Source: Embleya hyalina (GTDB taxonomy: Bacteria; Actinomycetota; Actinomycetes; Streptomycetales; Streptomycetaceae). From it: DNA of 64,000 bases. Shown piece by piece: positions 1-64,000 of the stretch (positions within the stretch are counted from its first letter, which is position 1; each line of letters opens with the position of its first letter). The notes beneath the pieces are model-generated. The model had not been told where the DNA came from, searched no databases, and saw only the letters and a list, made by a program, of their open reading frames with translations. The position numbers were made by a program, and so were the translations under genes. The stretch spans positions 405,084-469,083 of the forward strand of contig NZ_BIFH01000013.1 of NCBI RefSeq assembly GCF_003967355.1, written 5' to 3'.

Positions 1-1
1 C

Positions 2-1204
2 GGCGACCAGGACGACCGGGACGCCTCGCCGGATCCGGTGCCGGTTCAGCAGCCGCTGGACGGGGTCGAGGCGCCCGACTCCGGCTGGTCGGATGTCGAC
101 GGCACCACGTTCGTCAAGGGACGGATGACGATTCCGGCCCTGGCTCCCGCCGGGCAGCGTACGGCCGTCTCCGCCGCCGCGGCGGCGCCGTCCGGTCCCG
201 GGTGGAAGTCGGCCGGCGCGACGAAACTGCTGTCGACCGGCTACACGATCAAGTTCTACGATCAGAAGTCGGTCGACTGGCTGGCGCCGTACGTCAAACG
301 CTCCGCGGCCGAGATCCAGCGCGAGACGGCGCTGCCGATCAAGGTCGACACCAAGCCGGTCGGTCACGACTACGCCCGCCCCAAGGGCGAGATCGTGATC
401 GGCGCGTTCCTGAACCCGTGTGTGCGAACCACCGACGGCAGTCCGTGGAAGGTCGTCATGGACGGGTCCGGGACGCCGGGGTGGAGTTGCGGGTTCCACT
501 CGCGCAGCATCCCGGACACGGTGACCAGCGGGCACGCGTACATCAACACGTCCTTCTTCACCGCCGACGGCAAGCCCACCGCGCGCTTCGGCGAGGTCGG
601 CATGCGCAACCACGTCAGCCACGAACTGGGTCACACCCTGGGTCTGGCGCACGCCGACGACGCGCCCGGTAAGTGCGTCACCGGGACCGACTCGGGTGAG
701 AACCCGGTCATGTGCACACTCCTGAACGCCTACCCGGACTCCCGAGCGGGCCAGTACGTGCAGCAGTTCGACGTACAGGGGCTGCGCACGCTGGCCGCCG
801 GGGCCGGTGCGCCGGTGCCTGCGCAGGGCAGGATCACCGGGATCGCCGGCAAGTGCCTGGACGTCAAGGGCGGCAAGCCGGCCAACGGCACCCAGATCCA
901 GATCTACACCTGCAACACCGGCCCGGGTCAGTCCTGGATCCGGTACCCGGACGGCACACTGCGCTCGATGGGCAAGTGCCTGGACGACGCGCGCAACGCG
1001 TCCGCCGACGGCACCAAGATCTCGCTGTACGACTGCAACGGCAGCGCCGCGCAGAAGTGGCGGATCGACGCCAACGGCCGCATCGTGCACGTGGCGAGCG
1101 GCAAGGTCCTGGACGTGAAGGGCGGAAGCACCGCCAACAGCACGGTGGTGCAGCTCCATTCCGCCAACGCGGGCAAGGGGCAACTCTGGAACGTGCCCAA
1201 GTAG
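2..1204 (+). CDS. secreted zinc metalloprotease with C-terminal ricin B-type lectin domain (5' end missing)
   Basis: The reading frame is open to the window edge, so the N-terminus, including any signal peptide, lies outside; a GTG at 38 has no ribosome site and is unlikely to be the start. About 400 residues are visible. The first ~250 carry HELGHTLGLAH (HExxHxxGxxH, roughly residues 195-205 counted from the GTG), the zinc site of metzincin-type peptidases, after a region with several cysteines. A linker leads into a ~125-residue ricin B (beta-trefoil) domain with repeated QxW-like motifs (GQSWI, AQKWR, GQLWN) and KCLDVKGG/KVLDVKGG repeats, which usually binds carbohydrate. The combination suggests an extracellular protease tethered to polysaccharide. 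The substrate cannot be told. A strong hairpin follows the stop codon. Confidence 0.85.
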   Translation, partial: GDQDDRDASPDPVPVQQPLDGVEAPDSGWSDVDGTTFVKGRMTIPALAPAGQRTAVSAAAAAPSGPGWKSAGATKLLSTGYTIKFYDQKSVDWLAPYVKRSAAEIQRETALPIKVDTKPVGHDYARPKGEIVIGAFLNPCVRTTDGSPWKVVMDGSGTPGWSCGFHSRSIPDTVTSGHAYINTSFFTADGKPTARFGEVGMRNHVSHELGHTLGLAHADDAPGKCVTGTDSGENPVMCTLLNAYPDSRAGQYVQQFDVQGLRTLAAGAGAPVPAQGRITGIAGKCLDVKGGKPANGTQIQIYTCNTGPGQSWIRYPDGTLRSMGKCLDDARNASADGTKISLYDCNGSAAQKWRIDANGRIVHVASGKVLDVKGGSTANSTVVQLHSANAGKGQLWNVPK

Positions 1205-1228
1205 TCGGGCGGCGTTTCGACAACGAGG

Positions 1229-1259
1229 CGGCCCGGGTCGGATCCACCGACCCGGGCCG
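1229..1259. terminator. bidirectional hairpin terminator
   Basis: A perfect 13-bp inverted repeat (1229-1241 and 1247-1259, loop of 5) lies between the convergent protease and macrodomain genes. There is no T-tract on either side, as is common for high-GC actinomycete terminators. Confidence 0.7.
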
Positions 1260-1297
1260 TCGCGCGTCCGGCCCCCGCGGGCCGGGGACTTCGTCGG

Positions 1298-1975
1298 TCA
1301 GCGACCGGGCGCCGGGCGCTTCGGCGGACGGATGCGCACGCGTCGCTCGGCCGGGGCGGCCTCGATGTCGTCGAGTTGCGCGACGATCGTGCGCCGCAGG
1401 TCGTCGTAGTCCTCGAAGCGGTGGTCGTTGAACAGGGTGTAGCCCGTCCACATCAGGTTGGCGCACACCCGTGCCGGCACCCGGCCGGTTCGCGCGCCCA
1501 TGCCGACCAGTGCCACCGACGTGATGCTCCCCGGCGCCTGTTCGTTCTGCCGGTGGATCGCCTGGAACGCGGCCGCACACGCCAGCGCCACGTTGAGCGT
1601 CTCACCGACGTTCTCCGACGAGGTCTCCATCGTCGGGGTCGAGATCAGGAACCTCGGGTCGACCGCGCCCGACGGCACACACACCGCGCCGCCGACCGGG
1701 AGCCGTCCCGCGAACCGGTCCCGAATCGCCCGCTGTACGCGCAGTTGGATGCCCGCCCCGAGGTGGCGCTTGATCGCCGCGTCGACCCCGCCGTCCATCC
1801 GCCCGCGCGAATTGGTCGGGGCGACCCAGGCGTCGACCTTCTCGTCGAGGATCGAGCCTTTGCGAATCGCGACCCCGGGGGTGTCGGCAAAGGCCGCGCG
1901 CCATGCCTGCACCACATCCGCGTTGAGGTCCGTCAGCACCACTTCCAGCGGCGATTGCGCGCGATTCATCGGCAT
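1298..1975 (-). CDS. macrodomain (ADP-ribose-binding/hydrolase) protein
   Basis: A 225-residue protein that is essentially one macrodomain. The ADP-ribose loop is visible as APTNSRGRMDGGVDAAI (about residues 52-67), corresponding to the N-x(n)-GGVD-AI motif of Appr-1''-p/ADP-ribose binding macrodomains, followed by the ISTPTMETSSENVG strand-loop. Start chosen at ATG 1975 because GGAG lies 8 nt upstream; an in-frame extension to 2095 has no ribosome site. Macrodomains bind or remove ADP-ribose from proteins or nucleic acids; DarG, the antitoxin of DarT, is one. It is divergent from the UDG-like/ADP-ribosyltransferase gene at 2207, 231 bp away, which suggests that it reverses or senses that enzyme's mark (inference). 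It could instead act on unrelated ADP-ribose metabolites. Confidence 0.85.
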   Translation of the reverse strand: MPMNRAQSPLEVVLTDLNADVVQAWRAAFADTPGVAIRKGSILDEKVDAWVAPTNSRGRMDGGVDAAIKRHLGAGIQLRVQRAIRDRFAGRLPVGGAVCVPSGAVDPRFLISTPTMETSSENVGETLNVALACAAAFQAIHRQNEQAPGSITSVALVGMGARTGRVPARVCANLMWTGYTLFNDHRFEDYDDLRRTIVAQLDDIEAAPAERRVRIRPPKRPAPGR

Positions 1976-2206
1976 GACTGAAACTCCGATCGACGAAGAT
2001 ATTGCCCCGTGTTCTCCACTGGACACGAACGTTACCGGGGCGCACCGACACCGTGAATGTCGGAGATCGAGGGTCGGTTGTCGGTACGACTGCATAGCCT
2101 CTCGGCATGCTTATCACCGGCGGGTGCCGGGCTTTCGCGTGAAAGTCGCCCGGTTCGCCGATCCTGCCCATTTCCGTACGGTTCGACAAATCGGAGCCCG
2201 TCCATC

Positions 2207-3835
2207 ATGAGCGACGCCAACGTCACCGCGAACGACCCCGCGACGCCCGACGCGAACGACCCGCTGGCCCTCGCCGCCCTGTTCGAGGGCGGCGGCGAAC
2301 CGTGGCTCCCGCTGCTGAAGCCGGTCATCGAGGCGCAGTCGGAGGCGGCCGCGTTCATCGGCGCGGGACGCGGCCCCGAGGTCGTCCCCGTCCGCGAACT
2401 GACCTTCCAGGCGCTCAAGCCCAATCCGCCGCACAAGTGGAAGGTCGTCGTCTTCGGCCAGAATCCCTACCCGCGACCGGAGAGCGCCACCGGTATCGCG
2501 ATGTTCGACAACACCTTCCACGACTGGAAGGACAGCCAGTTCGGCAGGGTGGTCAGTATCCGCTGCATCATCAAGGCGGCGGCGATGTGGAAATACGGGA
2601 TTCCGAAGAAAACACCCATCGCCGATATACGCACCCTCTTGGCGAAGCAGGACGCCGTACAGCCGCCGGAATGGTTCCAGGCGATGCTCACGCAGGGCGT
2701 ACTGCTGTTGAACGCGGCACTCACCGCCAACAGCGACGGGGCGAAGGGGCCCGACCGGCACACCGCGTTCTGGCGTCCGGTGATCGAGCGGATCGTGGAG
2801 GGAATCCTCGAAGCCAAGCAGAACGCCGACGAGGAGGACCGCAGTGTCGTCTTCGCGTGGTGGGGGGCTCACGCGCGCAACCTGAAGAAGGTCGTGCAGC
2901 GGCTCGAGAAGAAGTATCCCGCCGTCGAGGTCCGGCACATCGACCACGCCAATCCGGCGGCGCAGGGCGACATCTTCTGCGACAACGACCACTTCGCCAT
3001 GGTGAACGACGCGCTCGCGTCGCTGGGCGCGCCCGCGATCGACTGGCTGCCGAGCCAGGGGTGGAACAACCCCTCCGTCGGTGCCGGCGGGGCGAACGCC
3101 GGCACCGCCGAACGGATGGGCGCGTTCATCGCGTCCACCATGGAGTTGCACCAGCTCTACCTCGAACGACTCGCCGGCGTCAAGGACGAGGGGCTTGAAC
3201 TCCCGCCGATCACCGGCGTGTTCGACACCGCGCTGATGGACTTCCGGGATGCCGTCACCCCGGTCGCCGAACTGCTGTCCGGCCTGGACCGACACGTCGA
3301 GCGCTCGCACGAGTTCGGCAGGAAGCGGGCGGACGAGACGGACGGCGGCCTGTCCGCCGACGCGATCGCGGCCCTGTACCTCTACACCTGCGAGTCCACG
3401 TTCTACCGGGAGATCAACGCCATCCTGCGCGCCCCGGACCGGGCCGGGGTCGTCCCCTACCTCCCGTATCTGCGGCTGCTGTTCGCGGCGGTGTCGCACC
3501 TTCCCGCCCGTACCGAGCCGCTGTGGCGCGGAGTGCCGATGGACCTGCGCGCGCAGTACCCGCTCGGCCGGACCGTGACGTGGTGGGGCGTGTCCTCGTG
3601 CACCTCGGAGGTGGGCGTGGCCCGGGCGTTCCTCGGCAGCCGAGGCAAGCGCACCCTCTTCGAGGTGACTCCGGCCCGGGCCGTGGGCATCCGCCGCTTC
3701 TCCGCGTTCACCGGCGAGGAGGAGTTCATCCTCCTGCCGGGCACGCAGCTCCGCGTGACGAGCGTCAAGGCCGAGCGCGGCGGTCTGTGCACGGTACATC
3801 TGACCGAACTCGAGGAGCGGACCCTCGTGTCGTGA
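2207..3835 (+). CDS. uracil-DNA glycosylase-like domain fused to ADP-ribosyltransferase domain
   Basis: 542 residues in two parts. Residues ~60-285 resemble family-1 uracil-DNA glycosylases: VVFGQNPYP (84-89) aligns with the GQDPYH water-activating motif, GVLLLNAALT (164-173) with the conserved VLLLN strand, FAWWGAH (216-222) with LLWGAH, and HIDHANPAA (244-252) with the HPSPLS loop. The catalytic Asp is Asn86, so classical uracil excision may be weak or absent. Residues ~350-540 look like an arginine-type mono-ADP-ribosyltransferase: Arg441 (LWRGVP), the S-x-S-like SSCTS (463-467) and the E-x-E motif GEEEF (503-507), in the R-S-E order. Start at ATG 2207, with GGAG 10 nt upstream; an in-frame ORF from 2057 lacks a ribosome site. 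I know of no named family with this architecture. The divergent macrodomain neighbour suggests reversible ADP-ribosylation of DNA or protein at damaged or modified DNA (inference). Confidence 0.8.
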   Translation: MSDANVTANDPATPDANDPLALAALFEGGGEPWLPLLKPVIEAQSEAAAFIGAGRGPEVVPVRELTFQALKPNPPHKWKVVVFGQNPYPRPESATGIAMFDNTFHDWKDSQFGRVVSIRCIIKAAAMWKYGIPKKTPIADIRTLLAKQDAVQPPEWFQAMLTQGVLLLNAALTANSDGAKGPDRHTAFWRPVIERIVEGILEAKQNADEEDRSVVFAWWGAHARNLKKVVQRLEKKYPAVEVRHIDHANPAAQGDIFCDNDHFAMVNDALASLGAPAIDWLPSQGWNNPSVGAGGANAGTAERMGAFIASTMELHQLYLERLAGVKDEGLELPPITGVFDTALMDFRDAVTPVAELLSGLDRHVERSHEFGRKRADETDGGLSADAIAALYLYTCESTFYREINAILRAPDRAGVVPYLPYLRLLFAAVSHLPARTEPLWRGVPMDLRAQYPLGRTVTWWGVSSCTSEVGVARAFLGSRGKRTLFEVTPARAVGIRRFSAFTGEEEFILLPGTQLRVTSVKAERGGLCTVHLTELEERTLVS

Positions 3836-3861
3836 GCCGGCGCCGGTAGCGGCCCGGGAGG

Positions 3862-6800
3862 TCACGCCCGGTCGGCCCGCGGGGCGACCGGGCGGGCCCG
3901 GAAGGCCAGAGCGGCCCGGCGGGCGAGGCGTCGGCAGGTTCGTTCCCCGGTCGGGTCGATGCCCAGGGCGCGGTTGTGGTGCAGGCGCAGGAGCGCGTCC
4001 AGGATGCCGTCGACGTCGGCCTCGGCGGGCAGCGACTCGCGGTAGCCGGCCAGGGCGTGCGCGCGGGCCGCCCGGGCCGCGGTCAACTCCGCCGGCAGGC
4101 CCGCCGGATCGACGCCGTCGACGGTGATCCGGGCCGCGACGGTGTCCGCGATCGCCCGCTCCACCCCCGGCGCCGCGGCGATCGGTCGTGCGGCCAGACG
4201 CCGCATGCCCTCGCCGGGGTCGCCGTGGAACGCGCACGCGATGTCCACCATCGACAACGCGGCCCACGCGACGGGCGCGAGGTCGATCGTGGCCGCGTGC
4301 ACCAGCCATGCGGCCACCGCGCGCGAGTCGGCGGCGAAGACCCGCTCGGCCGCCGCCATGGCCGCTCCGGCGCCGTAGCGGCCGACTTCGGGCCGGTAGG
4401 TGTCCAGCACGAGATGGGACACGACCCGCCCGGCACACAACTCCCGGGTCCATCGTTCGACGGCCGCCATCACGGCGGCTCGGTCGTGCGGGTCCGGGGT
4501 GTGGAGGTACAGCCGGAGATGGTCGCGCTCGTGGCCGCCGCGGTGGCGCACGAACCACCGGGCACGGTCCCGATCCAGGGTGGCCGCGAGTTCGGGCAGG
4601 CGGTGGGCGATGATCTCGTCGAAGCGCTCGGGGTGCGTGTGGATCCTCGCGTACACCCACTCCGCGCTCGCCGATCCGGGCGCCGCGCCGCACACCGGGC
4701 CGGCCGCGAGGTCCGGCGGGCCGAGCAGCGGCGAGGGCGCGGGCGGCCGACGGGCGACCAGGGGGAGGGCGATCTCGTGGACATGGCCGCCGATCCACCC
4801 GAACTCGGCGGCGGGCGCGGCCTCGTGCACGACCGCGTGTCCGCGCCCGGCCAGGTGGACGCGCAACAGTTCGGCGTGCGCGGGCTCGTCCAGGGACAGC
4901 CGCAGGGTGCGGTCGGCGGCGTCGCGCAACTCGACGGTGTCCGGGCACTTCCAGCGGGTGCGCCAGGCGTCCAGGGCGAGTCGCCACGAGTTTCCGTCGA
5001 CGCTCGCGGCCGGCAGGTCGTCCTCGGCCACCCGCCATCGTGCCGGGGAGAGCACCGAACGTCCGTGACGCACCCTCGGCAACCAGGGCAGCAGTCGCGC
5101 CCGAGGTCCCCAGTCGAACTCGTACCATTGGGCCCCCAACGCCCGCGGCAACCGGGCGAGGAAGCGGGCGAGCGGGGACACCTGCCGGTGCAGGGCGAGG
5201 GCGTGGAACACCTGGGGCTCCACGACGACATGCCGTGATCGATCGACCAGGTGCAGGCCGGTCGAGGTGGCCGACACGGCGAGGTCCCGGACATCCACCG
5301 CGATGTGCCGGTCGTCGGATCCGCGGTGTTCGCCCAGGGACAGGACGTGGGGCAGATACCGCGGGACACGCCCGACGTTCTGCGCGTGGGCGTACACCGG
5401 CGGTGTGCTCAACTGCACCCGCAACGCGCCCTCGGTCGCGGGCGGCAGCGTCCGGTACACGTCTTCCAGGCCCGAACCGCCCACCGTCGGGGTGAAGCGC
5501 GAGGTGAGCGTCCCGGCCGCGCCCGCCGGCGCCACCACGAGGGTGAACTCCCCACGATCCAACGCCCGGGCGCTGCGGGCGTGTACGCGCGCGGACAGTT
5601 CGAGGTGCGGAGGTATTCGCCGTTCGTCGAAGCCCGTGCCGTCGGCGAGGGTACGAACGTCCGAGTCGGTCAACACGACCTCGCCGACGCCGACACCGTC
5701 CGCCATGGCCCGCCACGCCATCGCGAGCAGACGGTCGTCGCGCGGCGTCGCCGTCTCGACCGGCGCGACCTCGGTGGCGGTGGGGTAGCCGGCGGGATAG
5801 CCGAGCCCGGTGTCCGGGCAGACGACGTCGGCCAGGGGCACCGCGGCCCCCACGCCGTAGCGGTCGAGGAACGCGGCGTGGTACGCCCGCCACGCGGACT
5901 CGCCCGCGGGCCGACGCGTCGTACGCAACAACGCGCTCGCGGCCCGCTCCATCTCCCACGCCACCGCATGGGGAACGTCGACCCGGCAGTCGAGCCGCGT
6001 GTCCACGCCGAGCACGGTACGGCCCGCATCGGAAAGCGTCCGCATCCGGGTGCCCAGATCGGCGCGCAGCACGGCACGGTCGGCGAGCGACGCCTCGTTG
6101 TGTCGACGCACATCCTCGGCCACCAGGCGCAGCCCGGCCACCAGCGGGGCGACCGCGGGCACCTCCTCCGCGCGCACCCGCCCGAGTTCGTCCACGAGCC
6201 GCGCGAGCGGGTCGGTGACGGTCATCGGCGCGCGCAACGAGCTGATCAGGAAGCCGCGCCGCACGAGGCCGGCCGACAGGGCTTCGATCCGGGCGCGGTC
6301 GACCCGGGGAAACGCCGCGGCCATGGTATCGACGAGGGTGCCGAAGCGCACCGGTGACGCCGCCGCCTCCCGCGCCGCGAGCACGGCCCGCGTACGGCGC
6401 ACACTCACCCGGAGCGGGCCGTTCGCCCGCTCCAACCGGTCGCCCCGCTCGGTGACCGGACGGCCGAACACCACGTCCACGCGGGCCAACAGCTCCGGGC
6501 ACGCCTCCAGTCGCTCGACGATGTCGGCGAGCCATTCGGTGTCGACCCGGGCCAGTGGTCGATGCTCCGTCCCCCAGTCGACCCGGGTGCGCGAACCCAC
6601 GGTCGTCGGCGCGACGCCGGCGAACAGGCCGAACGGCGTGGGGCGTCCCGCGCCGCGCAGCACGTAGCGGACCACGGAGGCGGTCGCCCGGCGCACCCGT
6701 TTCGGGTCGCCGTCGTCGGCGCCGGCGATCAGCGTCTCGACCCGGCGCGCGAGCGTCGGGCCGGCCGCGGTGATGCCGGCGGCGAGGCCGGGCCGCGCCC

Positions 6801-6939
6801 ACGTCCGGCGCAACCACGCGACGCAGTCGGGTACTTCGTCGAGGTCGGGCCACCGCGTGGGGATCTCGCCCAGCGGTGTCAGGGCGGCCCGGAGCAGGGC
6901 GACCCCGGTGCTGCGGTAGAGCTGCGTCCCGTCCGACAC
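3862..6939 (-). CDS. full-length LanB-type lantibiotic dehydratase
   Basis: 1025 residues. The N-terminal ~720 are the LanB glutamylation domain (conserved RPTPFGLFAGV near residues 110-120). The C-terminal ~270, from about EWVYARIHTHPERF, match the SpaB_C/thiopeptide-type elimination domain, with DHLRLYLHTP and RYGAGAAMAAAERVF. Class I LanBs use glutamyl-tRNA to glutamylate Ser/Thr of a precursor and then eliminate glutamate to give dehydroamino acids; the fused form does both steps. Start at GTG 6939 because GGAGG lies 5 nt upstream; a longer frame to 7008 has none. No precursor, LanC cyclase, protease or transporter is adjacent. The gene stands alone between the ADP-ribosyltransferase gene (27-bp convergent gap) and a divergent VOC gene. 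It may work in trans on a distant precursor or be a relic. Confidence 0.9.
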   Translation of the reverse strand: MSDGTQLYRSTGVALLRAALTPLGEIPTRWPDLDEVPDCVAWLRRTWARPGLAAGITAAGPTLARRVETLIAGADDGDPKRVRRATASVVRYVLRGAGRPTPFGLFAGVAPTTVGSRTRVDWGTEHRPLARVDTEWLADIVERLEACPELLARVDVVFGRPVTERGDRLERANGPLRVSVRRTRAVLAAREAAASPVRFGTLVDTMAAAFPRVDRARIEALSAGLVRRGFLISSLRAPMTVTDPLARLVDELGRVRAEEVPAVAPLVAGLRLVAEDVRRHNEASLADRAVLRADLGTRMRTLSDAGRTVLGVDTRLDCRVDVPHAVAWEMERAASALLRTTRRPAGESAWRAYHAAFLDRYGVGAAVPLADVVCPDTGLGYPAGYPTATEVAPVETATPRDDRLLAMAWRAMADGVGVGEVVLTDSDVRTLADGTGFDERRIPPHLELSARVHARSARALDRGEFTLVVAPAGAAGTLTSRFTPTVGGSGLEDVYRTLPPATEGALRVQLSTPPVYAHAQNVGRVPRYLPHVLSLGEHRGSDDRHIAVDVRDLAVSATSTGLHLVDRSRHVVVEPQVFHALALHRQVSPLARFLARLPRALGAQWYEFDWGPRARLLPWLPRVRHGRSVLSPARWRVAEDDLPAASVDGNSWRLALDAWRTRWKCPDTVELRDAADRTLRLSLDEPAHAELLRVHLAGRGHAVVHEAAPAAEFGWIGGHVHEIALPLVARRPPAPSPLLGPPDLAAGPVCGAAPGSASAEWVYARIHTHPERFDEIIAHRLPELAATLDRDRARWFVRHRGGHERDHLRLYLHTPDPHDRAAVMAAVERWTRELCAGRVVSHLVLDTYRPEVGRYGAGAAMAAAERVFAADSRAVAAWLVHAATIDLAPVAWAALSMVDIACAFHGDPGEGMRRLAARPIAAAPGVERAIADTVAARITVDGVDPAGLPAELTAARAARAHALAGYRESLPAEADVDGILDALLRLHHNRALGIDPTGERTCRRLARRAALAFRARPVAPRADRA

Positions 6940-7058
6940 ACGATCCTCCGGTCGTTCGATCCGCCGCGTCGCGCACACTCCGACCCGGCAGGTGAGCCGA
7001 AACACCACTGATCGGTTACTGCCTACCCGGGAGTTCGGCGCGAGGATGGGGAAGAATC

Positions 7059-7448
7059 ATGCCCATGGTCTCGGTATTGCAGAATGTGGCGATCGACTGT
7101 GCGGATGCCTACGGATTGGCTCGGTTCTGGAGCGGGGTGACGGGACGTCCGCTGCACCCGGAGGACAAACCGGGCGCGCGGGAGACCGAGGTGCAACTCG
7201 CGGACGGCCCGGTGTTGTTCTTCAACCAGGTGCCCGAGGCCAAGACGGTCAAGAACCGGGTCCATCTGTGTCTGCGCCCCGAGACCTCGCGGGACGAGGA
7301 GGTGGAGCGACTGCTCGGTCTGGGGGCCACGCTGTTCGCCGACCACCGGAATCCGGACGGCTCGGGCTGGGTGATCCTCGCCGATCCCGAGGGCAACGAA
7401 TTCTGTGTCCTGCGCAGTGCGGCCGAACGAGCCGCGATGGATACCTGA
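7059..7448 (+). CDS. VOC superfamily (glyoxalase-like) protein
   Basis: 129 residues with the two beta-alpha-beta-beta-beta modules of the vicinal oxygen chelate fold: LQNVAIDCADAYGLARFW at the start, and the closing ILADPEGNEFCVL typical of glyoxalase/bleomycin-resistance-like proteins (Glu in the last strand). Start at ATG 7059, downstream of GGGGAAG. Members are metal-dependent isomerases, dioxygenases or drug-binding proteins; nothing here fixes the substrate. It is divergent from the LanB gene (119-bp gap) and lies upstream of the GntR gene in the same direction. Confidence 0.85.
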   Translation: MPMVSVLQNVAIDCADAYGLARFWSGVTGRPLHPEDKPGARETEVQLADGPVLFFNQVPEAKTVKNRVHLCLRPETSRDEEVERLLGLGATLFADHRNPDGSGWVILADPEGNEFCVLRSAAERAAMDT

Positions 7449-7563
7449 CGAATCCGCCGGTGCATTGCTCGGTCGGAATACGGGATTTCTTTATCCATAT
7501 GCCGGAGGTCTCGCAAAGGGACAAAACTGCCGTATCAATTCGGTGCGGTGGTACGCTGGCGCG

Positions 7564-8349
7564 GTGCGTAAAGATGCTCGTGAAGACGATTCGGTGATCA
7601 CGGGAATGCCGCATATCCCCGCATTGTTGTTGGTCGGCGCGGAAGAGGCCGGCCTCGATCGCACGAACCAGGCCTACCGGGCGATCAGACGCCAGCTCAT
7701 CGACCTGACGCTGTCGCCCGGCAGCAGCTTCACCGAGACCTCGCTCGCGCGGCAGTGGGACATCAGCAAGACGCCGGTGCGCGAGGCGCTGGCTCGACTG
7801 CGGCGCGACGGGCTCGTGGCCGCCCTGCCCCGCGCGGGTTACGTCGTCAGGCCGATCACCCTCCAGGACACCGACGACCTGTGCGCATTGCGCACGCTGT
7901 TGTCCGGCGAAGCCGCGTCCGCGGCGGCGCGCCGAGGTCTCGACGGGCCCGCGCTGGAGCGGCTCGAAGTGTTGTCCCGGGTGCATTTCGCGCTGGCGGC
8001 GGGCGAGTTGGGGCAGGAGGAGGCGCTGCGGGCCTCGATCGAATTCGAGGCCGTCATCGCCAACTCCGGCGGCAACAACCGTCTGGCGAAGGCGATCGTC
8101 GACGTACTCGACGAACTGGAACGGGTCCTGCGGATGGCCGCGCTGATCTCCCCCGACGTCGCGAGCCCGCCCGGAGAACTGGCGGCCGTCTTCGAACGGC
8201 TGCGCGCTCGGGACGTGGCCGGCACCCACGAGGCGATGCGCACCCGCTGCGAGCGCGTACATCGCGACGTGCTCCGGGTCCTGGCCCGAAGCGCCTCCGT
8301 CAACAAGGCACCCATCGAAATGCCGACATCACCGCTGCCGCCGGGCTAG
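7564..8349 (+). CDS. GntR/FadR-family transcriptional regulator (FCD domain)
   Basis: About 261 residues. The winged-helix DNA-binding domain (AYRAIRRQLIDLTLSPGSSF ... ISKTPVREALARLRRDGLV) is followed by an all-helical FCD effector domain (LRTLLSGEAASAAARR ... ERVHRDVLRVL). The start is uncertain: GTG 7564 sits 6 nt after TACGCT, which fits a leaderless start; GTG 7594 and ATG 7606 are alternatives, none with a strong ribosome site. The gene overlaps the convergent isochorismatase-fold gene by 4 bp. FCD regulators usually sense small organic acids; the target is unknown, but the neighbouring VOC and hydrolase genes are candidates. Confidence 0.85.
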   Translation: MRKDAREDDSVITGMPHIPALLLVGAEEAGLDRTNQAYRAIRRQLIDLTLSPGSSFTETSLARQWDISKTPVREALARLRRDGLVAALPRAGYVVRPITLQDTDDLCALRTLLSGEAASAAARRGLDGPALERLEVLSRVHFALAAGELGQEEALRASIEFEAVIANSGGNNRLAKAIVDVLDELERVLRMAALISPDVASPPGELAAVFERLRARDVAGTHEAMRTRCERVHRDVLRVLARSASVNKAPIEMPTSPLPPG

Positions 8350-8939
8350 GACTCGACGACGTGCTCCGGGCGGTGACGGGGCGCTCGGGGCGGTTCCGGG
8401 TGCCAGGCGGCGCAGGGCATCACCGCGAAGCCGCGGCTGGGGAAGACGGCGTCCATGAAGAAGTCGTGGATGGCCGGATCGCCGTCGGCGCAGCCGTCGC
8501 GCAGCACGGTCACCCGGTATCCGCGATCGGCCGCGTCGTAGGCGGTGGCGGCGACCATGGCGCCGGTGGCCACGCCGCCGATCGCGATCGTGTCGACGCC
8601 GCGCGCCCGGAGTACGAGGTCGAGGTCCGTGCCGGCGAACGCGCTCGTGCGGCGCTTGAGCACGACGACGTCCTCGTCGGCGATCGGCAGGGTGATCTCG
8701 GTGCCGGCGGTGCCCTCGTGGAAGGTGTCCCCGGCCTCGTAGAAGGTCCGGTACAGCGCGTTGTCGGGGAGGAGATCGGCCCCGTTGCCGCGGAACGCGA
8801 AGTGCACGAACACCACGAGAGCACCGGCGGAACGGGCCCGCGGCAGCAACTCGGTGAGCTGGGGCAGGACTTGCCTGGCGAAGGGGTAGCTGCCGGTGAT
8901 GCCCTGCTGGAGGTCACCGATGATCAGTGCGGTGGTCAC
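8346..8939 (-). CDS. isochorismatase-fold cysteine-hydrolase family protein lacking the usual Cys
   Basis: 197 residues with the family layout: Asp in IIGDLQQG (residue 9), the conserved Lys in VVVLKRRTSAF, and the GGVATGAMVAATAYDA segment. In true isochorismatase/nicotinamidase enzymes the last segment reads like GVATNxCV with the nucleophilic Cys; here the Cys position is Met, as in a non-canonical subgroup of this fold. Hydrolysis by the standard thiol mechanism is therefore doubtful. Start at GTG 8939, with GGGAG 6 nt upstream. Convergent with the GntR gene and followed upstream by the TetR gene on the same strand. Confidence 0.8.
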   Translation of the reverse strand: MTTALIIGDLQQGITGSYPFARQVLPQLTELLPRARSAGALVVFVHFAFRGNGADLLPDNALYRTFYEAGDTFHEGTAGTEITLPIADEDVVVLKRRTSAFAGTDLDLVLRARGVDTIAIGGVATGAMVAATAYDAADRGYRVTVLRDGCADGDPAIHDFFMDAVFPSRGFAVMPCAAWHPEPPRAPRHRPEHVVES

Positions 8940-8998
8940 GACAAACTCCCGTCCGAAGTGGGATCACAATAGTCGATTCTTGAGATATCAACAAGATC

Positions 8999-9559
8999 TC
9001 AACCGTCGGCGAGGCGCTGGATGGTGGTGGCCAGCCAGGCGCGCAGGGCGGCCGGGTCGCCGAGTTCGGAGCGCAGGACACGCCGGCGGGCGGAGACGCC
9101 GAGGACGAAGGCGTCGATGGCCGCGGCTCGGCTGTGCGCCTCCGCGTCGGGCAGGCCGGTGTCGCGCAGGTAGCGGTGCAGGGGTTCCAGGGAGTTCCTG
9201 TCGAGGAAGGCGGCCAACGCCTCCGCCGCCTCCGGGCGTTCGCCGGACGCGCGATGCAGGACCAGTAGCGGATCCTCCCCGGATGTACCGAACCAGCGTC
9301 GCACGATGCTTGCCGCGAGGCGTGAACCGAGCGTGGAGCGGTCGCCGTCGACGGAGTTCCCGACCGGCAGTTCGACTCGGGTCGCCGCCAGGAAGAGACC
9401 GTCCTTGCCGCCGAAATAGCGGGTGATGAGGTTGGGCGACACGCCGGCGGCGTCGGCCACACCCTTGACCGTGACCGCCGTGTACCCGTGCCGGGCGAAC
9501 TGACGTTGTGCGTGTTCCAGGATTCGGCGCCTGGTCGCGGTCGCGTCACGAGAGATCAT
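8999..9559 (-). CDS. TetR-family repressor of the divergent epoxide hydrolase
   Basis: 186 residues. The N-terminal helix-turn-helix (RILEHAQRQFARHGYTAVTV, then GVSPNLITRYFGGKDGLF) is typical of TetR; the C-terminal ligand domain is anonymous. Start at ATG 9559: TATGCT lies exactly 7 nt upstream, which predicts a leaderless mRNA; in-frame ATGs at 9571 and 9577 lie inside the promoter. The 37 bp to the divergent epoxide hydrolase contain a symmetrical operator, so autoregulation and repression of the hydrolase are likely (inference from position). Confidence 0.88.
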   Translation of the reverse strand: MISRDATATRRRILEHAQRQFARHGYTAVTVKGVADAAGVSPNLITRYFGGKDGLFLAATRVELPVGNSVDGDRSTLGSRLAASIVRRWFGTSGEDPLLVLHRASGERPEAAEALAAFLDRNSLEPLHRYLRDTGLPDAEAHSRAAAIDAFVLGVSARRRVLRSELGDPAALRAWLATTIQRLADG

Positions 9560-9596
9560 GTGTATGAGCATATACATCGTGTGTATGCTCGTACAC
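9560..9596. promoter_or_regulatory. shared symmetrical TetR operator and two leaderless promoters
   Basis: The whole 37-bp gap is nearly self-complementary. GAGCATA (9566-9572) and TATGCTC (9584-9590) form a perfect inverted repeat around an 11-bp centre, flanked by TGTAT/ATACA and TGTGTA/TACACA palindromes. A TATGCT -10 box on each strand lies exactly 7 nt from the ATG of each gene, so both messages should be leaderless, and a repressor bound here would block both. Confidence 0.75.
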
Positions 9597-10637
9597 ATGA
9601 TGGACGAACTGCGAGAGCGAATCCGGCGGACACGACGCGTGGCGACCCCGTGGAACGACGACGCCACGCGCGGCCTCGGCGGCACCCGCCTCGACGAACT
9701 GCTCGAACGCTGGGCGAACGGATACGACTGGGACGCGCACGAGCGCCGGATCGCCGAACTCCCGTGGGTGACCGTCCGGACGGGCGACACCGACCTGCGG
9801 CTGATCCACCAGCGGTCCGCGCGTCCCGGCGCTCCGGTGGTCGTGTTGCTGCACGGCTGGCCGGACTCGGTGTTGCGGTTCGAGCGGGTCCTGCCGCTGC
9901 TCGCGGACATGCACGTGGTGGTTCCCGCGCTGCCGGGCTTCCCGTTCGCGGCACCGCTCACCACGCCCGGCATGTCGGCCGACGTGATCGCCCGGATCCT
10001 CGCGGACGCGCTCGACGCCCTCGGCCACCCCCGCTACACCGTGTCCGGCGGCGACGTGGGCGGCACCATCGCGGAACTCCTCGCGGCCGAACACCCGGAC
10101 CGGGTGGCCGCGTTGCACCTCACGAACATCGCCCCGCAGCACGCGCTCACCGCCGACCCGGCGAAGCTCGCGCCCGACGCGGTCGACTACCTCCGCCGGA
10201 CCGCACAGTGGTTTCGGACCGAAGGCGGGTACATCGCCGAGCAGTCCACGCGGCCGAACACACTGGCCGCGGCCCTGGGCGACTCGCCCGCCGGCCTCGC
10301 CGCGTGGATCGTCGAGAAACTGGAATCCTGGTCCGACGAGGCGGCGTTCACCCCGGACGAGCTGCTCACCTGGGTCACCGCCTACTGGGCCACGGGCACG
10401 ATCGGCACCTCTTTCGCCACCTATGCCGAACCGGTCGTCCTTCCCGGCCGCATCGACACGCCGACCGTGCTCTCCGTGTTCGCGCACGACCTCAAACCGG
10501 AACCCCGAAGCTACGCCGAGGCGTTCCTCGACATCCGCGAATACGTGGAGCACCACGCCGGCGGCCACTTCGCGGCCTGGGAGCGGCCCGAAGCGTACGT
10601 CGGCGACCTGCGGCGGGCGGTCGACCTCGCCCGCTGA
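9597..10637 (+). CDS. epoxide hydrolase family alpha/beta-hydrolase (EHN type)
   Basis: 346 residues. The N-terminal ~90 residues match the epoxide-hydrolase N-terminal region (RIRRTRRVATPWND, LDELLERWANGYDWDAHE), followed by an alpha/beta-hydrolase core with LLHGWPDSVLRFE (oxyanion HGxP), SGGDVGGTIAELLA (nucleophile Asp in the elbow) and the late HHAGGHFAAWERPE with the catalytic His. Members open epoxides or hydrolyse esters; the substrate is unknown. Start at ATG 9597 fits the leaderless promoter; ATG 9600 is an alternative. Controlled with the divergent TetR gene. Confidence 0.88.
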   Translation: MMDELRERIRRTRRVATPWNDDATRGLGGTRLDELLERWANGYDWDAHERRIAELPWVTVRTGDTDLRLIHQRSARPGAPVVVLLHGWPDSVLRFERVLPLLADMHVVVPALPGFPFAAPLTTPGMSADVIARILADALDALGHPRYTVSGGDVGGTIAELLAAEHPDRVAALHLTNIAPQHALTADPAKLAPDAVDYLRRTAQWFRTEGGYIAEQSTRPNTLAAALGDSPAGLAAWIVEKLESWSDEAAFTPDELLTWVTAYWATGTIGTSFATYAEPVVLPGRIDTPTVLSVFAHDLKPEPRSYAEAFLDIREYVEHHAGGHFAAWERPEAYVGDLRRAVDLAR

Positions 10638-10648
10638 GGGCGCCCGGC

Positions 10649-10690
10649 GCCCGTCCCCCGCACACCTGGCGCGGTGTGCGGGGGACGGGC
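10649..10690. terminator. strong hairpin terminator
   Basis: A perfect 18-bp inverted repeat (10649-10666 and 10673-10690) with a 6-nt loop lies between the convergent epoxide hydrolase and secreted-protein genes. It can serve both strands. Confidence 0.85.
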
Positions 10691-10701
10691 GTGCCGCGGA
10701 T

Positions 10702-11184
10702 CTAGACCGGGCGGCAGGGGCCGTACGTCTGTTCCTTGATGTGGGCCGTGTAGTCGTTGCCGACCTTCACGTACATCGGCCCCTGGGGACTCGCCGAGAA
10801 GTACGAGGTCCACTCCTTGCCCCAGGGGAGGAAGCTCTCGAAGAAGACCTTGTAGCACCAGTTGGTGTCCACGCGGAATGTGTCCCAGTCCTCGTCCTGC
10901 GGTGTGCGCTCACCGGCGGCGAGCGTCCGCCACTCCTGGGGTTCGTCGGCCGAGGAACAGGTCGGCTGCGTGCTCGTGTAGTCCCCGGTACTCCCCGCCT
11001 CGCAATAGTTGCGCGCCACGGTCGCGGGGAGATTCGACTGATTCATCGTCTCCGAGCAGATCAGGGTGCATCCCCCGGCATACGCCGGGGTCGGGACGGC
11101 GACGATCGCCGCGGCGCCCAGTACCGCCACCACCGCGAGCGAACGTACTCCACGGGTCACGGCCGTCGAACCGCCGTAGGTCAT
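10702..11184 (-). CDS. small secreted protein of unknown function
   Basis: 160 residues. Start at ATG 11184, because AGGAGG lies 6 nt upstream; a longer frame exists but lacks this. A signal peptide is clear: TRGVR, then SLAVVAVLGAAAIVAVPTP and a YAG cleavage area near residue 38. The mature ~120 residues contain six cysteines, probably in three disulfides, and aromatic-rich stretches (DTNWCYKVFFESFLPWGKEW). No enzyme motif was recognised. It ends at the 18-bp hairpin. Confidence 0.75.
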   Translation of the reverse strand: MTYGGSTAVTRGVRSLAVVAVLGAAAIVAVPTPAYAGGCTLICSETMNQSNLPATVARNYCEAGSTGDYTSTQPTCSSADEPQEWRTLAAGERTPQDEDWDTFRVDTNWCYKVFFESFLPWGKEWTSYFSASPQGPMYVKVGNDYTAHIKEQTYGPCRPV

Positions 11185-11346
11185 GGGAATCCTCCTCGTC
11201 ATCGCTTCGATCCGAGCCCGGTCACCACCAGACTCCGGGTGGGGAGGCGGACGGAACAAGGGCCGTTCCACGCCGAAATCGGCCATGGAAGGCACATGCA
11301 AGCCCCCGGGTTCCCCACGGTCTCCCCAAGCGCGCGTGTGTTCGGG

Positions 11347-12066
11347 TCAGGGACGGGAGTTCGTGTTCGGTGTCGCCGGTGACCTGCCGTCCAGGACCGG
11401 GCGCTGTGGCAGTGACGCGCGCGGCACCTCGAAGCGGGCCAGCCGGACGTACGGGGCGAGGCATTCCGGCGGGGGGCTGCGATCGGGGAGGCGTACGTCG
11501 AGCCGGAGCCGGTTCCCGGTCGCGAACAGCCGGGCGCCCTCGGGGTCGAGGCAGCCCGCGTCGACGGTCGCGGTCACCACGACGTTGCGGGCGAAGTCCG
11601 TCGCGGGGGTGGGCTCGGCCGGGCGCTTGTTCGGGCTGCCGGCGAATACGCCCGCGAGGACGTCCGCGTCCTGTGCCGCCGATTCGGCGACGGCGAACAC
11701 CTTGGGCAGGCCGCGTGCCTCGGCGAAGGAGATGGTGCGCGTGTCGACGCGCCCGCCGGCGGGGACGGCGGGGGTTCGGGTGCCCGTGGGTTCGGCACCC
11801 GGTGGCGTGGTGCCCGGAAGGATCGCCGTTTCGGCGGGGGACACGGCAGGGGTGGCGGCGGGCGAGCCCGCGGGGGCGGTGCCCGATGCGCCGACCGGTG
11901 TGTCGGACACCGAGCGGATCGGCTCTCCCACCGTATGCTTTTCCTCGCCGTCGTCCGCGAACAGGAACCACAGGGCGATTCCGACGCAGGCGACGGCGAT
12001 CAGTCCGGCGGCGACGACGAGGATCGTCCGGGTGGTGGCGGGTGGTCGTGCATTCGACTCGGCCAT
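11347..12066 (-). CDS. membrane-anchored protein with extracytoplasmic domain, function unknown
   Basis: 239 residues. A short cytoplasmic N-terminus is followed by one membrane helix (TILVVAAGLIAVACVGIALW, about 14-33), then a Pro/Ala/Thr/Gly-rich linker (residues ~45-105) and a ~120-residue outer domain with two cysteines (DAGCLDPEG, PPPECLAPY), perhaps a disulfide. Start at ATG 12066; no clear ribosome site is visible. No catalytic motif recognised. It follows the sugar oxidoreductase gene on the same strand after 128 bp. Confidence 0.65.
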   Translation of the reverse strand: MAESNARPPATTRTILVVAAGLIAVACVGIALWFLFADDGEEKHTVGEPIRSVSDTPVGASGTAPAGSPAATPAVSPAETAILPGTTPPGAEPTGTRTPAVPAGGRVDTRTISFAEARGLPKVFAVAESAAQDADVLAGVFAGSPNKRPAEPTPATDFARNVVVTATVDAGCLDPEGARLFATGNRLRLDVRLPDRSPPPECLAPYVRLARFEVPRASLPQRPVLDGRSPATPNTNSRP

Positions 12067-12194
12067 GGTGATGTGACGTCGGCGCCCGAGGGACGGTTCC
12101 CCGCGGCGACAAGTCGCAGGGCTTCCTTCCGGTTCGGCGCCGGGCGTGGCGAACCCGGACCTCGGTGCGACCGGTAACTCCGCGACGTACGCGA

Positions 12195-13133
12195 TCAGTC
12201 GCCGTTCGCGGCCCGGATCAGGCGGTCGAGCGTGCGAGCGTCGCCGAGCAGCGGCGCGTCGAATTCCCGGGAGCCGGAATACGCGGCATCGACCACCCGG
12301 TCCAGGAAGAGCCTCATGCTGTCGGCAGGGGGGATTCGGTGCACACGTTCCTCGCCGTCCCTTCGGATCGTCACGGTGGTTTCCTGCTCCGGTGGCATGG
12401 AGAACGGGCGCTCGACGTCGACGACCTCGTGTCGGCCCAGCAGTTGTAGCGCATTGCGGTACGTGTTGGTGAAGCCGAAGTGGCCGACGACGGTTCTTCC
12501 TTCGGCGTAGCGGAGCAGTGCGCTGTACGAGAGGTCGAGGCCGTCCGCCGTGCGGTCGGCCACCATGACACCGACCTCCTCCGGCTCCAGACCCCACAAC
12601 ACCCGCCCCAGCGACGCGAGATAGGGCCCGGTGTCGAGCAGCGCGCCGCCGCCGCGCCCCCGATCATGGCGGAAGTCCGCCGCCGGCACGGGCGGGGTGA
12701 AGACGGCCACCGCCTTGGTGGCATCGGCCGCCGACTCCCGGACGACGGGGAACATCGGGTGGAACGAATAGCACGTCGCCTCGGCGAGCACCAGGGACGA
12801 CGATCTCGCCAGTTCCACCATCTCGGCCGCCACCCGCAGGCTCGACAGAGCCGGTTTGTCGACCACGACATGCCACCCCTGCCCCAGTGCCTCCCGGACC
12901 GCGAGGGCGTGTTCGCTGTTGACCAGCGACACATACGCCAGGCCCGGTGCGCGCGACCTCAACGCGCCGCGCCAGTCGCCGTGGAGCCGGCCCGGCTTCG
13001 GGATCCCGGCCACGTCGTCCGGCGTGGCGTGGCGGCTGGCGATGTCGACGGTGGTGATCTCGGGCATCGACGCGGCGGCGGGCAACACCCGACGCCGGGC
13101 GAACCTCGACAGTCCGATCAGCAGCAGTTCCAT
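12195..13133 (-). CDS. Gfo/Idh/MocA-family oxidoreductase, possible NDP-hexose ketoreductase
   Basis: 312 residues: an N-terminal Rossmann domain (ELLLIGLSRFARRRVLPA) with the family's VVVDKPALSS segment (the EKP-like Lys-Pro), then an alpha/beta C-terminal domain with GGGALLDTGPYLAS. In deoxysugar pathways this family includes C-3 ketoreductases such as KijD10 that act after the NDP-hexose 2,3-dehydratase, and a 2,3-dehydratase lies at 16875, so that role is plausible. The first glycine-rich loop is unusual (GLSRFA in place of GxGxxG-like GCG/GTG). Start at ATG 13133, 5 bp after the stop of the pyruvyltransferase gene, so the two are probably co-translated. Confidence 0.75.
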   Translation of the reverse strand: MELLLIGLSRFARRRVLPAAASMPEITTVDIASRHATPDDVAGIPKPGRLHGDWRGALRSRAPGLAYVSLVNSEHALAVREALGQGWHVVVDKPALSSLRVAAEMVELARSSSLVLAEATCYSFHPMFPVVRESAADATKAVAVFTPPVPAADFRHDRGRGGGALLDTGPYLASLGRVLWGLEPEEVGVMVADRTADGLDLSYSALLRYAEGRTVVGHFGFTNTYRNALQLLGRHEVVDVERPFSMPPEQETTVTIRRDGEERVHRIPPADSMRLFLDRVVDAAYSGSREFDAPLLGDARTLDRLIRAANGD

Positions 13134-13138
13134 GGCTC

Positions 13139-14287
13139 TCACGCGGAACCACGGCCGTAGATCCGCTCGGCCACGGCCAGTTTGGCGGTGCGCAGTTCGG
13201 TCAACCGCTCGGCGCGGTACCCGCCGGTGGTGGGGCGTTCGGGAATCTCCGGCGGTCGAAGCAGCCGCCAGGCGGAGCCGGAGTCGATCAGCGAACGATG
13301 TTTGACGTCGTAGTAGTCGTCCCGTACCACCAGGGCCACGCCGTGCGCGCCGGCCGCGCCGGCCACCACGTGCGGATGGAAGCGGGTGCTGATCCAGCAC
13401 TGGCCGGCGCGTGCGGGCAGGCCGCGGGCCAGGACGTCGCCGAGCGAGTATCGGCGGGCACCGGGCAGCAGTGTCCCGGCGATGGCCAGTACGTCCCGAT
13501 CCTTGTCGGGAGAGCACTCCAGCAGGCCCACGTCGGTCACCCGCCAGGCGCGCAGCACCTCGGCCACGAAGCGGACCGTCGCCTCGGCCGCGCCCTCGTT
13601 CTCGGCCAACAGCGACTGCACGCTCACCATGACCTCCGGCACCTCCTCGTCCGCGCGCAGCAGGTGCGGGCCGAATCCGAGGAACACGTCGTCGCAGTGG
13701 TCGGCGGAGGCGGCGAGTCCGACGAACTCCGCCGAGGCCGCGTCCCGTACGTCGACCACGTCGAAGTCCCCGATCAGCGACCGGGTCAGCCCGGAGGCGT
13801 CGGCGGGCGGCCACAACCCCTGCCCGGACATCGCCGTCCTGGCGCGGCCCGTCTCGGCGGCGGCGGTGATGCCCGCCAACAGGCCCGCGAAGACCGGCCA
13901 GATGCCGTTGAGGAAGCCGCCGCCGACCAGGTGCACCACCGCCGCGCCGCGCAGTACCGCGATCCCGTCGGCCAGTTCGGGCACGGAGATCGGGTCGCGC
14001 ACCGCGCCCGCCACCCCCGCGCAGGTCACCGCCGGGTCGTCGCCGGGCCAGTGGCGCAGGCACAACCGCCACAGCACGCTGGTGAAACGGGCGCGCGGAT
14101 GCACGTCGCCCATGTGCCCCACGGCCACCTCGGGATAGAGGCAGTCCACGACGACGTCCACCTCGGGAGCCACCCGGGCCAGATGCCGCAGCCAGGTGCC
14201 GGCGATGAGTTCGTCGCCGTAGTTGGGAATTCCCGCCGGACAGACGAGGTAGTACGGGCGGTGCTCGCCGTCGCTCGTGACATGCAT
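13139..14287 (-). CDS. polysaccharide pyruvyl transferase family protein
   Basis: 382 residues. The N-terminus (LVCPAGIPNYGDELIAGTWL) and the later HLVGGGFLNGIW and STRFHPHVVAGAAG segments are hallmarks of the CsaB/PssM-like pyruvyltransferase family, which adds a ketal pyruvate from PEP to sugars. Start at ATG 14287 with GAGGAA 10 nt upstream; 14-bp gap from the glycosyltransferase gene. In a small-molecule cluster this is unusual: the product may carry a pyruvylated sugar, or the fold may have another role (inference). Same operon as the glycosyltransferase and the oxidoreductase. Confidence 0.8.
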   Translation of the reverse strand: MHVTSDGEHRPYYLVCPAGIPNYGDELIAGTWLRHLARVAPEVDVVVDCLYPEVAVGHMGDVHPRARFTSVLWRLCLRHWPGDDPAVTCAGVAGAVRDPISVPELADGIAVLRGAAVVHLVGGGFLNGIWPVFAGLLAGITAAAETGRARTAMSGQGLWPPADASGLTRSLIGDFDVVDVRDAASAEFVGLAASADHCDDVFLGFGPHLLRADEEVPEVMVSVQSLLAENEGAAEATVRFVAEVLRAWRVTDVGLLECSPDKDRDVLAIAGTLLPGARRYSLGDVLARGLPARAGQCWISTRFHPHVVAGAAGAHGVALVVRDDYYDVKHRSLIDSGSAWRLLRPPEIPERPTTGGYRAERLTELRTAKLAVAERIYGRGSA

Positions 14288-14301
14288 GAAGGGCCGATTC
14301 C

Positions 14302-15585
14302 TCAGGCGCGATGGAGTGCGGTCAGTTGCTCCAGTCGGGATACGCAGTCCGTCGGCGCGGGGTCGGACATCGTGTCGACGTACAGGCGGTGGGCGCCGGT
14401 TCCGAAGTCCGGATCGTCCAGCACACGAACCAGCGCCTTGCACACGCTCGCTCCGTCCAGTCCCGCCGGATCCAGCGCGAGTCCCGCCCCGTAGCCGATC
14501 ACCTGGCGCGCGGTGACCATCTCGTCCCACATCGGCTGCGGAACGATCACCTGCGGCACGCGGAAGCCGGCGGCCGCGGAGAAGGTCCCGCGGCCACCGT
14601 TGTGCACGATCGCCGAACAACTCGGCAGGAGCAGGCCGAACGGTACGTATCCGATGGGCCGCACATTGTCCGGAAGCCGGCCCAGAGCGGACATGCGCTC
14701 GGCCGTCATCGTGGTCAGCAGATCCGCGTCCAGTTCCGCCGCCGCGTCGAGGAAGTCCCGCAGCGGGAACGTCAGCGTGCGCCGGTGGATCTCCTCCCTG
14801 GTCGTCCCGAGCGTGAGCACGACCCTGGGCCGTGACGGCTTCTCCCGCAGCCACGGAAGGAGTTCGGCCGCTCCGCCGAAGGGGATCCGCCGCATCGGCA
14901 CGGTCGTGCCGTGCGAGCGGTACGGGTGGGGTCGGCACAGATCGACGGACCACTGGCCGAGCAGGGTCTCCTCGGTGAAGTCCAGGCCGTACGGATCGAG
15001 CAGCGGCCGCAACCACTCGGCGCACGGATCCTCGACGTCCTCCGCCGAGGCGGCGCGTCGGTCGTCCAGGTCCGCGCGGATCCGGTCCCGGAGCATGCCG
15101 ATCGTGTCCATGCCCCAGACGATCCGGGCATGCGCGGCGCCGCAGAGCCGGGCGGCCACCGGAGCGGGGAACACGAGGGCGTCCCAGAGCAGGAGATCCG
15201 GCCGCCAGGAGTCGGTGAACGCGACGAGATGCCGCAACAGGTCGCCCTGTCGGCCCACTTCGGAATCCGGCGCGTACACCTGCCGGTACATGAAGCGCAC
15301 GGCCTCGCGGAAACCGCGCCAATGACTCTCGTCCCGGTCGTCCGGGTCCATCGCCAGGAAGTCGGACCGGTTGTGCTCGCCCGGGCGCACCGGGGACACG
15401 TCGCCCGGGCCGCCCAGGGGTACGGCGTTCAGGCCGGCCGCCTCGAGGTATCGCGTCGAGTCCCGCTCCGGGCCCCAGTCGCCGGTCGTCACCACCTCGT
15501 GCCCGGCGCTCTGCAGGGCCCACGCGAGCGGAATCACCGTATTCAGATGCGCTTTCACGGGCAGAGTCGCGAACACGACGCGCAT
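14302..15585 (-). CDS. EryCIII/DesVII-like macrolide-type glycosyltransferase
   Basis: 427 residues of GT-B fold, GT1 family. The N-terminus MRVVFATLPVKAHLNTVIPL is the acceptor side typical of antibiotic glycosyltransferases; PSCSAIVHNGGRGTFSAAAG and GFRVPQVIVPQPMWDE form the NDP-sugar binding signature. Family members transfer a deoxysugar to a polyketide or terpene core. Start at ATG 15585, with GGAG 6 nt upstream. First gene of the three-gene minus-strand operon and divergent from the epimerase and 2,3-dehydratase genes, whose product is its likely donor. No obvious partner protein of the DesVIII type is present. Confidence 0.88.
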   Translation of the reverse strand: MRVVFATLPVKAHLNTVIPLAWALQSAGHEVVTTGDWGPERDSTRYLEAAGLNAVPLGGPGDVSPVRPGEHNRSDFLAMDPDDRDESHWRGFREAVRFMYRQVYAPDSEVGRQGDLLRHLVAFTDSWRPDLLLWDALVFPAPVAARLCGAAHARIVWGMDTIGMLRDRIRADLDDRRAASAEDVEDPCAEWLRPLLDPYGLDFTEETLLGQWSVDLCRPHPYRSHGTTVPMRRIPFGGAAELLPWLREKPSRPRVVLTLGTTREEIHRRTLTFPLRDFLDAAAELDADLLTTMTAERMSALGRLPDNVRPIGYVPFGLLLPSCSAIVHNGGRGTFSAAAGFRVPQVIVPQPMWDEMVTARQVIGYGAGLALDPAGLDGASVCKALVRVLDDPDFGTGAHRLYVDTMSDPAPTDCVSRLEQLTALHRA

Positions 15586-15886
15586 GCGGATCTCCGTTGT
15601 GTGAGCCGGCCGTCCCTCGAACCGGAGCCCAGCCTCACGGGGTTCGTCGGTGAATGCACGCTTCGTTGGGCCGAACGAGTTCAAATCCACGCCCCGAGTA
15701 CTCCATATGGGTTACGCGCTCGTCGTCCGCAACCCGGCACCCCGCGCGGCCGGCAAGGATGGTGCCGATCACACCAGTTGCCGTCGGCAGCCCGGCGATG
15801 ATCCGACGGTTGTGGCGGGTTGCCCCGCGCATGGACCGTACGCGCGTACCACCGACGGGAGTTGTCCCGAGATGCGGAGGACGTCC
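15586..15886. promoter_or_regulatory. divergent intergenic region of the sugar genes
   Basis: This 301-bp stretch separates the glycosyltransferase operon from the epimerase operon and must hold both promoters. A perfect 12-bp palindrome GTACGCGCGTAC lies at 15838-15849, about 38 bp before the epimerase ATG, and could bind a dimeric regulator. No convincing -35/-10 pair was found on either strand. Confidence 0.45.
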
Positions 15887-16834
15887 ATGACGAGAGCCAC
15901 CGTCGTCGGAGCCGGATTTCTGGGAACCGCCCTCGCCGTCGGTGCCGAACGCCGCGGCTGGGACGTGACCGTCATCGGCCGCTCCGATCCGTACGCGCTG
16001 CGCGAACGGACCACATCCACCGGAACGCTGCGACTCGTCCTGGGCGGCGGAGCCGACGAACTGCCGTCCGTGCTCGGCCGGGACACCGGTGTCGTCGTCA
16101 TCGCCGCCGGCGGCCGATTCCCGGTGCCGTCGGCGCACGAGCCGGCCGCCGACGCCGTGGATACGCTGTCGCTGCTGATCAACGTCTGCGAGGCGGTGCG
16201 CACGCACAGCCCCGACGCCCGGATCGTGTTCCTCTCCTCCGCCGGCGGCGTCTACGCGCCGGGGCCCGAGCCGGGGCTGCGGGCCGAGACGCATCGCGCG
16301 GAGCCCACCTCCCCGTACGGCATGTCGCGGCTGACGGGCGAGCACTACCTGGAGTTCTATCGAAGGGTGCACGGGCTGGCCGGTACCGCCCTGCGCTGCT
16401 CCAACGTCTACGGCCGACTGCTGCCGGCCGCACGGGGACAGGGCGTGGTGTCGGCGGCGTTCCGCTGCGCGCTGTCGGGCGAACCGTTCCGGCTGCACGG
16501 AAGCGGGGCCCAGCGGCGGGACTTCGTGCACGTGGACGACTTCGTGCGCGCGACCCTCGATCTGCTCTCGCTGCCGGCGAGCCCGCCCGCGACGGTCAAC
16601 ATCGGATCCGGGGTGGGCTATTCGGTGGCACAGGTCGTCGACCGGGTCGCCACCGTGCTGAAGAAGGACATCACGATCGCGCGGGGACCCAGTGCCGGTA
16701 CCGACCTCGGGAGCCTGGTGGTGGACACCTCCCTGCTGCGATCGCTCGTCGATTTCGCGCCGTTGGACCCGGACACCGGCATCGAGAGGATGGCGCGCGC
16801 GCTCCGGGCCGACGCCGGTGGGGAGTCGTCGTGA
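15887..16834 (+). CDS. NAD-dependent epimerase/dehydratase (NDP-sugar extended SDR)
   Basis: 315 residues. Rossmann motif VVGAGFLGTAL at residues 6-16, FLSSAGGVYAPG with the conserved Ser, and the active-site stretch SPYGMSRLTGEHY. In most extended SDRs the last reads YxxxK; here it is YGMSR, so the catalytic Lys is Arg, which may slow or alter catalysis. RCSNVYGRLLP and GAQRRDFVHVDDF are typical of NDP-sugar 4-epimerases/ketoreductases. Start at ATG 15887, with CGGAGG 6 nt upstream. Forms a two-gene operon with the 2,3-dehydratase (40-bp gap); probable role is C-4 reduction or epimerisation of the deoxysugar. Confidence 0.82.
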   Translation: MTRATVVGAGFLGTALAVGAERRGWDVTVIGRSDPYALRERTTSTGTLRLVLGGGADELPSVLGRDTGVVVIAAGGRFPVPSAHEPAADAVDTLSLLINVCEAVRTHSPDARIVFLSSAGGVYAPGPEPGLRAETHRAEPTSPYGMSRLTGEHYLEFYRRVHGLAGTALRCSNVYGRLLPAARGQGVVSAAFRCALSGEPFRLHGSGAQRRDFVHVDDFVRATLDLLSLPASPPATVNIGSGVGYSVAQVVDRVATVLKKDITIARGPSAGTDLGSLVVDTSLLRSLVDFAPLDPDTGIERMARALRADAGGESS

Positions 16835-16874
16835 GCAGGATCCCGATGGACACGCCGCGCGAAGGGCGAGTGGG

Positions 16875-18260
16875 ATGTCGATTCTGATCCGCGGCGCCGA
16901 GGACTTCCTCTCCTCGGCGCGAACACTCCGGACGCCGCTGACCCCGGACCCGGAGGCCTTTCTCAAGGAACGCGAGGCCGCGTCCACGTTCCGCACGGAC
17001 GAGGTCCCGCTCGGCTCGCTCGCGAACTGGCATCTCGGCGACCGGATCAGCCATTCCTCGGGCCGCTTCTTCGCCATCGAGGGGCTTTGCGTCCGGACGA
17101 ACTTCGGCCCGACGCCACAGTGGTACCAGCCGATCATCGTGCAGCCGGAGATCGGCATCCTCGGGATCCTGGTCAAGCGCATCGGCGGCGTGCACCACTT
17201 CCTGATGCAGGCGAAGATGGAGCCGGGAAACAGCGCCCTGGTCCAGTACTGCGCCACCGTGCAGGCGACACCCAGCAACTACCAGCGGGTGCACGGGGGT
17301 CGGTCGACCCCCTACCTCGACTACTTCCTCGACCCGGGCGCCCGGGTCGTCGTCTTCGACCAACTCCTCTCCGAACACTCCTCGTGGTACCTCTACAAGC
17401 GCAACCGCAACATGATCGTGGAGGTGCCCGAGCACGAAGAGGTGCCGGTCGTCGACGACTTCACCTGGTTGACCCTGGGTCAGCTCCGGGGCCTGCTCGC
17501 GCGGGGCGACCGGGTGAACATGAACGCGCGGACGGTGTTGTCGTCCATCGCCTACACGACGCCCGACCCGTCGGCGGGCGGCGGACCGGAACCCGGCGAA
17601 TTCCATGGTGAGATCGTCCGGTCGCATCGCAGCGGGGCCGCGGACGACGCGCTCGCCTCGGCGATGACCTGGCTCATCGACCAGAAGGCCACGTTCAGCC
17701 TCGACGTCAGGCGGATCGACCTGTCCCGGATGCCCGGATGGGTCTGTGACGAGCGGGGCGTCCGGCACCACGAGGGACGCTACTTCCGCATCGTCGGCCT
17801 GTCGGTCGGGGCGACGAGCCGGGAAGTGGGCACTTGGGCGCAGCCGATGTTGCAACCCAACCCGGGAAACGTCGTCTGCTTCGTCTGCCGGCGCCATCGG
17901 GGCACCCTGATGTTCCTGGTCCAGGCGATGGCGCAGCCGGGTGCCACCGACCGGGTCGAACTCGCCGCGACGGTGCAGCTGACCCCGGGCAGCTACCGCG
18001 GCCCACGCGATCTGCCCCCGTTGGCCGAGGTGTTGGACTGCGACCGGTCGTGGGTGATGGTGGACGCCGTGCAGTCCGAGGACGGCGGACGCTTCCGGCA
18101 CGCCGACACCAGGCACCTGGTCGTCCGGGTCCCGGACGACCAGGTGATCGAGGCACCGGCGAACTACCGGTGGATGACGCTGGGGTTGCTCAACCGACTC
18201 ATGCGCCTCGGCTACTACGTCAACGTCGAGGCGCGCAGTCTGATGGCCTGCCTGCTCTGA
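16875..18260 (+). CDS. NDP-hexose 2,3-dehydratase
   Basis: 461 residues built of two homologous halves (about 30-220 and 250-460), each with a W-H-x-x-x-R start-like region and conserved blocks: MQAKMEPGN and VQAMAQPGA, VQATPSNY and VQLTPGSY, TWLTLGQL and RWMTLGLL. That internal duplication is the hallmark of the EvaA/TylX3/SpnO family, which removes water from NDP-4-keto-6-deoxyglucose to begin 2-deoxygenation. Start at ATG 16875. With the epimerase, Gfo/Idh oxidoreductase and glycosyltransferase it indicates a 2,6-dideoxyhexose. Glucose-1-phosphate thymidylyltransferase and 4,6-dehydratase genes are not in the window. It converges on the VOC gene with a 20-bp gap. Confidence 0.92.
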   Translation: MSILIRGAEDFLSSARTLRTPLTPDPEAFLKEREAASTFRTDEVPLGSLANWHLGDRISHSSGRFFAIEGLCVRTNFGPTPQWYQPIIVQPEIGILGILVKRIGGVHHFLMQAKMEPGNSALVQYCATVQATPSNYQRVHGGRSTPYLDYFLDPGARVVVFDQLLSEHSSWYLYKRNRNMIVEVPEHEEVPVVDDFTWLTLGQLRGLLARGDRVNMNARTVLSSIAYTTPDPSAGGGPEPGEFHGEIVRSHRSGAADDALASAMTWLIDQKATFSLDVRRIDLSRMPGWVCDERGVRHHEGRYFRIVGLSVGATSREVGTWAQPMLQPNPGNVVCFVCRRHRGTLMFLVQAMAQPGATDRVELAATVQLTPGSYRGPRDLPPLAEVLDCDRSWVMVDAVQSEDGGRFRHADTRHLVVRVPDDQVIEAPANYRWMTLGLLNRLMRLGYYVNVEARSLMACLL

Positions 18261-18262
18261 CC

Positions 18263-18315
18263 CGGCGCCGCGCCCGCCCGTCAGCCTCGTGGTTCCCCGG
18301 CCGGGCGCGGCGCCG
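18263..18315. terminator. possible bidirectional hairpin
   Basis: A perfect 14-bp inverted repeat (18263-18276 and 18302-18315) with a 25-nt loop spans the convergent gap; the right arm lies within the end of the VOC gene. Confidence 0.4.
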
Positions 18316-18721
18316 CCGCGTACTTCCCCAACTCGCTGCCGCGCAGGGCCGCGTTGTCGTGAATGCCGATGACGTAGCCGTCGATGTCGCGGAAGTAGAA
18401 CACGCGTTGCCCCACGTCGTCGGTGAGCGGGCCCTTGATCACCGTGGTGTGCCGGGCGACGTGATCGTGGAATCCGTCGAAGTCCTCGACACCCATGTAC
18501 AGCATGCCGGCCAGACCGATCGGGGTGTGCGCGAGTTCGGGCAGCCAGTTCCCCAGGTCGGCGTTGCTGTACAACAGCCCGCAGAAATCGCCCTGGTACA
18601 GCAGCATGTGGATGTCGTCGCCGGGGCGCGAGAGCGCCGAGTCCACGTCGAATCCTAGCTTCTCGTAGAACTCAATGCTGGCCGCTGTGTCCTTGACGCT
18701 GATGCACGTCGCAAACGGCAT
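18281..18721 (-). CDS. VOC superfamily (glyoxalase-like) protein
   Basis: 146 residues with the vicinal oxygen chelate fold: FATCISVKDTAASIEFYEKL at the N-terminus and VFYFRDIDGYVIGIHD at the end of the second module. Start at ATG 18721 with GGGAG 6 nt upstream. This start lies inside the last 50 bp of the Rieske oxygenase gene, so the two are translationally coupled and probably act in one pathway. It may be an isomerase or dioxygenase, or a resistance-type binding protein. Confidence 0.85.
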   Translation of the reverse strand: MPFATCISVKDTAASIEFYEKLGFDVDSALSRPGDDIHMLLYQGDFCGLLYSNADLGNWLPELAHTPIGLAGMLYMGVEDFDGFHDHVARHTTVIKGPLTDDVGQRVFYFRDIDGYVIGIHDNAALRGSELGKYAAAPRPAGEPRG

Positions 18722-19793
18722 GACAATCTCCCGCGGTAGTCGCCGGTGGTGTGGAGTAGAACTGTTCGGCCCACTTGCGATATCGGCCGATGGGCCCGTC
18801 GCCGGGCGCCAGGCGTGGGGTCTCGCGATATTTCTGGTAGTGCCACACCGGCAGGTCCATGGAACCGCCGTGGGCGTGGACGGCGTAGAAGACGTCGCGA
18901 ATCAGGCGCGCGGCCAGGGCGTTTGCCGCTTCCGACCACACCTTCGGCGGTCGGGCGCTCGGTGCGACCCTCGCGGTGGCCGCGAACCGGAATTGGGCCA
19001 GCCAGGGGTCGACGGGATTGGGAAGCGCGAAGAACCTGGTCGCGACGCGGTCCGACAGGGCGCATTCGATGACGGTCAGGCCGAGGCCGTACACCCGGAA
19101 GCCGTAGTCCGCCGAGACCTGCCCGACGCGCGGGAGCGTTCGCACGACCCGGAAGCGCCCGCGGCACTCCCGGCCGTCGAAGGACACGTCCGGGGCGGCG
19201 GCGAGGGTCGCTCCGTGCAGATGCTCCAGGTGCCCGAAGTCGACGACGTTCTCGGTGATCTGCTGTGGGTGCCCGGCGACCTCGTACATGTTCCAACGAG
19301 GGATCCGCCAGCCGGCGGTCGGGATGGCCGGCGGCTCCCACGTCGGCGGCGAGCCGTCGCGGGCCCGCCAGACGAGGATGAGGCCGCCGGTCTCGCGCAC
19401 GGGCAGTGTGTCGAGCGTCGCCCTGGGCGGCGGCCCGCCATGGGGGGTGCGTCGGCAGGGCCCGTCCAGGCCGAACGCGAACCGGTGGAACCCGCAGACG
19501 ATGTCGTCGCCGGAGACGGTTCCCATCACGCCCAGGTGCGCGCCGAGGTGCGGACAGTGCGGGCGCAGCGCGTGGAGTCGGCCGCTCGCCCCTCGGGCCA
19601 GGACCACGTCCTCGCCCGTGGACCGCCGGGTGATCACCTCACCCGCGGCGACCTCGTGGCCGAACCCGACGCAGAACCACCCGTCGGGGTGGGGCAGCGG
19701 TGCCGACGGGAAGGCCACGTGCGCCGGCGTGGCGCCCGCTCCGTCCCGGAACCGCCGCAGGGACCTGCGATGGCCCGGAGTCCTCCAGGACAT
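18672..19793 (-). CDS. Rieske [2Fe-2S] oxygenase (KshA/Neverland-like)
   Basis: 373 residues. The Rieske cluster ligands are Cys80-x-His82 (HCPHLGAHLG) and Cys100-x2-His103 (VCGFHRFAF). The mononuclear iron site is visible as NVVDFGHLEHLHG, with the D/H/H pattern. The single-component alpha-subunit layout resembles 3-ketosteroid 9-hydroxylase oxygenase and Neverland-type sterol desaturases more than aromatic-ring dioxygenases. Start at ATG 19793, with CGGAG 6 nt upstream. It lies after a strong terminator and overlaps the VOC gene. Likely hydroxylates or desaturates the aglycone. No dedicated reductase is seen nearby. Confidence 0.88.
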   Translation of the reverse strand: MSWRTPGHRRSLRRFRDGAGATPAHVAFPSAPLPHPDGWFCVGFGHEVAAGEVITRRSTGEDVVLARGASGRLHALRPHCPHLGAHLGVMGTVSGDDIVCGFHRFAFGLDGPCRRTPHGGPPPRATLDTLPVRETGGLILVWRARDGSPPTWEPPAIPTAGWRIPRWNMYEVAGHPQQITENVVDFGHLEHLHGATLAAAPDVSFDGRECRGRFRVVRTLPRVGQVSADYGFRVYGLGLTVIECALSDRVATRFFALPNPVDPWLAQFRFAATARVAPSARPPKVWSEAANALAARLIRDVFYAVHAHGGSMDLPVWHYQKYRETPRLAPGDGPIGRYRKWAEQFYSTPPATTAGDCHAVCDVHQRQGHSGQH

Positions 19794-19823
19794 GATCCAC
19801 TCCGTTTTCTCGGGTATCGGTGC

Positions 19824-19861
19824 GGGCGGGTGCCGCGCACCGGGGAGCGCGGCACCCGCCC
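19824..19861 (-). terminator. hairpin terminator after the first P450 gene
   Basis: A perfect 15-bp inverted repeat (19824-19838 and 19847-19861) with an 8-nt loop starts 10 bp after the P450 stop codon and ends 30 bp before the Rieske start codon, splitting the minus-strand run into two transcription units, or attenuating between them. Confidence 0.75.
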
Positions 19862-19871
19862 GTGCTCGATG

Positions 19872-21041
19872 TCACCACCGCACCGGGAGTTCGGCCGGCC
19901 CGCCGGTCACCGCGTCGGGGCGCATGCGCACCGCGTCCGGCTCCACCGCCAATCGCAACGTCGGGAGCCGGGTGGCGATTCGGGTGAACACCGCGTGCAG
20001 TTCGATGCGGGCCAGGGGGGCGCCGAGGCAGTAGCGCAGGCCGTGCCCGAAGGTGACGTGCGCCGAGGCGGGGCGGGTGATGTCCATGCGGTCGGGGTCC
20101 GGGAAGGCCGCGGGGTCGTGGTTGGCGGAGCCGTTGTCCAGCAGCACCAACTCGCCCGCCCGGACCGCGACCCCGTCGATCTCCAGGTCCCGGCGCGCGT
20201 AGCGGGGGATGCCGCCGCCTCCCGTGTTCGAGGCACGCAGGATCTCCTCGACCGCGCCGGCGACCAGGCCGGGGTCGTGCACCAGCGCCCGCCACTGGTC
20301 CGGGTTGCTCAGCAACAGCAGCACACCCATCCCGATCTGGACCACCGTGGTCTCCTGCCCGGCGAACAGCAGCGCCATCGACAACCCGGCGATCTCGGCG
20401 TCGGAGACGCCCTCGGCCGCGCACAGCCGCGAGATCACGTCGTCGCCCGGCTCGACCCGCTTACGGGCGACCAACTCGTGTCCGTAGGCGTACAGTTCGG
20501 CCAGCCCGCGCTGCGATCGGGCGGGATCGCCGACGTCCGCGGCCTCGGCGGTCCAGGCGCGAAATCGCTCGCAGTCGCGGTACGGAACGCCGAGCAGCGC
20601 ACAGATGACCAGGATCGGCAGCGGCACCGCGACCATGGCGTGCAGGTCCGCCGGCGGCCCGTGTTCGATCAACTCGTCCAGGAGCCGGGTCGTCAGGGCC
20701 TCCACGCGTGGGCGCAGCGGTCGCATGCGCCCGGGCGAGAAGTGCGGTCGCAGCAGGGCACGGGTGCGCGCGTGATCGGCCGCCTCCGTGGCGAAGTCGC
20801 CGAGGACCGCGTCGAACAACGTCTCCCCGGTGCGGGCCGCGGTCTCGGGGGTCGGATGGGTGCGGCCGAGCCGGTCGTCGTCCAGCAGCCGCCGGACCTG
20901 CGCGTGACCGGTGACCAGCCACGCCTCGTCGCCCATGGCGGTGCGCACGCGGTGCACCGTGCCCAGGGACCGCAACTCGCGCAGCCGGGGCGCGGTCTGC
21001 AACGCTCCCTGCCGGAACGGTAATTGCGCCACGACCTCCAT
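19872..21041 (-). CDS. cytochrome P450 (bacterial class I)
   Basis: 389 residues. The heme-binding loop is FGHGLRYCLGAPLAR, the I-helix oxygen-activation motif is LFAGQETTV (A-G-x-E-T), and the ExxR is EEILRAS. Start at ATG 21041, with GGAGG 4 nt upstream; a GTG at 21065 has none. Size and motifs are those of soluble Streptomyces P450s that hydroxylate natural products with electrons from a ferredoxin; the ferredoxin at 24401 may supply it. It follows the methyltransferase gene after 33 bp, in one operon with the genes up to 25809. Confidence 0.92.
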   Translation of the reverse strand: MEVVAQLPFRQGALQTAPRLRELRSLGTVHRVRTAMGDEAWLVTGHAQVRRLLDDDRLGRTHPTPETAARTGETLFDAVLGDFATEAADHARTRALLRPHFSPGRMRPLRPRVEALTTRLLDELIEHGPPADLHAMVAVPLPILVICALLGVPYRDCERFRAWTAEAADVGDPARSQRGLAELYAYGHELVARKRVEPGDDVISRLCAAEGVSDAEIAGLSMALLFAGQETTVVQIGMGVLLLLSNPDQWRALVHDPGLVAGAVEEILRASNTGGGGIPRYARRDLEIDGVAVRAGELVLLDNGSANHDPAAFPDPDRMDITRPASAHVTFGHGLRYCLGAPLARIELHAVFTRIATRLPTLRLAVEPDAVRMRPDAVTGGPAELPVRW

Positions 21042-21074
21042 GCCACCTCCGGGTGTTCGGTTCACGGGCGCGGT

Positions 21075-21923
21075 TCAGTCGTCGAGTGGCCGCTGTGCGA
21101 CGACGAGGAGGTACCCGAGTGCGGGCACGTCGATCACGGACCGCGGGTTGTAGAAGCAGGCCGCTTCGGTGTCGTCGAACTCGAAGCGGAGCCGGTCCGC
21201 GCGCTCGGCCAGGAAGGCGAACGACTTGGGCAGGGTCTCGTCGGTGATGTCCCGCAGCTCCAGGAACCGCAGGCCCGACGTGCGCATCAGCTGCGGATAG
21301 TCGTCGATCCGCACGGTCGTCGACCCCATCGTCCGTTGCAGGGCCAACCGGTCGGGGGAGGGCGACGCGCTGCGGCCGTGGAAGTCGGTGGCCACGATCC
21401 TGCCCCCGGGGCGGAGCACACGCCGCATCTCGCGGTAGACCTGCCCCCGGTCGGGCATGTGGCACATCGATTCGAGCGCCATCACGGCGTCGAACGAGGC
21501 GTCCGGGAACGGTAGTTCCATGGCGTCGGCCACGCCGAAGTCGAGGCGTTCCGGAAACGGTGTCTCCCGTGCCAGTGCCTCGGCGCGCGCGATCTGCTCC
21601 CTGCTCACCGAGATGCCCGTCACGCTCGCCCCGGTGAGGCGGGCGATCCGCACCGCCGGCGCGCCGACGCCGCAGCCGACGTCGAGCAGCCGGTCGCCGG
21701 CGCCGATCCGCAGGCGTTCCAGCATGACGTCGGTGAGTCGATCGGTGGCCTCGTCGTAGGCGAGTTCGCTGTCGGGGGTGTCCCAATAGCCCAGGTGCGC
21801 GTTGTAGCCCTGCCGTGCGTCGTCGCCGAGGAAGTCGGCGGCGATGTCGGTCATGCGGTCGTACAGCCGCCCGACCTCCTCGGCCACGGGTGCGGTCGGC
21901 GCCGCGGTGCGTTCTTCCTTCAC
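21075..21923 (-). CDS. SAM-dependent class I methyltransferase
   Basis: 282 residues. SAM-binding motif I is LLDVGCGVGAPAVRIA, followed by GISVSREQIARAEALA (motif post-I with the acidic or Ser switch), and DAMELPFPDASFD then RVLRPGGRIVATDF. The layout resembles small-molecule O- or C-methyltransferases of the UbiE/RebM/Erg6 type. Start at GTG 21923, with GAGGAGG 4 nt upstream, 9 bp from the preceding P450 stop. The atom methylated cannot be told. Confidence 0.88.
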   Translation of the reverse strand: MKEERTAAPTAPVAEEVGRLYDRMTDIAADFLGDDARQGYNAHLGYWDTPDSELAYDEATDRLTDVMLERLRIGAGDRLLDVGCGVGAPAVRIARLTGASVTGISVSREQIARAEALARETPFPERLDFGVADAMELPFPDASFDAVMALESMCHMPDRGQVYREMRRVLRPGGRIVATDFHGRSASPSPDRLALQRTMGSTTVRIDDYPQLMRTSGLRFLELRDITDETLPKSFAFLAERADRLRFEFDDTEAACFYNPRSVIDVPALGYLLVVAQRPLDD

Positions 21924-21932
21924 TGGTCCTCC

Positions 21933-23345
21933 TCAGGGATGGTGGATGCCCTGCCGACGTTGGCGCGTGATGAGGTCGCGGGGCACCGTGGGGTCCGTTC
22001 GGTTCGCGCCCGACGTGCGCTCGCGCAGGGACATCGGGAGCGAGCGGGGTGTCGACGTCAGGCGGGGGGTGAGGCGTTCGCGGGCGCCGGGCAGGGGATC
22101 GAGTTCCCATCGGGCCGCGATGGAGGCCAGTGCGAGGGTGGCCTCGGTCAGGGCGAAGACCTCCCCGATGCACTTGCGGGCGCCGGCGCCGAAGGGGGTG
22201 AACACTCCCCGGGCCGGCCGGTGGGCGTCGTCGAGCCAGCGGTCCGGGTCGAAACGTTCGGGCTCGGGGAACAGGTCGGCGCGGTGCTGCACGATGTGCG
22301 GGCTGTACAGGACGACCGAACCCGCCGGCAGCCGGCGGCCCGCCAGTTCGGTGTCCTTGGTGGTCACCCGGGTGAACAGCCAGCCCGGTGGGTACAGGCG
22401 CAGCGACTCCATGATCACCCGCCGGGTCAGGTCCAGTCTCGGGATGTCGTGGAACTCCGCGACCCGCCCGGAGAGCACGGCGTCGACCTCGTCGTGTAGT
22501 CGCCGGCGGACGGCCGGGTTGCGGCCCAGCAGGTAGAGCGACCAGGCCAGCGACGGGGCCGTGGTCTCACTGCCGCCGAGGTAGAACGTGAAGACCTGGT
22601 CGTGGATCTCGGCGTCGGTCAGTCCCCGGCCGTCCTCGTCGCGGACGGCCAGCAGGATGGACAGCAGGTCCCCGTGATCCACGCCCGCGCGCCGGTAGTC
22701 GGCGGTGAGTTGGACGACGTAGCGCCGCAGCCGTGCGCGGGCCTGCTCGAAACGGCGGTTGGCCGGGGTCGGCAACCGGTTCAGGAAGGACCAGGGCAGG
22801 AGCATTCGGCGCATCATGCCGGTCATGACGGTGTGCATGCACAGCCGCAACTCCTCGAAGGTGGCGTCGTCGAGTTCGGCGGCGAACAGGGTGCGGGTGG
22901 CCAGGCTCGCGGCGAACTCGTTCACGGTGACCAGCACGTCGAGTTCGCGGTTGGCCGACCAGCCGTCGAGCATCGTGGCGACCTCGGCGGACATCACCTT
23001 GGCGTAGCCGGGCAGCCGATTGCGGTGGAACGCCGGTTGCAGCAGCCGACGTTGCTGGCGGTGGTCGTCGTGTGGGCAGGTCGCCAGGCCGTTGCCGGCC
23101 ACCGTGCGCACGAGGTCGAAGATCGCCCCGCCCTTGTCGTAGGTCCGGTCGTCCACGAGGACCTGGTGCACCAGATCCGGATCGCAGAGCACATGGAACG
23201 ACACGGGGCCGAGCCTGATCTCGACCAGATCGCCGTGCGCCGGCAGGGAGGCGAGGAAATCGAGGGGTCGCCTGCCGAGTTGCACCGCGTGACCGAGCAG
23301 GGGCAGTGCTCCCGGAACCGAGCCGAACCTCGCGTTGTCCGTCAT
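21933..23345 (-). CDS. cytochrome P450 (terpene-oxygenase-like, CYP170/pentalenene oxygenase style)
   Basis: 470 residues. It begins with SVPGALPLLGHAVQLGRRPL, typical of longer eukaryote-like bacterial P450s such as pentalenene oxygenase and epi-isozizaene monooxygenase. The I-helix reads FYLGGSETTAPSLAW, ExxR is ESLRLYPP, and the heme loop FGAGARKCIGEVFAL. It ends with a charged tail (RLTPRLTSTPRSLPMSLRER). Start at ATG 23345. The long form and FxGxGxRxCIG loop differ from the other two P450s here, so it may act on a terpenoid-like core (family inference). In operon with two methyltransferases. Confidence 0.88.
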   Translation of the reverse strand: MTDNARFGSVPGALPLLGHAVQLGRRPLDFLASLPAHGDLVEIRLGPVSFHVLCDPDLVHQVLVDDRTYDKGGAIFDLVRTVAGNGLATCPHDDHRQQRRLLQPAFHRNRLPGYAKVMSAEVATMLDGWSANRELDVLVTVNEFAASLATRTLFAAELDDATFEELRLCMHTVMTGMMRRMLLPWSFLNRLPTPANRRFEQARARLRRYVVQLTADYRRAGVDHGDLLSILLAVRDEDGRGLTDAEIHDQVFTFYLGGSETTAPSLAWSLYLLGRNPAVRRRLHDEVDAVLSGRVAEFHDIPRLDLTRRVIMESLRLYPPGWLFTRVTTKDTELAGRRLPAGSVVLYSPHIVQHRADLFPEPERFDPDRWLDDAHRPARGVFTPFGAGARKCIGEVFALTEATLALASIAARWELDPLPGARERLTPRLTSTPRSLPMSLRERTSGANRTDPTVPRDLITRQRRQGIHHP

Positions 23346-23383
23346 GTTCGCTCTTTCGTTCGGAAGGACGGTTCGCGGCGTCG

Positions 23384-24280
23384 TCACCCTCGTCCGCGGG
23401 CGACCCAGCAGCCCATGATCACTTTGCCCTCGCGGCACGCGTCGCGCAGCGCGGGTACCGACGCCCGCAACAGGGACTCGAAACTCTCCGGTCGCGAGCC
23501 GGAGTCGGCGCCGGCCGCGGCCTCGGTGCCGCCGGCCGCGCCCGCCGAGTTCTCCGCGCACAACCGCCAGTTGGGGGCGACGTCGCCGTGGTCGTCGTAG
23601 CGGGACACCGACTCGACCTCGAACCCGGCGCTCTCCAGGTGTGCGCGGACCGCGCCGAACGGGATCACGCGCGGGATGGCGAACGCCCGACACATCGGCT
23701 CCACCCACCGCGCGTAGTCCGCGTCCGAAAGGTCGTCCGCACAGAACCAGTCCGCGCCGACGAACGCGCCGCCCGGCTTCACGACCCGGGCCACCTCCGC
23801 GTAGGCGCGGTGCTTGTCGGGCGTGTAGCACAGCGCCTCGATCGAGTAGACGCCGTCGAACTCCGCCGGACCGTACGGGAGTTTCATCGCGTCGGCCTCG
23901 ACGAAGGTCAGCCGGGTGCCGACGTCGCCGGTGTGCAGGGATCGGGCGACCCGGACCTGGTGGCCGCAGATGTTCACGCCCGTCACCGTGGCACCGGTGT
24001 ACTCGGCCACGTTCGCCGCCGGGCCGCCGATGCCGCAGCCGACATCGAGGAGTGCGTCACCCGCCGTGAACCCGCCGCGATCCGCGAGCCACCGCTGCAT
24101 CGTCCGCTGCGCCTCGTGCAGTTGTTGCCCCTCGGCGAACCACGCGAGGTGGAACGAATCCGACCACACGTCACGGCACATCGGGGTCACGAGTTCGTAG
24201 TACCGATCGACGACACGCGCGTAGTGGTCCTCCCGGCCGCCGGCCGTCTCCACCAACTCGAGATATTCGGTGTTCTGCAT
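23384..24280 (-). CDS. SAM-dependent methyltransferase (sterol/prenyl C-methyltransferase-like)
   Basis: 298 residues. Motif I is LLDVGCGIGGPAANVAEYTG, followed by TGVNICGHQVRVAR; the N-terminal block WSDSFHLAWFAEGQQL resembles the sterol C-24 and geranyl-diphosphate C-methyltransferase group more than O-methyltransferases. The EALCYTPDKHRAYAEVARV segment is typical of that group. A Gly/Ala-rich insert (about residues 245-265) is odd. Start at ATG 24280, with AAAGGGG 6 nt upstream. The likeness points to methylation of an alkene carbon, consistent with an isoprenoid substrate, but this is inference. Confidence 0.85.
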   Translation of the reverse strand: MQNTEYLELVETAGGREDHYARVVDRYYELVTPMCRDVWSDSFHLAWFAEGQQLHEAQRTMQRWLADRGGFTAGDALLDVGCGIGGPAANVAEYTGATVTGVNICGHQVRVARSLHTGDVGTRLTFVEADAMKLPYGPAEFDGVYSIEALCYTPDKHRAYAEVARVVKPGGAFVGADWFCADDLSDADYARWVEPMCRAFAIPRVIPFGAVRAHLESAGFEVESVSRYDDHGDVAPNWRLCAENSAGAAGGTEAAAGADSGSRPESFESLLRASVPALRDACREGKVIMGCWVARGRG

Positions 24281-24400
24281 GCGATGCCCCTTTCGGCAAC
24301 GGGGATGACGATCGACGGGGACGGCGTCGTCGACGGCCCTTCCCCCGTGGGATCCTTCGTGTGCGGGGCACGTGCGCGTCGGCCACATGCCCGGGAACCG

Positions 24401-24628
24401 TCAGTCGCGCGGGCCGATCACCCGTCCGTTCTCCGTCACGGTGATGGCCCGCGCCGGGCAGGAGTCGGCCGCGTCGAGCACCGTCTCGTCCGGGGCGACG
24501 AACTCGACCGGCGCCCGGGAGCGTTCGTCGTCCAGGACGAACAGCGAGGCGGCCAGGGCCACACAGACGCCCGAACCCATGCAGCGGTCGCGATCCACCG
24601 TCGTCCGCCAGACCGGCACCGCCCTCAC
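24401..24628 (-). CDS. 3Fe-4S ferredoxin, P450 redox partner
   Basis: 75 residues. Cysteine pattern C-x5-C (RCMGSGVC) and a later SCPARAI gives three ligands, the arrangement of the [3Fe-4S] ferredoxins paired with actinomycete P450s. The GTG start at 24628 overlaps the stop of the P450 gene upstream (GTGA), which implies translational coupling and a shared function. It can pass electrons from a ferredoxin reductase encoded elsewhere to any of the three P450s here. Confidence 0.9.
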   Translation of the reverse strand: MRAVPVWRTTVDRDRCMGSGVCVALAASLFVLDDERSRAPVEFVAPDETVLDAADSCPARAITVTENGRVIGPRD

Positions 24629-25809
24629 CACCCCACCGACATGGTGTGTGGACCGCGGACGAGCGAACGGCGCTTCCAGACGACCTCGCCGGCCGGGTGC
24701 AGGCTCGGCATCCGCAGGGCCAGGGCGCGCAGCGCCTCCTGCAACTCCAGGCGGGCCAGCGGCGCGCCGACGCAGTGGTGCACACCGTGGCCGAACGCCA
24801 CGTGCCGATTGCCCTCGCGGCCCAGGTCGAGCGTGTCGGGAGTGGTGAATCGCCGCGCATCGTGGTTGGCGGCGCCCACCGAGACCATGACGGGCTCGCC
24901 CGCACGTACCAACACGCCCCCCACCTCGACGTCCTCGGTGGCCCAACGGGCCGCGAGCGCCCCGGTGCGCAGCGGGACGAACCGCAACAACTCCTCGACC
25001 GCCGCCGGGATACGATCGGGATCGTCGCGCAGCCACCCGAGCCCGCCGTGCCGATCGAGCAGCAGGTGGACGAAGTTCGGAATCAGCATCGCGGTGGCCT
25101 CGTGGCCCGCGATCAGCAGCCCCATGCACTGCTCGACCAACTCGGCCTCGGAAAGCCGCTCCTCGACGTCGCGGGCCTCGATCAGCTCGGTGATCAGGTC
25201 GTCCGCGGGTCGCGCGCGGTGTTCGGCGATCAACTCGACCATGTAGGCGCTCAACTCACGCATGCTGGCGGCGACCTGCTCCGCGGCGTTGCTGGACACC
25301 GCGTCGTCGCTCCACGCGCGAAAGAGCGCACGATCGGCTTCGGGTACCCCGAGCAGCCGGCAGATCACGGCGACGGGGAGCGGGAGCGCGAAGGACTCCA
25401 CGAGGTCGGCGGGCGGGCCCGAGTCCGCCATGTCCTGCGCCAAACCCTCGGCCAGCGCGCGGATGCCCGGACGCAGCCGCTCCATCCGTTGCACCGTGAA
25501 CGCCTTGGCGACCAGTCCGCGCAACCGGGTGTGGTCCGGCGGGTCGGTGGCACCGATGCCCGCGGTGACCCGGCCCGGTTGCTCGCGGGGCTCGTCGTGC
25601 GCGGTGCACGCGGCGCGGCTGAACCGCGGATCGCCCAGGACGAGCCTGGCGTCCGCGTAGCGCGTGACGAGCCAGGCGGGCTCGCCGTAGGGCAGCCGCA
25701 CCCGCTCCAGTCCGTCGGCCCGTTGCGCCCGGGCGTACCGTGCGGACAACTCCAGGCCGGCGGCCTCGTTGAAGGGGTAGGCGACGGGGTCGCCGACGGG
25801 AACGGGCAT
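24625..25809 (-). CDS. cytochrome P450 (bacterial class I)
   Basis: 394 residues. Heme loop FGHGVHHCVGAPLARLE, I-helix LLIAGHEATAML (A-G-x-E-A/T), ExxR in EELLRFVPL. Start at ATG 25809, with GAGG 6 nt upstream; a GTG at 25830 has none. Its stop codon overlaps the ferredoxin GTG, so these are a functional pair. Head of the P450/methyltransferase operon, 40 bp after the carbamoyltransferase stop. It probably hydroxylates the aglycone. Confidence 0.92.
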   Translation of the reverse strand: MPVPVGDPVAYPFNEAAGLELSARYARAQRADGLERVRLPYGEPAWLVTRYADARLVLGDPRFSRAACTAHDEPREQPGRVTAGIGATDPPDHTRLRGLVAKAFTVQRMERLRPGIRALAEGLAQDMADSGPPADLVESFALPLPVAVICRLLGVPEADRALFRAWSDDAVSSNAAEQVAASMRELSAYMVELIAEHRARPADDLITELIEARDVEERLSEAELVEQCMGLLIAGHEATAMLIPNFVHLLLDRHGGLGWLRDDPDRIPAAVEELLRFVPLRTGALAARWATEDVEVGGVLVRAGEPVMVSVGAANHDARRFTTPDTLDLGREGNRHVAFGHGVHHCVGAPLARLELQEALRALALRMPSLHPAGEVVWKRRSLVRGPHTMSVGW

Positions 25810-25849
25810 GCGTACCTCGTCTCTCCTCACCTGGTGGTCGACCCGAGGA

Positions 25850-27904
25850 CTATGCGGTCGTCGGGCGTCGGGGGGACCGACCGCGCTCCGCCGGAGGCAC
25901 CGGAGCCGGCGTCAGGGAGAAGAAGCGCCGCCGCCACAGGGCCCGCAGTTCCGTCCTGATCGGTTCGGTCGGGGCGCCGGCCGCGAGGGCGGCGAACGTG
26001 CGGGTGCCGTCCGCCCGTTCCAGCAGCGCGAACATCTCCGGTGACACCGGGGCCCGGGGACCGGTGGCGTAGTCGAGGACGATCTCGTGGGAGACGACGC
26101 TCCCCCCGGAATCCGTCGCCCTGGTGGTCCTGACCAGTCGTGTGACCGGGCGAAGACGCGGGACGAACTCGTCGAGGGCGGCCGGGAATCCGGGGCGCCG
26201 CCGCACCACGAACTCGTCGACGACCAGACCGTCGAGTTCGGTGGTCAGCAGACAGGTCAACGCGTCCTCGACGCTCTGTACGACGGGTTCCGCGTCGTTG
26301 TTCATCGACGTGTTCAACAGGACCGGGGTGCCGGTGAGTTCGCCGAAGCGGGCGACGAGGCGGTGGACCAACGCGTTCACCTCCGGCTCGACGATCTGGA
26401 TCCGGGCGGTGCCGTCGACGTGGGTGACCGCGCCGAGCGCTTGCCGATGCTCGGGACGAACCCGCACCACGAACGACATGAAGTCGTAGTTGGCGGCCGT
26501 CTCCGGCAGTTCGAAGTAGGTGTGGGCCGCCTCCGAGACGACCATCGGCGCGAAGGGCCGGAAGCTCTCCCGTTTCTTGATCATCGCGTTGATCCGGGTC
26601 CGGTTCTCCGCCGGCCGGGGATCGGCGAGGATGCTGCGGTGACCCAGCGCGCGGGGGCCGAACTCGGAGCGGCCCTGCGCCCAGCCGAGCACGGCGCCGC
26701 CGGCGAGCAGCCGGGCCGTCGTGTCGACGAGGTCGGCGGGCCGCTCGTACTCGATCAGCCCGTTCCAGGCGGCGAGTCGCGCTTCGATCGTGTGCGTGTC
26801 GCCGAGGGCGGGGCCCACACTCGCGCTGCGCAACCGCTCCTTGAGCCGCACCGGGGCGGCCGACCTCTCCTGCGCCAGCAGGGCCGCACCCTCCGCCGCG
26901 CCCGCGTCGTGCGAGGCGGGATGTACGAACACCTCGTCGAAGAGCCCCGAGCGGAGAATGACGCCGTTGAGACTGCAGTTGTGCGCGACGCCGCCGCTGA
27001 ACACCAAAGCGGTGTGCCGCGTGGTCCGGCTCCAGTGCCCCAGCAGGTGCAGCACGATGCGTTCCAACGTCTCCTGCAGTCCGGCGGCGAAGTCCTTGTG
27101 CCGCTGCTCCACCGGGTCCGTCGAGCGTCGGGGCGGCAGTCCGTGGGCGAGGAACACGCCGCCGACGTAGTCCAGGGACAGTGCCTCCCGGTCGAAGTCG
27201 TAGCCCCCGTCCGCGGTCAGCCTGTACATCGACTCGAACACGGCGCGGTGGACGGCGGGATCCCCGTACGGCGCCAGGCCCATCACCTTGTATTCGTCAC
27301 CGAAACGGAATCCGAGATGCCGGGTGGCGCCCAGGTAGAGCAGGCCCAGCGAGTTGTGCATCGGCAGCTTGGCCAGGGTTTCCAGTCGGCCGTCCGGCGC
27401 GCCGAAGATCGTTCCGGAGGAGTCCTCGCCCATGCCGTCGAGGACCACGACCAGCGCGTCCGTCAGGCCGGAGCGGGTGAGGCCGGACATCGCGTGGGCT
27501 CGATGGTGCGACGCGAAGAAGAGTTTGTCGTCGGCGAGTTCCCAGCCCAGGTCCCGGCTCAACCGGTCCTTGACGAGCTGCCGCGAATAGCGGGCGGGCA
27601 CCGCGGGGTTGTCGACGTAGAGCCCGTTGAGCATGAAGTCCAGGTAGGGCTCGGGAAAGTAGTAGCCGACCGCGTCGATGTCGGCCGGGGTCACCCCCGC
27701 CGTTTCCAGGCAGGCCCGGATGGCGTTGCTCGGGAACTTGGTCGTGTGCTTGATCCGGTTGAGGCGCTCCTCCTCGACCGCCGCGATCAGGACGCCGTCG
27801 CGCACCAGGGCCGCGGCCGCGTCGTGGTACATGTACTCCCGTAAGCCGGGGACGAGATCCGAATCCCCGGGGGAGAAATTTCCGTTCAGCCCGATCGTCA
27901 ACAC
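25850..27904 (-). CDS. carbamoyltransferase (NodU/CmcH family)
   Basis: 684 residues with all family landmarks: YHDAAAALVRDGVLIAAVEE near the start, FASHHRAHAMSG (metal-binding His pair), VLDGMGEDSSGT, FSGGVAHNCSLNG and EFGPRALGHRSILADPR. These enzymes make carbamoyl-adenylate from carbamoyl phosphate and ATP and pass the carbamoyl group to a hydroxyl, usually on a sugar or polyketide. The C-terminal ~100 residues (from PVTRLVRTT, with YATGPRAPVSPEMFALLER) form an added domain, perhaps a winged helix. Start at GTG 27904: TAGCTT lies 7 nt upstream, with TTGTGC 17 bp before that, so the message is leaderless. A TTG at 27940 lies inside this promoter. Confidence 0.9.
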   Translation of the reverse strand: MLTIGLNGNFSPGDSDLVPGLREYMYHDAAAALVRDGVLIAAVEEERLNRIKHTTKFPSNAIRACLETAGVTPADIDAVGYYFPEPYLDFMLNGLYVDNPAVPARYSRQLVKDRLSRDLGWELADDKLFFASHHRAHAMSGLTRSGLTDALVVVLDGMGEDSSGTIFGAPDGRLETLAKLPMHNSLGLLYLGATRHLGFRFGDEYKVMGLAPYGDPAVHRAVFESMYRLTADGGYDFDREALSLDYVGGVFLAHGLPPRRSTDPVEQRHKDFAAGLQETLERIVLHLLGHWSRTTRHTALVFSGGVAHNCSLNGVILRSGLFDEVFVHPASHDAGAAEGAALLAQERSAAPVRLKERLRSASVGPALGDTHTIEARLAAWNGLIEYERPADLVDTTARLLAGGAVLGWAQGRSEFGPRALGHRSILADPRPAENRTRINAMIKKRESFRPFAPMVVSEAAHTYFELPETAANYDFMSFVVRVRPEHRQALGAVTHVDGTARIQIVEPEVNALVHRLVARFGELTGTPVLLNTSMNNDAEPVVQSVEDALTCLLTTELDGLVVDEFVVRRRPGFPAALDEFVPRLRPVTRLVRTTRATDSGGSVVSHEIVLDYATGPRAPVSPEMFALLERADGTRTFAALAAGAPTEPIRTELRALWRRRFFSLTPAPVPPAERGRSPRRPTTA

Positions 27905-27911
27905 GATCGTG

Positions 27912-27940
27912 AAGCTAACCGCAACGTTGGATGGGCACAA
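27912..27940 (-). promoter_or_regulatory. leaderless promoter of the carbamoyltransferase operon
   Basis: On the minus strand, TTGTGC (27935-27940), a 17-bp spacer and TAGCTT (27912-27917) form a vegetative-type promoter; the -10 box ends 7 nt before the GTG at 27904. It would drive the carbamoyltransferase and the P450/methyltransferase genes. Confidence 0.7.
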
Positions 27941-28106
27941 CGCGGATCGGCGAATCCGGCGACGGCTTCACACGTTCGGCTTAAGACGGAGTGTCGCGGT
28001 CGATCGTGGTGGGTAGGCAACCCGGCCTCGGGTGGCGGGAGTTTGCTGGTCCCGGGGTCAAGTCCGCTGTTGTCGGGGCGACTTGCATCGGTTCCGTCGG
28101 TGGATT

Positions 28107-30890
28107 TCAGTCCTGCGGGTCGGGGCTCGCGTGCGCGTCGTCGATGAGGTCGCGCAGTTGGGAGCGGGTGGTGACGGCCAGCTTGGGGAAGCTGCGGTAC
28201 AGGTGCGAGCCGACCGTGCGCGGGGACAGGAACAGCTTCTCGCCGATCTCGCGGTTGGTCAGTCCGCGGGCGGCGAGCCGGATGATCTGCTGTTGTTGCG
28301 GGGAGAGTTCGGCGAGCGCGTCGGGCGTGGAGTCGGCGACGTCGAGGCCGGCGGCGCGCGCCTCGGCCCGAGCCCGCTCGGTCCACGGGCGGGCGCCCAG
28401 GCGCCGGAACGTCTCCAGGGCCTCGGCGAGGGGCACGCGCGCCTCGGCGATGCGCCGACGCCGGCGCAGCCACTCGGCGAAGTCCAGGAGGGTTTGCGCT
28501 CGTTCGAACGGCCGGTGCGCGGACTGCGGGTCGGCCAGCGCCGCGCGGAAGTACGGCTCGGCGTCCTCGGCGTCGGCCAGCAGACCGCGAGCGCGGTCGA
28601 TCAGCGCACGCAGGCGGGGCGAGGCATCGGCGCCGAGCGTGCGTGCGGCGCGCTCGACGATGCCGGCGGCCTCGTCGCGACGCCCGGTGCGTACCGCCAC
28701 CGCGGCCAGGTCGGCAAGGGCCGGATAGGCGGCGTGGTAGTGCACGGGCTCGCCGTCCGCGGTGAAAACGGCGCGCAGTTGGTGATACGCCGCCTCGTAC
28801 GCGCCTTCCGCGAGGGCCGCCGCGCCGAGGGCGCGACGGGCGTAGACGGCGACCGAGCGGCTCTCCGACGGGTCGATCAGGGCGAGCGCCTCCTCGGCCC
28901 GGACCCGAGCCGCCGCCGGGTCCCCCTGGTAGGCGAGGATCGTGGCGTCCACCGCGGCCGCGCACGCCACCGCGTGGTCGAGGCCGGCCCTCGCGCCGAG
29001 CGCGCCGCTGCGGGCACACGCCTCCCGGGCCCGCCCCCACCTGCCCAGTTCCACATAGCTCCAGGCGGCCGCGCCGCCCAGCCCCTCCGGCAGCGGGCCG
29101 CGCACCCCCCAGCGGTCGAAGGCCTCGTCGAAGGCGCGGGCGGCCCGCGGGGTCTCGTCCAACAACCACGCCACGACCGCGAACGCGGTGAGCCGGTCGG
29201 GGCGGCGTCGCGCCTGTTCCGCGAGGTGCGGGAGCAGGGACAGGAGTTCGGCCCGGTCGTCGAAGGGGTCCGACACCGCCCGCACCCAGACGCGCAACCA
29301 CGACGCGTCGTCGGGGATGCCGGCCAGGACGTCCCGTACGCGTCGCCGTTGCGTGTCCTCGCCGCAGTAGAAGCGGACCACGGCGGCGCCGGCCAGGAGG
29401 TCGAGCGCGGTGGCGGGCCGCGTGGGGGCCGACTCCTCGGCGGCGTCGGCCAGTCGGGCGAAGACGAGGGTGTGCCGCACGGTCAGCGTCGCCAGCCGGC
29501 CGACCTCGGTGGCGGCGCGGGCCAGGAGCGACGCGTCGTCCGTGTGCGCCCGCACCTCGGCGGCCAGCTCCTCGACCCACGGGAGGTCACCGGTGAGCGC
29601 GGCGGCCTCGGCGGCCTCGACCAGGAGCCGGGCGCCGTCCTCGCGCGGTGCGAGGTGGGCGGCACGGTGCAGGGCCTCGGCCGCCGCCGCGTGGCCGCCG
29701 CGACGTCGGGCCCGGTCGGCGGTGCGCTCCAGCTCCGCCGAGACGGCCGCGTCCGGCGGTGTGCTCGCGGCGGCGAGGTGCCAGGCGCGCCGGTCGGGCT
29801 CGTCCCGCAGCGCCTCGGCGAGCGTGCGGTGGGCGGCGCGCCGGGCGTCGACGGGGGCGGCGTGATAGACGGCCGAGCGGGCCAGGGGGTGGCCGAACCG
29901 TACGCCGCGACCGGTGCGCCGGATCAGCCCGGCGCGTTCGGCGGGCCCCCACGCGGTGGCGTCCTCGGGGCCCGGGAGGGCGGCGGGGGCGGCGATGGCG
30001 GAGTCGACGGTGTCCATGGCGGCCAGGAGCAGCACGGCCCGCGCGGTGGTGGACGGCAGGTCGCGCAGGCGAGCCGCGAAGAGGCGTTCCAGGTGCTCGG
30101 TCGGCGGGAGCGGACCGCCGTCGAGCGGCCCGGCGGCCGGGTCGGGGGCGCCCGCCGTCCTCGCCAATTCGGTGAGCGCCAGCGGGTTGCCGCCGGCCTG
30201 GGCCAGGATCCGGGCCCTGGTCCGGCCGGTCGGGCGTTGTGGCCGTAGATCCAGCAGCCGCCCCGCCGCGGCGTCGTCCAGCGGTCCGAGGGTGAGCGTC
30301 GGGATGTGCCGGTCGAAGCCGGGCAGGTGATCGCCCGTGCGGGCGGCGACCAGCACCGTGACCGGTTCGCCGGCCAGCCGCCGGGCGGCGAAGGACAACG
30401 CGTCCAGGGACGCGCGGTCGAACCACTGCGCGTCGTCCAGGACCACGAGCACCCGCCCCCGGTCCGCCAGGGCGGAGAGCAGGCCCAGTACGGCGACGCC
30501 GATCAGCATCGGATCGGTGTCGGCCGGGATCGGACCGGTGCCGAACGCGCCGTACAGCGCGGCGCGTTGCCGCTCCGGCAGGTCGTCCACCCCGGCCGAC
30601 ACCGGGCGCAGCAGCTGATGCAGGGCGGCGAACGCCAGGCTCGACTCGGACTCGCTGCCGCCGGCGCGAAGGACGCGGGCGTGGTCGGTCTCGGCCCGGC
30701 GCACGACCAGGTCGAGCAGGGCGCTCTTGCCCATGCCCACGTCGCCGAGCAGCAGCAGGAGCGGTTCGGCCGAGGCGGGGTCCAGCGTGTGGAGCAGGCG
30801 GGCCGCCTCCCGGTCGCGGCCGACGATCGGCTCGGCGGGTTCCGGCCGCGCTCGGGTGACCGGACGGGGGGCGCCTGCGGGTGTGCTCAC
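28107..30890 (-). CDS. large LuxR-family (LAL) transcriptional regulator
   Basis: 927 residues. Walker A is LLLLGDVGMGKSALLD (about 46-60) and Walker B lies in LVVLDDAQWFDRASLD; a long Ala/Arg-rich helical-repeat region with TPR-like pairs follows; the last ~65 residues are a LuxR helix-turn-helix (LSPQQQQIIRLAARGLTNRE, IGEKLFLSPRTVGSHLYRSF). LAL proteins are ATP-dependent activators common in Streptomyces biosynthetic clusters. Start at GTG 30890, with GGAG 4 nt upstream. It lies just upstream of the carbamoyltransferase on the same strand, so it is the likely activator of the tailoring cluster (positional inference). Confidence 0.9.
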   Translation of the reverse strand: MSTPAGAPRPVTRARPEPAEPIVGRDREAARLLHTLDPASAEPLLLLLGDVGMGKSALLDLVVRRAETDHARVLRAGGSESESSLAFAALHQLLRPVSAGVDDLPERQRAALYGAFGTGPIPADTDPMLIGVAVLGLLSALADRGRVLVVLDDAQWFDRASLDALSFAARRLAGEPVTVLVAARTGDHLPGFDRHIPTLTLGPLDDAAAGRLLDLRPQRPTGRTRARILAQAGGNPLALTELARTAGAPDPAAGPLDGGPLPPTEHLERLFAARLRDLPSTTARAVLLLAAMDTVDSAIAAPAALPGPEDATAWGPAERAGLIRRTGRGVRFGHPLARSAVYHAAPVDARRAAHRTLAEALRDEPDRRAWHLAAASTPPDAAVSAELERTADRARRRGGHAAAAEALHRAAHLAPREDGARLLVEAAEAAALTGDLPWVEELAAEVRAHTDDASLLARAATEVGRLATLTVRHTLVFARLADAAEESAPTRPATALDLLAGAAVVRFYCGEDTQRRRVRDVLAGIPDDASWLRVWVRAVSDPFDDRAELLSLLPHLAEQARRRPDRLTAFAVVAWLLDETPRAARAFDEAFDRWGVRGPLPEGLGGAAAWSYVELGRWGRAREACARSGALGARAGLDHAVACAAAVDATILAYQGDPAAARVRAEEALALIDPSESRSVAVYARRALGAAALAEGAYEAAYHQLRAVFTADGEPVHYHAAYPALADLAAVAVRTGRRDEAAGIVERAARTLGADASPRLRALIDRARGLLADAEDAEPYFRAALADPQSAHRPFERAQTLLDFAEWLRRRRRIAEARVPLAEALETFRRLGARPWTERARAEARAAGLDVADSTPDALAELSPQQQQIIRLAARGLTNREIGEKLFLSPRTVGSHLYRSFPKLAVTTRSQLRDLIDDAHASPDPQD

Positions 30891-31059
30891 GGGTCTCCGG
30901 TGATCGGGGCCCGTCGACCGACCGAGCCGTCCTGTCTGGTCGCCTCCAGGCTACAAGCGGGCGGGCCGACGCCCCGCGCGGTGCGCTCACGTGACGGCCG
31001 CCGCAGCCGACCGGGCCGTTCGTACGCGCTCGGAAAGCCCTCGAACGCATGGTCGTGGG

Positions 31060-33660
31060 TCAGGACAGGATCTCGACGTATCCGTCGGTGCCGTGGACGC
31101 GGATCCGCTGTCCGTCGCGGATCAGCCGGGTGGCCCGCTCCACACCCACGACCGCCGGCAGGCCGTACTCCCGGGCGATCACCGCGCCGTGCGTCATCAG
31201 GCCGCCCACCTCCGTCACCAGGCCCGTGATCCCGACGAACAGGGGCGACCAGCTGGGGTCGGTGTGGGCCGTGACCAGGATGTCGCCCGCCTCGAGATCG
31301 GCCTCCGCCATGTTCGGGACGACCCGGGCCCGACCCTCGACGGTGCCGGCGGAGACCGGCAGCCCGACCAGGGCATCGGCCGGCACGTCGTCGCGGTGGT
31401 ACGACCCGGTGACGGCCTCGCCGTCCGAGGTGAGCACCCGGGGCGGGGTGAGCGCGTGGTACGACCGGAAGGCGTCCTCGCGCTCCCGGATGAGCCGGTA
31501 GTCCACCCGCTGCGAGCGCACGACGTCGTGGAATTCCCGGAAGGTGAGGTGGAAGGCGTCCTCCCGGTCGGCCAGCACGCCCGCCCGCACCAGGCGGTCG
31601 GCCTCCGCCAGCAGGGCCCGCTTGTAGACGAAGTAGCGGGTGACGATGCCGTACTTCGGGTACTCCCGGTATCCGATGAAGGTGCGGACCCGGTCGATCA
31701 TCCGCTTGGTCTCGTCGGCCCTGCGGTCGCCGTCGGGCAGCGCCCGCAGGCGCGCCAGCACGTCCCGTTCCTTCGCCAGCGCCCGCTGCCGGCCCGCCTC
31801 GAAACGCCGTGCGGCGGCGCCCGGTTCGAAGTTCCGCACGTTGTCCAGGAGCACCGGGACGAGTGTGGTGGGACGTTCGCGCCACCTCGGCCTCGTGATG
31901 TCGATCTCGCCGACGCAGCGCATGCCGTATCGGTCGAGGTAGGCCTCCACGGCGTCGCGCGCCTCGGCCCCGCCCGCGAGTTCGGGCAGTTCGTCCAGGA
32001 AGCCGTCGTCCTCGACGCCCCGCAGGTAGGCGACCACCTCCTCGTGCGGGCGGATCACATCGGCGACGTCGAGCAGCGCCAGGCCCATCTCGGAGGTGAC
32101 GTTGCCGGGCGCGGACAGCGTGAGCGTGTCGGCCGCGTTCTTCTCGCCCAGCCACTCCCACAGCTTGTCGTTGAGCCACCACGTGGCCTCCATCCCCGCC
32201 ATGATGACCCGAAGACCGAGCGGATCCGCGAGGGCTCGCTTGTGCTCCTCGAAGGCCTCCGCCAGGAAGTCGAACAGCGCCGGTCCGGACTTGCCCCGGA
32301 TGTCGCGCCGCAGGGCCTCGACGGACGCCCGGCCGCGCTCGATCAGTTCGGCGACGATGGCCGGATCCGTCTCGATCGGGGTGGGCCCCGCGTCGACGAC
32401 CAGCGGCGCCGGGGGACCCGTGTCCGGGAGCGACGGAACGAAGCCGTCGCGCTTCAGGACGGTCTCCAACGCGTCCCTGACCAGCGGATCACCCCGCCCG
32501 ACGAGGTCCAGGAAGCCGGTGCGGCTCGCGGGCGAGGCCAGGCGCCGGGTGACGTCGACGAACAACCTCCCGCCGGCGACGTGCATCGGGGCCATGGCCG
32601 TCAGCTGCCACACGGACAGCCCCAGGGGCTTCATGGGGTCGGTCATCATCTGCCCGTGACCGACCGAGACGTAGACGTGGTTCGCTCCGTCGTCGCTCTC
32701 CGGAATGGGGAACAACGTGGTGATCGGCCGGCTCTGCACGATCCGGAAGCCGTCGTCGTCCAGACACCACTCGATGTCCTGCGGGCGGCCGAAGTGCGCC
32801 TCGATCCGCCGCCCGAGCCGCACCAGATCCACGACCTGCGCGTCCGTCAGGGCCGGCTGCCGCCGTCGGTGCGGGTCGATCGCCACCTCCCGCGTGCCGC
32901 CGCCCGGCAGGGCGTGGAGGGCGCGCCGCTTGGTGGCGATCGTCCTGGCGACGATCCCGCCGTCGCGCACGGTGAAGACGTCCGGGTTCACCAGGCCGGA
33001 GACCAGCGCCTCGGCCAGGCCCGGGCCGGCGTCGACGGTGGCGACCCTGCGGTTGCCCGTGACGGGATCGGCGGTGAACAGGACGCCGGCCGCGTGTGGG
33101 AAGACCATGCGCTGGACGACCACGGCCATCCGGACCGAACGGTCGTCGATGCCGTTGCGCCGACGGTAGGCCACCGCCCGCTCGGTGAACAACGAGGCCC
33201 AGCACCGGCCGACATGCCGCAGGATCGCCGTCGGCCCGACCACGTTCAGGTACGAGTCCTGTTGGCCGGCGAACGACGCCGTCGGCAGGTCCTCCGCCGT
33301 CGCGCTGGATCGTACGGCGTAGCCGGCCTGCTCGCCGAACCGGGCGAGCGCGCCGGTGATCGCCGTCGCGACGTCGTCCGGAACGGCGATCTCCTCGATG
33401 ATCCGGCGAATCTCCGCGCTCAGCGTGCGGATCCCCTCCCGGTCGTCCGGGTTCGAGCGGGACAGCCGGTCCAGTCGATCGTCGAGCGACGGCGCCTTCG
33501 CGACGACCCGCCGGAAGGCGTCGGTGGTCACACAGAAGCCTGCCGGCACCCGGACGCCTTCGATCCCCGACAGCGCGCCCAACTGCGCGGCCTTGCCGCC
33601 GACGACGGCGACCCGTGTCGCGCCGATCCCACCGAGATCCGATACGTAGCGGTCGATCAC
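31060..33660 (-). CDS. rph: rifampin phosphotransferase (RPH)
   Basis: 866 residues in the RPH order: an N-terminal ATP-binding domain like that of PEP synthase (VVGGKAAQLGAL, FAGQQDSYLNVVG, GVLFTADPVTGNR), a central rifampin-binding helical domain, and a C-terminal swivelling phosphohistidine domain with GLMTHGAVIAREYGLP, the catalytic His at about residue 824. RPH transfers the beta-phosphate of ATP to the C21 hydroxyl of rifamycins, giving AMP, phosphate and an inactive drug. Start at GTG 33660, with GGAGG 7 nt upstream. A rifamycin-associated element lies 171 bp upstream, so it is probably induced by rifamycins. It ends 169 bp before the LAL gene; no HelR gene is in the window. Confidence 0.92.
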   Translation of the reverse strand: MIDRYVSDLGGIGATRVAVVGGKAAQLGALSGIEGVRVPAGFCVTTDAFRRVVAKAPSLDDRLDRLSRSNPDDREGIRTLSAEIRRIIEEIAVPDDVATAITGALARFGEQAGYAVRSSATAEDLPTASFAGQQDSYLNVVGPTAILRHVGRCWASLFTERAVAYRRRNGIDDRSVRMAVVVQRMVFPHAAGVLFTADPVTGNRRVATVDAGPGLAEALVSGLVNPDVFTVRDGGIVARTIATKRRALHALPGGGTREVAIDPHRRRQPALTDAQVVDLVRLGRRIEAHFGRPQDIEWCLDDDGFRIVQSRPITTLFPIPESDDGANHVYVSVGHGQMMTDPMKPLGLSVWQLTAMAPMHVAGGRLFVDVTRRLASPASRTGFLDLVGRGDPLVRDALETVLKRDGFVPSLPDTGPPAPLVVDAGPTPIETDPAIVAELIERGRASVEALRRDIRGKSGPALFDFLAEAFEEHKRALADPLGLRVIMAGMEATWWLNDKLWEWLGEKNAADTLTLSAPGNVTSEMGLALLDVADVIRPHEEVVAYLRGVEDDGFLDELPELAGGAEARDAVEAYLDRYGMRCVGEIDITRPRWRERPTTLVPVLLDNVRNFEPGAAARRFEAGRQRALAKERDVLARLRALPDGDRRADETKRMIDRVRTFIGYREYPKYGIVTRYFVYKRALLAEADRLVRAGVLADREDAFHLTFREFHDVVRSQRVDYRLIREREDAFRSYHALTPPRVLTSDGEAVTGSYHRDDVPADALVGLPVSAGTVEGRARVVPNMAEADLEAGDILVTAHTDPSWSPLFVGITGLVTEVGGLMTHGAVIAREYGLPAVVGVERATRLIRDGQRIRVHGTDGYVEILS

Positions 33661-33830
33661 CGCGATACCTCCGAGACGGTCCTGCTCCGGTGCCGCACCG
33701 CACCGATCGATCGCATCACCGGTGCCGCCGGTTGCGCCGAACCTGTTGTCGGGCACGTCCTCATCCCTCGTCGTCGTCCTTCCCGTTTCCGCGGGCAGTG
33801 GCCACGGCCGACGATTCTGCGCCTCGACCG

Positions 33831-33849
33831 GGGCCTTGCCGCAAGCCCC
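33831..33849 (-). promoter_or_regulatory. rifamycin-associated element (RAE)
   Basis: The minus strand reads GGGGCTTGCGGCAAGGCCC, a 19-bp imperfect inverted repeat identical, from memory, to the RAE known upstream of rifamycin-inducible genes in actinomycetes. TTGCGG inside it is 19 bp from CAGAAT (33814-33819, minus strand), so the element may overlap the -35 box of the rph promoter. Confidence 0.85.
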
Positions 33850-33871
33850 CGGGTGCGCTATAAGTTGAGAG

Positions 33872-33909
33872 AGGCAGGGAGAGGAATCTCCTTGCCTTCG
33901 CCTTTTTTC
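33872..33909 (+). terminator. hairpin followed by T-tract before the NUDIX gene
   Basis: An 11-bp stem with one G-T pair (33872-33882 and 33887-33897, loop GGAA) is followed by CCTTTTTT, an intrinsic-terminator shape rare in this GC-rich window. It could stop read-through arriving from the antisense side of rph. Confidence 0.45.
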
Positions 33910-33939
33910 CGGCCACGTCGACTCATTACGTTTGCCGGC

Positions 33940-34449
33940 ATGAGCCATCCCCTCCCTCCCGCCGAGTACTACGCCGGCCTGCCCCGCCACATCGGCAGCG
34001 CCGGCGCGATCCTGCACGCCCCCGAGGGCCGAATCCTCCTGGTCGAACCCGTGTACGGCGACGGCCACTGGGAGATCCCCGGCGGCGCCATGGACCACGG
34101 CGAATTCCCCTGGGACACCGCCCGCCGCGAGGTCCGGGAGGAACTGGGCCTCGACCTCCACCCGGGGCGCCTCCTGGTCGTCGACTGGATGCCGGCGCGG
34201 GCCGACGGACGGCCCGCCCTGGCGAATCACCTCTTCGACGGCGGACCCGTCACCGAGGCCGAGGCGCGTGCGCGTATCCGCCTGGCCGGCGACGAACTCG
34301 CGGCTTGGCGCCTGGCGCACCCCGCCGAATGGGACACCCTGATGGCTCCCCACATGGCCCGTCGGCTGCGGGCGTGCGCCGCGGCACTGGCCGACGGGAC
34401 CACCGCCTATCTGCATCAGGGCACCGCCCCCGACGTGCGCCCGCGTTGA
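33940..34449 (+). CDS. NUDIX hydrolase
   Basis: 169 residues. The NUDIX box is complete: G-x5-E-x7-R-E-V-x-E-E-L-G-L in GAMDHGEFPWDTAR followed by REVREELGL (about residues 48-70). Such proteins hydrolyse nucleoside diphosphates linked to another group; the substrate here is unknown. The N-terminal HIGSAGAILHAPEGRILLV and C-terminal helical tail are common in actinomycete NUDIX proteins. Start at ATG 33940, with TACGTT exactly 7 nt upstream, so it is probably leaderless. Divergent from rph. Confidence 0.9.
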   Translation: MSHPLPPAEYYAGLPRHIGSAGAILHAPEGRILLVEPVYGDGHWEIPGGAMDHGEFPWDTARREVREELGLDLHPGRLLVVDWMPARADGRPALANHLFDGGPVTEAEARARIRLAGDELAAWRLAHPAEWDTLMAPHMARRLRACAAALADGTTAYLHQGTAPDVRPR

Positions 34450-34702
34450 TCCGGGGTGCCTCGGGCGGCGACTTCGTGGCGGAACTGTCACAGGGGCGGG
34501 GCGAGGCGGTGACATTTCGTCCGTGTGCAAAGGGCGTTCGTATGCTGGCCCGGTGATGCCGGACCGCTGTCGGGGTACATGGCCGACCGATTGTCACGCC
34601 ATCGTGCTCCGGTACGCGCACGTCCGAGGATGTCGGGGAACGGCGATGGTCCGCTCCGGGACATCGACACGCATCCGGACAGCGACCTGAGGAGTCCTTT
34701 CC

Positions 34703-35692
34703 TTGAGCACCCATCTTCGACGCGACACTCGCCCACGAAACGTACTGGCCCTGGTGACCGCACTGTTCGGGATCATCGGTGCCACCCTGCTCGGCACGAC
34801 CCCGGCGGCGGCGGCCGATCAGCGTCAGGCGATCTACGCCATCGCACACCGCGTGGACACCCTCGACGGCGTGGACTTCGCCATCAACCACGGTGCCAAC
34901 GCCATCGAGATCGACGTCTGCGCCTGGTGGCAGCCGAACGAATGGCGGGCCTGGCACGACTGTTCCTCCGCCGGGGACAACCGGTACGGACCCAGCTTCG
35001 ACAGCATGATCGACCGCATCCTCGACAACGCCAACCGCGGACGCCGACTGGCGCTGGTGTGGCTGGACATCAAGGACCCGAACTACTGCGGGGAGGCCCC
35101 GAACCGCACCTGCAGCGTCGCCGGACTGCGGGACAAGGCGCAGCGGTTGACGAACGCCGGGATCCAGGTGCTCTACGGCTTCTACGAGTACCACGGCGGC
35201 AACACCCCCGACGTCGGCGGCAGGGGTTGGCAGAGCCTGGAGAACCGGCTCGGCAAGTTGGAGGGCATCACCACGACCGGGAGCCGGGACCGGGTCCGCG
35301 ACGCCTTCAACCGGTCCGGATCCGGGTTCCCGAACGGTCGCCGCGTGATGGACTACGGCGACAGCGACATCACCAACGGGTTCGGCAACTGCACGGAACC
35401 CACCTGGAACACGTGCGCGGAGCTGAAGAAGGGCGCCGCCGACCGCGCGGCGGGACAACTCGCGGCGACGCTGTCCTGGACGACCACCTACAACGACCCG
35501 TGGTACATCGACAAGCTGCTCGGTGACGCGCGCGTGGACGGGATCATCGCGGGCTACGGGGCGTTCACCGGAGTGCGCGACTACGACAACAGCTGGCAGT
35601 GCGCCAACGCGATCAACCTCATCCGCGACTGGGTGAACCGCCACAGCGGCACACATCGGATGGCCACCAGCGCCGACCGCATGTTCCGGTAG
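34703..35692 (+). CDS. secreted phospholipase D / sphingomyelinase D-like protein
   Basis: 329 residues. TTG start at 34703, with GAGGAG 8 nt upstream. A signal peptide (RNVLALVTALFGIIGATLL, cleavage after PAAAA near residue 38) directs export. The mature TIM-barrel-like sequence has AIAHRVDTLDGVDFA, then GANAIEIDVCAWW and WHDCSS, matching the His...E-x-D...His active site of bacterial and arthropod SMase D enzymes, a branch of the glycerophosphodiesterase fold. The enzyme would cleave lyso- or sphingo-phospholipids outside the cell. Followed by a hairpin. Confidence 0.82.
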   Translation: MSTHLRRDTRPRNVLALVTALFGIIGATLLGTTPAAAADQRQAIYAIAHRVDTLDGVDFAINHGANAIEIDVCAWWQPNEWRAWHDCSSAGDNRYGPSFDSMIDRILDNANRGRRLALVWLDIKDPNYCGEAPNRTCSVAGLRDKAQRLTNAGIQVLYGFYEYHGGNTPDVGGRGWQSLENRLGKLEGITTTGSRDRVRDAFNRSGSGFPNGRRVMDYGDSDITNGFGNCTEPTWNTCAELKKGAADRAAGQLAATLSWTTTYNDPWYIDKLLGDARVDGIIAGYGAFTGVRDYDNSWQCANAINLIRDWVNRHSGTHRMATSADRMFR

Positions 35693-35737
35693 CGGACGCA
35701 CCGTTCGGTGCGGGGGCGTGGCGTTCGAGCCCTCGCG

Positions 35738-35767
35738 GGCCGTCGGCCGGGATTCCGGCCGGCGGCC
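35738..35767. terminator. hairpin terminator
   Basis: A 13-bp stem with one G-T pair (35738-35750 and 35755-35767) and a 4-nt loop sits between the convergent phospholipase and quinone oxidoreductase genes. Confidence 0.7.
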
Positions 35768-35807
35768 CCGGTCGGGGTCGCCCTCGGCACCGATACCCGC
35801 GCCCGGG

Positions 35808-36782
35808 TCACATCGCGATGACGACCTTCGCGCGGGCGTGTTCCACTTCGAGCCGGCGGATGGCCTCGGGGGCTTCGCCGAAGGAGTAGACCCGCTCGAT
35901 GCTCGCCGTGATCCGGCCCGAACCGGCAAGCTCGGCAAGGGCGTTCAGATTCTCCCGAGTCGGCTTGGCGGTCAGCACCAGCACCCGTCCGCGGCCGAAT
36001 CGCGACGCCAGCCGCCCCCTGAGGAGCAGACCCATCGGGCCGACCAGGCTGCCGCCCTCGGACGTCCCGCCGCCGGAGAGCACGAGGGCTCCCTCCGGGG
36101 CCAGCACCCGCCGGCAGTCCGCCAGGGTCCGGTTTCCCACCAGGTCGAACACCACGTCGTAGCGCACGTCGGTCCCGGCGAAGTCCGTTCGGGTGTAGTC
36201 GACCACGTGGTCCGCGCCGAGCGACTCGACCAGGGACACGTTCCGGGTGCTGCACACGCCGGTGACCTCCGCGCCGAACGCCTTGGCCATCTGTACCGCG
36301 AACGTGCCCACGCCGCCGGACGCGCCGTTGATCAGGACCCGGTGTCCCGGCCGTACCCCGGCCAGATCCCGCAGGCCCATCAGCGCGGTGTACCCGGCCA
36401 GGGGCAACGCGGCGGCCTGTTCGAAGGTCAGGTCGGCCGGCTTCGGCCCCACCGTGTCCTCGGGCGCGGCGACGTATTCCGCGAAGGTGCCCTCCGCCTC
36501 GCCGAACACCTCGTCGCCGGGGGCGAACCGGCGCACGTTCGTGCCGACCGCCTCGACCACACCCGCGAAGTCCGTGCCCCGGATCCGCGTCCTGGGCCTG
36601 GTCGGCCCGAAGACGAGTCGGGCGAGGTACGGGTCGCCCCGCATGATGTGCCAGTCGCGCGCGTTGACCGACGCCGCCCGGACCCGGACCAGGACCCGGT
36701 TCGCGCCGACCGTCGGCGTGTCCACCTCCTCGACGCGCAGTACGTCGGGTGAGCCGTACCGGTCCTGGACGATCGCCTGCAT
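35808..36782 (-). CDS. zinc-independent NAD(P)-dependent quinone oxidoreductase/alcohol dehydrogenase
   Basis: 324 residues of the medium-chain dehydrogenase family. The N-terminal part has ASVNARDWHIMRGD and RGTDFAGVVEAVGTNV; the nucleotide-binding stretch is INGASGGVGTFAVQMAKAFG. Zinc ligands of classical alcohol dehydrogenases are missing, as in quinone oxidoreductases and reductases of unsaturated ketones. Start at ATG 36782, with GGAG 6 nt upstream. Divergent from the cyclophilin gene by 196 bp. Possibly a general detoxification enzyme. Confidence 0.88.
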   Translation of the reverse strand: MQAIVQDRYGSPDVLRVEEVDTPTVGANRVLVRVRAASVNARDWHIMRGDPYLARLVFGPTRPRTRIRGTDFAGVVEAVGTNVRRFAPGDEVFGEAEGTFAEYVAAPEDTVGPKPADLTFEQAAALPLAGYTALMGLRDLAGVRPGHRVLINGASGGVGTFAVQMAKAFGAEVTGVCSTRNVSLVESLGADHVVDYTRTDFAGTDVRYDVVFDLVGNRTLADCRRVLAPEGALVLSGGGTSEGGSLVGPMGLLLRGRLASRFGRGRVLVLTAKPTRENLNALAELAGSGRITASIERVYSFGEAPEAIRRLEVEHARAKVVIAM

Positions 36783-36978
36783 GGGAATCTCCGTCCCCCG
36801 CGATGGGTGCCGGACGCACCGCCCGGCGCAAGACGACGCTAGGGGAGCGAAGTCGGCGCCGGTATCGGGGACTTCCCTTAGTGGGCCGCATCGCCCGGAC
36901 CGGGCCGCGCCCGGCGGACGGCGCGCGTGGGCGGCGTCGGTACACGACGGCGGGTTCGGCACTGCGTACGATGGCCGA

Positions 36979-37470
36979 ATGATCACAGTGCTGCTGCGGA
37001 CCTCAAGCGGGGACATCACCCTGGAGCTCGACGAGTCGAAGGCTCCGAAGTCGGTGGCGAATTTCGTCGACTACGTCAAGGCCGGTCACTACGACGGCAC
37101 CATCTTCCACCGGGTGATCCCGGGCTTCATGATCCAGGGCGGCGGCCTGACCGCGGACATGGAGCGGAAGCCGGCGCCGAACCTGGTGGAGAACGAGGCC
37201 AAGAACGGTCTGCGCAACGACAAGTACACGGTGGCGATGGCGCGGACGTCCGATCCGCACTCGGCCAGTGCGCAGTTCTTCGTCAACGCGGCGGCCAACG
37301 AGTTCCTCGATTATCCGGGCCAGGACGGCTGGGGCTACGCGGTGTTCGGCAAGGTCGTGGACGGCAAGGACGTGGTGGACGCCATCGAGGGCGTGCCCAC
37401 CACGTCGAGGAACGGCAGTCGCGACGTGCCGGTGGAGCCGGTGACGATCGTGTCGGCGCGACTGGTCTGA
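36979..37470 (+). CDS. cyclophilin-type peptidyl-prolyl cis-trans isomerase
   Basis: 163 residues, one cyclophilin domain of the small cytoplasmic (PpiB-like) type: FHRVIPGFMIQGGG, MARTSDPHSASAQFFVN and GYAVFGKVVDGKDVVDAI. It catalyses proline isomerisation during folding. No signal peptide. Start at ATG 36979, with TACGAT 6 nt upstream, fitting a leaderless message. Its last 136 bp overlap the 3' end of the convergent AraC gene. Confidence 0.92.
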   Translation: MITVLLRTSSGDITLELDESKAPKSVANFVDYVKAGHYDGTIFHRVIPGFMIQGGGLTADMERKPAPNLVENEAKNGLRNDKYTVAMARTSDPHSASAQFFVNAAANEFLDYPGQDGWGYAVFGKVVDGKDVVDAIEGVPTTSRNGSRDVPVEPVTIVSARLV

Positions 37471-38516
37471 CCCGTGCGTACGGCGCCCGGCCGCTCGGGT
37501 GTGCGGGCCACGAGCGCGCCGGGCGCGGTCGCCTCCCCGACCGGGCGGCGGATGTGACCCGGGGTGGTGCCGAAGTGTTCGCGGAAGACCCTGGTGAAGT
37601 GGGACTGGCTGGAGAAGCCCCATCGATGCGCCACGTCGGCGACGGTGGGTGCGGGTGAGGCCGGATCGACGAGTTGGGCGCGGGCCGATTCGAGGCGCCG
37701 GGTCAGGATGTACCGCGCGGGTGTGTCGCCCTCGGCGGTGAAGATCCGGCTCAGGTGGCGTACGGAGATCCCCAGCGCGCCCGCGACCCGTCCGGTGTCC
37801 AGGCGTGGATCGTGCAGGTGGCGCTCGATGTGGCGCTTCGCGAGCGCCAGTCGCGCGGCTCGGGTCGAGGAGGAGCCCGCCGACGGGTCGTCGACGCCGG
37901 CCGACCGCTCGGCGGTGAGCAGTCGGAGCAGGCCGAGCACGGTGTCCCGGGCCGCGAGCGCGTCGGTGGTGTGCGGTTCGCGGGCCAGGTCCAGAAGCAC
38001 CGAGCGCAGTGTCGCGGTGTTCCCGGCTTCGCGCGCCGCGCCGCGGCCGAAACGGGTCGGCGCCGAGACTGCGGATCCCGGGCAGTGTTCGGTGAACAGT
38101 TCGCGGGGGATGTCCACGAGCAACTGCCGCATCACCGACGAGAATCCGAACAGATAGGGCTGCCTGGTGTCGTACAGGAGCAGGTCGCCCGGGGCGACGC
38201 GCACACTGCCGTGCCGGTGATAGAAGACGCCGTCACCGGCGAGCAGCAGACTCGCGAAGACGGAGTCCTTCGGGAGCGCCCGACAGGTCGCCGGGGGCCG
38301 TTCGATGACATGCTCGTTGCCCGCGATGTCGGCCATCCGCAATTCCGCGAACCGTACGTTGACCTGGGTCGCGAGCAGGCCCTCCTCGGCGTAGGAGGAG
38401 CAGGTCAGACCGACGAGGGCCCGCGAGTTGTAGTCCTCCCACAGGCTCTCGCGGTCGGCGGGCGCGACGGAGCGCGTCGAGACGCGGGAGGTCACCGCGG
38501 CGGTTCGGTCGGCCAT
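37335..38516 (-). CDS. AraC-family regulator with AraC-binding-like N-terminal domain
   Basis: 393 residues. The N-terminal ~200 form a ligand-binding domain (LWEDYNSRALVGLTCSSY, DLLLYDTRQPYLFGF) like that of FeaR-type regulators; two helix-turn-helix motifs follow (VAGALGISVRHLSRIF and VAHRWGFSSQSHFTRVFREH, then FGTTPGHIRR). After this an unusual ~60-residue tail runs in frame through the 3' end of the convergent cyclophilin gene (136-bp overlap), so the tail may be poorly conserved. Start at ATG 38516, with GAGGAG 6 nt upstream. Its likely target is the upstream cupin gene, 74 bp away on the same strand. Confidence 0.85.
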   Translation of the reverse strand: MADRTAAVTSRVSTRSVAPADRESLWEDYNSRALVGLTCSSYAEEGLLATQVNVRFAELRMADIAGNEHVIERPPATCRALPKDSVFASLLLAGDGVFYHRHGSVRVAPGDLLLYDTRQPYLFGFSSVMRQLLVDIPRELFTEHCPGSAVSAPTRFGRGAAREAGNTATLRSVLLDLAREPHTTDALAARDTVLGLLRLLTAERSAGVDDPSAGSSSTRAARLALAKRHIERHLHDPRLDTGRVAGALGISVRHLSRIFTAEGDTPARYILTRRLESARAQLVDPASPAPTVADVAHRWGFSSQSHFTRVFREHFGTTPGHIRRPVGEATAPGALVARTPERPGAVRTGQTSRADTIVTGSTGTSRLPFLDVVGTPSMASTTSLPSTTLPNTA

Positions 38517-38590
38517 GTCGGTCTCCTCGCGGTGGTCCTCACCGAGCGCGGATCGAGTCCGGGCACGGCCAGGATCGTACGCCGCGGGGC

Positions 38591-39124
38591 TCAGCGGAAG
38601 AGCGCGTCGACGTATTCGGCGCCCAGGCCCACCTTCGTGTAGTGCCGACGGCACAGGGCGATGTAGTCGTGGACGTCGAAGTAGCCGGTGGCTTCGCCGT
38701 TCTCGTCCAGCCAGACGAGCGGGCCCTTGACGATGAACATGGTCTTCATCGGTTCGTCGCTCTCGTAGGCCACGAGCGTGTGGCCCTCGCCCGGGGCCTC
38801 GTACACGAAGTCGCCGGCGGAGGCCGTCCACGGGCGTTCCAGGTAGCCCCACTTGCCCGAGATGGTGTACGCGAACACCTCGTGCGGGTGGTAGTGCCGG
38901 TTGACCAGGCCGGCCTCCTTGGCGCGCAGGATGTCGCACCAGGAGTTGTCCTTGACGTTGATCCACAGCGGGCGGGACCCGACCGTCTCGGTGAACGGCG
39001 CGTAGTAACGATCGTCGTCGGTGGCGACCTGGGGCAGGTAGACCTCCGGGAGGGCGTCCGGCTTGAACGAGTTCTCGATCGGCCTGAGTCCCTTCCAGAA
39101 CTCGCCGCGGGGGGCCTCTGGCAT
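38591..39124 (-). CDS. cupin-domain dioxygenase-like protein
   Basis: 177 residues with one cupin barrel: metal ligands in NRHYHPHEVFAYTISGKW (H-x-H-x3-E-like) and a later PGEGHTLVAYE. The sequence (LPEVYLPQVATDDDRYYAPF, GPLVWLDENGEATGYFDVHD) resembles 2,4'-dihydroxyacetophenone dioxygenase-type proteins, which cleave a carbon-carbon bond next to a carbonyl using iron; the assignment is by family likeness only. Start at ATG 39124, without a clear ribosome site. The AraC gene downstream on the same strand may regulate it. Confidence 0.75.
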   Translation of the reverse strand: MPEAPRGEFWKGLRPIENSFKPDALPEVYLPQVATDDDRYYAPFTETVGSRPLWINVKDNSWCDILRAKEAGLVNRHYHPHEVFAYTISGKWGYLERPWTASAGDFVYEAPGEGHTLVAYESDEPMKTMFIVKGPLVWLDENGEATGYFDVHDYIALCRRHYTKVGLGAEYVDALFR

Positions 39125-39272
39125 CTCGGTGTCCAATCGTGGAGCGACGGGTGGCGCGGGGTGGGGCGCGTGGCACGAGTGAACTCGGACCGCGGCGGGG
39201 CGTCTTTCCGATTTCGGACCTGCGCGCCGGCCGATTCGGGACATCGGCACGGGCCGACGTGCACACGGCGAC

Positions 39273-39307
39273 GCGCCGGACGGGGGTCGAGCCCACCCGT
39301 CCGGCGC
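39273..39307 (-). terminator. hairpin terminator after the secreted protein gene
   Basis: Perfect 12-bp inverted repeat (39273-39284 and 39296-39307) with an 11-nt loop, 25 bp after the stop codon of the gene at 39332. Confidence 0.75.
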
Positions 39308-39331
39308 CCGGTCGCGCGACTGTTCGGACGA

Positions 39332-40330
39332 TCAGGGATGCACCGTCCAGTGGTGGTTCTGCGCGGCCCGGGTGAAGGTCAGCGACGGGCACAGGTAGTC
39401 GCTGCCGCGCGGGCTGGTGCTGGTCCACGGGGAGTCGGTGGGGGTCGCGAGTTGCCACGCGCCGCCCCTGCGGAGCTTGATGTCGGTGCTGTCGAACGTG
39501 GTGTTGCGGGCCTCGGTGCAGTAGTAGCCCTTACCGGTGGCGGGGTTGACCGTGGCGTAGATCTCGAAGATGTCCCAGCCGTAGTTCAGTGCGCTCTGAT
39601 CGGTGCCGGACGAGCGGAACAGGGACTCCCAGGACTGCGTCCTGTAGTTGTACAGGAACGACGACCACGCGTTGCCCGAGGTCGCGTCCTTGCTCAACTG
39701 CACGCTGTAGGAGGTGATTCCGTTGACGGTGGTGGTGTACTTGGCCAGGAACGCGGCGTCCACCTTCAGGGTCTTGGCGGGGCCGCTCGTGCCGCACCAG
39801 TCCCACGCCCATATCTCGGCGCCCTGGCTCCAGTAGGCGGTGACGACCTCCATGCACGACTTCAGCGCCTTGGTGGTCGGGGCGTAGGTGAAGTTCTGCG
39901 AGTCGGTCACCTTGTACGAGGGGTCCACGCTGTGTGTCGCGGTGATGCCGTCGTGGGTGCCCGCCTGCGGGAAGATGCCCCAGAAGTTGTGCGTCGGCGC
40001 GAGGCTCGCGCCGGAGGCGGCGGTCGCGGCGTCGTTCGCGGTGCCCGCGGAGTCGCCGGACAGGGTCGCGCGGAGCTTGGCGCGCTGCTCGACGAAGGCC
40101 TGAACGGCCTTGTCGCGCCCGGGAGTCGGCGCGTCGGACGCGTTCTGCGCGACGACCCCTCGGTGCGGCGCGGTGGGGGAGGGGACGGCACCGGACGGCC
40201 GCGAGCCCGTCGCGCCGGCGGGCCCGGCCGGAGCCAGGGCGAGGAAGGCGACGAGCGCGGCGACCAGGGTGGTCACCAGGCCGATGGGGAAGGGACGGGG
40301 ATGTGTGCGTGGCGTGGCGCGGCGAGACAT
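39332..40330 (-). CDS. secreted protein of unknown function
   Basis: 332 residues. Start at ATG 40330, with GAGGAG 4 nt upstream. Signal peptide: Arg-rich start, then GLVTTLVAALVAFLALAPAG and a cleavage area near AGATG (about residue 41). A Ser/Ala-rich stretch precedes a domain rich in Trp, Tyr and Thr (NFWGIFPQAGTHDGI, AYWSQGAEIWAWDWCG, FLYNYRTQSWESLF) with four cysteines. No catalytic motif recognised; the aromatic-rich surface could bind carbohydrate (inference). Confidence 0.75.
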   Translation of the reverse strand: MSRRATPRTHPRPFPIGLVTTLVAALVAFLALAPAGPAGATGSRPSGAVPSPTAPHRGVVAQNASDAPTPGRDKAVQAFVEQRAKLRATLSGDSAGTANDAATAASGASLAPTHNFWGIFPQAGTHDGITATHSVDPSYKVTDSQNFTYAPTTKALKSCMEVVTAYWSQGAEIWAWDWCGTSGPAKTLKVDAAFLAKYTTTVNGITSYSVQLSKDATSGNAWSSFLYNYRTQSWESLFRSSGTDQSALNYGWDIFEIYATVNPATGKGYYCTEARNTTFDSTDIKLRRGGAWQLATPTDSPWTSTSPRGSDYLCPSLTFTRAAQNHHWTVHP

Positions 40331-40549
40331 ACGTCTCCTCGGGAGGGGGGAAGGGGTGTGGAACCGGAGGACGGGCACCGCCGCAGGGTCCGAACCAACC
40401 ACCGTCGAGCGGGACGTTCTCGTACAGCTCCGGTCGGACGGCCCCAAGGTAGGGGACGGTTCCGCTCCGGGGGTAATCACATCTGCCGATAGCATCACAA
40501 GAGCCGCACACGGTGCGGCCGTTCGGGGGTGGTGGCGAGGAGGGGAGTG

Positions 40550-41341
40550 GTGGTCGTGGCGCTGCGGTACTCGACGAACGGCGAGCGGTACGACTTTCCG
40601 CCGTTCGCCGGCCCGCCGCCGGTGCGCTACGTCCTGGCGTCGAGCCCGCGCTGCGGCAGCAACATGCTCGCCCGTGCGCTGTGGCATACCGGGGTGGCCG
40701 GTTTTCCCGAGGACTACCTTGCCGACACCTACGTCCTCGACTACTTCGAACGCTGGGGATTCGACGCCGACGACCCGGACGGGCTGCCCGCGGGCCATGT
40801 CCGCGCCCTGATGCGGTGCCGGACCAGTCCCAACGGCGTCTTCGGCATCAAGGTGCACGCCGGCCATCTGGCCGCCTTGGAAGTCGACCCGCACGAACTG
40901 CTGGGCGCGCCGCGGTACATCCACATGGTGCGCCGGGACCGGCTGCGGCAGGCGATCTCGTACACCGTGGCCGAGCAGACCGGTGTCTGGATCGTCGACG
41001 GAACCCACCTGCCGACGGGGCGGGCGAGCTCGACCCCGCGCTACGACCACGACGGCATCCGTCGGCACCTGCGCCTGCTCGACCGCGACGCGGCGACCTG
41101 GGCGCGGTACTTCGACCGCCACGGGATCACACCCCACGTCGTCGTGTACGAGGAGCTGCTCGCGAGGTACGAGGACGGCGTGCGGGGGTGTCTGGCGTTT
41201 CTCGGCGTCGAGGCGCCCGAGCGGATTCCCGCGCCCGGCATCGCGCGTCAGGCCGACGAGGCGACGAGTCGGTGGGTGGCGCGCTTCCTCGACGAGGCCG
41301 CTCCCTCGGAGCGCAACTCGCTTTTGTCCGGCGGCTGTTGA
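40550..41341 (+). CDS. Stf0-like PAPS-dependent sulfotransferase
   Basis: 263 residues. The 5'-phosphosulfate loop is LASSPRCGSNMLARAL (about residues 28-43), and VRRDRLRQAISYTVAEQTGV matches the 3'-phosphate binding helix of Stf0 family members, first known from trehalose sulfation in mycobacteria. Start at GTG 40550: AGGAGG lies 6 nt upstream; GTGs at 40529, 40532 and 40547 are less well spaced. It stands directly before the RiPP operon, and its TGA overlaps the -35 box of that operon's promoter. It might sulfate the RiPP product or be unrelated. Confidence 0.85.
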   Translation: MVVALRYSTNGERYDFPPFAGPPPVRYVLASSPRCGSNMLARALWHTGVAGFPEDYLADTYVLDYFERWGFDADDPDGLPAGHVRALMRCRTSPNGVFGIKVHAGHLAALEVDPHELLGAPRYIHMVRRDRLRQAISYTVAEQTGVWIVDGTHLPTGRASSTPRYDHDGIRRHLRLLDRDAATWARYFDRHGITPHVVVYEELLARYEDGVRGCLAFLGVEAPERIPAPGIARQADEATSRWVARFLDEAAPSERNSLLSGGC

Positions 41342-41365
41342 CAGACCACCACACACCGCTACCGT
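41338..41365 (+). promoter_or_regulatory. RiPP operon promoter
   Basis: TTGACA (41338-41343), a 16-bp spacer and TACCGT (41360-41365) form a good vegetative promoter that overlaps the stop codon of the sulfotransferase gene. Transcription would begin about 32 nt before the precursor ATG. Confidence 0.65.
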
Positions 41366-41403
41366 GAAGGCGTCAGCCACCATCACGCGCCAGGGGAGGG
41401 ATC

Positions 41404-41568
41404 ATGAGTGTTGCACCGCCCGAGGTGACGGTAGAAACCGCCGCCGACGAGGAGTTCGCCGAGCTCGACGACCTCGAAGTGATCGAGACCAGCGAGTTGA
41501 AGGTCGGTGGGGCGTACCACTCCTACACCTACATCGCGGCGAACAACGAGGAAGACGTCTCCGTCTGA
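41404..41568 (+). CDS. RiPP precursor peptide
   Basis: 54 residues, ATG 41404, with GGGGAGGG 4-5 nt upstream. The first ~34 residues are acidic and helix-prone (VETAADEEFAELDDLEVIE), typical of a leader recognised by a maturase. A Gly-Gly pair at 35-36 is followed by the presumed core AYHSYTYIAANNEEDVSV (37-54), with Tyr38, Tyr41, Tyr43, His39 and two Asn. Next genes: B12-type radical SAM enzyme, MNIO oxygenase, second B12-type radical SAM enzyme. No cysteines, so it is not a lanthipeptide or sactipeptide. GG cleavage is inferred; no dedicated protease is adjacent. The residues modified are unknown. Confidence 0.82.
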   Translation: MSVAPPEVTVETAADEEFAELDDLEVIETSELKVGGAYHSYTYIAANNEEDVSV

Positions 41569-41593
41569 GACCCCGGACTGCCGAGGTGGGAAT

Positions 41594-43594
41594 GTGCCGT
41601 CCGAACGGGCAGGCGGCGGTGATCGGGTCGACGTCCTCCTGATCTTTCCGCCGCAGACCGAGGCCAGGTTCTTCCCGTACCTGAGCCTGCCCTACCTGAC
41701 CGGCCACCTGCGGCGCCGGGGTCGGCGCGTGCACCAGGCCGATCTCAACATCGGCCTGGTGCACGACGTGCTGCGGCACCCGCAGACGCTGACCGCCGCG
41801 GTCGCGGCCCGCGGCGGTACCGGTCTGGACGGCTGGTATCGGCGGGCCATGGCCGACGCCGTGACGCGGCACGCGGGCGAGATCCGGGCCCGGGTCATCG
41901 AGCGACAGGCCGAAGAGCCCCACACGCCCGCCGCGTTCGACGCGCTTCGGCTCGCGCGCAACGCCGTCGAGCTGCTTGTCGGCGACACGCTCCTCACCCG
42001 TACCTGGCGCGACCTCGGGCAACTCGACGCCGCCGTGCGCGAGGCCGCCGAGGCGCCGCCCGCCGGGTCCGGCGTCGCGGTCGAGCGGCTCCACCGGCAC
42101 GTCGTGGACCTGCTGACCCGATGCCGGCCCCGCGTGGTCGGCCTGTCCGTGGCGTTCTTCAGCCAATTGGCACCGGCGCTGCTGATCGCCGCCTGGGTGC
42201 GGCGGCTGCGACCCGGGACACACGTCTGCCTCGGTGGCCAGCAGGTGATGCTTCGTCACGAGGACTTGGCGGGGCTCACCGGCGTGCGCCGCACCGTCGA
42301 CGCCCTGTGCCACACGGCGGGCGAGGAGCCGCTGGAACGCTGGCTCGACGCACTGGACGGGAGCGCCGCACGGGCCGACGTACCCGGCATGACCTGGCTC
42401 TCGCCCGACGGCGCCGCGCGGCACTCGACGCGCCCGGTACGACTGCGGTTTCGCGATCTCGGCCCACCGGACTTCGCCGGCCTGCCGATCCACGCCTACC
42501 TCTCGGAGACCACACAACTGGCCATCGTGTCCTGCGTGGGCTGCTACTGGGGCCGGTGCGCCTTCTGCTCCTACGGCAATCGTTCCCTGCCGCGCGGCGG
42601 CTACCAACAGGGCACCCCCGCGCAACTCGCCGACGCCGTCGAGTCGGTGGTCCGGGACACGGGAGCCGAACTCGTGGCGATCGCCGACGAGAACACCAAC
42701 CTCCGACTGATCGCCCGCGCGATGCGGCTGGCCCGGGCCCGCGGCGTCAGGGTGCGCTTCGACGTCCGCGCCCGCCTCGAACACAGCCTGCTGGAGCCGG
42801 AGTTCTGTCGCGAACTGGCCGACCTCGGCTGCGCGCAGATCGCCATCGGCTACGAGGGCACCTCACAGCGCCTGCTCGACCTGCTGGATCGGGGCGTGCG
42901 CGCCGCCGACTACCAGCGCATCGTCGACAACCTCGCCGACGCGGGCATCACCATGCGGCTGTCCGTGATGGGTCACGTCCTCGACGAGACCCCTGCCGAG
43001 TTCGAGGAATCCCTGCGGTTCCTGACGGACAACCAGGACCGGATCGGCATCGACGCGCTGGAACTGCTGATCGCCGAGCCCGGCAGTCGACTCGCCCGAC
43101 ACCCCGAGCGTTTCGGCCTGGCGCTGGACACCTCCGGGCCGCTCACGGGCAATCCGGAACTCAACTATCTCGGCGGCCGGGTCGGATATCCGATGGCGAT
43201 CGGCGGCGGCCCCGCCCGCGCCGAGGCACTGGACCGACTGGAACGTGTCTTTCGTACGGTCACCCCGGGCCGGGCCGGCCGGCTGTCGCCCCCGAGCAGC
43301 ACACCGGGGACCGGCCCGCGCGAGGCCGAACTGGTCGGGCCGCACCCGTGGGTGTGCGTCGTCCCCGCCGAACTCGACGGCGTCCACGACCGGATCGCCA
43401 TCGCCGATCTGGTTCGGGAACGCTTCTACGCGCTGCCGCGCCGCGACGTCGCACAACGTGCCGACGGCCTGCTCGCGGCGCGCACCGCACGCGGCCGGCT
43501 GCTCCTCGGCCGGCTGGTCGGCGCGCTGGCCGGCCGACCCCATCCGGGCACCACCACCGAGGCGGACGTCGAGTACGCCGGGAGGCCGTCGTGA
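41594..43594 (+). CDS. B12-binding radical SAM RiPP maturase (CX4CX2C)
   Basis: 666 residues. The N-terminal ~230 form a cobalamin-binding-like domain (VDVLLIFPPQTEARFFPYLS, then VGLSVAFFSQLAPALLIAAW and HVCLGGQQV). The radical SAM core follows, with cluster ligands Cys317, Cys322 and Cys325 (CYWGRCAFC); the x4 spacing differs from the canonical CX3CX2C. Further core motifs are ADENTNLRL and IAIGYEGTSQRLLDLLDRGV. Such enzymes methylate unactivated carbons or make other radical modifications in RiPPs. Start at GTG 41594, with GAGG 7 nt upstream, 25 bp after the precursor stop. The stop overlaps the next GTG by 4 bp. Confidence 0.88.
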   Translation: MPSERAGGGDRVDVLLIFPPQTEARFFPYLSLPYLTGHLRRRGRRVHQADLNIGLVHDVLRHPQTLTAAVAARGGTGLDGWYRRAMADAVTRHAGEIRARVIERQAEEPHTPAAFDALRLARNAVELLVGDTLLTRTWRDLGQLDAAVREAAEAPPAGSGVAVERLHRHVVDLLTRCRPRVVGLSVAFFSQLAPALLIAAWVRRLRPGTHVCLGGQQVMLRHEDLAGLTGVRRTVDALCHTAGEEPLERWLDALDGSAARADVPGMTWLSPDGAARHSTRPVRLRFRDLGPPDFAGLPIHAYLSETTQLAIVSCVGCYWGRCAFCSYGNRSLPRGGYQQGTPAQLADAVESVVRDTGAELVAIADENTNLRLIARAMRLARARGVRVRFDVRARLEHSLLEPEFCRELADLGCAQIAIGYEGTSQRLLDLLDRGVRAADYQRIVDNLADAGITMRLSVMGHVLDETPAEFEESLRFLTDNQDRIGIDALELLIAEPGSRLARHPERFGLALDTSGPLTGNPELNYLGGRVGYPMAIGGGPARAEALDRLERVFRTVTPGRAGRLSPPSSTPGTGPREAELVGPHPWVCVVPAELDGVHDRIAIADLVRERFYALPRRDVAQRADGLLAARTARGRLLLGRLVGALAGRPHPGTTTEADVEYAGRPS

Positions 43595-45357
43595 CCCAGA
43601 CATCAGCCACCACGACCAGGCTGGGCCTGGGCCTGGTCATGGACATGCCGTGGAGCGGAGGCACCCTGGGCAATCGCGGCATCGGCTTCGTCGAGACGCC
43701 CGACGGCGGCGACATCTCGCCCCGCGTGCGCGCGTTCTTCCGGCGCCACGGCCACGATTTCGCCTACGCGTGCCCCTCGTTCCAGCCGCGCTCGCGGGCC
43801 GCCGTACGGATGGCCGACTACGCCCCCGCCTACGACCGCTTCTTCGCCGAACCACCCGCCGGGACCCGCCGCGCGCTGCACCAGACCGAGCTGAACATGG
43901 GCTCACCCGAGCGCTACGACCGCGGCCCCACCATCGAGTTCACCAACGAACTCACCGCCCGCCACGACCTGTCCTGGATCGTCGAAGACCTCGGGATCTG
44001 GAGCCTGCGCGGCTGCCCGCTGCCGTATCCGCTGCCGCCGCCGCTGACCGAGCGCGGCCTGGAGATCGCCACCGCCAACACGGCGGACACCGCGCGTCGC
44101 CTGGTGGCGCCGCTGCACGTGGAGTTCCCCGGCTTCACCGAGGGCGGGTCCTTCCACCTCGGCGGCCTCGACGCGTTCGAGTACTTCGCCAGGTTGGCCG
44201 ACGACGCCGACGTGTGGGTCACCCTCGACGTCGGCCATCTGCTCAGCTATCAGTGGCTGCGCGGTCGCACCGGCCGCGACATGCTCGACGGGATCGAGGC
44301 CCTCCCGCTCGACCGTTGCCGCGAACTGCACCTGTCGGGCTGCCAGATCGTCGGCGGCAAGTTCCGCGACCTGCACCACGGCGTGCTCCTGGACGAGCAG
44401 TTACAACTCACCGAATACCTGCTGCCGCGCTGCCCGAACCTGCTCGGGGTCAGCTACGAGGACCCGATGTACCGCGAGGACGGCCGGCTGGTGGAGCGGT
44501 CCCGGCCCAACTTCGAGCGGCTGCGCGACCTGGCCGACAGGTGGCGGCAGGGCGACGACCGCCTCGTCGCCACCTCCGCGCCACCGCGCGAGGTGACGCC
44601 CGCCCCGCCGGCGACCGGCGCGGGCCTCGCCGGCGGGCAACTCGCCGACCTGCTCATGCGTCTTCTGCTCGACCGCGACCTGCGCGCCCGCCTGGCCGAC
44701 GAGGGCGCCGCCGAAGTGGCGGCGAACCCGGGCGAGCTGGAGTGTCTGGAGACCGTCGAGCTCGACGAACTCGACGCCGCCGCACGCAGGTTCCGATCCC
44801 GGATCTGGCGGCTCGGCCGTGACGGCGGGCTCGCCGGCTCGTTCCCACGCACCCTGCGCACGCTCCGCGAGTCCGGCCGCGGCGACGCGGACCTGCTCGA
44901 CGGGTTCCTGACCTCGACCCACTTCGGCGCCTTCCGGCTGGTCCCCCACCTCGGCCCCGGCCTGTCGGTGGAGGAGTCCTTCGCGCGGTTCCTGCTCGAC
45001 CTGCCGGAGGCGACCGCCACGACCGTGCGCGAGACCGTGGACCACGAGCTGCTGCTCTCCCTGTTCACCGCGCTCTGCCACGAGCGGCCGCTGTCGTTCC
45101 TGATCGGGGTCGAGGGTGTCGTGCGCACCGACCACGGCCACGCCGCGCTGCGCCGGTATACCCGGGCGGCCATCGCGGGCTGGGGCCAGGGCGTGGCCGG
45201 CCCGCCGGAAGAGACCGCGCTCTACGCGTACTTCGCCACCCCCGCCGGACTCGCCCACGGCCCGGTCTCCGCGCGGGTGGCCGCGGCGTTCGAGACCACG
45301 CCGACACCCGCGGGCGACGCCGCCCGCGCCGCGCTGAGCCGGCGCGGGCGCTGGTGA
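43591..45357 (+). CDS. MNIO/DUF692 oxygenase with long C-terminal extension
   Basis: 588 residues. Residues ~10-310 are a TIM-barrel DUF692 domain, now called multinuclear non-heme iron-dependent oxidative enzymes (MNIO, like MbnB and TglH): LGLGLVMDMPW, IEFTNELTARHDLSWIVEDL, VTLDVGHLLSYQ and LHLSGCQIVGG hold the expected acidic and His ligands. MNIOs oxidise precursor residues, for example Cys to oxazolone or Asp to aminopyruvate. The ~270-residue C-terminal part, starting near PAPPATGAG, is helical (LMRLLLDRDLRARLADEGAA, FGAFRLVPHLGPGLSVEESF) and resembles nothing I recognise; MNIOs often need a separate partner, and this may be a fused one. GTG start overlaps the previous stop. Confidence 0.82.
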   Translation: MTQTSATTTRLGLGLVMDMPWSGGTLGNRGIGFVETPDGGDISPRVRAFFRRHGHDFAYACPSFQPRSRAAVRMADYAPAYDRFFAEPPAGTRRALHQTELNMGSPERYDRGPTIEFTNELTARHDLSWIVEDLGIWSLRGCPLPYPLPPPLTERGLEIATANTADTARRLVAPLHVEFPGFTEGGSFHLGGLDAFEYFARLADDADVWVTLDVGHLLSYQWLRGRTGRDMLDGIEALPLDRCRELHLSGCQIVGGKFRDLHHGVLLDEQLQLTEYLLPRCPNLLGVSYEDPMYREDGRLVERSRPNFERLRDLADRWRQGDDRLVATSAPPREVTPAPPATGAGLAGGQLADLLMRLLLDRDLRARLADEGAAEVAANPGELECLETVELDELDAAARRFRSRIWRLGRDGGLAGSFPRTLRTLRESGRGDADLLDGFLTSTHFGAFRLVPHLGPGLSVEESFARFLLDLPEATATTVRETVDHELLLSLFTALCHERPLSFLIGVEGVVRTDHGHAALRRYTRAAIAGWGQGVAGPPEETALYAYFATPAGLAHGPVSARVAAAFETTPTPAGDAARAALSRRGRW

Positions 45358-47279
45358 GCGACATGCGCGTGGTACTCGTGGACATGCCGTGGTCGTCGAT
45401 CGACATGCCGTCGTTGGCGCTCGGCATCCTGCGACGCCGCGTCCTCGACGTCTTCCCCGACGCCCACGTCGAGGTCGTGCACGCCAATCTCGACTACGTC
45501 GACTGGCTGGTCGCGCGCACCGGTTTCACCGCCGAGGAGTACGAGTTCTGCGCCAACTCCTACTTCTCCGGGCTCAGCGAATGGATCTTCTCGGCCGCGC
45601 TGAACGATCGCCCGCACTGGCAGGTACCGGAATTCACCGCCCGCCTGGCCGGCCGAGTGCCCGACGGCATGACCGCGCGGGCGCTGGAACTGCACGAACT
45701 CGCCCCGTTGTTCGTCCGCGAGACCGCCGCCCGGATCGTCGCCGAGGCGCCGGACGTGGTCGGCTTCACCACCACGTTCGCGCAGAACGCCGCGACGTTG
45801 GCGGCGGCGCGTACCGTCAAGGAGATGGCGCCGCACACGCTCACCGTGTTCGGCGGCGCGAACTGCGACGGCCCGCAGGGCGCCGCGCTGCACCGCAACT
45901 TCCCGTACGTGGACGCCGTCGTGCGCGGCGAGGGCGAGGCCGCGTTCCCGCACCTGCTCGCCGCGACCGCGGACGGAGAGCGGGACGAGAAGGCACTGGC
46001 CGGTATCGCGGGTCTGTGCTGGCGCACGTCGGAAGGCGGGTGTGTGGTGAACCCGATGGAGGCCGGGCCGCTGCCCCCCGGGGCGCTCGTCGCGCCCGAC
46101 TACGGCGACTACTTCGAACGGCACGCGAGGTCGACCGCGGGCTCCTGGGTCGAACCCCGGCTCGTCGTGGAGAGTTCGCGCGGCTGCTGGTGGGGCGCGA
46201 AGCACCACTGCACGTTCTGCGGGCTCAACGGCTCGTTCATGGAGTTCCGCAGCAAGGACCCGGGCCGGTTCGTCGCCGAACTCCTCGCCCTGGTCGAACG
46301 ACACCGCGTTCTCGACGTGTGGGTCACCGACAACATCATCGACATGGCCTACCTCGGCTCGATGGCGCCGCGCCTCGCCGAGTCCGGATACGACCTGCGG
46401 ATCGGCTACGAGATCAAGTCGAACCTGCGTCGGGACCAACTCGAAACCCTGTACGCGGCCGGGATCAGCCATGTGCAGCCGGGGATCGAGAACCTGAGCA
46501 GCAAGGTGCTGCGGCTGATGGACAAGGGCGTGACGGCCTGTCGCAACGTCCGACTGCTCCGCGACGCGGAGACGGTCGGTACCGAGGTGAGCTGGAACCA
46601 CCTCTACGGTTTTCCCGGCGAGACCGACGGGGACTACGACGACGTGATCGACCAACTCCCGGCGCTGCACCACCTCATGCCGCCCGCCGGGGCCACCCGG
46701 GTCAAGGTCGAGCGCTTCAGTCCGTACTTCGACCGGCCCGAACTGGGTTTCGGCCCACCCCGACCGGCCGCGCACTACCGGCACATCTACGACCTGCCCG
46801 AGGCGGAACTCGCCGATCTCGTGTACATCTTCGATGTGCCCCGGCGCGGCATCTCGGCGGCGTGCCTGGACCGGCTGCGGCCGGCCATCGCGGACTGGAT
46901 CGCCGCGCGTCCGCGCAGCCGGCTCACCCACCACGACCTCGGGGACCACATCGTCCTGATCGACTCCCGACCCCGCTTCGACTGGCACCTGCTCGAACTC
47001 GTCGACCCGGTCGAGACGACGGTGTTCCGGCTGCTCGACACCCCGCACAGCCCCGCGGCGCTGCTGCGCAAGACCGCCGCACGTCACGACGGCGTCACCG
47101 CGGCGACGATCGAGGACCTGCTCACCCGATGGCGCTCGCTCGGCGTGGTCTTCGCCGAAGGCGGCGAGGTCGTCCAGGTCGCGCCGGCCGCGCGCAACCC
47201 GGCGCCGACGCGGCCGCGACGGCCGACGACGCGACGGCACGAGCCGCTCGTCCCCACCCCGGCCGCCGATGAGCGCTGA
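45354..47279 (+). CDS. B12-binding radical SAM RiPP maturase, rSAM_ocin_1 type (CX7CX2C)
   Basis: 641 residues. N-terminal B12-binding-like domain (LVDMPWSSIDMPSLALGILR, ADVVGFTTTFAQN-like region, TVFGGANCDGPQG). Radical SAM ligands are Cys278, Cys286 and Cys289 in ESSRGCWWGAKHHCTFCGLN: the CX7CX2C spacing and the sequence around it are hallmarks of the family annotated as RiPP maturation radical SAM protein 1, whose members are mostly C-methyltransferases. Residues ~560-615 (VFRLLDTPHSPAALLRKTA, WRSLGVVF) look like a winged-helix RRE/PqqD-type leader-binding domain. GTG overlaps the MNIO stop (GTGA); its own stop overlaps the next ATG. Confidence 0.88.
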   Translation: MSDMRVVLVDMPWSSIDMPSLALGILRRRVLDVFPDAHVEVVHANLDYVDWLVARTGFTAEEYEFCANSYFSGLSEWIFSAALNDRPHWQVPEFTARLAGRVPDGMTARALELHELAPLFVRETAARIVAEAPDVVGFTTTFAQNAATLAAARTVKEMAPHTLTVFGGANCDGPQGAALHRNFPYVDAVVRGEGEAAFPHLLAATADGERDEKALAGIAGLCWRTSEGGCVVNPMEAGPLPPGALVAPDYGDYFERHARSTAGSWVEPRLVVESSRGCWWGAKHHCTFCGLNGSFMEFRSKDPGRFVAELLALVERHRVLDVWVTDNIIDMAYLGSMAPRLAESGYDLRIGYEIKSNLRRDQLETLYAAGISHVQPGIENLSSKVLRLMDKGVTACRNVRLLRDAETVGTEVSWNHLYGFPGETDGDYDDVIDQLPALHHLMPPAGATRVKVERFSPYFDRPELGFGPPRPAAHYRHIYDLPEAELADLVYIFDVPRRGISAACLDRLRPAIADWIAARPRSRLTHHDLGDHIVLIDSRPRFDWHLLELVDPVETTVFRLLDTPHSPAALLRKTAARHDGVTAATIEDLLTRWRSLGVVFAEGGEVVQVAPAARNPAPTRPRRPTTRRHEPLVPTPAADER

Positions 47280-47919
47280 CCTCCCGCCGGTACGGCTGGC
47301 CCTGTGGCGCGACCGCGACCCGGAGGCCATGCGGATACCGGGGATGTACCTCGGCGAGGCGGACGTCGCCGGCGACCCCCTGGACGAGGTCGCGGGGCTT
47401 GCCGCGGGCGGTGCGTGCCTGGCTCGTCTGCCCGCCGCGATCGACCTGTCCACCGGCGGGGTCGAGGCGGCCGGCGCGGCGGCCGTGGCGGGACTCGTGG
47501 TCGTCCGCGAACTCACCGCGCACGGTATCGCCGTCGACTGGACGCTCCGGCCGGCCGCCGGGCCCTGGGACTGGCGCCCGCTCGGCCACCTGCACCCGCC
47601 GACCACCGTGATCGACGGTGCCGGGCTCGCCGCCGCCTGGCGGGACGACTTCCGCCCCGCGAAGTTCGGCTACCGCCACGGCCCCGGCTTCATCGAGGTC
47701 CGCGACCACCGCGCCGACCCGTTCCGCCGCCTCGTCATCCGCAACCCCCGCTACGAGCAGGTCATCGAGCCGCTGCTGCGCGGTGTGGCCACGACGGACC
47801 TGACCGAGGCGGTGACCGCGCGCTACCACGAGGCGGGCCTCCTGCACCGGGTGGGCGGGTACGTGTGGTGGACCCCGTACCGCGTCCGCCACAGCCCACA
47901 CGGCACGGGATCGCCGTGA
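47269..47919 (+). CDS. small RiPP-cluster partner protein (DUF5825-like)
   Basis: 216 residues. Its ATG at 47269 lies inside the end of the radical SAM gene (11-bp overlap), so translation is coupled. The sequence (VRLALWRDRDPEAMRIPGMY, LPAAIDLSTGG, FIEVRDHRADPFRRLVIRNP, YVWWTPYR) has no enzyme motif I know; from memory it is like the DUF5825 proteins that accompany these radical SAM maturases. The C-terminal half may bind the leader peptide. Last gene of the operon. Confidence 0.7.
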   Translation: MSADLPPVRLALWRDRDPEAMRIPGMYLGEADVAGDPLDEVAGLAAGGACLARLPAAIDLSTGGVEAAGAAAVAGLVVVRELTAHGIAVDWTLRPAAGPWDWRPLGHLHPPTTVIDGAGLAAAWRDDFRPAKFGYRHGPGFIEVRDHRADPFRRLVIRNPRYEQVIEPLLRGVATTDLTEAVTARYHEAGLLHRVGGYVWWTPYRVRHSPHGTGSP

Positions 47920-47979
47920 TCGGGCGGCGGCACCGGACCGTGCCGCGAAATCGCCCGGGCCGGCGGCCGGCACGCGCAT

Positions 47980-47985
47980 TACGCT
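47980..47985 (+). promoter_or_regulatory. -10 box of the LysE gene (leaderless)
   Basis: TACGCT ends exactly 7 nt before the ATG at 47993, which predicts a leaderless mRNA. A clear -35 hexamer was not found. Confidence 0.5.
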
Positions 47986-47992
47986 ACGCGGC

Positions 47993-48634
47993 ATGGTGTC
48001 CCAGGATCGTCTCCTCGCGTTCGCGGCCATGTCGGCCCTGCTCATCGTGATACCCGGCCCGAGCGTGCTGTTCGTGGTGGGGCGAGCCCTGGCGCACGGG
48101 CGGCGCGCCGCGCTGACGACCGTGGCCGGGAACACCGTCGGGGCGTACACCCTGGTGGTGGCCGTGGCACTGGGTGTGGGCGGGATCGTGGAGCGCTCGG
48201 TGCCGCTGTTCACCACACTGAAACTGGTCGGCGCCGCGTACCTGATGTATCTGGGCGTGCAGGCGTTTCGCGGGCGCAAGGCGCTGCCCGCGGCGTTCAC
48301 CGCGGACGGGCCGACGGCGACCGGGATTCCGAGGACCTTTTGGGACGGGTTCCTGGTGGGTGTCGCCAACCCCAAGACGATCGTGTTCTTCGCCGCGGTG
48401 CTCCCGCAGTTCGTCGACCGCGACCGGGGCCACGTGGCGGCGCAGATGTTGCTGCTCGGCCTGGTGTTCAACGTGATCGCGGTGGCGTGCGACAGCGCGT
48501 GGGGCCTGGCGGCGGCGACCGCGCGCGGCTGGTTCGTCGGCTCGCCGCGACGACTGGCCGCGGTCGGCGGCGTGGGCGGGCTCGCGATGATCGGCCTCGG
48601 CGTGACGGTCGCGGCGACCGGCCGCAAGGACTGA
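47993..48634 (+). CDS. LysE/RhtB-family amino-acid exporter
   Basis: 213 residues with about six membrane segments: LAFAAMSALLIVIPGPSVLF with the family PGP motif, LVVAVALGVGGIVER, TLKLVGAAYLMYLGVQAF, FLVGVANPKTIVFFAAVLPQ and LLGLVFNVIAVACDSAWG. The family exports amino acids or related small molecules. Start at ATG 47993 with a leaderless promoter, so it is not simply the end of the RiPP operon, 73 bp upstream, but might export its degraded product (speculative). Confidence 0.9.
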   Translation: MVSQDRLLAFAAMSALLIVIPGPSVLFVVGRALAHGRRAALTTVAGNTVGAYTLVVAVALGVGGIVERSVPLFTTLKLVGAAYLMYLGVQAFRGRKALPAAFTADGPTATGIPRTFWDGFLVGVANPKTIVFFAAVLPQFVDRDRGHVAAQMLLLGLVFNVIAVACDSAWGLAAATARGWFVGSPRRLAAVGGVGGLAMIGLGVTVAATGRKD

Positions 48635-48660
48635 CGGAGCCCGTCGGCGGTCGTTCGCCC

Positions 48661-49971
48661 TCAGTCCGAGTCGAGGGTGTGCGGGGCGAACACGGCGGCC
48701 ATCGCGCTGCCGAGGGCTCCGTTGAGGACATGGTTTCGGCCCATCCGTGACCCGTAGCCGATCACCCGCCCACGCAGGACCGCGACCTTCAGGTCGCGCA
48801 TGTATCGCCCCCCGTCGGTGTCGACGCACGAGGGCGCGACCCGTTCCTGAACGAGCCACCCCCGCCGCGCCGGGTCGCGCAGCAGACCCGCCCACGTGTG
48901 CGGGTCCGTGTCGACTCCCATGTGCACGGCTTGGCCGCGGAATCCGTAGGGGGCCTTGACGACCAGGTCGACGCGACCGGCGATCGCCTCGGCCACGGAG
49001 ACGCCGTCGCCGAGTTTGCGGCTCCAGGGCACGAGGGCGTGCAACGCCGTGTGCTGTGCGGGGGTGAACAGGTGCCGGAACCGGGGATCGGACATGACGG
49101 CCAGGCACAATTTGTTCTCCGCCACCCAACGCTCGGCCAACACATTGGGCGCGATCAGGTCGCCGGCGGTCAACCGTGCGCACAACCCGTCCCACCGCTC
49201 GACCTCGGCGGCGTCGGCCGGGATGTGCTTGAGGTAGGCCAGCGCGAACTCCGACAGGGCGGCGTCGTCGTCGGCGTCCACCGGGATCAACGCACGGCCA
49301 CGCGCGGTGAACTGGGCCCGCATCACCTCGACTTCGAACCGCGACTGGCGCCGACCGCGAACCAGGGCGATGCGCCCGGCCGCGGCGTCCGACACGCCGC
49401 GCTCACGACCGTGGGTGACCAGCCAGTCGGCGAACCAGGTCGGTTGTTCCATCGGGGTGTCGGGCACGCTCCACTCGGCCAGGACGGCCCCCGCCGGCGA
49501 CCGGCGCCACATCCGGTTGACCGAGCCTGCCACCATGACACCGCCCGGGCTGCTCGGGTTGAACTCCAACACCCGCACGGAACCCAGATTCGCGCCGACC
49601 AGGTCCGGCCGGCAGAAGTCCACCAGGGGCCGTTCCCGGCGATCGTGCCGCAGGATCCACCGGTGCAACACCGCCGGGACTCCCAGGAAGTCCCGCAGCG
49701 CCGGGTCGTCGGGGTAACACTCGACCACACGCTCCAGGCACCGCACCACCGTCAGGACCCGGCGGCGCAGGATCCGCTCCGCTGTGCGCTCCAACACCGA
49801 GACCGCGGGCAGCAGGGCTCCCGCTTTCAACGCCCGCTCGGTTCCCAGGCCCGCGTCCACCCCCTCGAACGCGGCCGCCACCGATTTTGCGCAAGGTCCG
49901 GAACAGCCGGGCGCGCCGGGTATGGCCATCAGATCACGATCGGGATCCCATAGGGGCAAGGCATCATTCAT
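48661..49971 (-). CDS. circularly permuted ATP-grasp-like protein
   Basis: 436 residues. Segments typical of the permuted ATP-grasp fold: VRVLEFNPSSPGGVMVAGSV, RIALVRGRRQSRFEVE, VDLVVKAPYGFRGQAVHMGV (nucleotide-binding Lys) and GWLVQERVAPS followed by MRDLKVAVLRGRVIGYGSRM. These occur in glutathionylspermidine-synthase-like ligases that join a carboxylate to an amine with ATP. Start at ATG 49971, with TAATGT 6 nt upstream (leaderless). Divergent from the PLP decarboxylase gene by 170 bp, which suggests that one could make the amine the other uses (inference). Confidence 0.75.
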   Translation of the reverse strand: MNDALPLWDPDRDLMAIPGAPGCSGPCAKSVAAAFEGVDAGLGTERALKAGALLPAVSVLERTAERILRRRVLTVVRCLERVVECYPDDPALRDFLGVPAVLHRWILRHDRRERPLVDFCRPDLVGANLGSVRVLEFNPSSPGGVMVAGSVNRMWRRSPAGAVLAEWSVPDTPMEQPTWFADWLVTHGRERGVSDAAAGRIALVRGRRQSRFEVEVMRAQFTARGRALIPVDADDDAALSEFALAYLKHIPADAAEVERWDGLCARLTAGDLIAPNVLAERWVAENKLCLAVMSDPRFRHLFTPAQHTALHALVPWSRKLGDGVSVAEAIAGRVDLVVKAPYGFRGQAVHMGVDTDPHTWAGLLRDPARRGWLVQERVAPSCVDTDGGRYMRDLKVAVLRGRVIGYGSRMGRNHVLNGALGSAMAAVFAPHTLDSD

Positions 49972-50141
49972 TCCGGGACATTAACACTCCGGTCGTTACG
50001 CTACGACGGTTTTCCGAAAAGCCGACCGCAGGTGTGGTCGACGCCGATCGGCGCTCCCCTTTTCGAGGCTCGACATGTGCAGGATCGGTGTCCTACGGTG
50101 AAAACCGTCCTGGTATCCGACGGGAAATTCGGAGGTGGGTC

Positions 50142-51374
50142 GTGATCGAAAGTCGGCTGAAAGCCGCGGCCGAGCGTATCGCCCGGGAAATACCGACACC
50201 TTTTTACGTGGTCGACCCGGGCGGGGTCGAGCGGGATTTCACCGCGATGGACAAGGCATGGCGCGAGTGGTTTCCGCGGTTCACCCTTGCGTATTCCTAC
50301 AAGAGCAATCCACTGACGGCGTTCACACGGTTGTTGTGCGCACTGGGGGCGACGGCCGAAGTGGTCTCCGGTCCGGAACTCGAAACCGCCCTGAAGGACG
50401 GGTTCCCGCCCGATCGCATCCTCTTCGACGGCCCGGTGAAACATGCCGCGGAATTGACCCGGGCCCTGGCTCTCGGGGTCGGCGTACAGATCGACTCGGC
50501 GGCGGAGGTCGAAGACGTCGCCGCCGCGATTTCGGAGGGCGGTCCGCGACCGCGCGTGTGTTTACGCCTGGCCATCGGGACCGATTCGGGGGAGTGGTCG
50601 CGATTCGGATTGATGCCCGACGAGGTGCCGCGCGCCCGGCGGATTCTCGCCGATGCGGGAGTGCGGGTGCGGGGCGTGCATCTGGGCGTGGGAACCCTGG
50701 TCCGGGGCCCGCGGACGTACCGCGCCGCGATACGCCTGTGGCGCGAGACGTTGCCGGAATTGGCCCACGACGCCCCGGAGCCCTTCGTCCTGAATATCGG
50801 CGGCGGGTTTCCGCCGCGCGGCGACACGGCCGATCCGGCCGCGCCCTGGGCGGAGTTCGCGGCCGAGGTCGCCGAGGAGTGCGGGCTGCTCGGTCTGCGG
50901 CCCCGGGACGTGCACCTGGTCGTCGAGCCGGGGCGCAGCCTGGCGGAGGAACACGGCGTGCTCGTCGCCCGGGTGGCCGTCCGCAAACGCCGCGCCGAGG
51001 GCCCCGACCTGCTGGTGCTGGACGCCGGCACCAATCTCGCCCGGACGGTGAAGTCCCGCAGCCACCCGATCGAGTTCGTCCCTTCGGACCCCGACGACGC
51101 GGCCGACGCGGGCGGCACGCGGGACCCGATCGGCGCCGGCTCCGCCCGGGAGCCGTACGCCGTGTACGGCAACAACTGCTACGAGGGCGACGTCTTCGCT
51201 CGAGTGGTCGACGGACCCTCGTCGTTGCGCCCGGGGCAGCTGGTCCTGGTGGGCTCCGTCGGTGCCTACGACATGCCGTTCGCCCACGTGTGGGTCCGGC
51301 CGCGTCCCCCGGTGTACGCGCCGGCCGGCACCGGCCACGTCCTGGTGCGCGAGCCGGGGCGGGCCATCCGCTGA
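50142..51374 (+). CDS. PLP-dependent fold-III decarboxylase (ornithine/diaminopimelate type)
   Basis: 410 residues. Residue Lys54 in LAYSYKSNPLTAF is the PLP Schiff-base Lys; FVLNIGGGFPP holds the Gly-rich phosphate loop, VVEPGRSLAEEHG is the family's EPGR segment, and YGNNCYEGDVFARV contains the CxxxD-like active-site stretch (NNCYEGD). Enzymes of this group decarboxylate diaminopimelate, ornithine, arginine or carboxynorspermidine. Start at GTG 50142, with GGAGG 6 nt upstream. It is convergent with the NRPS-like gene across a hairpin. The substrate is not set by the sequence. Confidence 0.88.
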   Translation: MIESRLKAAAERIAREIPTPFYVVDPGGVERDFTAMDKAWREWFPRFTLAYSYKSNPLTAFTRLLCALGATAEVVSGPELETALKDGFPPDRILFDGPVKHAAELTRALALGVGVQIDSAAEVEDVAAAISEGGPRPRVCLRLAIGTDSGEWSRFGLMPDEVPRARRILADAGVRVRGVHLGVGTLVRGPRTYRAAIRLWRETLPELAHDAPEPFVLNIGGGFPPRGDTADPAAPWAEFAAEVAEECGLLGLRPRDVHLVVEPGRSLAEEHGVLVARVAVRKRRAEGPDLLVLDAGTNLARTVKSRSHPIEFVPSDPDDAADAGGTRDPIGAGSAREPYAVYGNNCYEGDVFARVVDGPSSLRPGQLVLVGSVGAYDMPFAHVWVRPRPPVYAPAGTGHVLVREPGRAIR

Positions 51375-51380
51375 CATGTT

Positions 51381-51420
51381 CGAGCCCCACCGACCGGTCC
51401 CGGGCGGTGGGTGGGGCTCG
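51381..51420. terminator. bidirectional hairpin terminator
   Basis: An 11-bp perfect stem (51381-51391 and 51410-51420), lengthened inward by imperfect pairing, sits between the convergent decarboxylase and NRPS-like genes. Confidence 0.7.
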
Positions 51421-51451
51421 CGTCGGTGCCCCCGGCGGGTCGTCGGTCGCG

Positions 51452-54400
51452 TCACGAGCGCGTCGACGTCCGGTGGTAGTGGACGTAGCGGTCGAAGACG
51501 TTCGCGTCGATGACGGGCGGTCGCAGCCCGATCCGCCGGGCCAGCCGTTCGGCGCGGGCGACGGAGAACAGCGCCGTGCCGTCCTGGAAGACGTCGGCCA
51601 GCCGATTCCGGTGCGGTTGCGGATCCCCGTCGGGCGCCGGCAGTACGGCCAGTGCCCCCGCCAGGGTGCGGTCCCCGGGCGCGGCGAGCGAGGCGTCGTG
51701 CAGGGCCGCCCAGAACGTCTCGTATCCGACCGGCTCCAGCCCGAAGGCCGAGCCGAACGCGCCCAGCAGCCCGCCGAGTTGCACGGGCGTGGGATGCAGG
51801 AGGTGGAACCAGCCGCGTTCGTGGTGCGCCACGGCGGCGGCAAGCAGCGCGCCGACGGTGTCCAGGGGCGTGTAGTCCAGGAGCAGCGGATTCGTGGGGT
51901 GCGCGCCCACCCGCAGGCAGGCCCGGATGAACAGGTCCGTGCGGGAGCCGTTGTTCGGGACGCCCGTGTCGGTCGCGGGCATCACCTCGCCGAGCCGGTG
52001 CACCGCCGTCGGCAGGCCGCGCTCCGCCGCCTGGAGGACGAGTTGTTCGGCCACCCACTTGGACCGCCCGTACCCGGTCGTGGCCGCGTCGACGGCGGGC
52101 CACGGTGCCTCGGGCGCCCGGGACCCGGGGCCGTCGGGGACCGGCGCCCGGCCGCGCGCGGCGAGGGTGGACACGAAGTGCAGCACCTTGGGTCGGCACC
52201 GCGTGGCGAACCGCAGGATCTCCACGGTGCCCTCGACGTTCGCCGGGCGGTGCGCCGCGTATCCGCGCACGAGGTTGACCAGGGCGCCGGCGTGCACGAT
52301 CGTATCGACGCGCTCGGCGAGGCGGCGCGTGTCCGCGTCGTCCAGCCCCAGGCCCGGTGCGGACAGGTCGCCGACCACGATGCGCAGGCGTTCGGCGTGC
52401 TCGTCGCGCCAGAGGCCGTAGTGGCGCAGATTGTCCGCCACGCGCGCCCGGGCGGATTCCGCGTCGTCCGCGCGGACCAGGCAATACGCGGTGACCCCGG
52501 GCAGGCGAAGCACGTCGTACAGCAGTTGTGCGCCGACGAAGCCGGTCACGCCGGTGAGCAGTACGTGCTCGACGCGCGCTGCCGCGGGCGTGTACGGGAG
52601 TCGGATGTCCGGGGGCAGCACCGGGTCGTGGTCGAAGTGCTCGGCGGCATCCCGGCGGGTCCGCCGTGCGGCGATCGGGGCGCCGTTTCCGTTTCCGTTG
52701 CCGTTCGGCCCGGTTCGACCGCGCAGGGCCGCGAGTTGGTCCGTCACGGTGGGGGCCGCGACCACGTCGCGTACGGAGAAGTCGATCCGGAAGCGGGCCG
52801 CGATGGCCAGGGCGAGGCGCTGGGCGCTGAGCGAGTCGCCGCCGCTGTCGAAGAAGTCCTTGTCGGCGTGTACGACGGGCTCCGGGAGCACCTCGGCCCA
52901 CAGGTCGAGCAGTGCCCGCCGCGCGAGTTCCGCGGTCGGCGGGGGGCGGGTCGCGCCGCCGGCGGTGCCCCGCGGGACCGGGGCGGCGGGGCCGCCGGCC
53001 TGTACCGGGCGGTCGAGCAGTCGTTTCAGGGCGCCGCGATCGGCCTTTCCGTTGCCGTTGAGCGGCATGTTCTCCAGGATCACGAAGCGTTTCGGGGTCA
53101 ACTCGGCCGGCAGCGTCGCGCGCGCGTGGCGGATCAGGTCGTCGGTCGAGGTGTCGCCGCGGACGGTGACGAAGGCGGCCAGGTAGGTGGAGCCGCCGTG
53201 CTCGTGCGCCACGACCTTCGCCTCGCGGACCCGGGGGTGTGTGGCGATCGCCTGCTCGACCTCGCCCGATTCGACCCGCACCCCGCCGACCTTGAACTGC
53301 TGGTCGCGTCGGCCGCCGAAGAAGAGCACGCCGTCCGCGTCGTGGTGACCGAGGTCGCCGGTGCGGTACATGCGCGGCCCGGGCAGTTCGGCGAACGGGT
53401 TCGCCACGAACGCCGCGTCGGTGCGCCGAGGATCACCCAGATACCCGAGGCCCAGGCACTCGCCGCCGATGTGGATCTCGCCGATCTCGCCCGGCGCGAC
53501 CGGCCGGTTGTGTTCGTCCAGGACGATCGCCCACGTGTTGTCGATGGGGCGGCCGATCGGCAGCGGACTGCGGGGGTCGCGGGTCACGTCGTGGAAGACC
53601 GACCCGATCGCGGCCTCGGTGGGACCGTACGTGTTGATCAGCGCGACGTCGGGCAACATCTCGTGGAACAGCCGGACGGCGCGTGCGTTGATCTCCTCGC
53701 CGCCGATCAGCAGCCGTCGCAGCGAGCCGAGTCGTGGTATCAACTCCGGCTGTGAGTGCAGCAGTTCGACCAGGCTGTTGAAGATCGTCGGGACGAAGTC
53801 GGTCATCGTGATCCGGTGCCGTGCGATCACGTCGACGGTGGCGGCGAGGTCGAGCATGCCCCGGGGCTCCGGGATGACGACGCTGCCGCCGTGGGTGAGC
53901 GGCCACAGGAGTTGCCACAGCGACGAGTCGAAGGTGTGCCGACTGTTCTGGAGCACCCGTTCCGGGTCGTCGGCCACGAACCGGTGGGTCATGTAGAGGA
54001 ATCGATTGAGCAGGCCGCGGTGCGTGTTGAGGGCGCACTTGGGTACGCCGGTGGATCCGGACGTGTAGAAGCCGTACGCGAGGTCGTCGGGGCGGGCCGG
54101 CGGGCCGAAGCGGTCGGCGGTCGCGGGGCCGAGCCGGTCGAGGTCGACCGTGACGGTCACCGGAGCATCGCGGTCGTCGCCCCACGTCGGCCCGGTGTCC
54201 CGGCGCGTACCGGCTCCGACGCCCGGCGCCGTACCGGTCGCGAGGTCTCGCGTCGTGTCCGGGCCGGCGACGGACAGCACGACCTTCGGGTCGCACGCCC
54301 GGATCATGCCGCGCAGCCGCTGCTCGGGCCAGGTCGCGTCCAGGGGCACGAACGCCGCGCCCGTTTTGAGCACGGCCAGCATGGCCACCGGCAGGCCGAG

Positions 54401-54649
54401 GCCGTTGCGGGCGGCGAGCGGTACCAGGTCGCCGGGTCCGGTGCCGTGTTCGTGCAGATCCCGGGCCAGTGCGCTCGCCATCCGGGTCATGCGCTCGTAG
54501 TCGAGGACCCGGCCGGCGCATTCGACGGCCGGGGCGTGCGGGGCTCGCGACGCCCGGGCCTCGACGAGGTCCAGGACGGTCCGGTCGGGCGGGAGGGAGA
54601 CGGCTCGGCCCAGGAATTGTGCAACCTGTGTCTCGCGCAACCTCTGCAT
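51452..54649 (-). CDS. stand-alone NRPS module: adenylation-thiolation-reductase
   Basis: 1065 residues in three domains. Adenylation (about 15-510): FYTSGSTGVPKCALNTHRG (A3), NTYGPTEAAI (A5), YRTGDLGHH (A7) and NGNGKADR with the catalytic Lys (A10). Thiolation (about 545-620): FFDSGGDSLSAQRLAL with the phosphopantetheine Ser. Thioester reductase (about 675-1065): VLLTGVTGFVGAQLL (NAD(P)H loop), YGRSKWVAEQLV (Tyr/Lys). It would load one amino or other acid and release it as an aldehyde or alcohol, without a condensation domain. Start at ATG 54649; a TTG at 54694 is less likely. Similar to carboxylic-acid reductase logic. No phosphopantetheinyl transferase is in the window. Confidence 0.9.
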   Translation of the reverse strand: MQRLRETQVAQFLGRAVSLPPDRTVLDLVEARASRAPHAPAVECAGRVLDYERMTRMASALARDLHEHGTGPGDLVPLAARNGLGLPVAMLAVLKTGAAFVPLDATWPEQRLRGMIRACDPKVVLSVAGPDTTRDLATGTAPGVGAGTRRDTGPTWGDDRDAPVTVTVDLDRLGPATADRFGPPARPDDLAYGFYTSGSTGVPKCALNTHRGLLNRFLYMTHRFVADDPERVLQNSRHTFDSSLWQLLWPLTHGGSVVIPEPRGMLDLAATVDVIARHRITMTDFVPTIFNSLVELLHSQPELIPRLGSLRRLLIGGEEINARAVRLFHEMLPDVALINTYGPTEAAIGSVFHDVTRDPRSPLPIGRPIDNTWAIVLDEHNRPVAPGEIGEIHIGGECLGLGYLGDPRRTDAAFVANPFAELPGPRMYRTGDLGHHDADGVLFFGGRRDQQFKVGGVRVESGEVEQAIATHPRVREAKVVAHEHGGSTYLAAFVTVRGDTSTDDLIRHARATLPAELTPKRFVILENMPLNGNGKADRGALKRLLDRPVQAGGPAAPVPRGTAGGATRPPPTAELARRALLDLWAEVLPEPVVHADKDFFDSGGDSLSAQRLALAIAARFRIDFSVRDVVAAPTVTDQLAALRGRTGPNGNGNGNGAPIAARRTRRDAAEHFDHDPVLPPDIRLPYTPAAARVEHVLLTGVTGFVGAQLLYDVLRLPGVTAYCLVRADDAESARARVADNLRHYGLWRDEHAERLRIVVGDLSAPGLGLDDADTRRLAERVDTIVHAGALVNLVRGYAAHRPANVEGTVEILRFATRCRPKVLHFVSTLAARGRAPVPDGPGSRAPEAPWPAVDAATTGYGRSKWVAEQLVLQAAERGLPTAVHRLGEVMPATDTGVPNNGSRTDLFIRACLRVGAHPTNPLLLDYTPLDTVGALLAAAVAHHERGWFHLLHPTPVQLGGLLGAFGSAFGLEPVGYETFWAALHDASLAAPGDRTLAGALAVLPAPDGDPQPHRNRLADVFQDGTALFSVARAERLARRIGLRPPVIDANVFDRYVHYHRTSTRS

Positions 54650-54719
54650 GTCGATGAAGTCCCCTGTCGCATGGGTGCGAACAACTCGTGACAAGCCGCG
54701 GCCGCGACGCCGAAAAGAT

Positions 54720-54757
54720 GGGAAAGCCCTCGTCGGTGGGTCGCCGAGGGCTTTCCC
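54720..54757 (-). terminator. hairpin terminator
   Basis: Perfect 13-bp inverted repeat (54720-54732 and 54745-54757) with a 12-nt loop, 22 bp after the stop codon of the small gene at 54780, separating it from the NRPS-like gene. Confidence 0.8.
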
Positions 54758-54779
54758 GTCAGTGATTCGAAACGCCGGA

Positions 54780-55091
54780 TCAGACCTCGGTCGCCACCCA
54801 GCTGATATACCAGCCGTGACTCACCGCGTATTCCACCGGCAGCGGCCGGCCGTCCTGCCAGCGCACGTAGATGCGGAAGCCCTTGGCGGTCGGCGTGTAA
54901 ATGGTGTTTCCACCGGTGGTGGTCCACATGGAGTCGCGCCCGCACAGATTCGCCGTGTACACCGGGGTTTCCGAGAAGTTGCCCGCGGTGGTGTCCACGT
55001 CGATGTAGATCCCGGTGCCGTTGTCCTCCTCCACGTGCTGCTGCCAGTCGTCGATGGCGGTGTTGCCGGCGATAAACCTCGGATTGCTCAT
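54780..55091 (-). CDS. small beta-rich protein of unknown function
   Basis: 103 residues. Start at ATG 55091, with GAGGAG 5 nt upstream. No signal peptide. After an acidic first third (DDWQQHVEEDNGTGIYIDVD) there are beta-like repeats FSETPVYTANLCG, MWTTTGGNTIYTPTAKG and GFRIYVRWQDG, ending in HGWYISWV. The motif pair resembles small lectin-like or collar domains seen in bacterial extracellular and toxin proteins, but I cannot name the family. It is flanked by a promoter-bearing gap and a strong terminator, so it is a single-gene unit. Confidence 0.7.
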   Translation of the reverse strand: MSNPRFIAGNTAIDDWQQHVEEDNGTGIYIDVDTTAGNFSETPVYTANLCGRDSMWTTTGGNTIYTPTAKGFRIYVRWQDGRPLPVEYAVSHGWYISWVATEV

Positions 55092-55505
55092 GTGATCTCC
55101 TCGGTCGCAGCGAAGACGCGTATCTGCACGTCGGCGTCGCGTTCGAGTGTTAGCGATCGGTTCCGTAGATCACAAGGCACCTTGGCAATCTTCATGGAAT
55201 TCGGCAGAATGATCTGTTCCGATTTCGGGACGCCGGAACGGAAGGATCAATTCCTGCTCGATCGATCGGTAGCGGACCTCGCGTGATCGCTTCCCGAACG
55301 AATCATCGACAAGCCTTGACAGTCGCAGGACCGACGTGAAGCATGATTGTTGGCCGATTTCCTGTAAAGATCGTCCGGCGATCGACAAAGATCACTCGGC
55401 GGCCGATCGGCCGTGGCCTGCCACATTTTGCCAATTCTCCCGTTCGGGTCGTCGATGAGACGCGCACCCCGAACTCTTTCGCATGTCTGCGAGGTGCCTT
55501 TGCCT
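55092..55505. promoter_or_regulatory. long AT-richer intergenic region with divergent promoters
   Basis: This 414-bp gap separates the small gene and the Eis-type gene and is visibly richer in A and T than its surroundings. Minus-strand promoter candidate: TTGTGA (55170-55175), 17 bp, TAACAC (55147-55152), for the small gene. Plus-strand candidate: TTGGCA (55182-55187), 17 bp, CAGAAT (55205-55210). Another TTGACA lies near 55314. Short open frames here lack ribosome sites and coding character. Confidence 0.5.
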
Positions 55506-56768
55506 GTGGATCAGACCCGATCACGTGTCGACGGGTACGATTTCCGTGCGCCGGATTCATGGGACCAATTCGCCGACGTCGTCGCCCTCGCCTACGGCGG
55601 GTACGCGGCGGTACCGGAATATCGAAAAATCATCGGCGACATATTCGAGCCGAAGCGCTCGCTGCTCGCGCACCGCGCCGGCGAGACCTGCGCCACGCTC
55701 GCCCTGTACTCGCTGGACATGAGCGTCCCGGGCGGTCGGCAGCCGATCGCGGGCATCGGCTACGTCACCGTGGACCCCACGCACCGCCGTCGCGGCCTCA
55801 TGCGCGGTCTGCTCCAACGCACCCTGGCCGGCCTGTACGACCGCGGCGAAGAGGCGGTCGCCGCACTGCACACCACGGAGCCGGCCATCTACGGACGCTT
55901 CGGATTCGGCTCCGCCACCCGCGCCGTCCGGATCCGAATACCGCGCGCCTCCCGCGAGTTGACCGCGCCGCGCACCGACCCGCCCACCGACCCGCCACCG
56001 CCCGTGCGCGTCCTGGACCCGGCTCGATGCGGTGCGGAGATCACGCGGCTCTACGAGCACGCCATCGACCGGCGGCCGGGCATGCTCCGGCGCGACGACA
56101 CCTGGATGCGCCGGGCCGTGCTCGATCTGCCGGAGCGGCGCGGCGGCGCGGGACGGCTGTTGTGCATGCTGGCCGGCGCCGACGACGGCGAACCGGCGAG
56201 GGGATACGCCCTCTACGCGTTGACCGCCCGCTGGGAGAACTCCTACCCGCGCTACGAGGTGAACGTCCGCGAACTGTTCGCGAACGACCCGGCCGCGTAC
56301 GCGAGTCTGTGGCGGGCCCTGCTGGACGTCGACCTCGGCGGCACGGTGGTCGCCGACCGCCCGGTCGACGATGCGGTCCTGGCCCTGCTCGACGACCCGC
56401 GCAGTGCCGCGCCCGTCGCGCGCGATCAGCTCTACACCCGCCCGGTGGACGTCGGACGTGCCCTCGCCGGGCGCGGCTACGGGGCCGAGGTCGATCTGGT
56501 ACTGGCGGTCGCCGACCCGATCTGCCCGTGGAACGAGGGCCGTTGGCGACTGCGCACCGGCGCGCACGAGGCCGAGTGCGCGCGCACCTCGGCCCCGGCC
56601 GATCTGGCCCTGACCGTACGCGAGTTGGGTGCCGTGTACCTCGGCGGCGCCTCGTTGACGCAACTGGCCGCGGCCGGGCGGGTGGTCGAACACCGGGCGG
56701 GCGCGCTCCGGGCCGCGACCCGGGCGTTCCACCACGACCCGGCGCCGTTCTGCCCGACGGTGTTCTGA
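55506..56768 (+). CDS. Eis-type GNAT N-acetyltransferase
   Basis: 420 residues. The N-terminal GNAT domain holds the acetyl-CoA loop VDPTHRRRGLMRGLLQRTL (about residues 85-103); a second GNAT-like domain and an SCP2-like C-terminal domain follow, and the chain ends with a Phe carboxylate (CPTVF), as in Mycobacterium tuberculosis Eis, where that carboxylate is catalytic. Eis acetylates aminoglycosides at several amines. Start at GTG 55506, with GAGGTG 9 nt upstream; GTG 55494 is an alternative. It stands just before an aminotransferase-rich operon (43-bp gap), so it may protect the host from, or modify, an amino-sugar product (inference). Confidence 0.85.
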   Translation: MDQTRSRVDGYDFRAPDSWDQFADVVALAYGGYAAVPEYRKIIGDIFEPKRSLLAHRAGETCATLALYSLDMSVPGGRQPIAGIGYVTVDPTHRRRGLMRGLLQRTLAGLYDRGEEAVAALHTTEPAIYGRFGFGSATRAVRIRIPRASRELTAPRTDPPTDPPPPVRVLDPARCGAEITRLYEHAIDRRPGMLRRDDTWMRRAVLDLPERRGGAGRLLCMLAGADDGEPARGYALYALTARWENSYPRYEVNVRELFANDPAAYASLWRALLDVDLGGTVVADRPVDDAVLALLDDPRSAAPVARDQLYTRPVDVGRALAGRGYGAEVDLVLAVADPICPWNEGRWRLRTGAHEAECARTSAPADLALTVRELGAVYLGGASLTQLAAAGRVVEHRAGALRAATRAFHHDPAPFCPTVF

Positions 56769-56811
56769 GTCCACCGCACCGGCCACGAACACGACGTGAG
56801 GAGGCGGTCGC

Positions 56812-58047
56812 ATGCCCGGTCCCGGGTACGCGTCCTTCGGTGACGAGGAACGACGCAACATCGCGGAGGTCCTCGACGCCTGGCAGAACACGGTCGGGGT
56901 GCACTCCCAACCCGTGGCACAGGACTCGCAGTGCCGCCGGCTCGAACGGGAGGCGGCGAGCCGGCTCGCGTCCCCGCACTGCCTGACGGTCAACAGCGGG
57001 ACGTCGGCGCTGCTGACCGCCTTCGCCGCGCTCGGCATCGGACCCGGGGACGAGGTGATCGTCCCCGGATACATGTACGTCGCCTGCCTGTCCGCCGTGG
57101 CCTACAGCGGCGCGACGCCCGTACTCGCCGAGATCGACGAATCGCTCACCCTCGACCCGGCGGACGTACTCGCCAGGATCACCCCGCGCACCCGCGCGAT
57201 CATGCCCGTGCACATGCTGGGCGCCTCCTGCGACATGGACGCCCTCACCCGCATCGCCCGCGAGCACGACCTGCTCCTGATCGAGGACGCGGCACAGGCG
57301 TGCGGCGGCACGTATCGCGGCCGGCCGCTCGGCGGCATCGGCGAGGCCGGGGCCTTCTCGCTCAACGTCTTCAAGGTCGTCACCGGAGGCGACGGCGGCC
57401 TCCTGCTGACCCGCGACGCCGCCACGTTCCAGCGCGCCTACTCCTTCCACCACCACGGCTGGTTCCCCTACGCGCGCGAAGACGGGCCCGGCGACGTGCT
57501 GTTGGGCCTCAACCTGCGGATGGGCGAGTTCGGCGCCGCCGTGGCGCGCGCGCAACTGGCGCGCCTGGACGACGTCCTGGCCCGCACCCGCGGGCTCAAA
57601 CGCGACCTCACCGACGCGATCGGCACGCGCGCCGGCGTCGCCGAACGGGTCCTGCACGACACCGAAGGGGACTGCGCCACCGTCGCGGTCTACGTCTTCG
57701 ACGACCGCGAGGCGGCCGAGGAGGTCGCCTCGGGCCTCGGCTCCAAGACCCTGCTGCACTCGCCCAAACACCACTACGGGGGCCTGCCGGAACTGCGGGC
57801 CCTGGCCGATCCCGACCACCCGTCCTGCCCCTTCCGCCCGGTGGAACCCCCGGCCCGCGGACACACCTATCGCCCCGGCGCGCTGCCCCGTACCGACGAC
57901 GTCCTGAGCAGGTCCCTGGCCCTGACGGTGGGATTGACCGACACCTACCTGGGAGCCGACTTCGGAGTCGACGTCTTCAGCCGCCCGCACGACGTCGCAG
58001 CCGCCGCCGAGAAGTTCCGGGCGACGCGCGACGCCGTCCTGGGCTGA
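56812..58047 (+). CDS. DegT/DnrJ/EryC1/StrS sugar aminotransferase
   Basis: 411 residues. Conserved PLP-dependent layout: TVNSGTSALLTAFAALGIGP, EDAAQACGGTYRGR and the Schiff-base Lys188 in SLNVFKVVTGGDGG. Family members transaminate keto-sugars or keto-cyclitols, ArnB and StsC among them. The C-terminal part has odd His-rich and Pro-rich loops. Start at ATG 56812 with GAGGAGG 7 nt upstream. First of a coupled plus-strand run, followed 19 bp later by a membrane GT2 glycosyltransferase. Confidence 0.9.
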   Translation: MPGPGYASFGDEERRNIAEVLDAWQNTVGVHSQPVAQDSQCRRLEREAASRLASPHCLTVNSGTSALLTAFAALGIGPGDEVIVPGYMYVACLSAVAYSGATPVLAEIDESLTLDPADVLARITPRTRAIMPVHMLGASCDMDALTRIAREHDLLLIEDAAQACGGTYRGRPLGGIGEAGAFSLNVFKVVTGGDGGLLLTRDAATFQRAYSFHHHGWFPYAREDGPGDVLLGLNLRMGEFGAAVARAQLARLDDVLARTRGLKRDLTDAIGTRAGVAERVLHDTEGDCATVAVYVFDDREAAEEVASGLGSKTLLHSPKHHYGGLPELRALADPDHPSCPFRPVEPPARGHTYRPGALPRTDDVLSRSLALTVGLTDTYLGADFGVDVFSRPHDVAAAAEKFRATRDAVLG

Positions 58048-58066
58048 ACCGGAAGGAGTCCGCACC

Positions 58067-59041
58067 GTGTCGCAGCGAAAGGCGGACGGACCCGCGCCGC
58101 ACACGCCGCTGATCAGCGTGGTGGTGCCCTGCTACAACGAGGGAGAGGTGGTCACCGAGGCACATCGCCGGATCTCCACCGTCATGCGGGCACTCGACGG
58201 ATACGACCACGAGATCGTCTTCGTCGACGACGGCAGCCTGGACCACACCTGGGACGTCCTGACCTCCCTGGCCCGCGCCGACAACCACGTGCAACTCGTG
58301 CGCCTGACCCGCAACTTCGGCCATCAGCCCGGCATGATGGCCGGACTGCGCGAGGCCCGCGGCGACGCCGTGGTGACCCTCGACGCCGACCTCCAGGACC
58401 CGCCCGAACTGATCCCGGCCATGGTCGAACGCTGGGGCCAGGGCTGGCCCGTCGTCTCCGGTCGCCGGGTCGCGCGGCACGGCGACACCCGGTTCAAGGT
58501 CGCCACCGCCTACGTCTACTACCGCCTGCTCAAGTCCCTCGCCGACCATCCCATCGCGCTGGACACCGGCGACTTCCGCCTGCTCGACCGCTCGGTCGTG
58601 GAGACCCTGACCCGACTGTCCGGCGACCCGGGTTTCCTGCGCGGCCTCGTCGGCTGGGCGGGCTTCGCCGAGACCAGCATCGAATACGGGCGGGCCCCGC
58701 GCTCGGCCGGCCGGTCCAAGTACACGCTGCGCAAGATGGCGAGCCTGTCCCACCGGGGCGTGATGACCTGCACGGCCACACCCGCCCGGCTCCCGACCGC
58801 CGTCGGCGTCGCCTGGCTCGGCGGCGTCGCGCTCACCTCCGCGGTGCGCCGGCGGCCGATGCCGGTCGCCGCGTGGACCTTCGGCGGCGAAGCGCTGCTC
58901 CTGGGCGTGCTGGGCGAATATCTGCGCCTGGTCCACCACGAGACGCGCGGCCGCCCGTCCTACGTGGTCGCCCGACGCGACCGGCAACACCCGATCACGC
59001 CGGTGACCGCGCTCGCCGAACCCGAGGAGCAGGCGTCGTGA
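58067..59041 (+). CDS. ArnC/GtrB/DPM-like membrane glycosyltransferase, family 2
   Basis: 324 residues. GT2 core: ISVVVPCYNEGEVVTEA, FVDDGSLDHTW, NFGHQPGMMAGLREARGD and LDADLQDPPELIP (DxD-like). Two hydrophobic C-terminal stretches (LPTAVGVAWLGGVALTSA, WTFGGEALLLGVLGEYLRLV) and the closing LGEYLRLVHHETRGRPSYVV match polyprenyl-phosphate glycosyltransferases such as ArnC and GtrB, which move a sugar from a nucleotide carrier to a lipid phosphate. Next to a DegT aminotransferase it recalls the ArnB-ArnC pair. Start at GTG 58067, with GGAAGGAG 8 nt upstream. The stop overlaps the next GTG by 4 bp. Confidence 0.85.
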   Translation: MSQRKADGPAPHTPLISVVVPCYNEGEVVTEAHRRISTVMRALDGYDHEIVFVDDGSLDHTWDVLTSLARADNHVQLVRLTRNFGHQPGMMAGLREARGDAVVTLDADLQDPPELIPAMVERWGQGWPVVSGRRVARHGDTRFKVATAYVYYRLLKSLADHPIALDTGDFRLLDRSVVETLTRLSGDPGFLRGLVGWAGFAETSIEYGRAPRSAGRSKYTLRKMASLSHRGVMTCTATPARLPTAVGVAWLGGVALTSAVRRRPMPVAAWTFGGEALLLGVLGEYLRLVHHETRGRPSYVVARRDRQHPITPVTALAEPEEQAS

Positions 59042-60426
59042 GCCGCGACGACACCCGGTTCGACGTGGTGGTCGTCGGCGCCGGATTCACCGGCCTCGCC
59101 GCCGCGCACGAGCTGGGACTGGCGGGCCTGAAAACCCTGATCGTCGAGGCGGACGACCGCATCGGCGGCCTGGCCGGCACCTTCGAGGTCGGCGACGGAC
59201 ACCTCGAACGTTTCTACCACCACTGGTTCGAGTCCGATCACGACATGTTCCGGCTGTGCGCCGAACTCGGCCGCGGCCACCTGGTGGAGCGCCGGCCGGC
59301 ACGCACCGGCTTCTACCACGCCAACACCATCCACCGCCTGTCCAGCCCGCTCGACGTGCTGCGCTTCGCCCCACTGCCGCCCGCCGACCGGCTACGCCTG
59401 GGACTGATGGTGATGCGCGCCGCGCGGGTACGCCACTGGCGCCAACTCGAAGCGCTCACCGCCGAGGAATGGCTCGTGCGCATCGGCGGACGCCGGGTGT
59501 TCGACCTGGTGTGGCAACCGCTCCTGGAAGGCAAGTTCGGCGCCTACGCCCCCCAGGTCGGCGCCACCTGGATGTGGACCAAACTGCACCTTCGCGGCGG
59601 CAGCCGCAGCAGATCCGGGCGCGAGGTGCTGCACTACCTGCGCGGCGGGTGCGGGGCCCTGCTCGACGCCTGGCGACCCCGACTGTGCGAACTGGGCATC
59701 AGACTGCGGCTGCACAGCCCGGTCTCCGCCGTCCTGGTCGATCACGGCGGCGTCACCGGGGTCCGCGTCGGCGACGAAGTGGTCCCCGCGCGCCGGGTAT
59801 TGGTGACCACCGCGCCGAGCGTGCTCGCCGACATGCTGACCGGCCAGGACGACGAACACCTCGCCGTACCCGCGCTGCGCCGCCAGTTGGGCAGCATCCC
59901 CTACCTGGCGAACATCTGCCTGGTGTTGGAGAACACCCACGCGCTCTCCGACACCTACTGGCTCAACGTCACCGACCCCACGTTCCCCTACGTAGGCGTC
60001 ATCGAGCACACCAACTTCGACGATCCGGGCCACTACGGCGGCCGGCACATCGTCTACCTCTCCAAATACCTCCCCGAGGACTCGACGCTGTATCGGATGA
60101 GCGACGAGGAGGTGTTCCGCTACAGCCTGCCCCACCTGCGCCGGATGTTCCCGCGCTTTCGCGACGACTGGGTGCGCGGCTACCACGTCTGGCGCGCGGA
60201 CCACGCACAACCGGTGATCACCCGGAACTACTCGAGGATCGTGCCCGGTGTGGAATGCGCGGTACCCGGCCTGTACATGGCCGGCATGGCGCAGGTCTTC
60301 CCCGAGGACCGCGGCACCAACTACGCGGTGCGACACGGCAGGAACGCGGGCAGGCTCGTCGCCGATCGGGTGCGGGCCCACGAACGCACCGGTCTGGCCA
60401 GTCTACGAACGGGAGACGGGACGTGA
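59038..60426 (+). CDS. FAD-dependent oxidoreductase (protoporphyrinogen/amine oxidase fold)
   Basis: 462 residues. Dinucleotide loop VVVGAGFTGLAAAHEL (GxGxxG at 14-19), then IVEADDRIGGLAGTFEVGD, the GG-doublet of the amine-oxidase/UDP-galactopyranose-mutase superfamily, and the C-terminal GLYMAGMAQVFPEDRGTNYA with the second FAD contact. HLERFYHHWFESDHDMF is typical of sugar-linked members found next to GT2 genes. GTG start overlaps the previous stop (GTGA); its own stop overlaps the next GTG. It might oxidise or isomerise the lipid-linked sugar. Confidence 0.82.
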   Translation: MSRDDTRFDVVVVGAGFTGLAAAHELGLAGLKTLIVEADDRIGGLAGTFEVGDGHLERFYHHWFESDHDMFRLCAELGRGHLVERRPARTGFYHANTIHRLSSPLDVLRFAPLPPADRLRLGLMVMRAARVRHWRQLEALTAEEWLVRIGGRRVFDLVWQPLLEGKFGAYAPQVGATWMWTKLHLRGGSRSRSGREVLHYLRGGCGALLDAWRPRLCELGIRLRLHSPVSAVLVDHGGVTGVRVGDEVVPARRVLVTTAPSVLADMLTGQDDEHLAVPALRRQLGSIPYLANICLVLENTHALSDTYWLNVTDPTFPYVGVIEHTNFDDPGHYGGRHIVYLSKYLPEDSTLYRMSDEEVFRYSLPHLRRMFPRFRDDWVRGYHVWRADHAQPVITRNYSRIVPGVECAVPGLYMAGMAQVFPEDRGTNYAVRHGRNAGRLVADRVRAHERTGLASLRTGDGT

Positions 60427-61841
60427 GCGAACTGCTCGACGCCGAGGCCTGCGAGCACCTGTCGATCGACGAGGTGCACGATCTCCACCGGCGCCACGTC
60501 AGCCGCAGCCAGGTCACCCTGATCGGCTCGTTCGGATTCGGCCGCGACCTCGTGGAACACGCGGAAGGGTGTTGGATCACGCTGCGCGACGGCCGCCGCG
60601 TCCTCGACTTCACCGGCGGTGTGGGCGTGCTCAACCACGGCCACAATCACCCGCGGATCCTGGCCGCACGCCGCCGCTTCGCCGAGCGCAAGAGCATGGA
60701 GGTGCACAAGAACTACCTCTCCCCGTACGTCGCCGCGCTCGGCCACAACCTGGCGATGCTGCTGCCGGGCGACCTGAACATCGCCTACTTCCCCAACTCC
60801 GGGGCGGAGGCCGTGGAAGGCGCCCTGAAACTGGCGTACAAATACCACCGCGGCCGGCGCGGCACCGTCCTGCACACCGACATCGCCTTCCACGGCAAAC
60901 TCCTGGGCGCGGGCAGCCTGACCGCGTCTCCGGAGATCCACTTCCCCTTCCCGAGCCTGCCCGGCACCGACCGATTCGGCTACGACGACCCGGACTCCTT
61001 CGCCCTCGCCCTGGACCGGCACCGCACCGGCGACGGCGGCAGCGACGTGTACGCGGTGGTGCTCGAACCGTTCAGCGCGTCCGGACTGCGCGAGTGTTCC
61101 GAGGAATTCCTGCGCACCGTGCGTCGGATGTGCGACGAACTGGACATCGTGCTCGTCTTCGACGAGGTCTTCACCGGGTGGGGACGCACCGGGTCGCTGT
61201 TCCACTTCATGCGCCACCGCGACCTGATCCCCGACGTGCTCGTCACCTCCAAGTCCTTCGGCGGCGGCAAGGCGTCCATCTCCGGCTACGTGAGTCGCGA
61301 ACACGTCTTCCGCCGCGCGTACGACAACCTCGCCGACGCCACCCTGCACAGCACCACCTACCACGGCTTCGGCGAGGAGACCGTCACCGCGCTCGAAGCC
61401 GTCGCGATCGCGGTCGAGGACGACTACCCCGCCCGGGCCCGGCACATCGGCGAACGCCTCGGGAGAGGGCTGGCCAAACTCGCCGAGACGCACCACCGCC
61501 TCGTCGCCGGGACCACCGGACGCGGCGCGCTGCACGGGGTGTTCCTCAACGCCGGCCCCGCCCGGCTCGACCGCGTCACCCGACTGCTCCCCGGACCCTT
61601 CGCCAAGGACCCGCAACTGCGCGCCAAACTGGTCACCGGAGCGGTGATCTCGGCGCTCTACCACGACCACGACGTGCTCACCTACTACGGCTCCAACCAC
61701 GGACTCCCGCTGATCGCGGCACCGCCGCTGATCGCCGAGGACGAGGAGATCGACCTCTTCCTCACCGCCCTGGACCGGGTCCTGGACAAGGGCGTCACCC
61801 GGCTGGTCACCGCCTTCGTGAAGGACAGGGTCACCGCGTGA
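60423..61841 (+). CDS. class III PLP aminotransferase
   Basis: 472 residues. Family blocks: VLDFTGGVGVLNHGHNHPRI, FPNSGAEAVEGALKLA, IVLVFDEVFTGWGRTG (Asp binding PLP nitrogen) and VTSKSFGGGK with the Schiff-base Lys277. These enzymes exchange an omega-amine with an aldehyde or ketone. In aminoglycoside pathways such as neomycin a flavin dehydrogenase of the GMC type oxidises a primary alcohol that a class III aminotransferase then converts to an aminomethyl group; two GMC genes follow here. GTG start coupled to the previous stop; next GTG coupled to its own. Confidence 0.9.
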   Translation: MSELLDAEACEHLSIDEVHDLHRRHVSRSQVTLIGSFGFGRDLVEHAEGCWITLRDGRRVLDFTGGVGVLNHGHNHPRILAARRRFAERKSMEVHKNYLSPYVAALGHNLAMLLPGDLNIAYFPNSGAEAVEGALKLAYKYHRGRRGTVLHTDIAFHGKLLGAGSLTASPEIHFPFPSLPGTDRFGYDDPDSFALALDRHRTGDGGSDVYAVVLEPFSASGLRECSEEFLRTVRRMCDELDIVLVFDEVFTGWGRTGSLFHFMRHRDLIPDVLVTSKSFGGGKASISGYVSREHVFRRAYDNLADATLHSTTYHGFGEETVTALEAVAIAVEDDYPARARHIGERLGRGLAKLAETHHRLVAGTTGRGALHGVFLNAGPARLDRVTRLLPGPFAKDPQLRAKLVTGAVISALYHDHDVLTYYGSNHGLPLIAAPPLIAEDEEIDLFLTALDRVLDKGVTRLVTAFVKDRVTA

Positions 61842-62299
61842 GCGGCGCACCCGACCTCGGGGCCCTCGCCCGGGACCGGGCGGATCGGCGCGCGCTCGCG
61901 CGAACCACCCGGGCGCTGCGGGCGAGCGGCCTGGCGCGCGTGTGGGCGGTCCGATACCCGCCGCTTCGCGAGCCCGAGGCCGCCGCGCTCGCCGGCGGGC
62001 ATGTCGCGGGCAGCCTGGCCGCACTGGCGCCGCCGTATCGGGCGGCGTTCGGCGTGCTGCTGCGCCTGGTGCCGGCGGCCTTCCGGCTCGTGACCGGGCG
62101 TCGGCTCGAGGTCGCGTCGCCGGAGGTGTTGGCGGCGGGTGCGGGGCGGCTGGAGCGGCTGCCGGTGCTCGGCACGGTGGTGCGCACCACCGGCACCCTG
62201 GCGTGCTACGGGGCGCTGGACGGCGTGCGGCCGGCGGTGGCGGCGCGGGCGGCGGGGACCGAACTCCCGGAGCGGGCATGGCCGAACGACCCGCGGTGA
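61838..62299 (+). CDS. small GMC-partner protein (gluconate 2-dehydrogenase subunit 3-like)
   Basis: 153 residues, strongly Ala/Arg-rich. Its GTG overlaps the previous stop and its end overlaps the GMC gene by 22 bp, so it is made together with that enzyme. The position and a helical body (GSLAALAPPYRAAFGVLLRL) recall the small subunits of membrane GMC dehydrogenases, but no Tat signal or clear motif is visible. Assignment is from position and size. Confidence 0.6.
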   Translation: MSGAPDLGALARDRADRRALARTTRALRASGLARVWAVRYPPLREPEAAALAGGHVAGSLAALAPPYRAAFGVLLRLVPAAFRLVTGRRLEVASPEVLAAGAGRLERLPVLGTVVRTTGTLACYGALDGVRPAVAARAAGTELPERAWPNDPR

Positions 62300-63750
62300 T
62301 CGACTGCGACGCCCTCGTGATCGGCTCCGGCGCCGGTGGGGCCGTCGCCGCACTGGAACTGGCGCGCGCGGGCCGGCGACCGATCGTGCTGGAGGAGGGG
62401 CCCGAGGTGTCCGTCGCGGACATCGCCGATGCGTCGCCCGCCGAGAACATGCGGCGGCTGTACCGCAACGCGGGGCTGTCCCCGATCCACGGGCGCCCGA
62501 CGATCGCCTTCGGCGAAGGGCGCTGCGTCGGCGGTACGACCGTGGTCAACGGCGGCCTGCTGTGGCACCCGCCGGCCGACCTGCTCGACCGCTGGGCGCT
62601 GCGCTCGGGCGTGGACGGATATCGGGCCGAAGACCTCGACGCACACCTGCGCGACGTCACCCGACGGTTGTCGGTGATCACGCACACGGAACGCCCGCCG
62701 GCCAACCGGGACTCGCGGCTGCTCGCGGTCGGCGCGGACGCCCTGGGGTGGCGCCGACAGGACGCCCGCCGCGCGGTGCGCGGATGCCGACACAGCAACC
62801 GCTGCGCCACGGGCTGTCCGACCGGGGCGAAGCAGAGCATGGCGCTCACGTACCTCCCGCAGGCCCGGCGGCGGGGCGCGCGCGTCGACGCCGGCACCCG
62901 GGTGGTCCGCATCGCGCACGACGGGCGCACCGTCACCGCGGTACACGCGGTGGGCCCCGACGGGCGGCGGACGACCTACCGGCCGAACGTCGTCTTCCTC
63001 GCCGCCGGCGCCCTGGGTACACCCGCGCTGCTGCAACGCAGCGGCATCCACGCCCGCCGGGCCGGGCGACACACCGCGATCCACGTCAACCTGCGGGTGA
63101 ACGCGCGCTTCGCCGACCCCGTCGCGGCCCGGGACGGGACCATCTTCACCACCCAGCTCCACGAGTTCGCCGACCTGGGCATCCTGGTCATGCCGGCCAA
63201 CCTCACCCCCGGCACCCTGGCCGCGAGCCTCGCGGGGCATGCGCCGCGGGTGCTGGAGCGATTGCTCGCGGACATCGACCACGTCGGGACGTACACGGTG
63301 CAGGTCCGGGTGTCCGGCAGCGTCCGCGTCACCGCGTTGCCCGCCGGCGGCCTGCTCCTGCGGCATCATCTGCGGGCGAGCGACCGGGAGTTGTTGCGGT
63401 TCGGACTGCGGCAGGCGGCGCGGGTGCTGTTCGCGGCGGGCGCGGTCGAGCTGTACGCGCCCGAACGGCGCGTGTTGCGCTCCGTCGAGGAGGCGGAGGC
63501 GTTCGTCCCGCGAGCCGACCCGCGGCGCTGGGACCTGGTATCGGTGCACGCCATGGCCTCGTGCCCGATGGGCCTGCCCGAACGCGGCGGGCTGTGCGAC
63601 GGATACGGCCGACCGTACGGCCTCCGCGGGCTGCACCTGTGCGACGCGTCGGTGCTGCCCGGCGCGACCGGGGTGAGCCCGCAGGGGACCATCATGGCGT
63701 TCGCCCACGAGATCACCGACCGGTATCTGGCACTGCCCAGGCTGCCCTGA
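62278..63750 (+). CDS. GMC-family FAD oxidoreductase (sugar alcohol dehydrogenase type)
   Basis: 490 residues. FAD loop VIGSGAGGAVAALELARAGR at residues 15-34; GMC signature FGEGRCVGGTTVVNGGLLW; RHSNRCATGCPTGAKQSM with four close cysteines or Cys/His that could hold an iron-sulfur or structural site; SVHAMASCPMG near the C-terminal active-site His; VLPGATGVSPQGTIMAFA closing the FAD site. Start at ATG 62278, with GGAG 5 nt upstream. Likely oxidises a primary alcohol for the class III aminotransferase. Confidence 0.88.
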   Translation: MAERPAVIDCDALVIGSGAGGAVAALELARAGRRPIVLEEGPEVSVADIADASPAENMRRLYRNAGLSPIHGRPTIAFGEGRCVGGTTVVNGGLLWHPPADLLDRWALRSGVDGYRAEDLDAHLRDVTRRLSVITHTERPPANRDSRLLAVGADALGWRRQDARRAVRGCRHSNRCATGCPTGAKQSMALTYLPQARRRGARVDAGTRVVRIAHDGRTVTAVHAVGPDGRRTTYRPNVVFLAAGALGTPALLQRSGIHARRAGRHTAIHVNLRVNARFADPVAARDGTIFTTQLHEFADLGILVMPANLTPGTLAASLAGHAPRVLERLLADIDHVGTYTVQVRVSGSVRVTALPAGGLLLRHHLRASDRELLRFGLRQAARVLFAAGAVELYAPERRVLRSVEEAEAFVPRADPRRWDLVSVHAMASCPMGLPERGGLCDGYGRPYGLRGLHLCDASVLPGATGVSPQGTIMAFAHEITDRYLALPRLP

Positions 63751-63779
63751 CGCGGAATCCGGGAAAGGAAAACATTCAC

Positions 63780-64000
63780 GTGTCGAATACCCCTCCCGCA
63801 CACCTGCCCGGCCTGCTCGAACCGCGCTCCGACGAGATTCGGTGCGATATCGCGATCATCGGCTCCGGCATGGGAGGCGCGACACTCGCCTACGCGCTGC
63901 GTGATCTCGGGGCCCGGGTCACGGTGATCGAGCGGGGGGACTTCCTGCCGCGCGAATACGAGAACTGGTCGCCGAAAGCCGTTTTCACCCGGAGCCGCTA
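63780..64000 (+). CDS. second GMC-family oxidoreductase (3' end cut by window)
   Basis: Only the first ~73 residues are in view. Start at GTG 63780, behind GGGAAAGGA. IAIIGSGMGGATLAYALRD is the FAD loop and VTVIERGDFLPREYENWSP follows the GMC pattern. A 29-bp gap separates it from the first GMC gene, so the operon continues past the window. The two may act on different hydroxyls or form a complex with the small subunit. Confidence 0.8.
   Translation, partial: MSNTPPAHLPGLLEPRSDEIRCDIAIIGSGMGGATLAYALRDLGARVTVIERGDFLPREYENWSPKAVFTRSR

Follow-up and report, generated by a model that had tools for sequence, protein, structure and literature searches.

Biphenomycins are antibiotics with potent activity against Gram-positive bacteria, and their biosynthesis has been addressed in two recent papers (PMC12707348, Angew 2025; PMC12257519, JACS 2025), the passages of which cited here provide the following background. 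In the pbs cluster the MNIO PbsC and its partner PbsD hydroxylate both aromatic residues of the FRF motif, an arginase makes ornithine and the B12-type radical SAM enzyme (B12-rSAM) PbsB joins the two rings (PMC12257519). The arginase-like and JmjC genes serve the Arg residue of FRF (PMC12257519), and the same logic was described for biphenomycin itself (PMC12707348). A YTY variant of the precursor PbsA3 was hydroxylated at Cδ1 by PbsCD and crosslinked at Cε2 by PbsB, whereas a YRY variant was hydroxylated but not crosslinked. PbsB crosslinked YTY even without hydroxylation (PMC12257519), so that on Tyr the MNIO may be dispensable for ring closure and need not act first.

The same work delineates a branch of biphenomycin-like clusters with YHx1Yx2Y precursors (x1 = S/T/A, x2 = T/V/A), which are devoid of arginase and instead carry a second B12-rSAM and a DUF5825 protein (e.g. 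the stg cluster of ATCC 700248), and cites (its ref. 41) a homologous B12-rSAM/DUF5825 pair that C-methylates in clavusporin biosynthesis (PMC12257519). A full-text search for YHxYxY motif strings or DUF5825 returned only PMC12257519 and its preprint, and neither a description of a native YHxYxY product nor biochemistry on a native YHxYxY cluster emerged from the papers searched.

The window, i.e. the complete 64,000-nucleotide stretch of Embleya hyalina DNA analyzed here, harbors a gene cluster for what is almost certainly a small ring-shaped peptide akin to the biphenomycins. Its assignment to the YHxYxY branch of the biphenomycin-family RiPP clusters, together with the pathway proposed below as a whole, is considered very likely. 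All five open reading frames of the cluster were confirmed on the forward strand: a 54-residue precursor (41404–41568), the radical SAM enzyme rSAM1 (41594–43594), a 588-residue MNIO protein (43591–45357), a second radical SAM enzyme, rSAM2 (45354–47279), and a small DUF5825 protein (47269–47919). The initial annotation had recognized a RiPP operon with a precursor, an MNIO and two B12-rSAMs, which is borne out by the reading frames, the domains and the conserved peptide. It had further reported overlaps at every junction; these are limited to the four enzyme genes (4, 4 and 11 bp), whereas the precursor ends 25 bp before rSAM1. The precursor frame is preceded by GGGGAGGG and has a strong-looking ribosome-binding site.

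For comparison, 14 loci with an MNIO match at E≤1e-40 were collected and about 20 kb around each was examined. Together with the window they constitute 15 clusters, seven of YHxYxY type (the window, L099, L100 and L122–L125) and eight of FHAFRF type (L101–L106, L126 and L127), while four loci with weaker MNIO matches (L107–L110) served as outgroups only. At E≤1e-10, MNIO matches occur in 12 of 391 genomes of an order sample (the window, seven at E≤1e-40 and four weaker); in a sample of the second genus, for which the label Streptomyces-like is inferred, 10 of 392 genomes matched at E≤1e-40, six of them new. The phylum sample yielded only the window itself (1/396), relatives of G435 gave 6/376 with none new, and in the genus of the window two of four genomes, its own included, possess the gene. 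A homologous short peptide gene is situated beside or near the enzymes in all 14 relatives, in some of which MFS and arginase-like genes lie between peptide gene and enzymes; the precursor is thus not a chance reading frame. Conservation of the 54-residue frame next to these enzymes, on which the initial annotation had made its interpretation depend, was therefore found, with a peptide of the same family in 14/14 relatives. At the weaker loci L107–L110 no precursor match was obtained by tblastn.

The core region of the window precursor comprises Y38, H39, S40, Y41, T42, Y43, I44, A45 and A46 (YHSYTYIAA) and corresponds to the published YHx1Yx2Y motif (PMC12257519). Among the seven YHxYxY clusters the core reads YHSYTYIAA in two, YHTYTYIAA in four and YHAYVYIAA in one, whereas the other eight clusters display AFHAFRF. 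The C-terminal IAA tail accordingly occurs in 7/7 YHxYxY and 0/8 FHAFRF precursors. Leu21, Leu24, Val26, Leu32 and His39 are invariant in a nine-row alignment and, by eye, in all 15 precursors; Ala37 is replaced by Ser in the precursor of L125. With a YHxYxY motif near its C terminus and a related leader, the window peptide has the features looked for in a biphenomycin-like precursor (AFHAFRF-like or YHxYxY), and, judged by these alignments, one precursor family spans the cores from FHAFRF to YHxYxY. A comparison of synonymous with nonsynonymous codon changes in the precursor pointed in no clear direction (2 versus 3, for example, over the last 40 codons between the window and L099). A TglA-like carrier peptide was also considered and rejected, the match (E 0.069) scoring 14 bits where the cut-off is 45.

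rSAM1 scores above the cut-off for Radical_SAM (PF04055) and weakly for the B12-binding domain (PF02310; 24 bits, below the cut-off of 32), and it lies far under every NCBIfam cut-off. Each of the 15 clusters has a homologue in the corresponding position, and the CX4CX2C motif, noted at the outset and confirmed in the sequence, is conserved throughout; identity to five FHAFRF enzymes amounts to just 31–35% over the main matched stretch. In a midpoint-rooted tree the seven YHxYxY enzymes form one group (99/99) with L126 and L101 as its nearest neighbors (85/95). By orthology across these clusters, rSAM1 is proposed to be a ring-crosslinking enzyme, joining Tyr41 and Tyr43 as a biaryl in the role of PbsB and BipD, rather than a methylase.

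The MNIO domain makes up the N-terminal part of the 588-residue protein (43591–44556, boundary approximate). PF05114 covers part of the chain (44.5 bits, cut-off 25), and scores for the named NCBIfam MNIO subfamilies stay far below their cut-offs. The nine metal ligands given for PbsC keep their residue numbers in the window MNIO and are invariant in 15/15 clusters, as judged from the published ligand list (PMC12257519). In the midpoint-rooted tree of this domain the seven YHxYxY proteins again form one group (100/99), to which L126 is nearest (93/91). The domain is proposed to act as the ring hydroxylase of Tyr41 and Tyr43, i.e. in the role of PbsC and BipE. The C-terminal part of the same protein (44557–45357, boundary approximate) aligns with free-standing partner proteins of the relatives, those of FHAFRF clusters included (12 rows, 28–60% identity), and by this alignment is a PbsD/BipF-like partner protein fused on. 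Matches to the partner were obtained in 14/15 clusters, with none detected in L106. According to the hit positions, partner and MNIO share one frame in just two clusters, those of the window and L099, and lie in separate frames in the other 12 clusters with a partner match, which confines the fusion to the window and its congener. When an RRE fold, which would bind the leader, was looked for in the fused domain, an AlphaFold2 model from the single sequence reached a pLDDT of 40 and was set aside, and PDB profiles gave one doubtful match, so that such a fold did not become evident. That the fused MNIO hydroxylates and rSAM1 closes the ring of Tyr41-Thr42-Tyr43 is considered highly probable.

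rSAM2 exceeds the cut-offs for both Radical_SAM and the B12-binding domain. It belongs to TIGR03975, the RiPP maturation radical SAM C-methyltransferases (585 bits, curated cut-off 282), and the adjacent gene encodes the DUF5825 protein (PF19142, 188 bits, cut-off 25), its proposed partner. The pair occurs in 7/7 YHxYxY and 0/8 FHAFRF clusters within the stretches of about 20 kb. The CX7CX2C motif of rSAM2, which had also been noted before and is present in the window sequence, was recognized in 78 of a set of 80 relatives of rSAM2, the remaining two not being parsed by the fixed slice, and can thus be regarded as a family trait. An MNIO match (28%) was obtained in the stretch of just one of these 80 relatives, L061. 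Examination of 39 rSAM2-type loci showed a short MEIKKVVVREEE-like peptide upstream in 19 of them; near the closest rSAM2 relatives (L003–L005, Actinomadura) no precursor was recognized. The clavusporin system shares the B12-rSAM/DUF5825 pair with the window (as cited in PMC12257519) and probably differs from it in its precursors. Family membership and gene pairing make it probable that rSAM2 with DUF5825 C-methylates the peptide.

Since the IAA tail is found only alongside rSAM2 and DUF5825, it is the best candidate for the methylated segment, and a site within Ile44-Ala45-Ala46 is on balance favored. The pair might instead methylate within the ring, at residue 42 or at a Tyr β-carbon. This is rather unlikely: residue 42 is Thr in six and Val in one of the seven YHxYxY precursors, both β-branched, as would suit such a site, but Ile44-Ala45-Ala46 is invariant in 7/7 and absent from all eight clusters without rSAM2, albeit the seven represent one clade. 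A further question is whether the locus belongs to the biphenomycin family at all or represents a wholly new RiPP class with unrelated chemistry. The precursor matches no Pfam model, its sole NCBIfam match has an E-value of 0.069, and the MNIO falls far under the cut-offs of the named subfamilies. However, the precursor, rSAM1, the MNIO and its partner can each be assigned to the biphenomycin-type set and the YHx1Yx2Y motif is already in print (PMC12257519), so that a new class is very improbable. The new product class put forward by the initial annotation falls for the same reason, since the window cluster is a member of the branch for which this motif, the second B12-rSAM and DUF5825 have been described (PMC12257519). 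Of the chemistry it had suggested, MNIO oxidation and C-methylation by rSAM2 are probably right, whereas rSAM1 sides with crosslinkers and not with methylases. The crosslinker kinship of rSAM1, the partner domain fused to the MNIO and the sulfotransferase gene upstream (40529–41341) had escaped it.

This sulfotransferase gene, located on the same strand, is of the Stf0 family (PF09037, 123 bits, cut-off 22; PDB match 1tex (Stf0), E 8.7e-13) and ends 62 bp before the precursor. Its true start may be internal, e.g. at 40553. Close Stf0 copies accompany 6/7 YHxYxY and 0/8 FHAFRF clusters. In the genus of the window the gene is positioned upstream and co-directional, in the other genus downstream and convergent; its presence at the cluster in both arrangements implies that the association was kept through a rearrangement. 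In two congeners without MNIO (G001 and G003), homology to the left flank ends at window positions 40504 and 40525, respectively, just short of the Stf0 frame at 40529. The right flank was not found in these two genomes, so that only the left flank can be placed and no clean empty site is available. A literature search pairing biphenomycin or MNIO with sulfotransferase, or Stf0 with RiPP, found no paper.

Altogether, the Stf0 gene probably belongs to the cluster, and the chance that its product sulfates the peptide, by O-sulfation of a hydroxyl, is estimated as roughly even. The competing interpretation, somewhat less likely than that, is that the family assignment holds and Stf0 is a passenger, leaving a product that would be only hydroxylated, crosslinked and C-methylated. 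It would account for genome G612 (L125), where the cluster is present without Stf0, for the differing placement of the gene in the two genera, and for the nearest named NCBIfam model being trehalose 2-sulfotransferase, at 85 bits well under the cut-off of 400. The distribution of the gene speaks against it. At E≤1e-20 Stf0 was detected in only three of 384 genomes of the family sample, all three with a YHxYxY cluster, the remaining 381 being only partly screened for the cluster. In 17 chosen genomes all six close copies sit at the cluster, with one further match at E≤1e-10, a 40% paralogue in G403. Moreover, the block shared by L100, L123 and L124, which starts where a divergent LanB gene ends, stops within about 100 bp past the Stf0 start.

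The LanB dehydratase gene is part of the conserved block in four relatives, its domains having been scanned in L100 and L122, with L123 and L124 matching at 82–85%; the window is devoid of an adjacent LanB. In the LanB-bearing relatives the natural cluster outline is LanB, then precursor, rSAM1, MNIO, partner, rSAM2 and DUF5825, then Stf0. In G612, Ala and Val occupy the core positions that are Thr or Ser in the other precursors, and no LanB match was obtained at E≤1e-20; in a tiny sample, this fits dehydration of those residues by LanB. The window has a LanB gene of its own at 3862–7008, for which membership in the cluster is unsupported, as other LanBs (in G002, G003 and G403) are about as similar to the Streptomyces-like LanB as this one is (39% identity).

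Relatives of the arginase-like and JmjC proteins of L105, the source of the queries, are present in 8/8 FHAFRF and 0/7 YHxYxY stretches, and the same queries for arginase and ornithine hydroxylase found no match in the 64 kb window. A bolder reading, rated somewhat less likely than not, is a module swap within the biphenomycin family: arginase and ornithine hydroxylase would have been replaced by rSAM2 with DUF5825 and Stf0, the product would be a biaryl Tyr-Thr-Tyr macrocycle carrying sulfate and C-methyl groups, and in four relatives LanB might dehydrate Thr. If so, this would be a RiPP pathway with an Stf0-family enzyme acting on a crosslinked peptide. As the seven YHxYxY clusters form one clade, the seven-versus-eight contrasts are not independent, and one gain and one loss could explain all of them.

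Like the published pbs, bpm and bip clusters, the window combines the precursor frame of leader and core with an MNIO, a partner and a B12-rSAM crosslinker; unlike the window, those clusters have an FHAFRF core, an arginase, a JmjC hydroxylase, an MFS gene and a TldD-type protease, and neither rSAM2/DUF5825 nor Stf0 is named for them in the cited passages of PMC12257519 and PMC12707348. With the YHx1Yx2Y branch it shares the precursor motif, MNIO and partner, both B12-rSAMs, DUF5825 and the lack of arginase, whereas the MNIO-partner fusion and the neighboring Stf0 gene set it apart from the branch as described in the cited passages of PMC12257519. The main text of that paper contains none of the terms 'sulfotransferase', 'fused' or 'lanthi'; its supplement may already show the strain and these genes. 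While the YHxYxY branch had been named there, the fusion, the link of the IAA tail to rSAM2/DUF5825, the Stf0 association and the LanB gene in four relatives are added here.

Read from orthology and co-occurrence, as are all chemistry, leader binding, methylation site, sulfation and protease, the pathway would begin with binding of the leader by the MNIO-fused partner domain. The MNIO would hydroxylate Tyr41 and Tyr43 on their rings, with Cδ1 as the position expected by analogy, and rSAM1 would link both rings by a C–C bond to yield a Tyr-Thr-Tyr macrocycle. rSAM2 and DUF5825 would C-methylate unactivated carbons, most likely in the Ile44-Ala45-Ala46 tail, and the Stf0 enzyme would probably place a sulfate on a hydroxyl, before the peptide is released by a protease that was not found at the cluster and that is of TldD type in the clusters studied so far. 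The predicted product is a hydroxylated, biaryl-bridged, C-methylated and perhaps sulfated peptide. The cluster is compact, with MNIO and partner in one protein, and for each of hydroxylation, ring closure, methylation and sulfation a clear mass change is predicted. Why tyrosines should be a target of an MNIO when their crosslinking can proceed without one also becomes testable here, a question raised for Phe versus Tyr in PMC12257519.

No protease domain was detected in ten reading frames scanned at 40.5–54.7 kb. PF01523 (TldD type) is present in 15/15 genomes, always away from the clusters, FHAFRF ones included; given that a TldD-related protease is part of the bip clusters in the literature, the PF01523 test may miss such proteases. 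A scan for consensus sigma-70 promoters and terminators found none at 40.3–48.1 kb, and no RNA family exceeded its gathering score at 34–56 kb. An anti-phage defense function was rejected, as PADLOC returned no match at E≤1e-3 for the proteins checked (rSAM1, MNIO, rSAM2, DUF5825 and an ATP-grasp-like neighbor). Positioned 73 bp 3' of the DUF5825 gene on the same strand is a LysE-type gene (47993–48634; PF01810, 99 bits), a possible exporter of unsure membership, which is missing from the stretches of 13 relatives and has a counterpart in L099.

In the four Streptomyces-like clusters with a YHTYTY core (loci L100 and L122–L124), the conserved block includes a gene for a lantibiotic dehydratase (LanB), which is oriented divergently from the precursor gene (L100:2713–5811; equivalent place in L122–L124). 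A search for LanB in G612, the genome with the YHAYVY core, gave no match. The cluster of G612 (locus L125) is also devoid of the sulfotransferase gene Stf0, and the place that Stf0 occupies in the other four clusters is taken by a class I methyltransferase gene, convergent to the DUF5825 gene (L125:5482–6183, plus strand).

The window encodes a full-length LanB-type dehydratase at 3862–7008 (minus strand), about 34 kb from the precursor gene, and in the congener genome G002 one LanB is found about 30 kb off the cluster. Compared with the cluster-adjoining LanB proteins of the four Streptomyces-like genomes, the LanB of the window displays 39% identity, which is not above the value for other LanBs.

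Domain matches at 48661–54694 of the window indicate a neighboring set in which one protein gives an ATP-grasp-related match that is very weak, another is a decarboxylase of the PLP-dependent type, and a third is NRPS-like and combines adenylation, carrier and reductase domains. Collinearity with G002 reaches to about 54.5 kb, and the set may represent a separate pathway.

Upstream of relatives of the radical SAM enzyme rSAM2, a short MEIKKVVVREEE-like peptide is present at 19 of the 39 loci examined (for example L007:7921–8004); the eight examples among the matches listed all come from Streptomyces. This peptide is a candidate precursor for the other rSAM2 system.

Elsewhere, the genome encodes a second MNIO of canonical type (G000:C24:9017–9793, minus strand, locus L001; PF05114, 268 bits).
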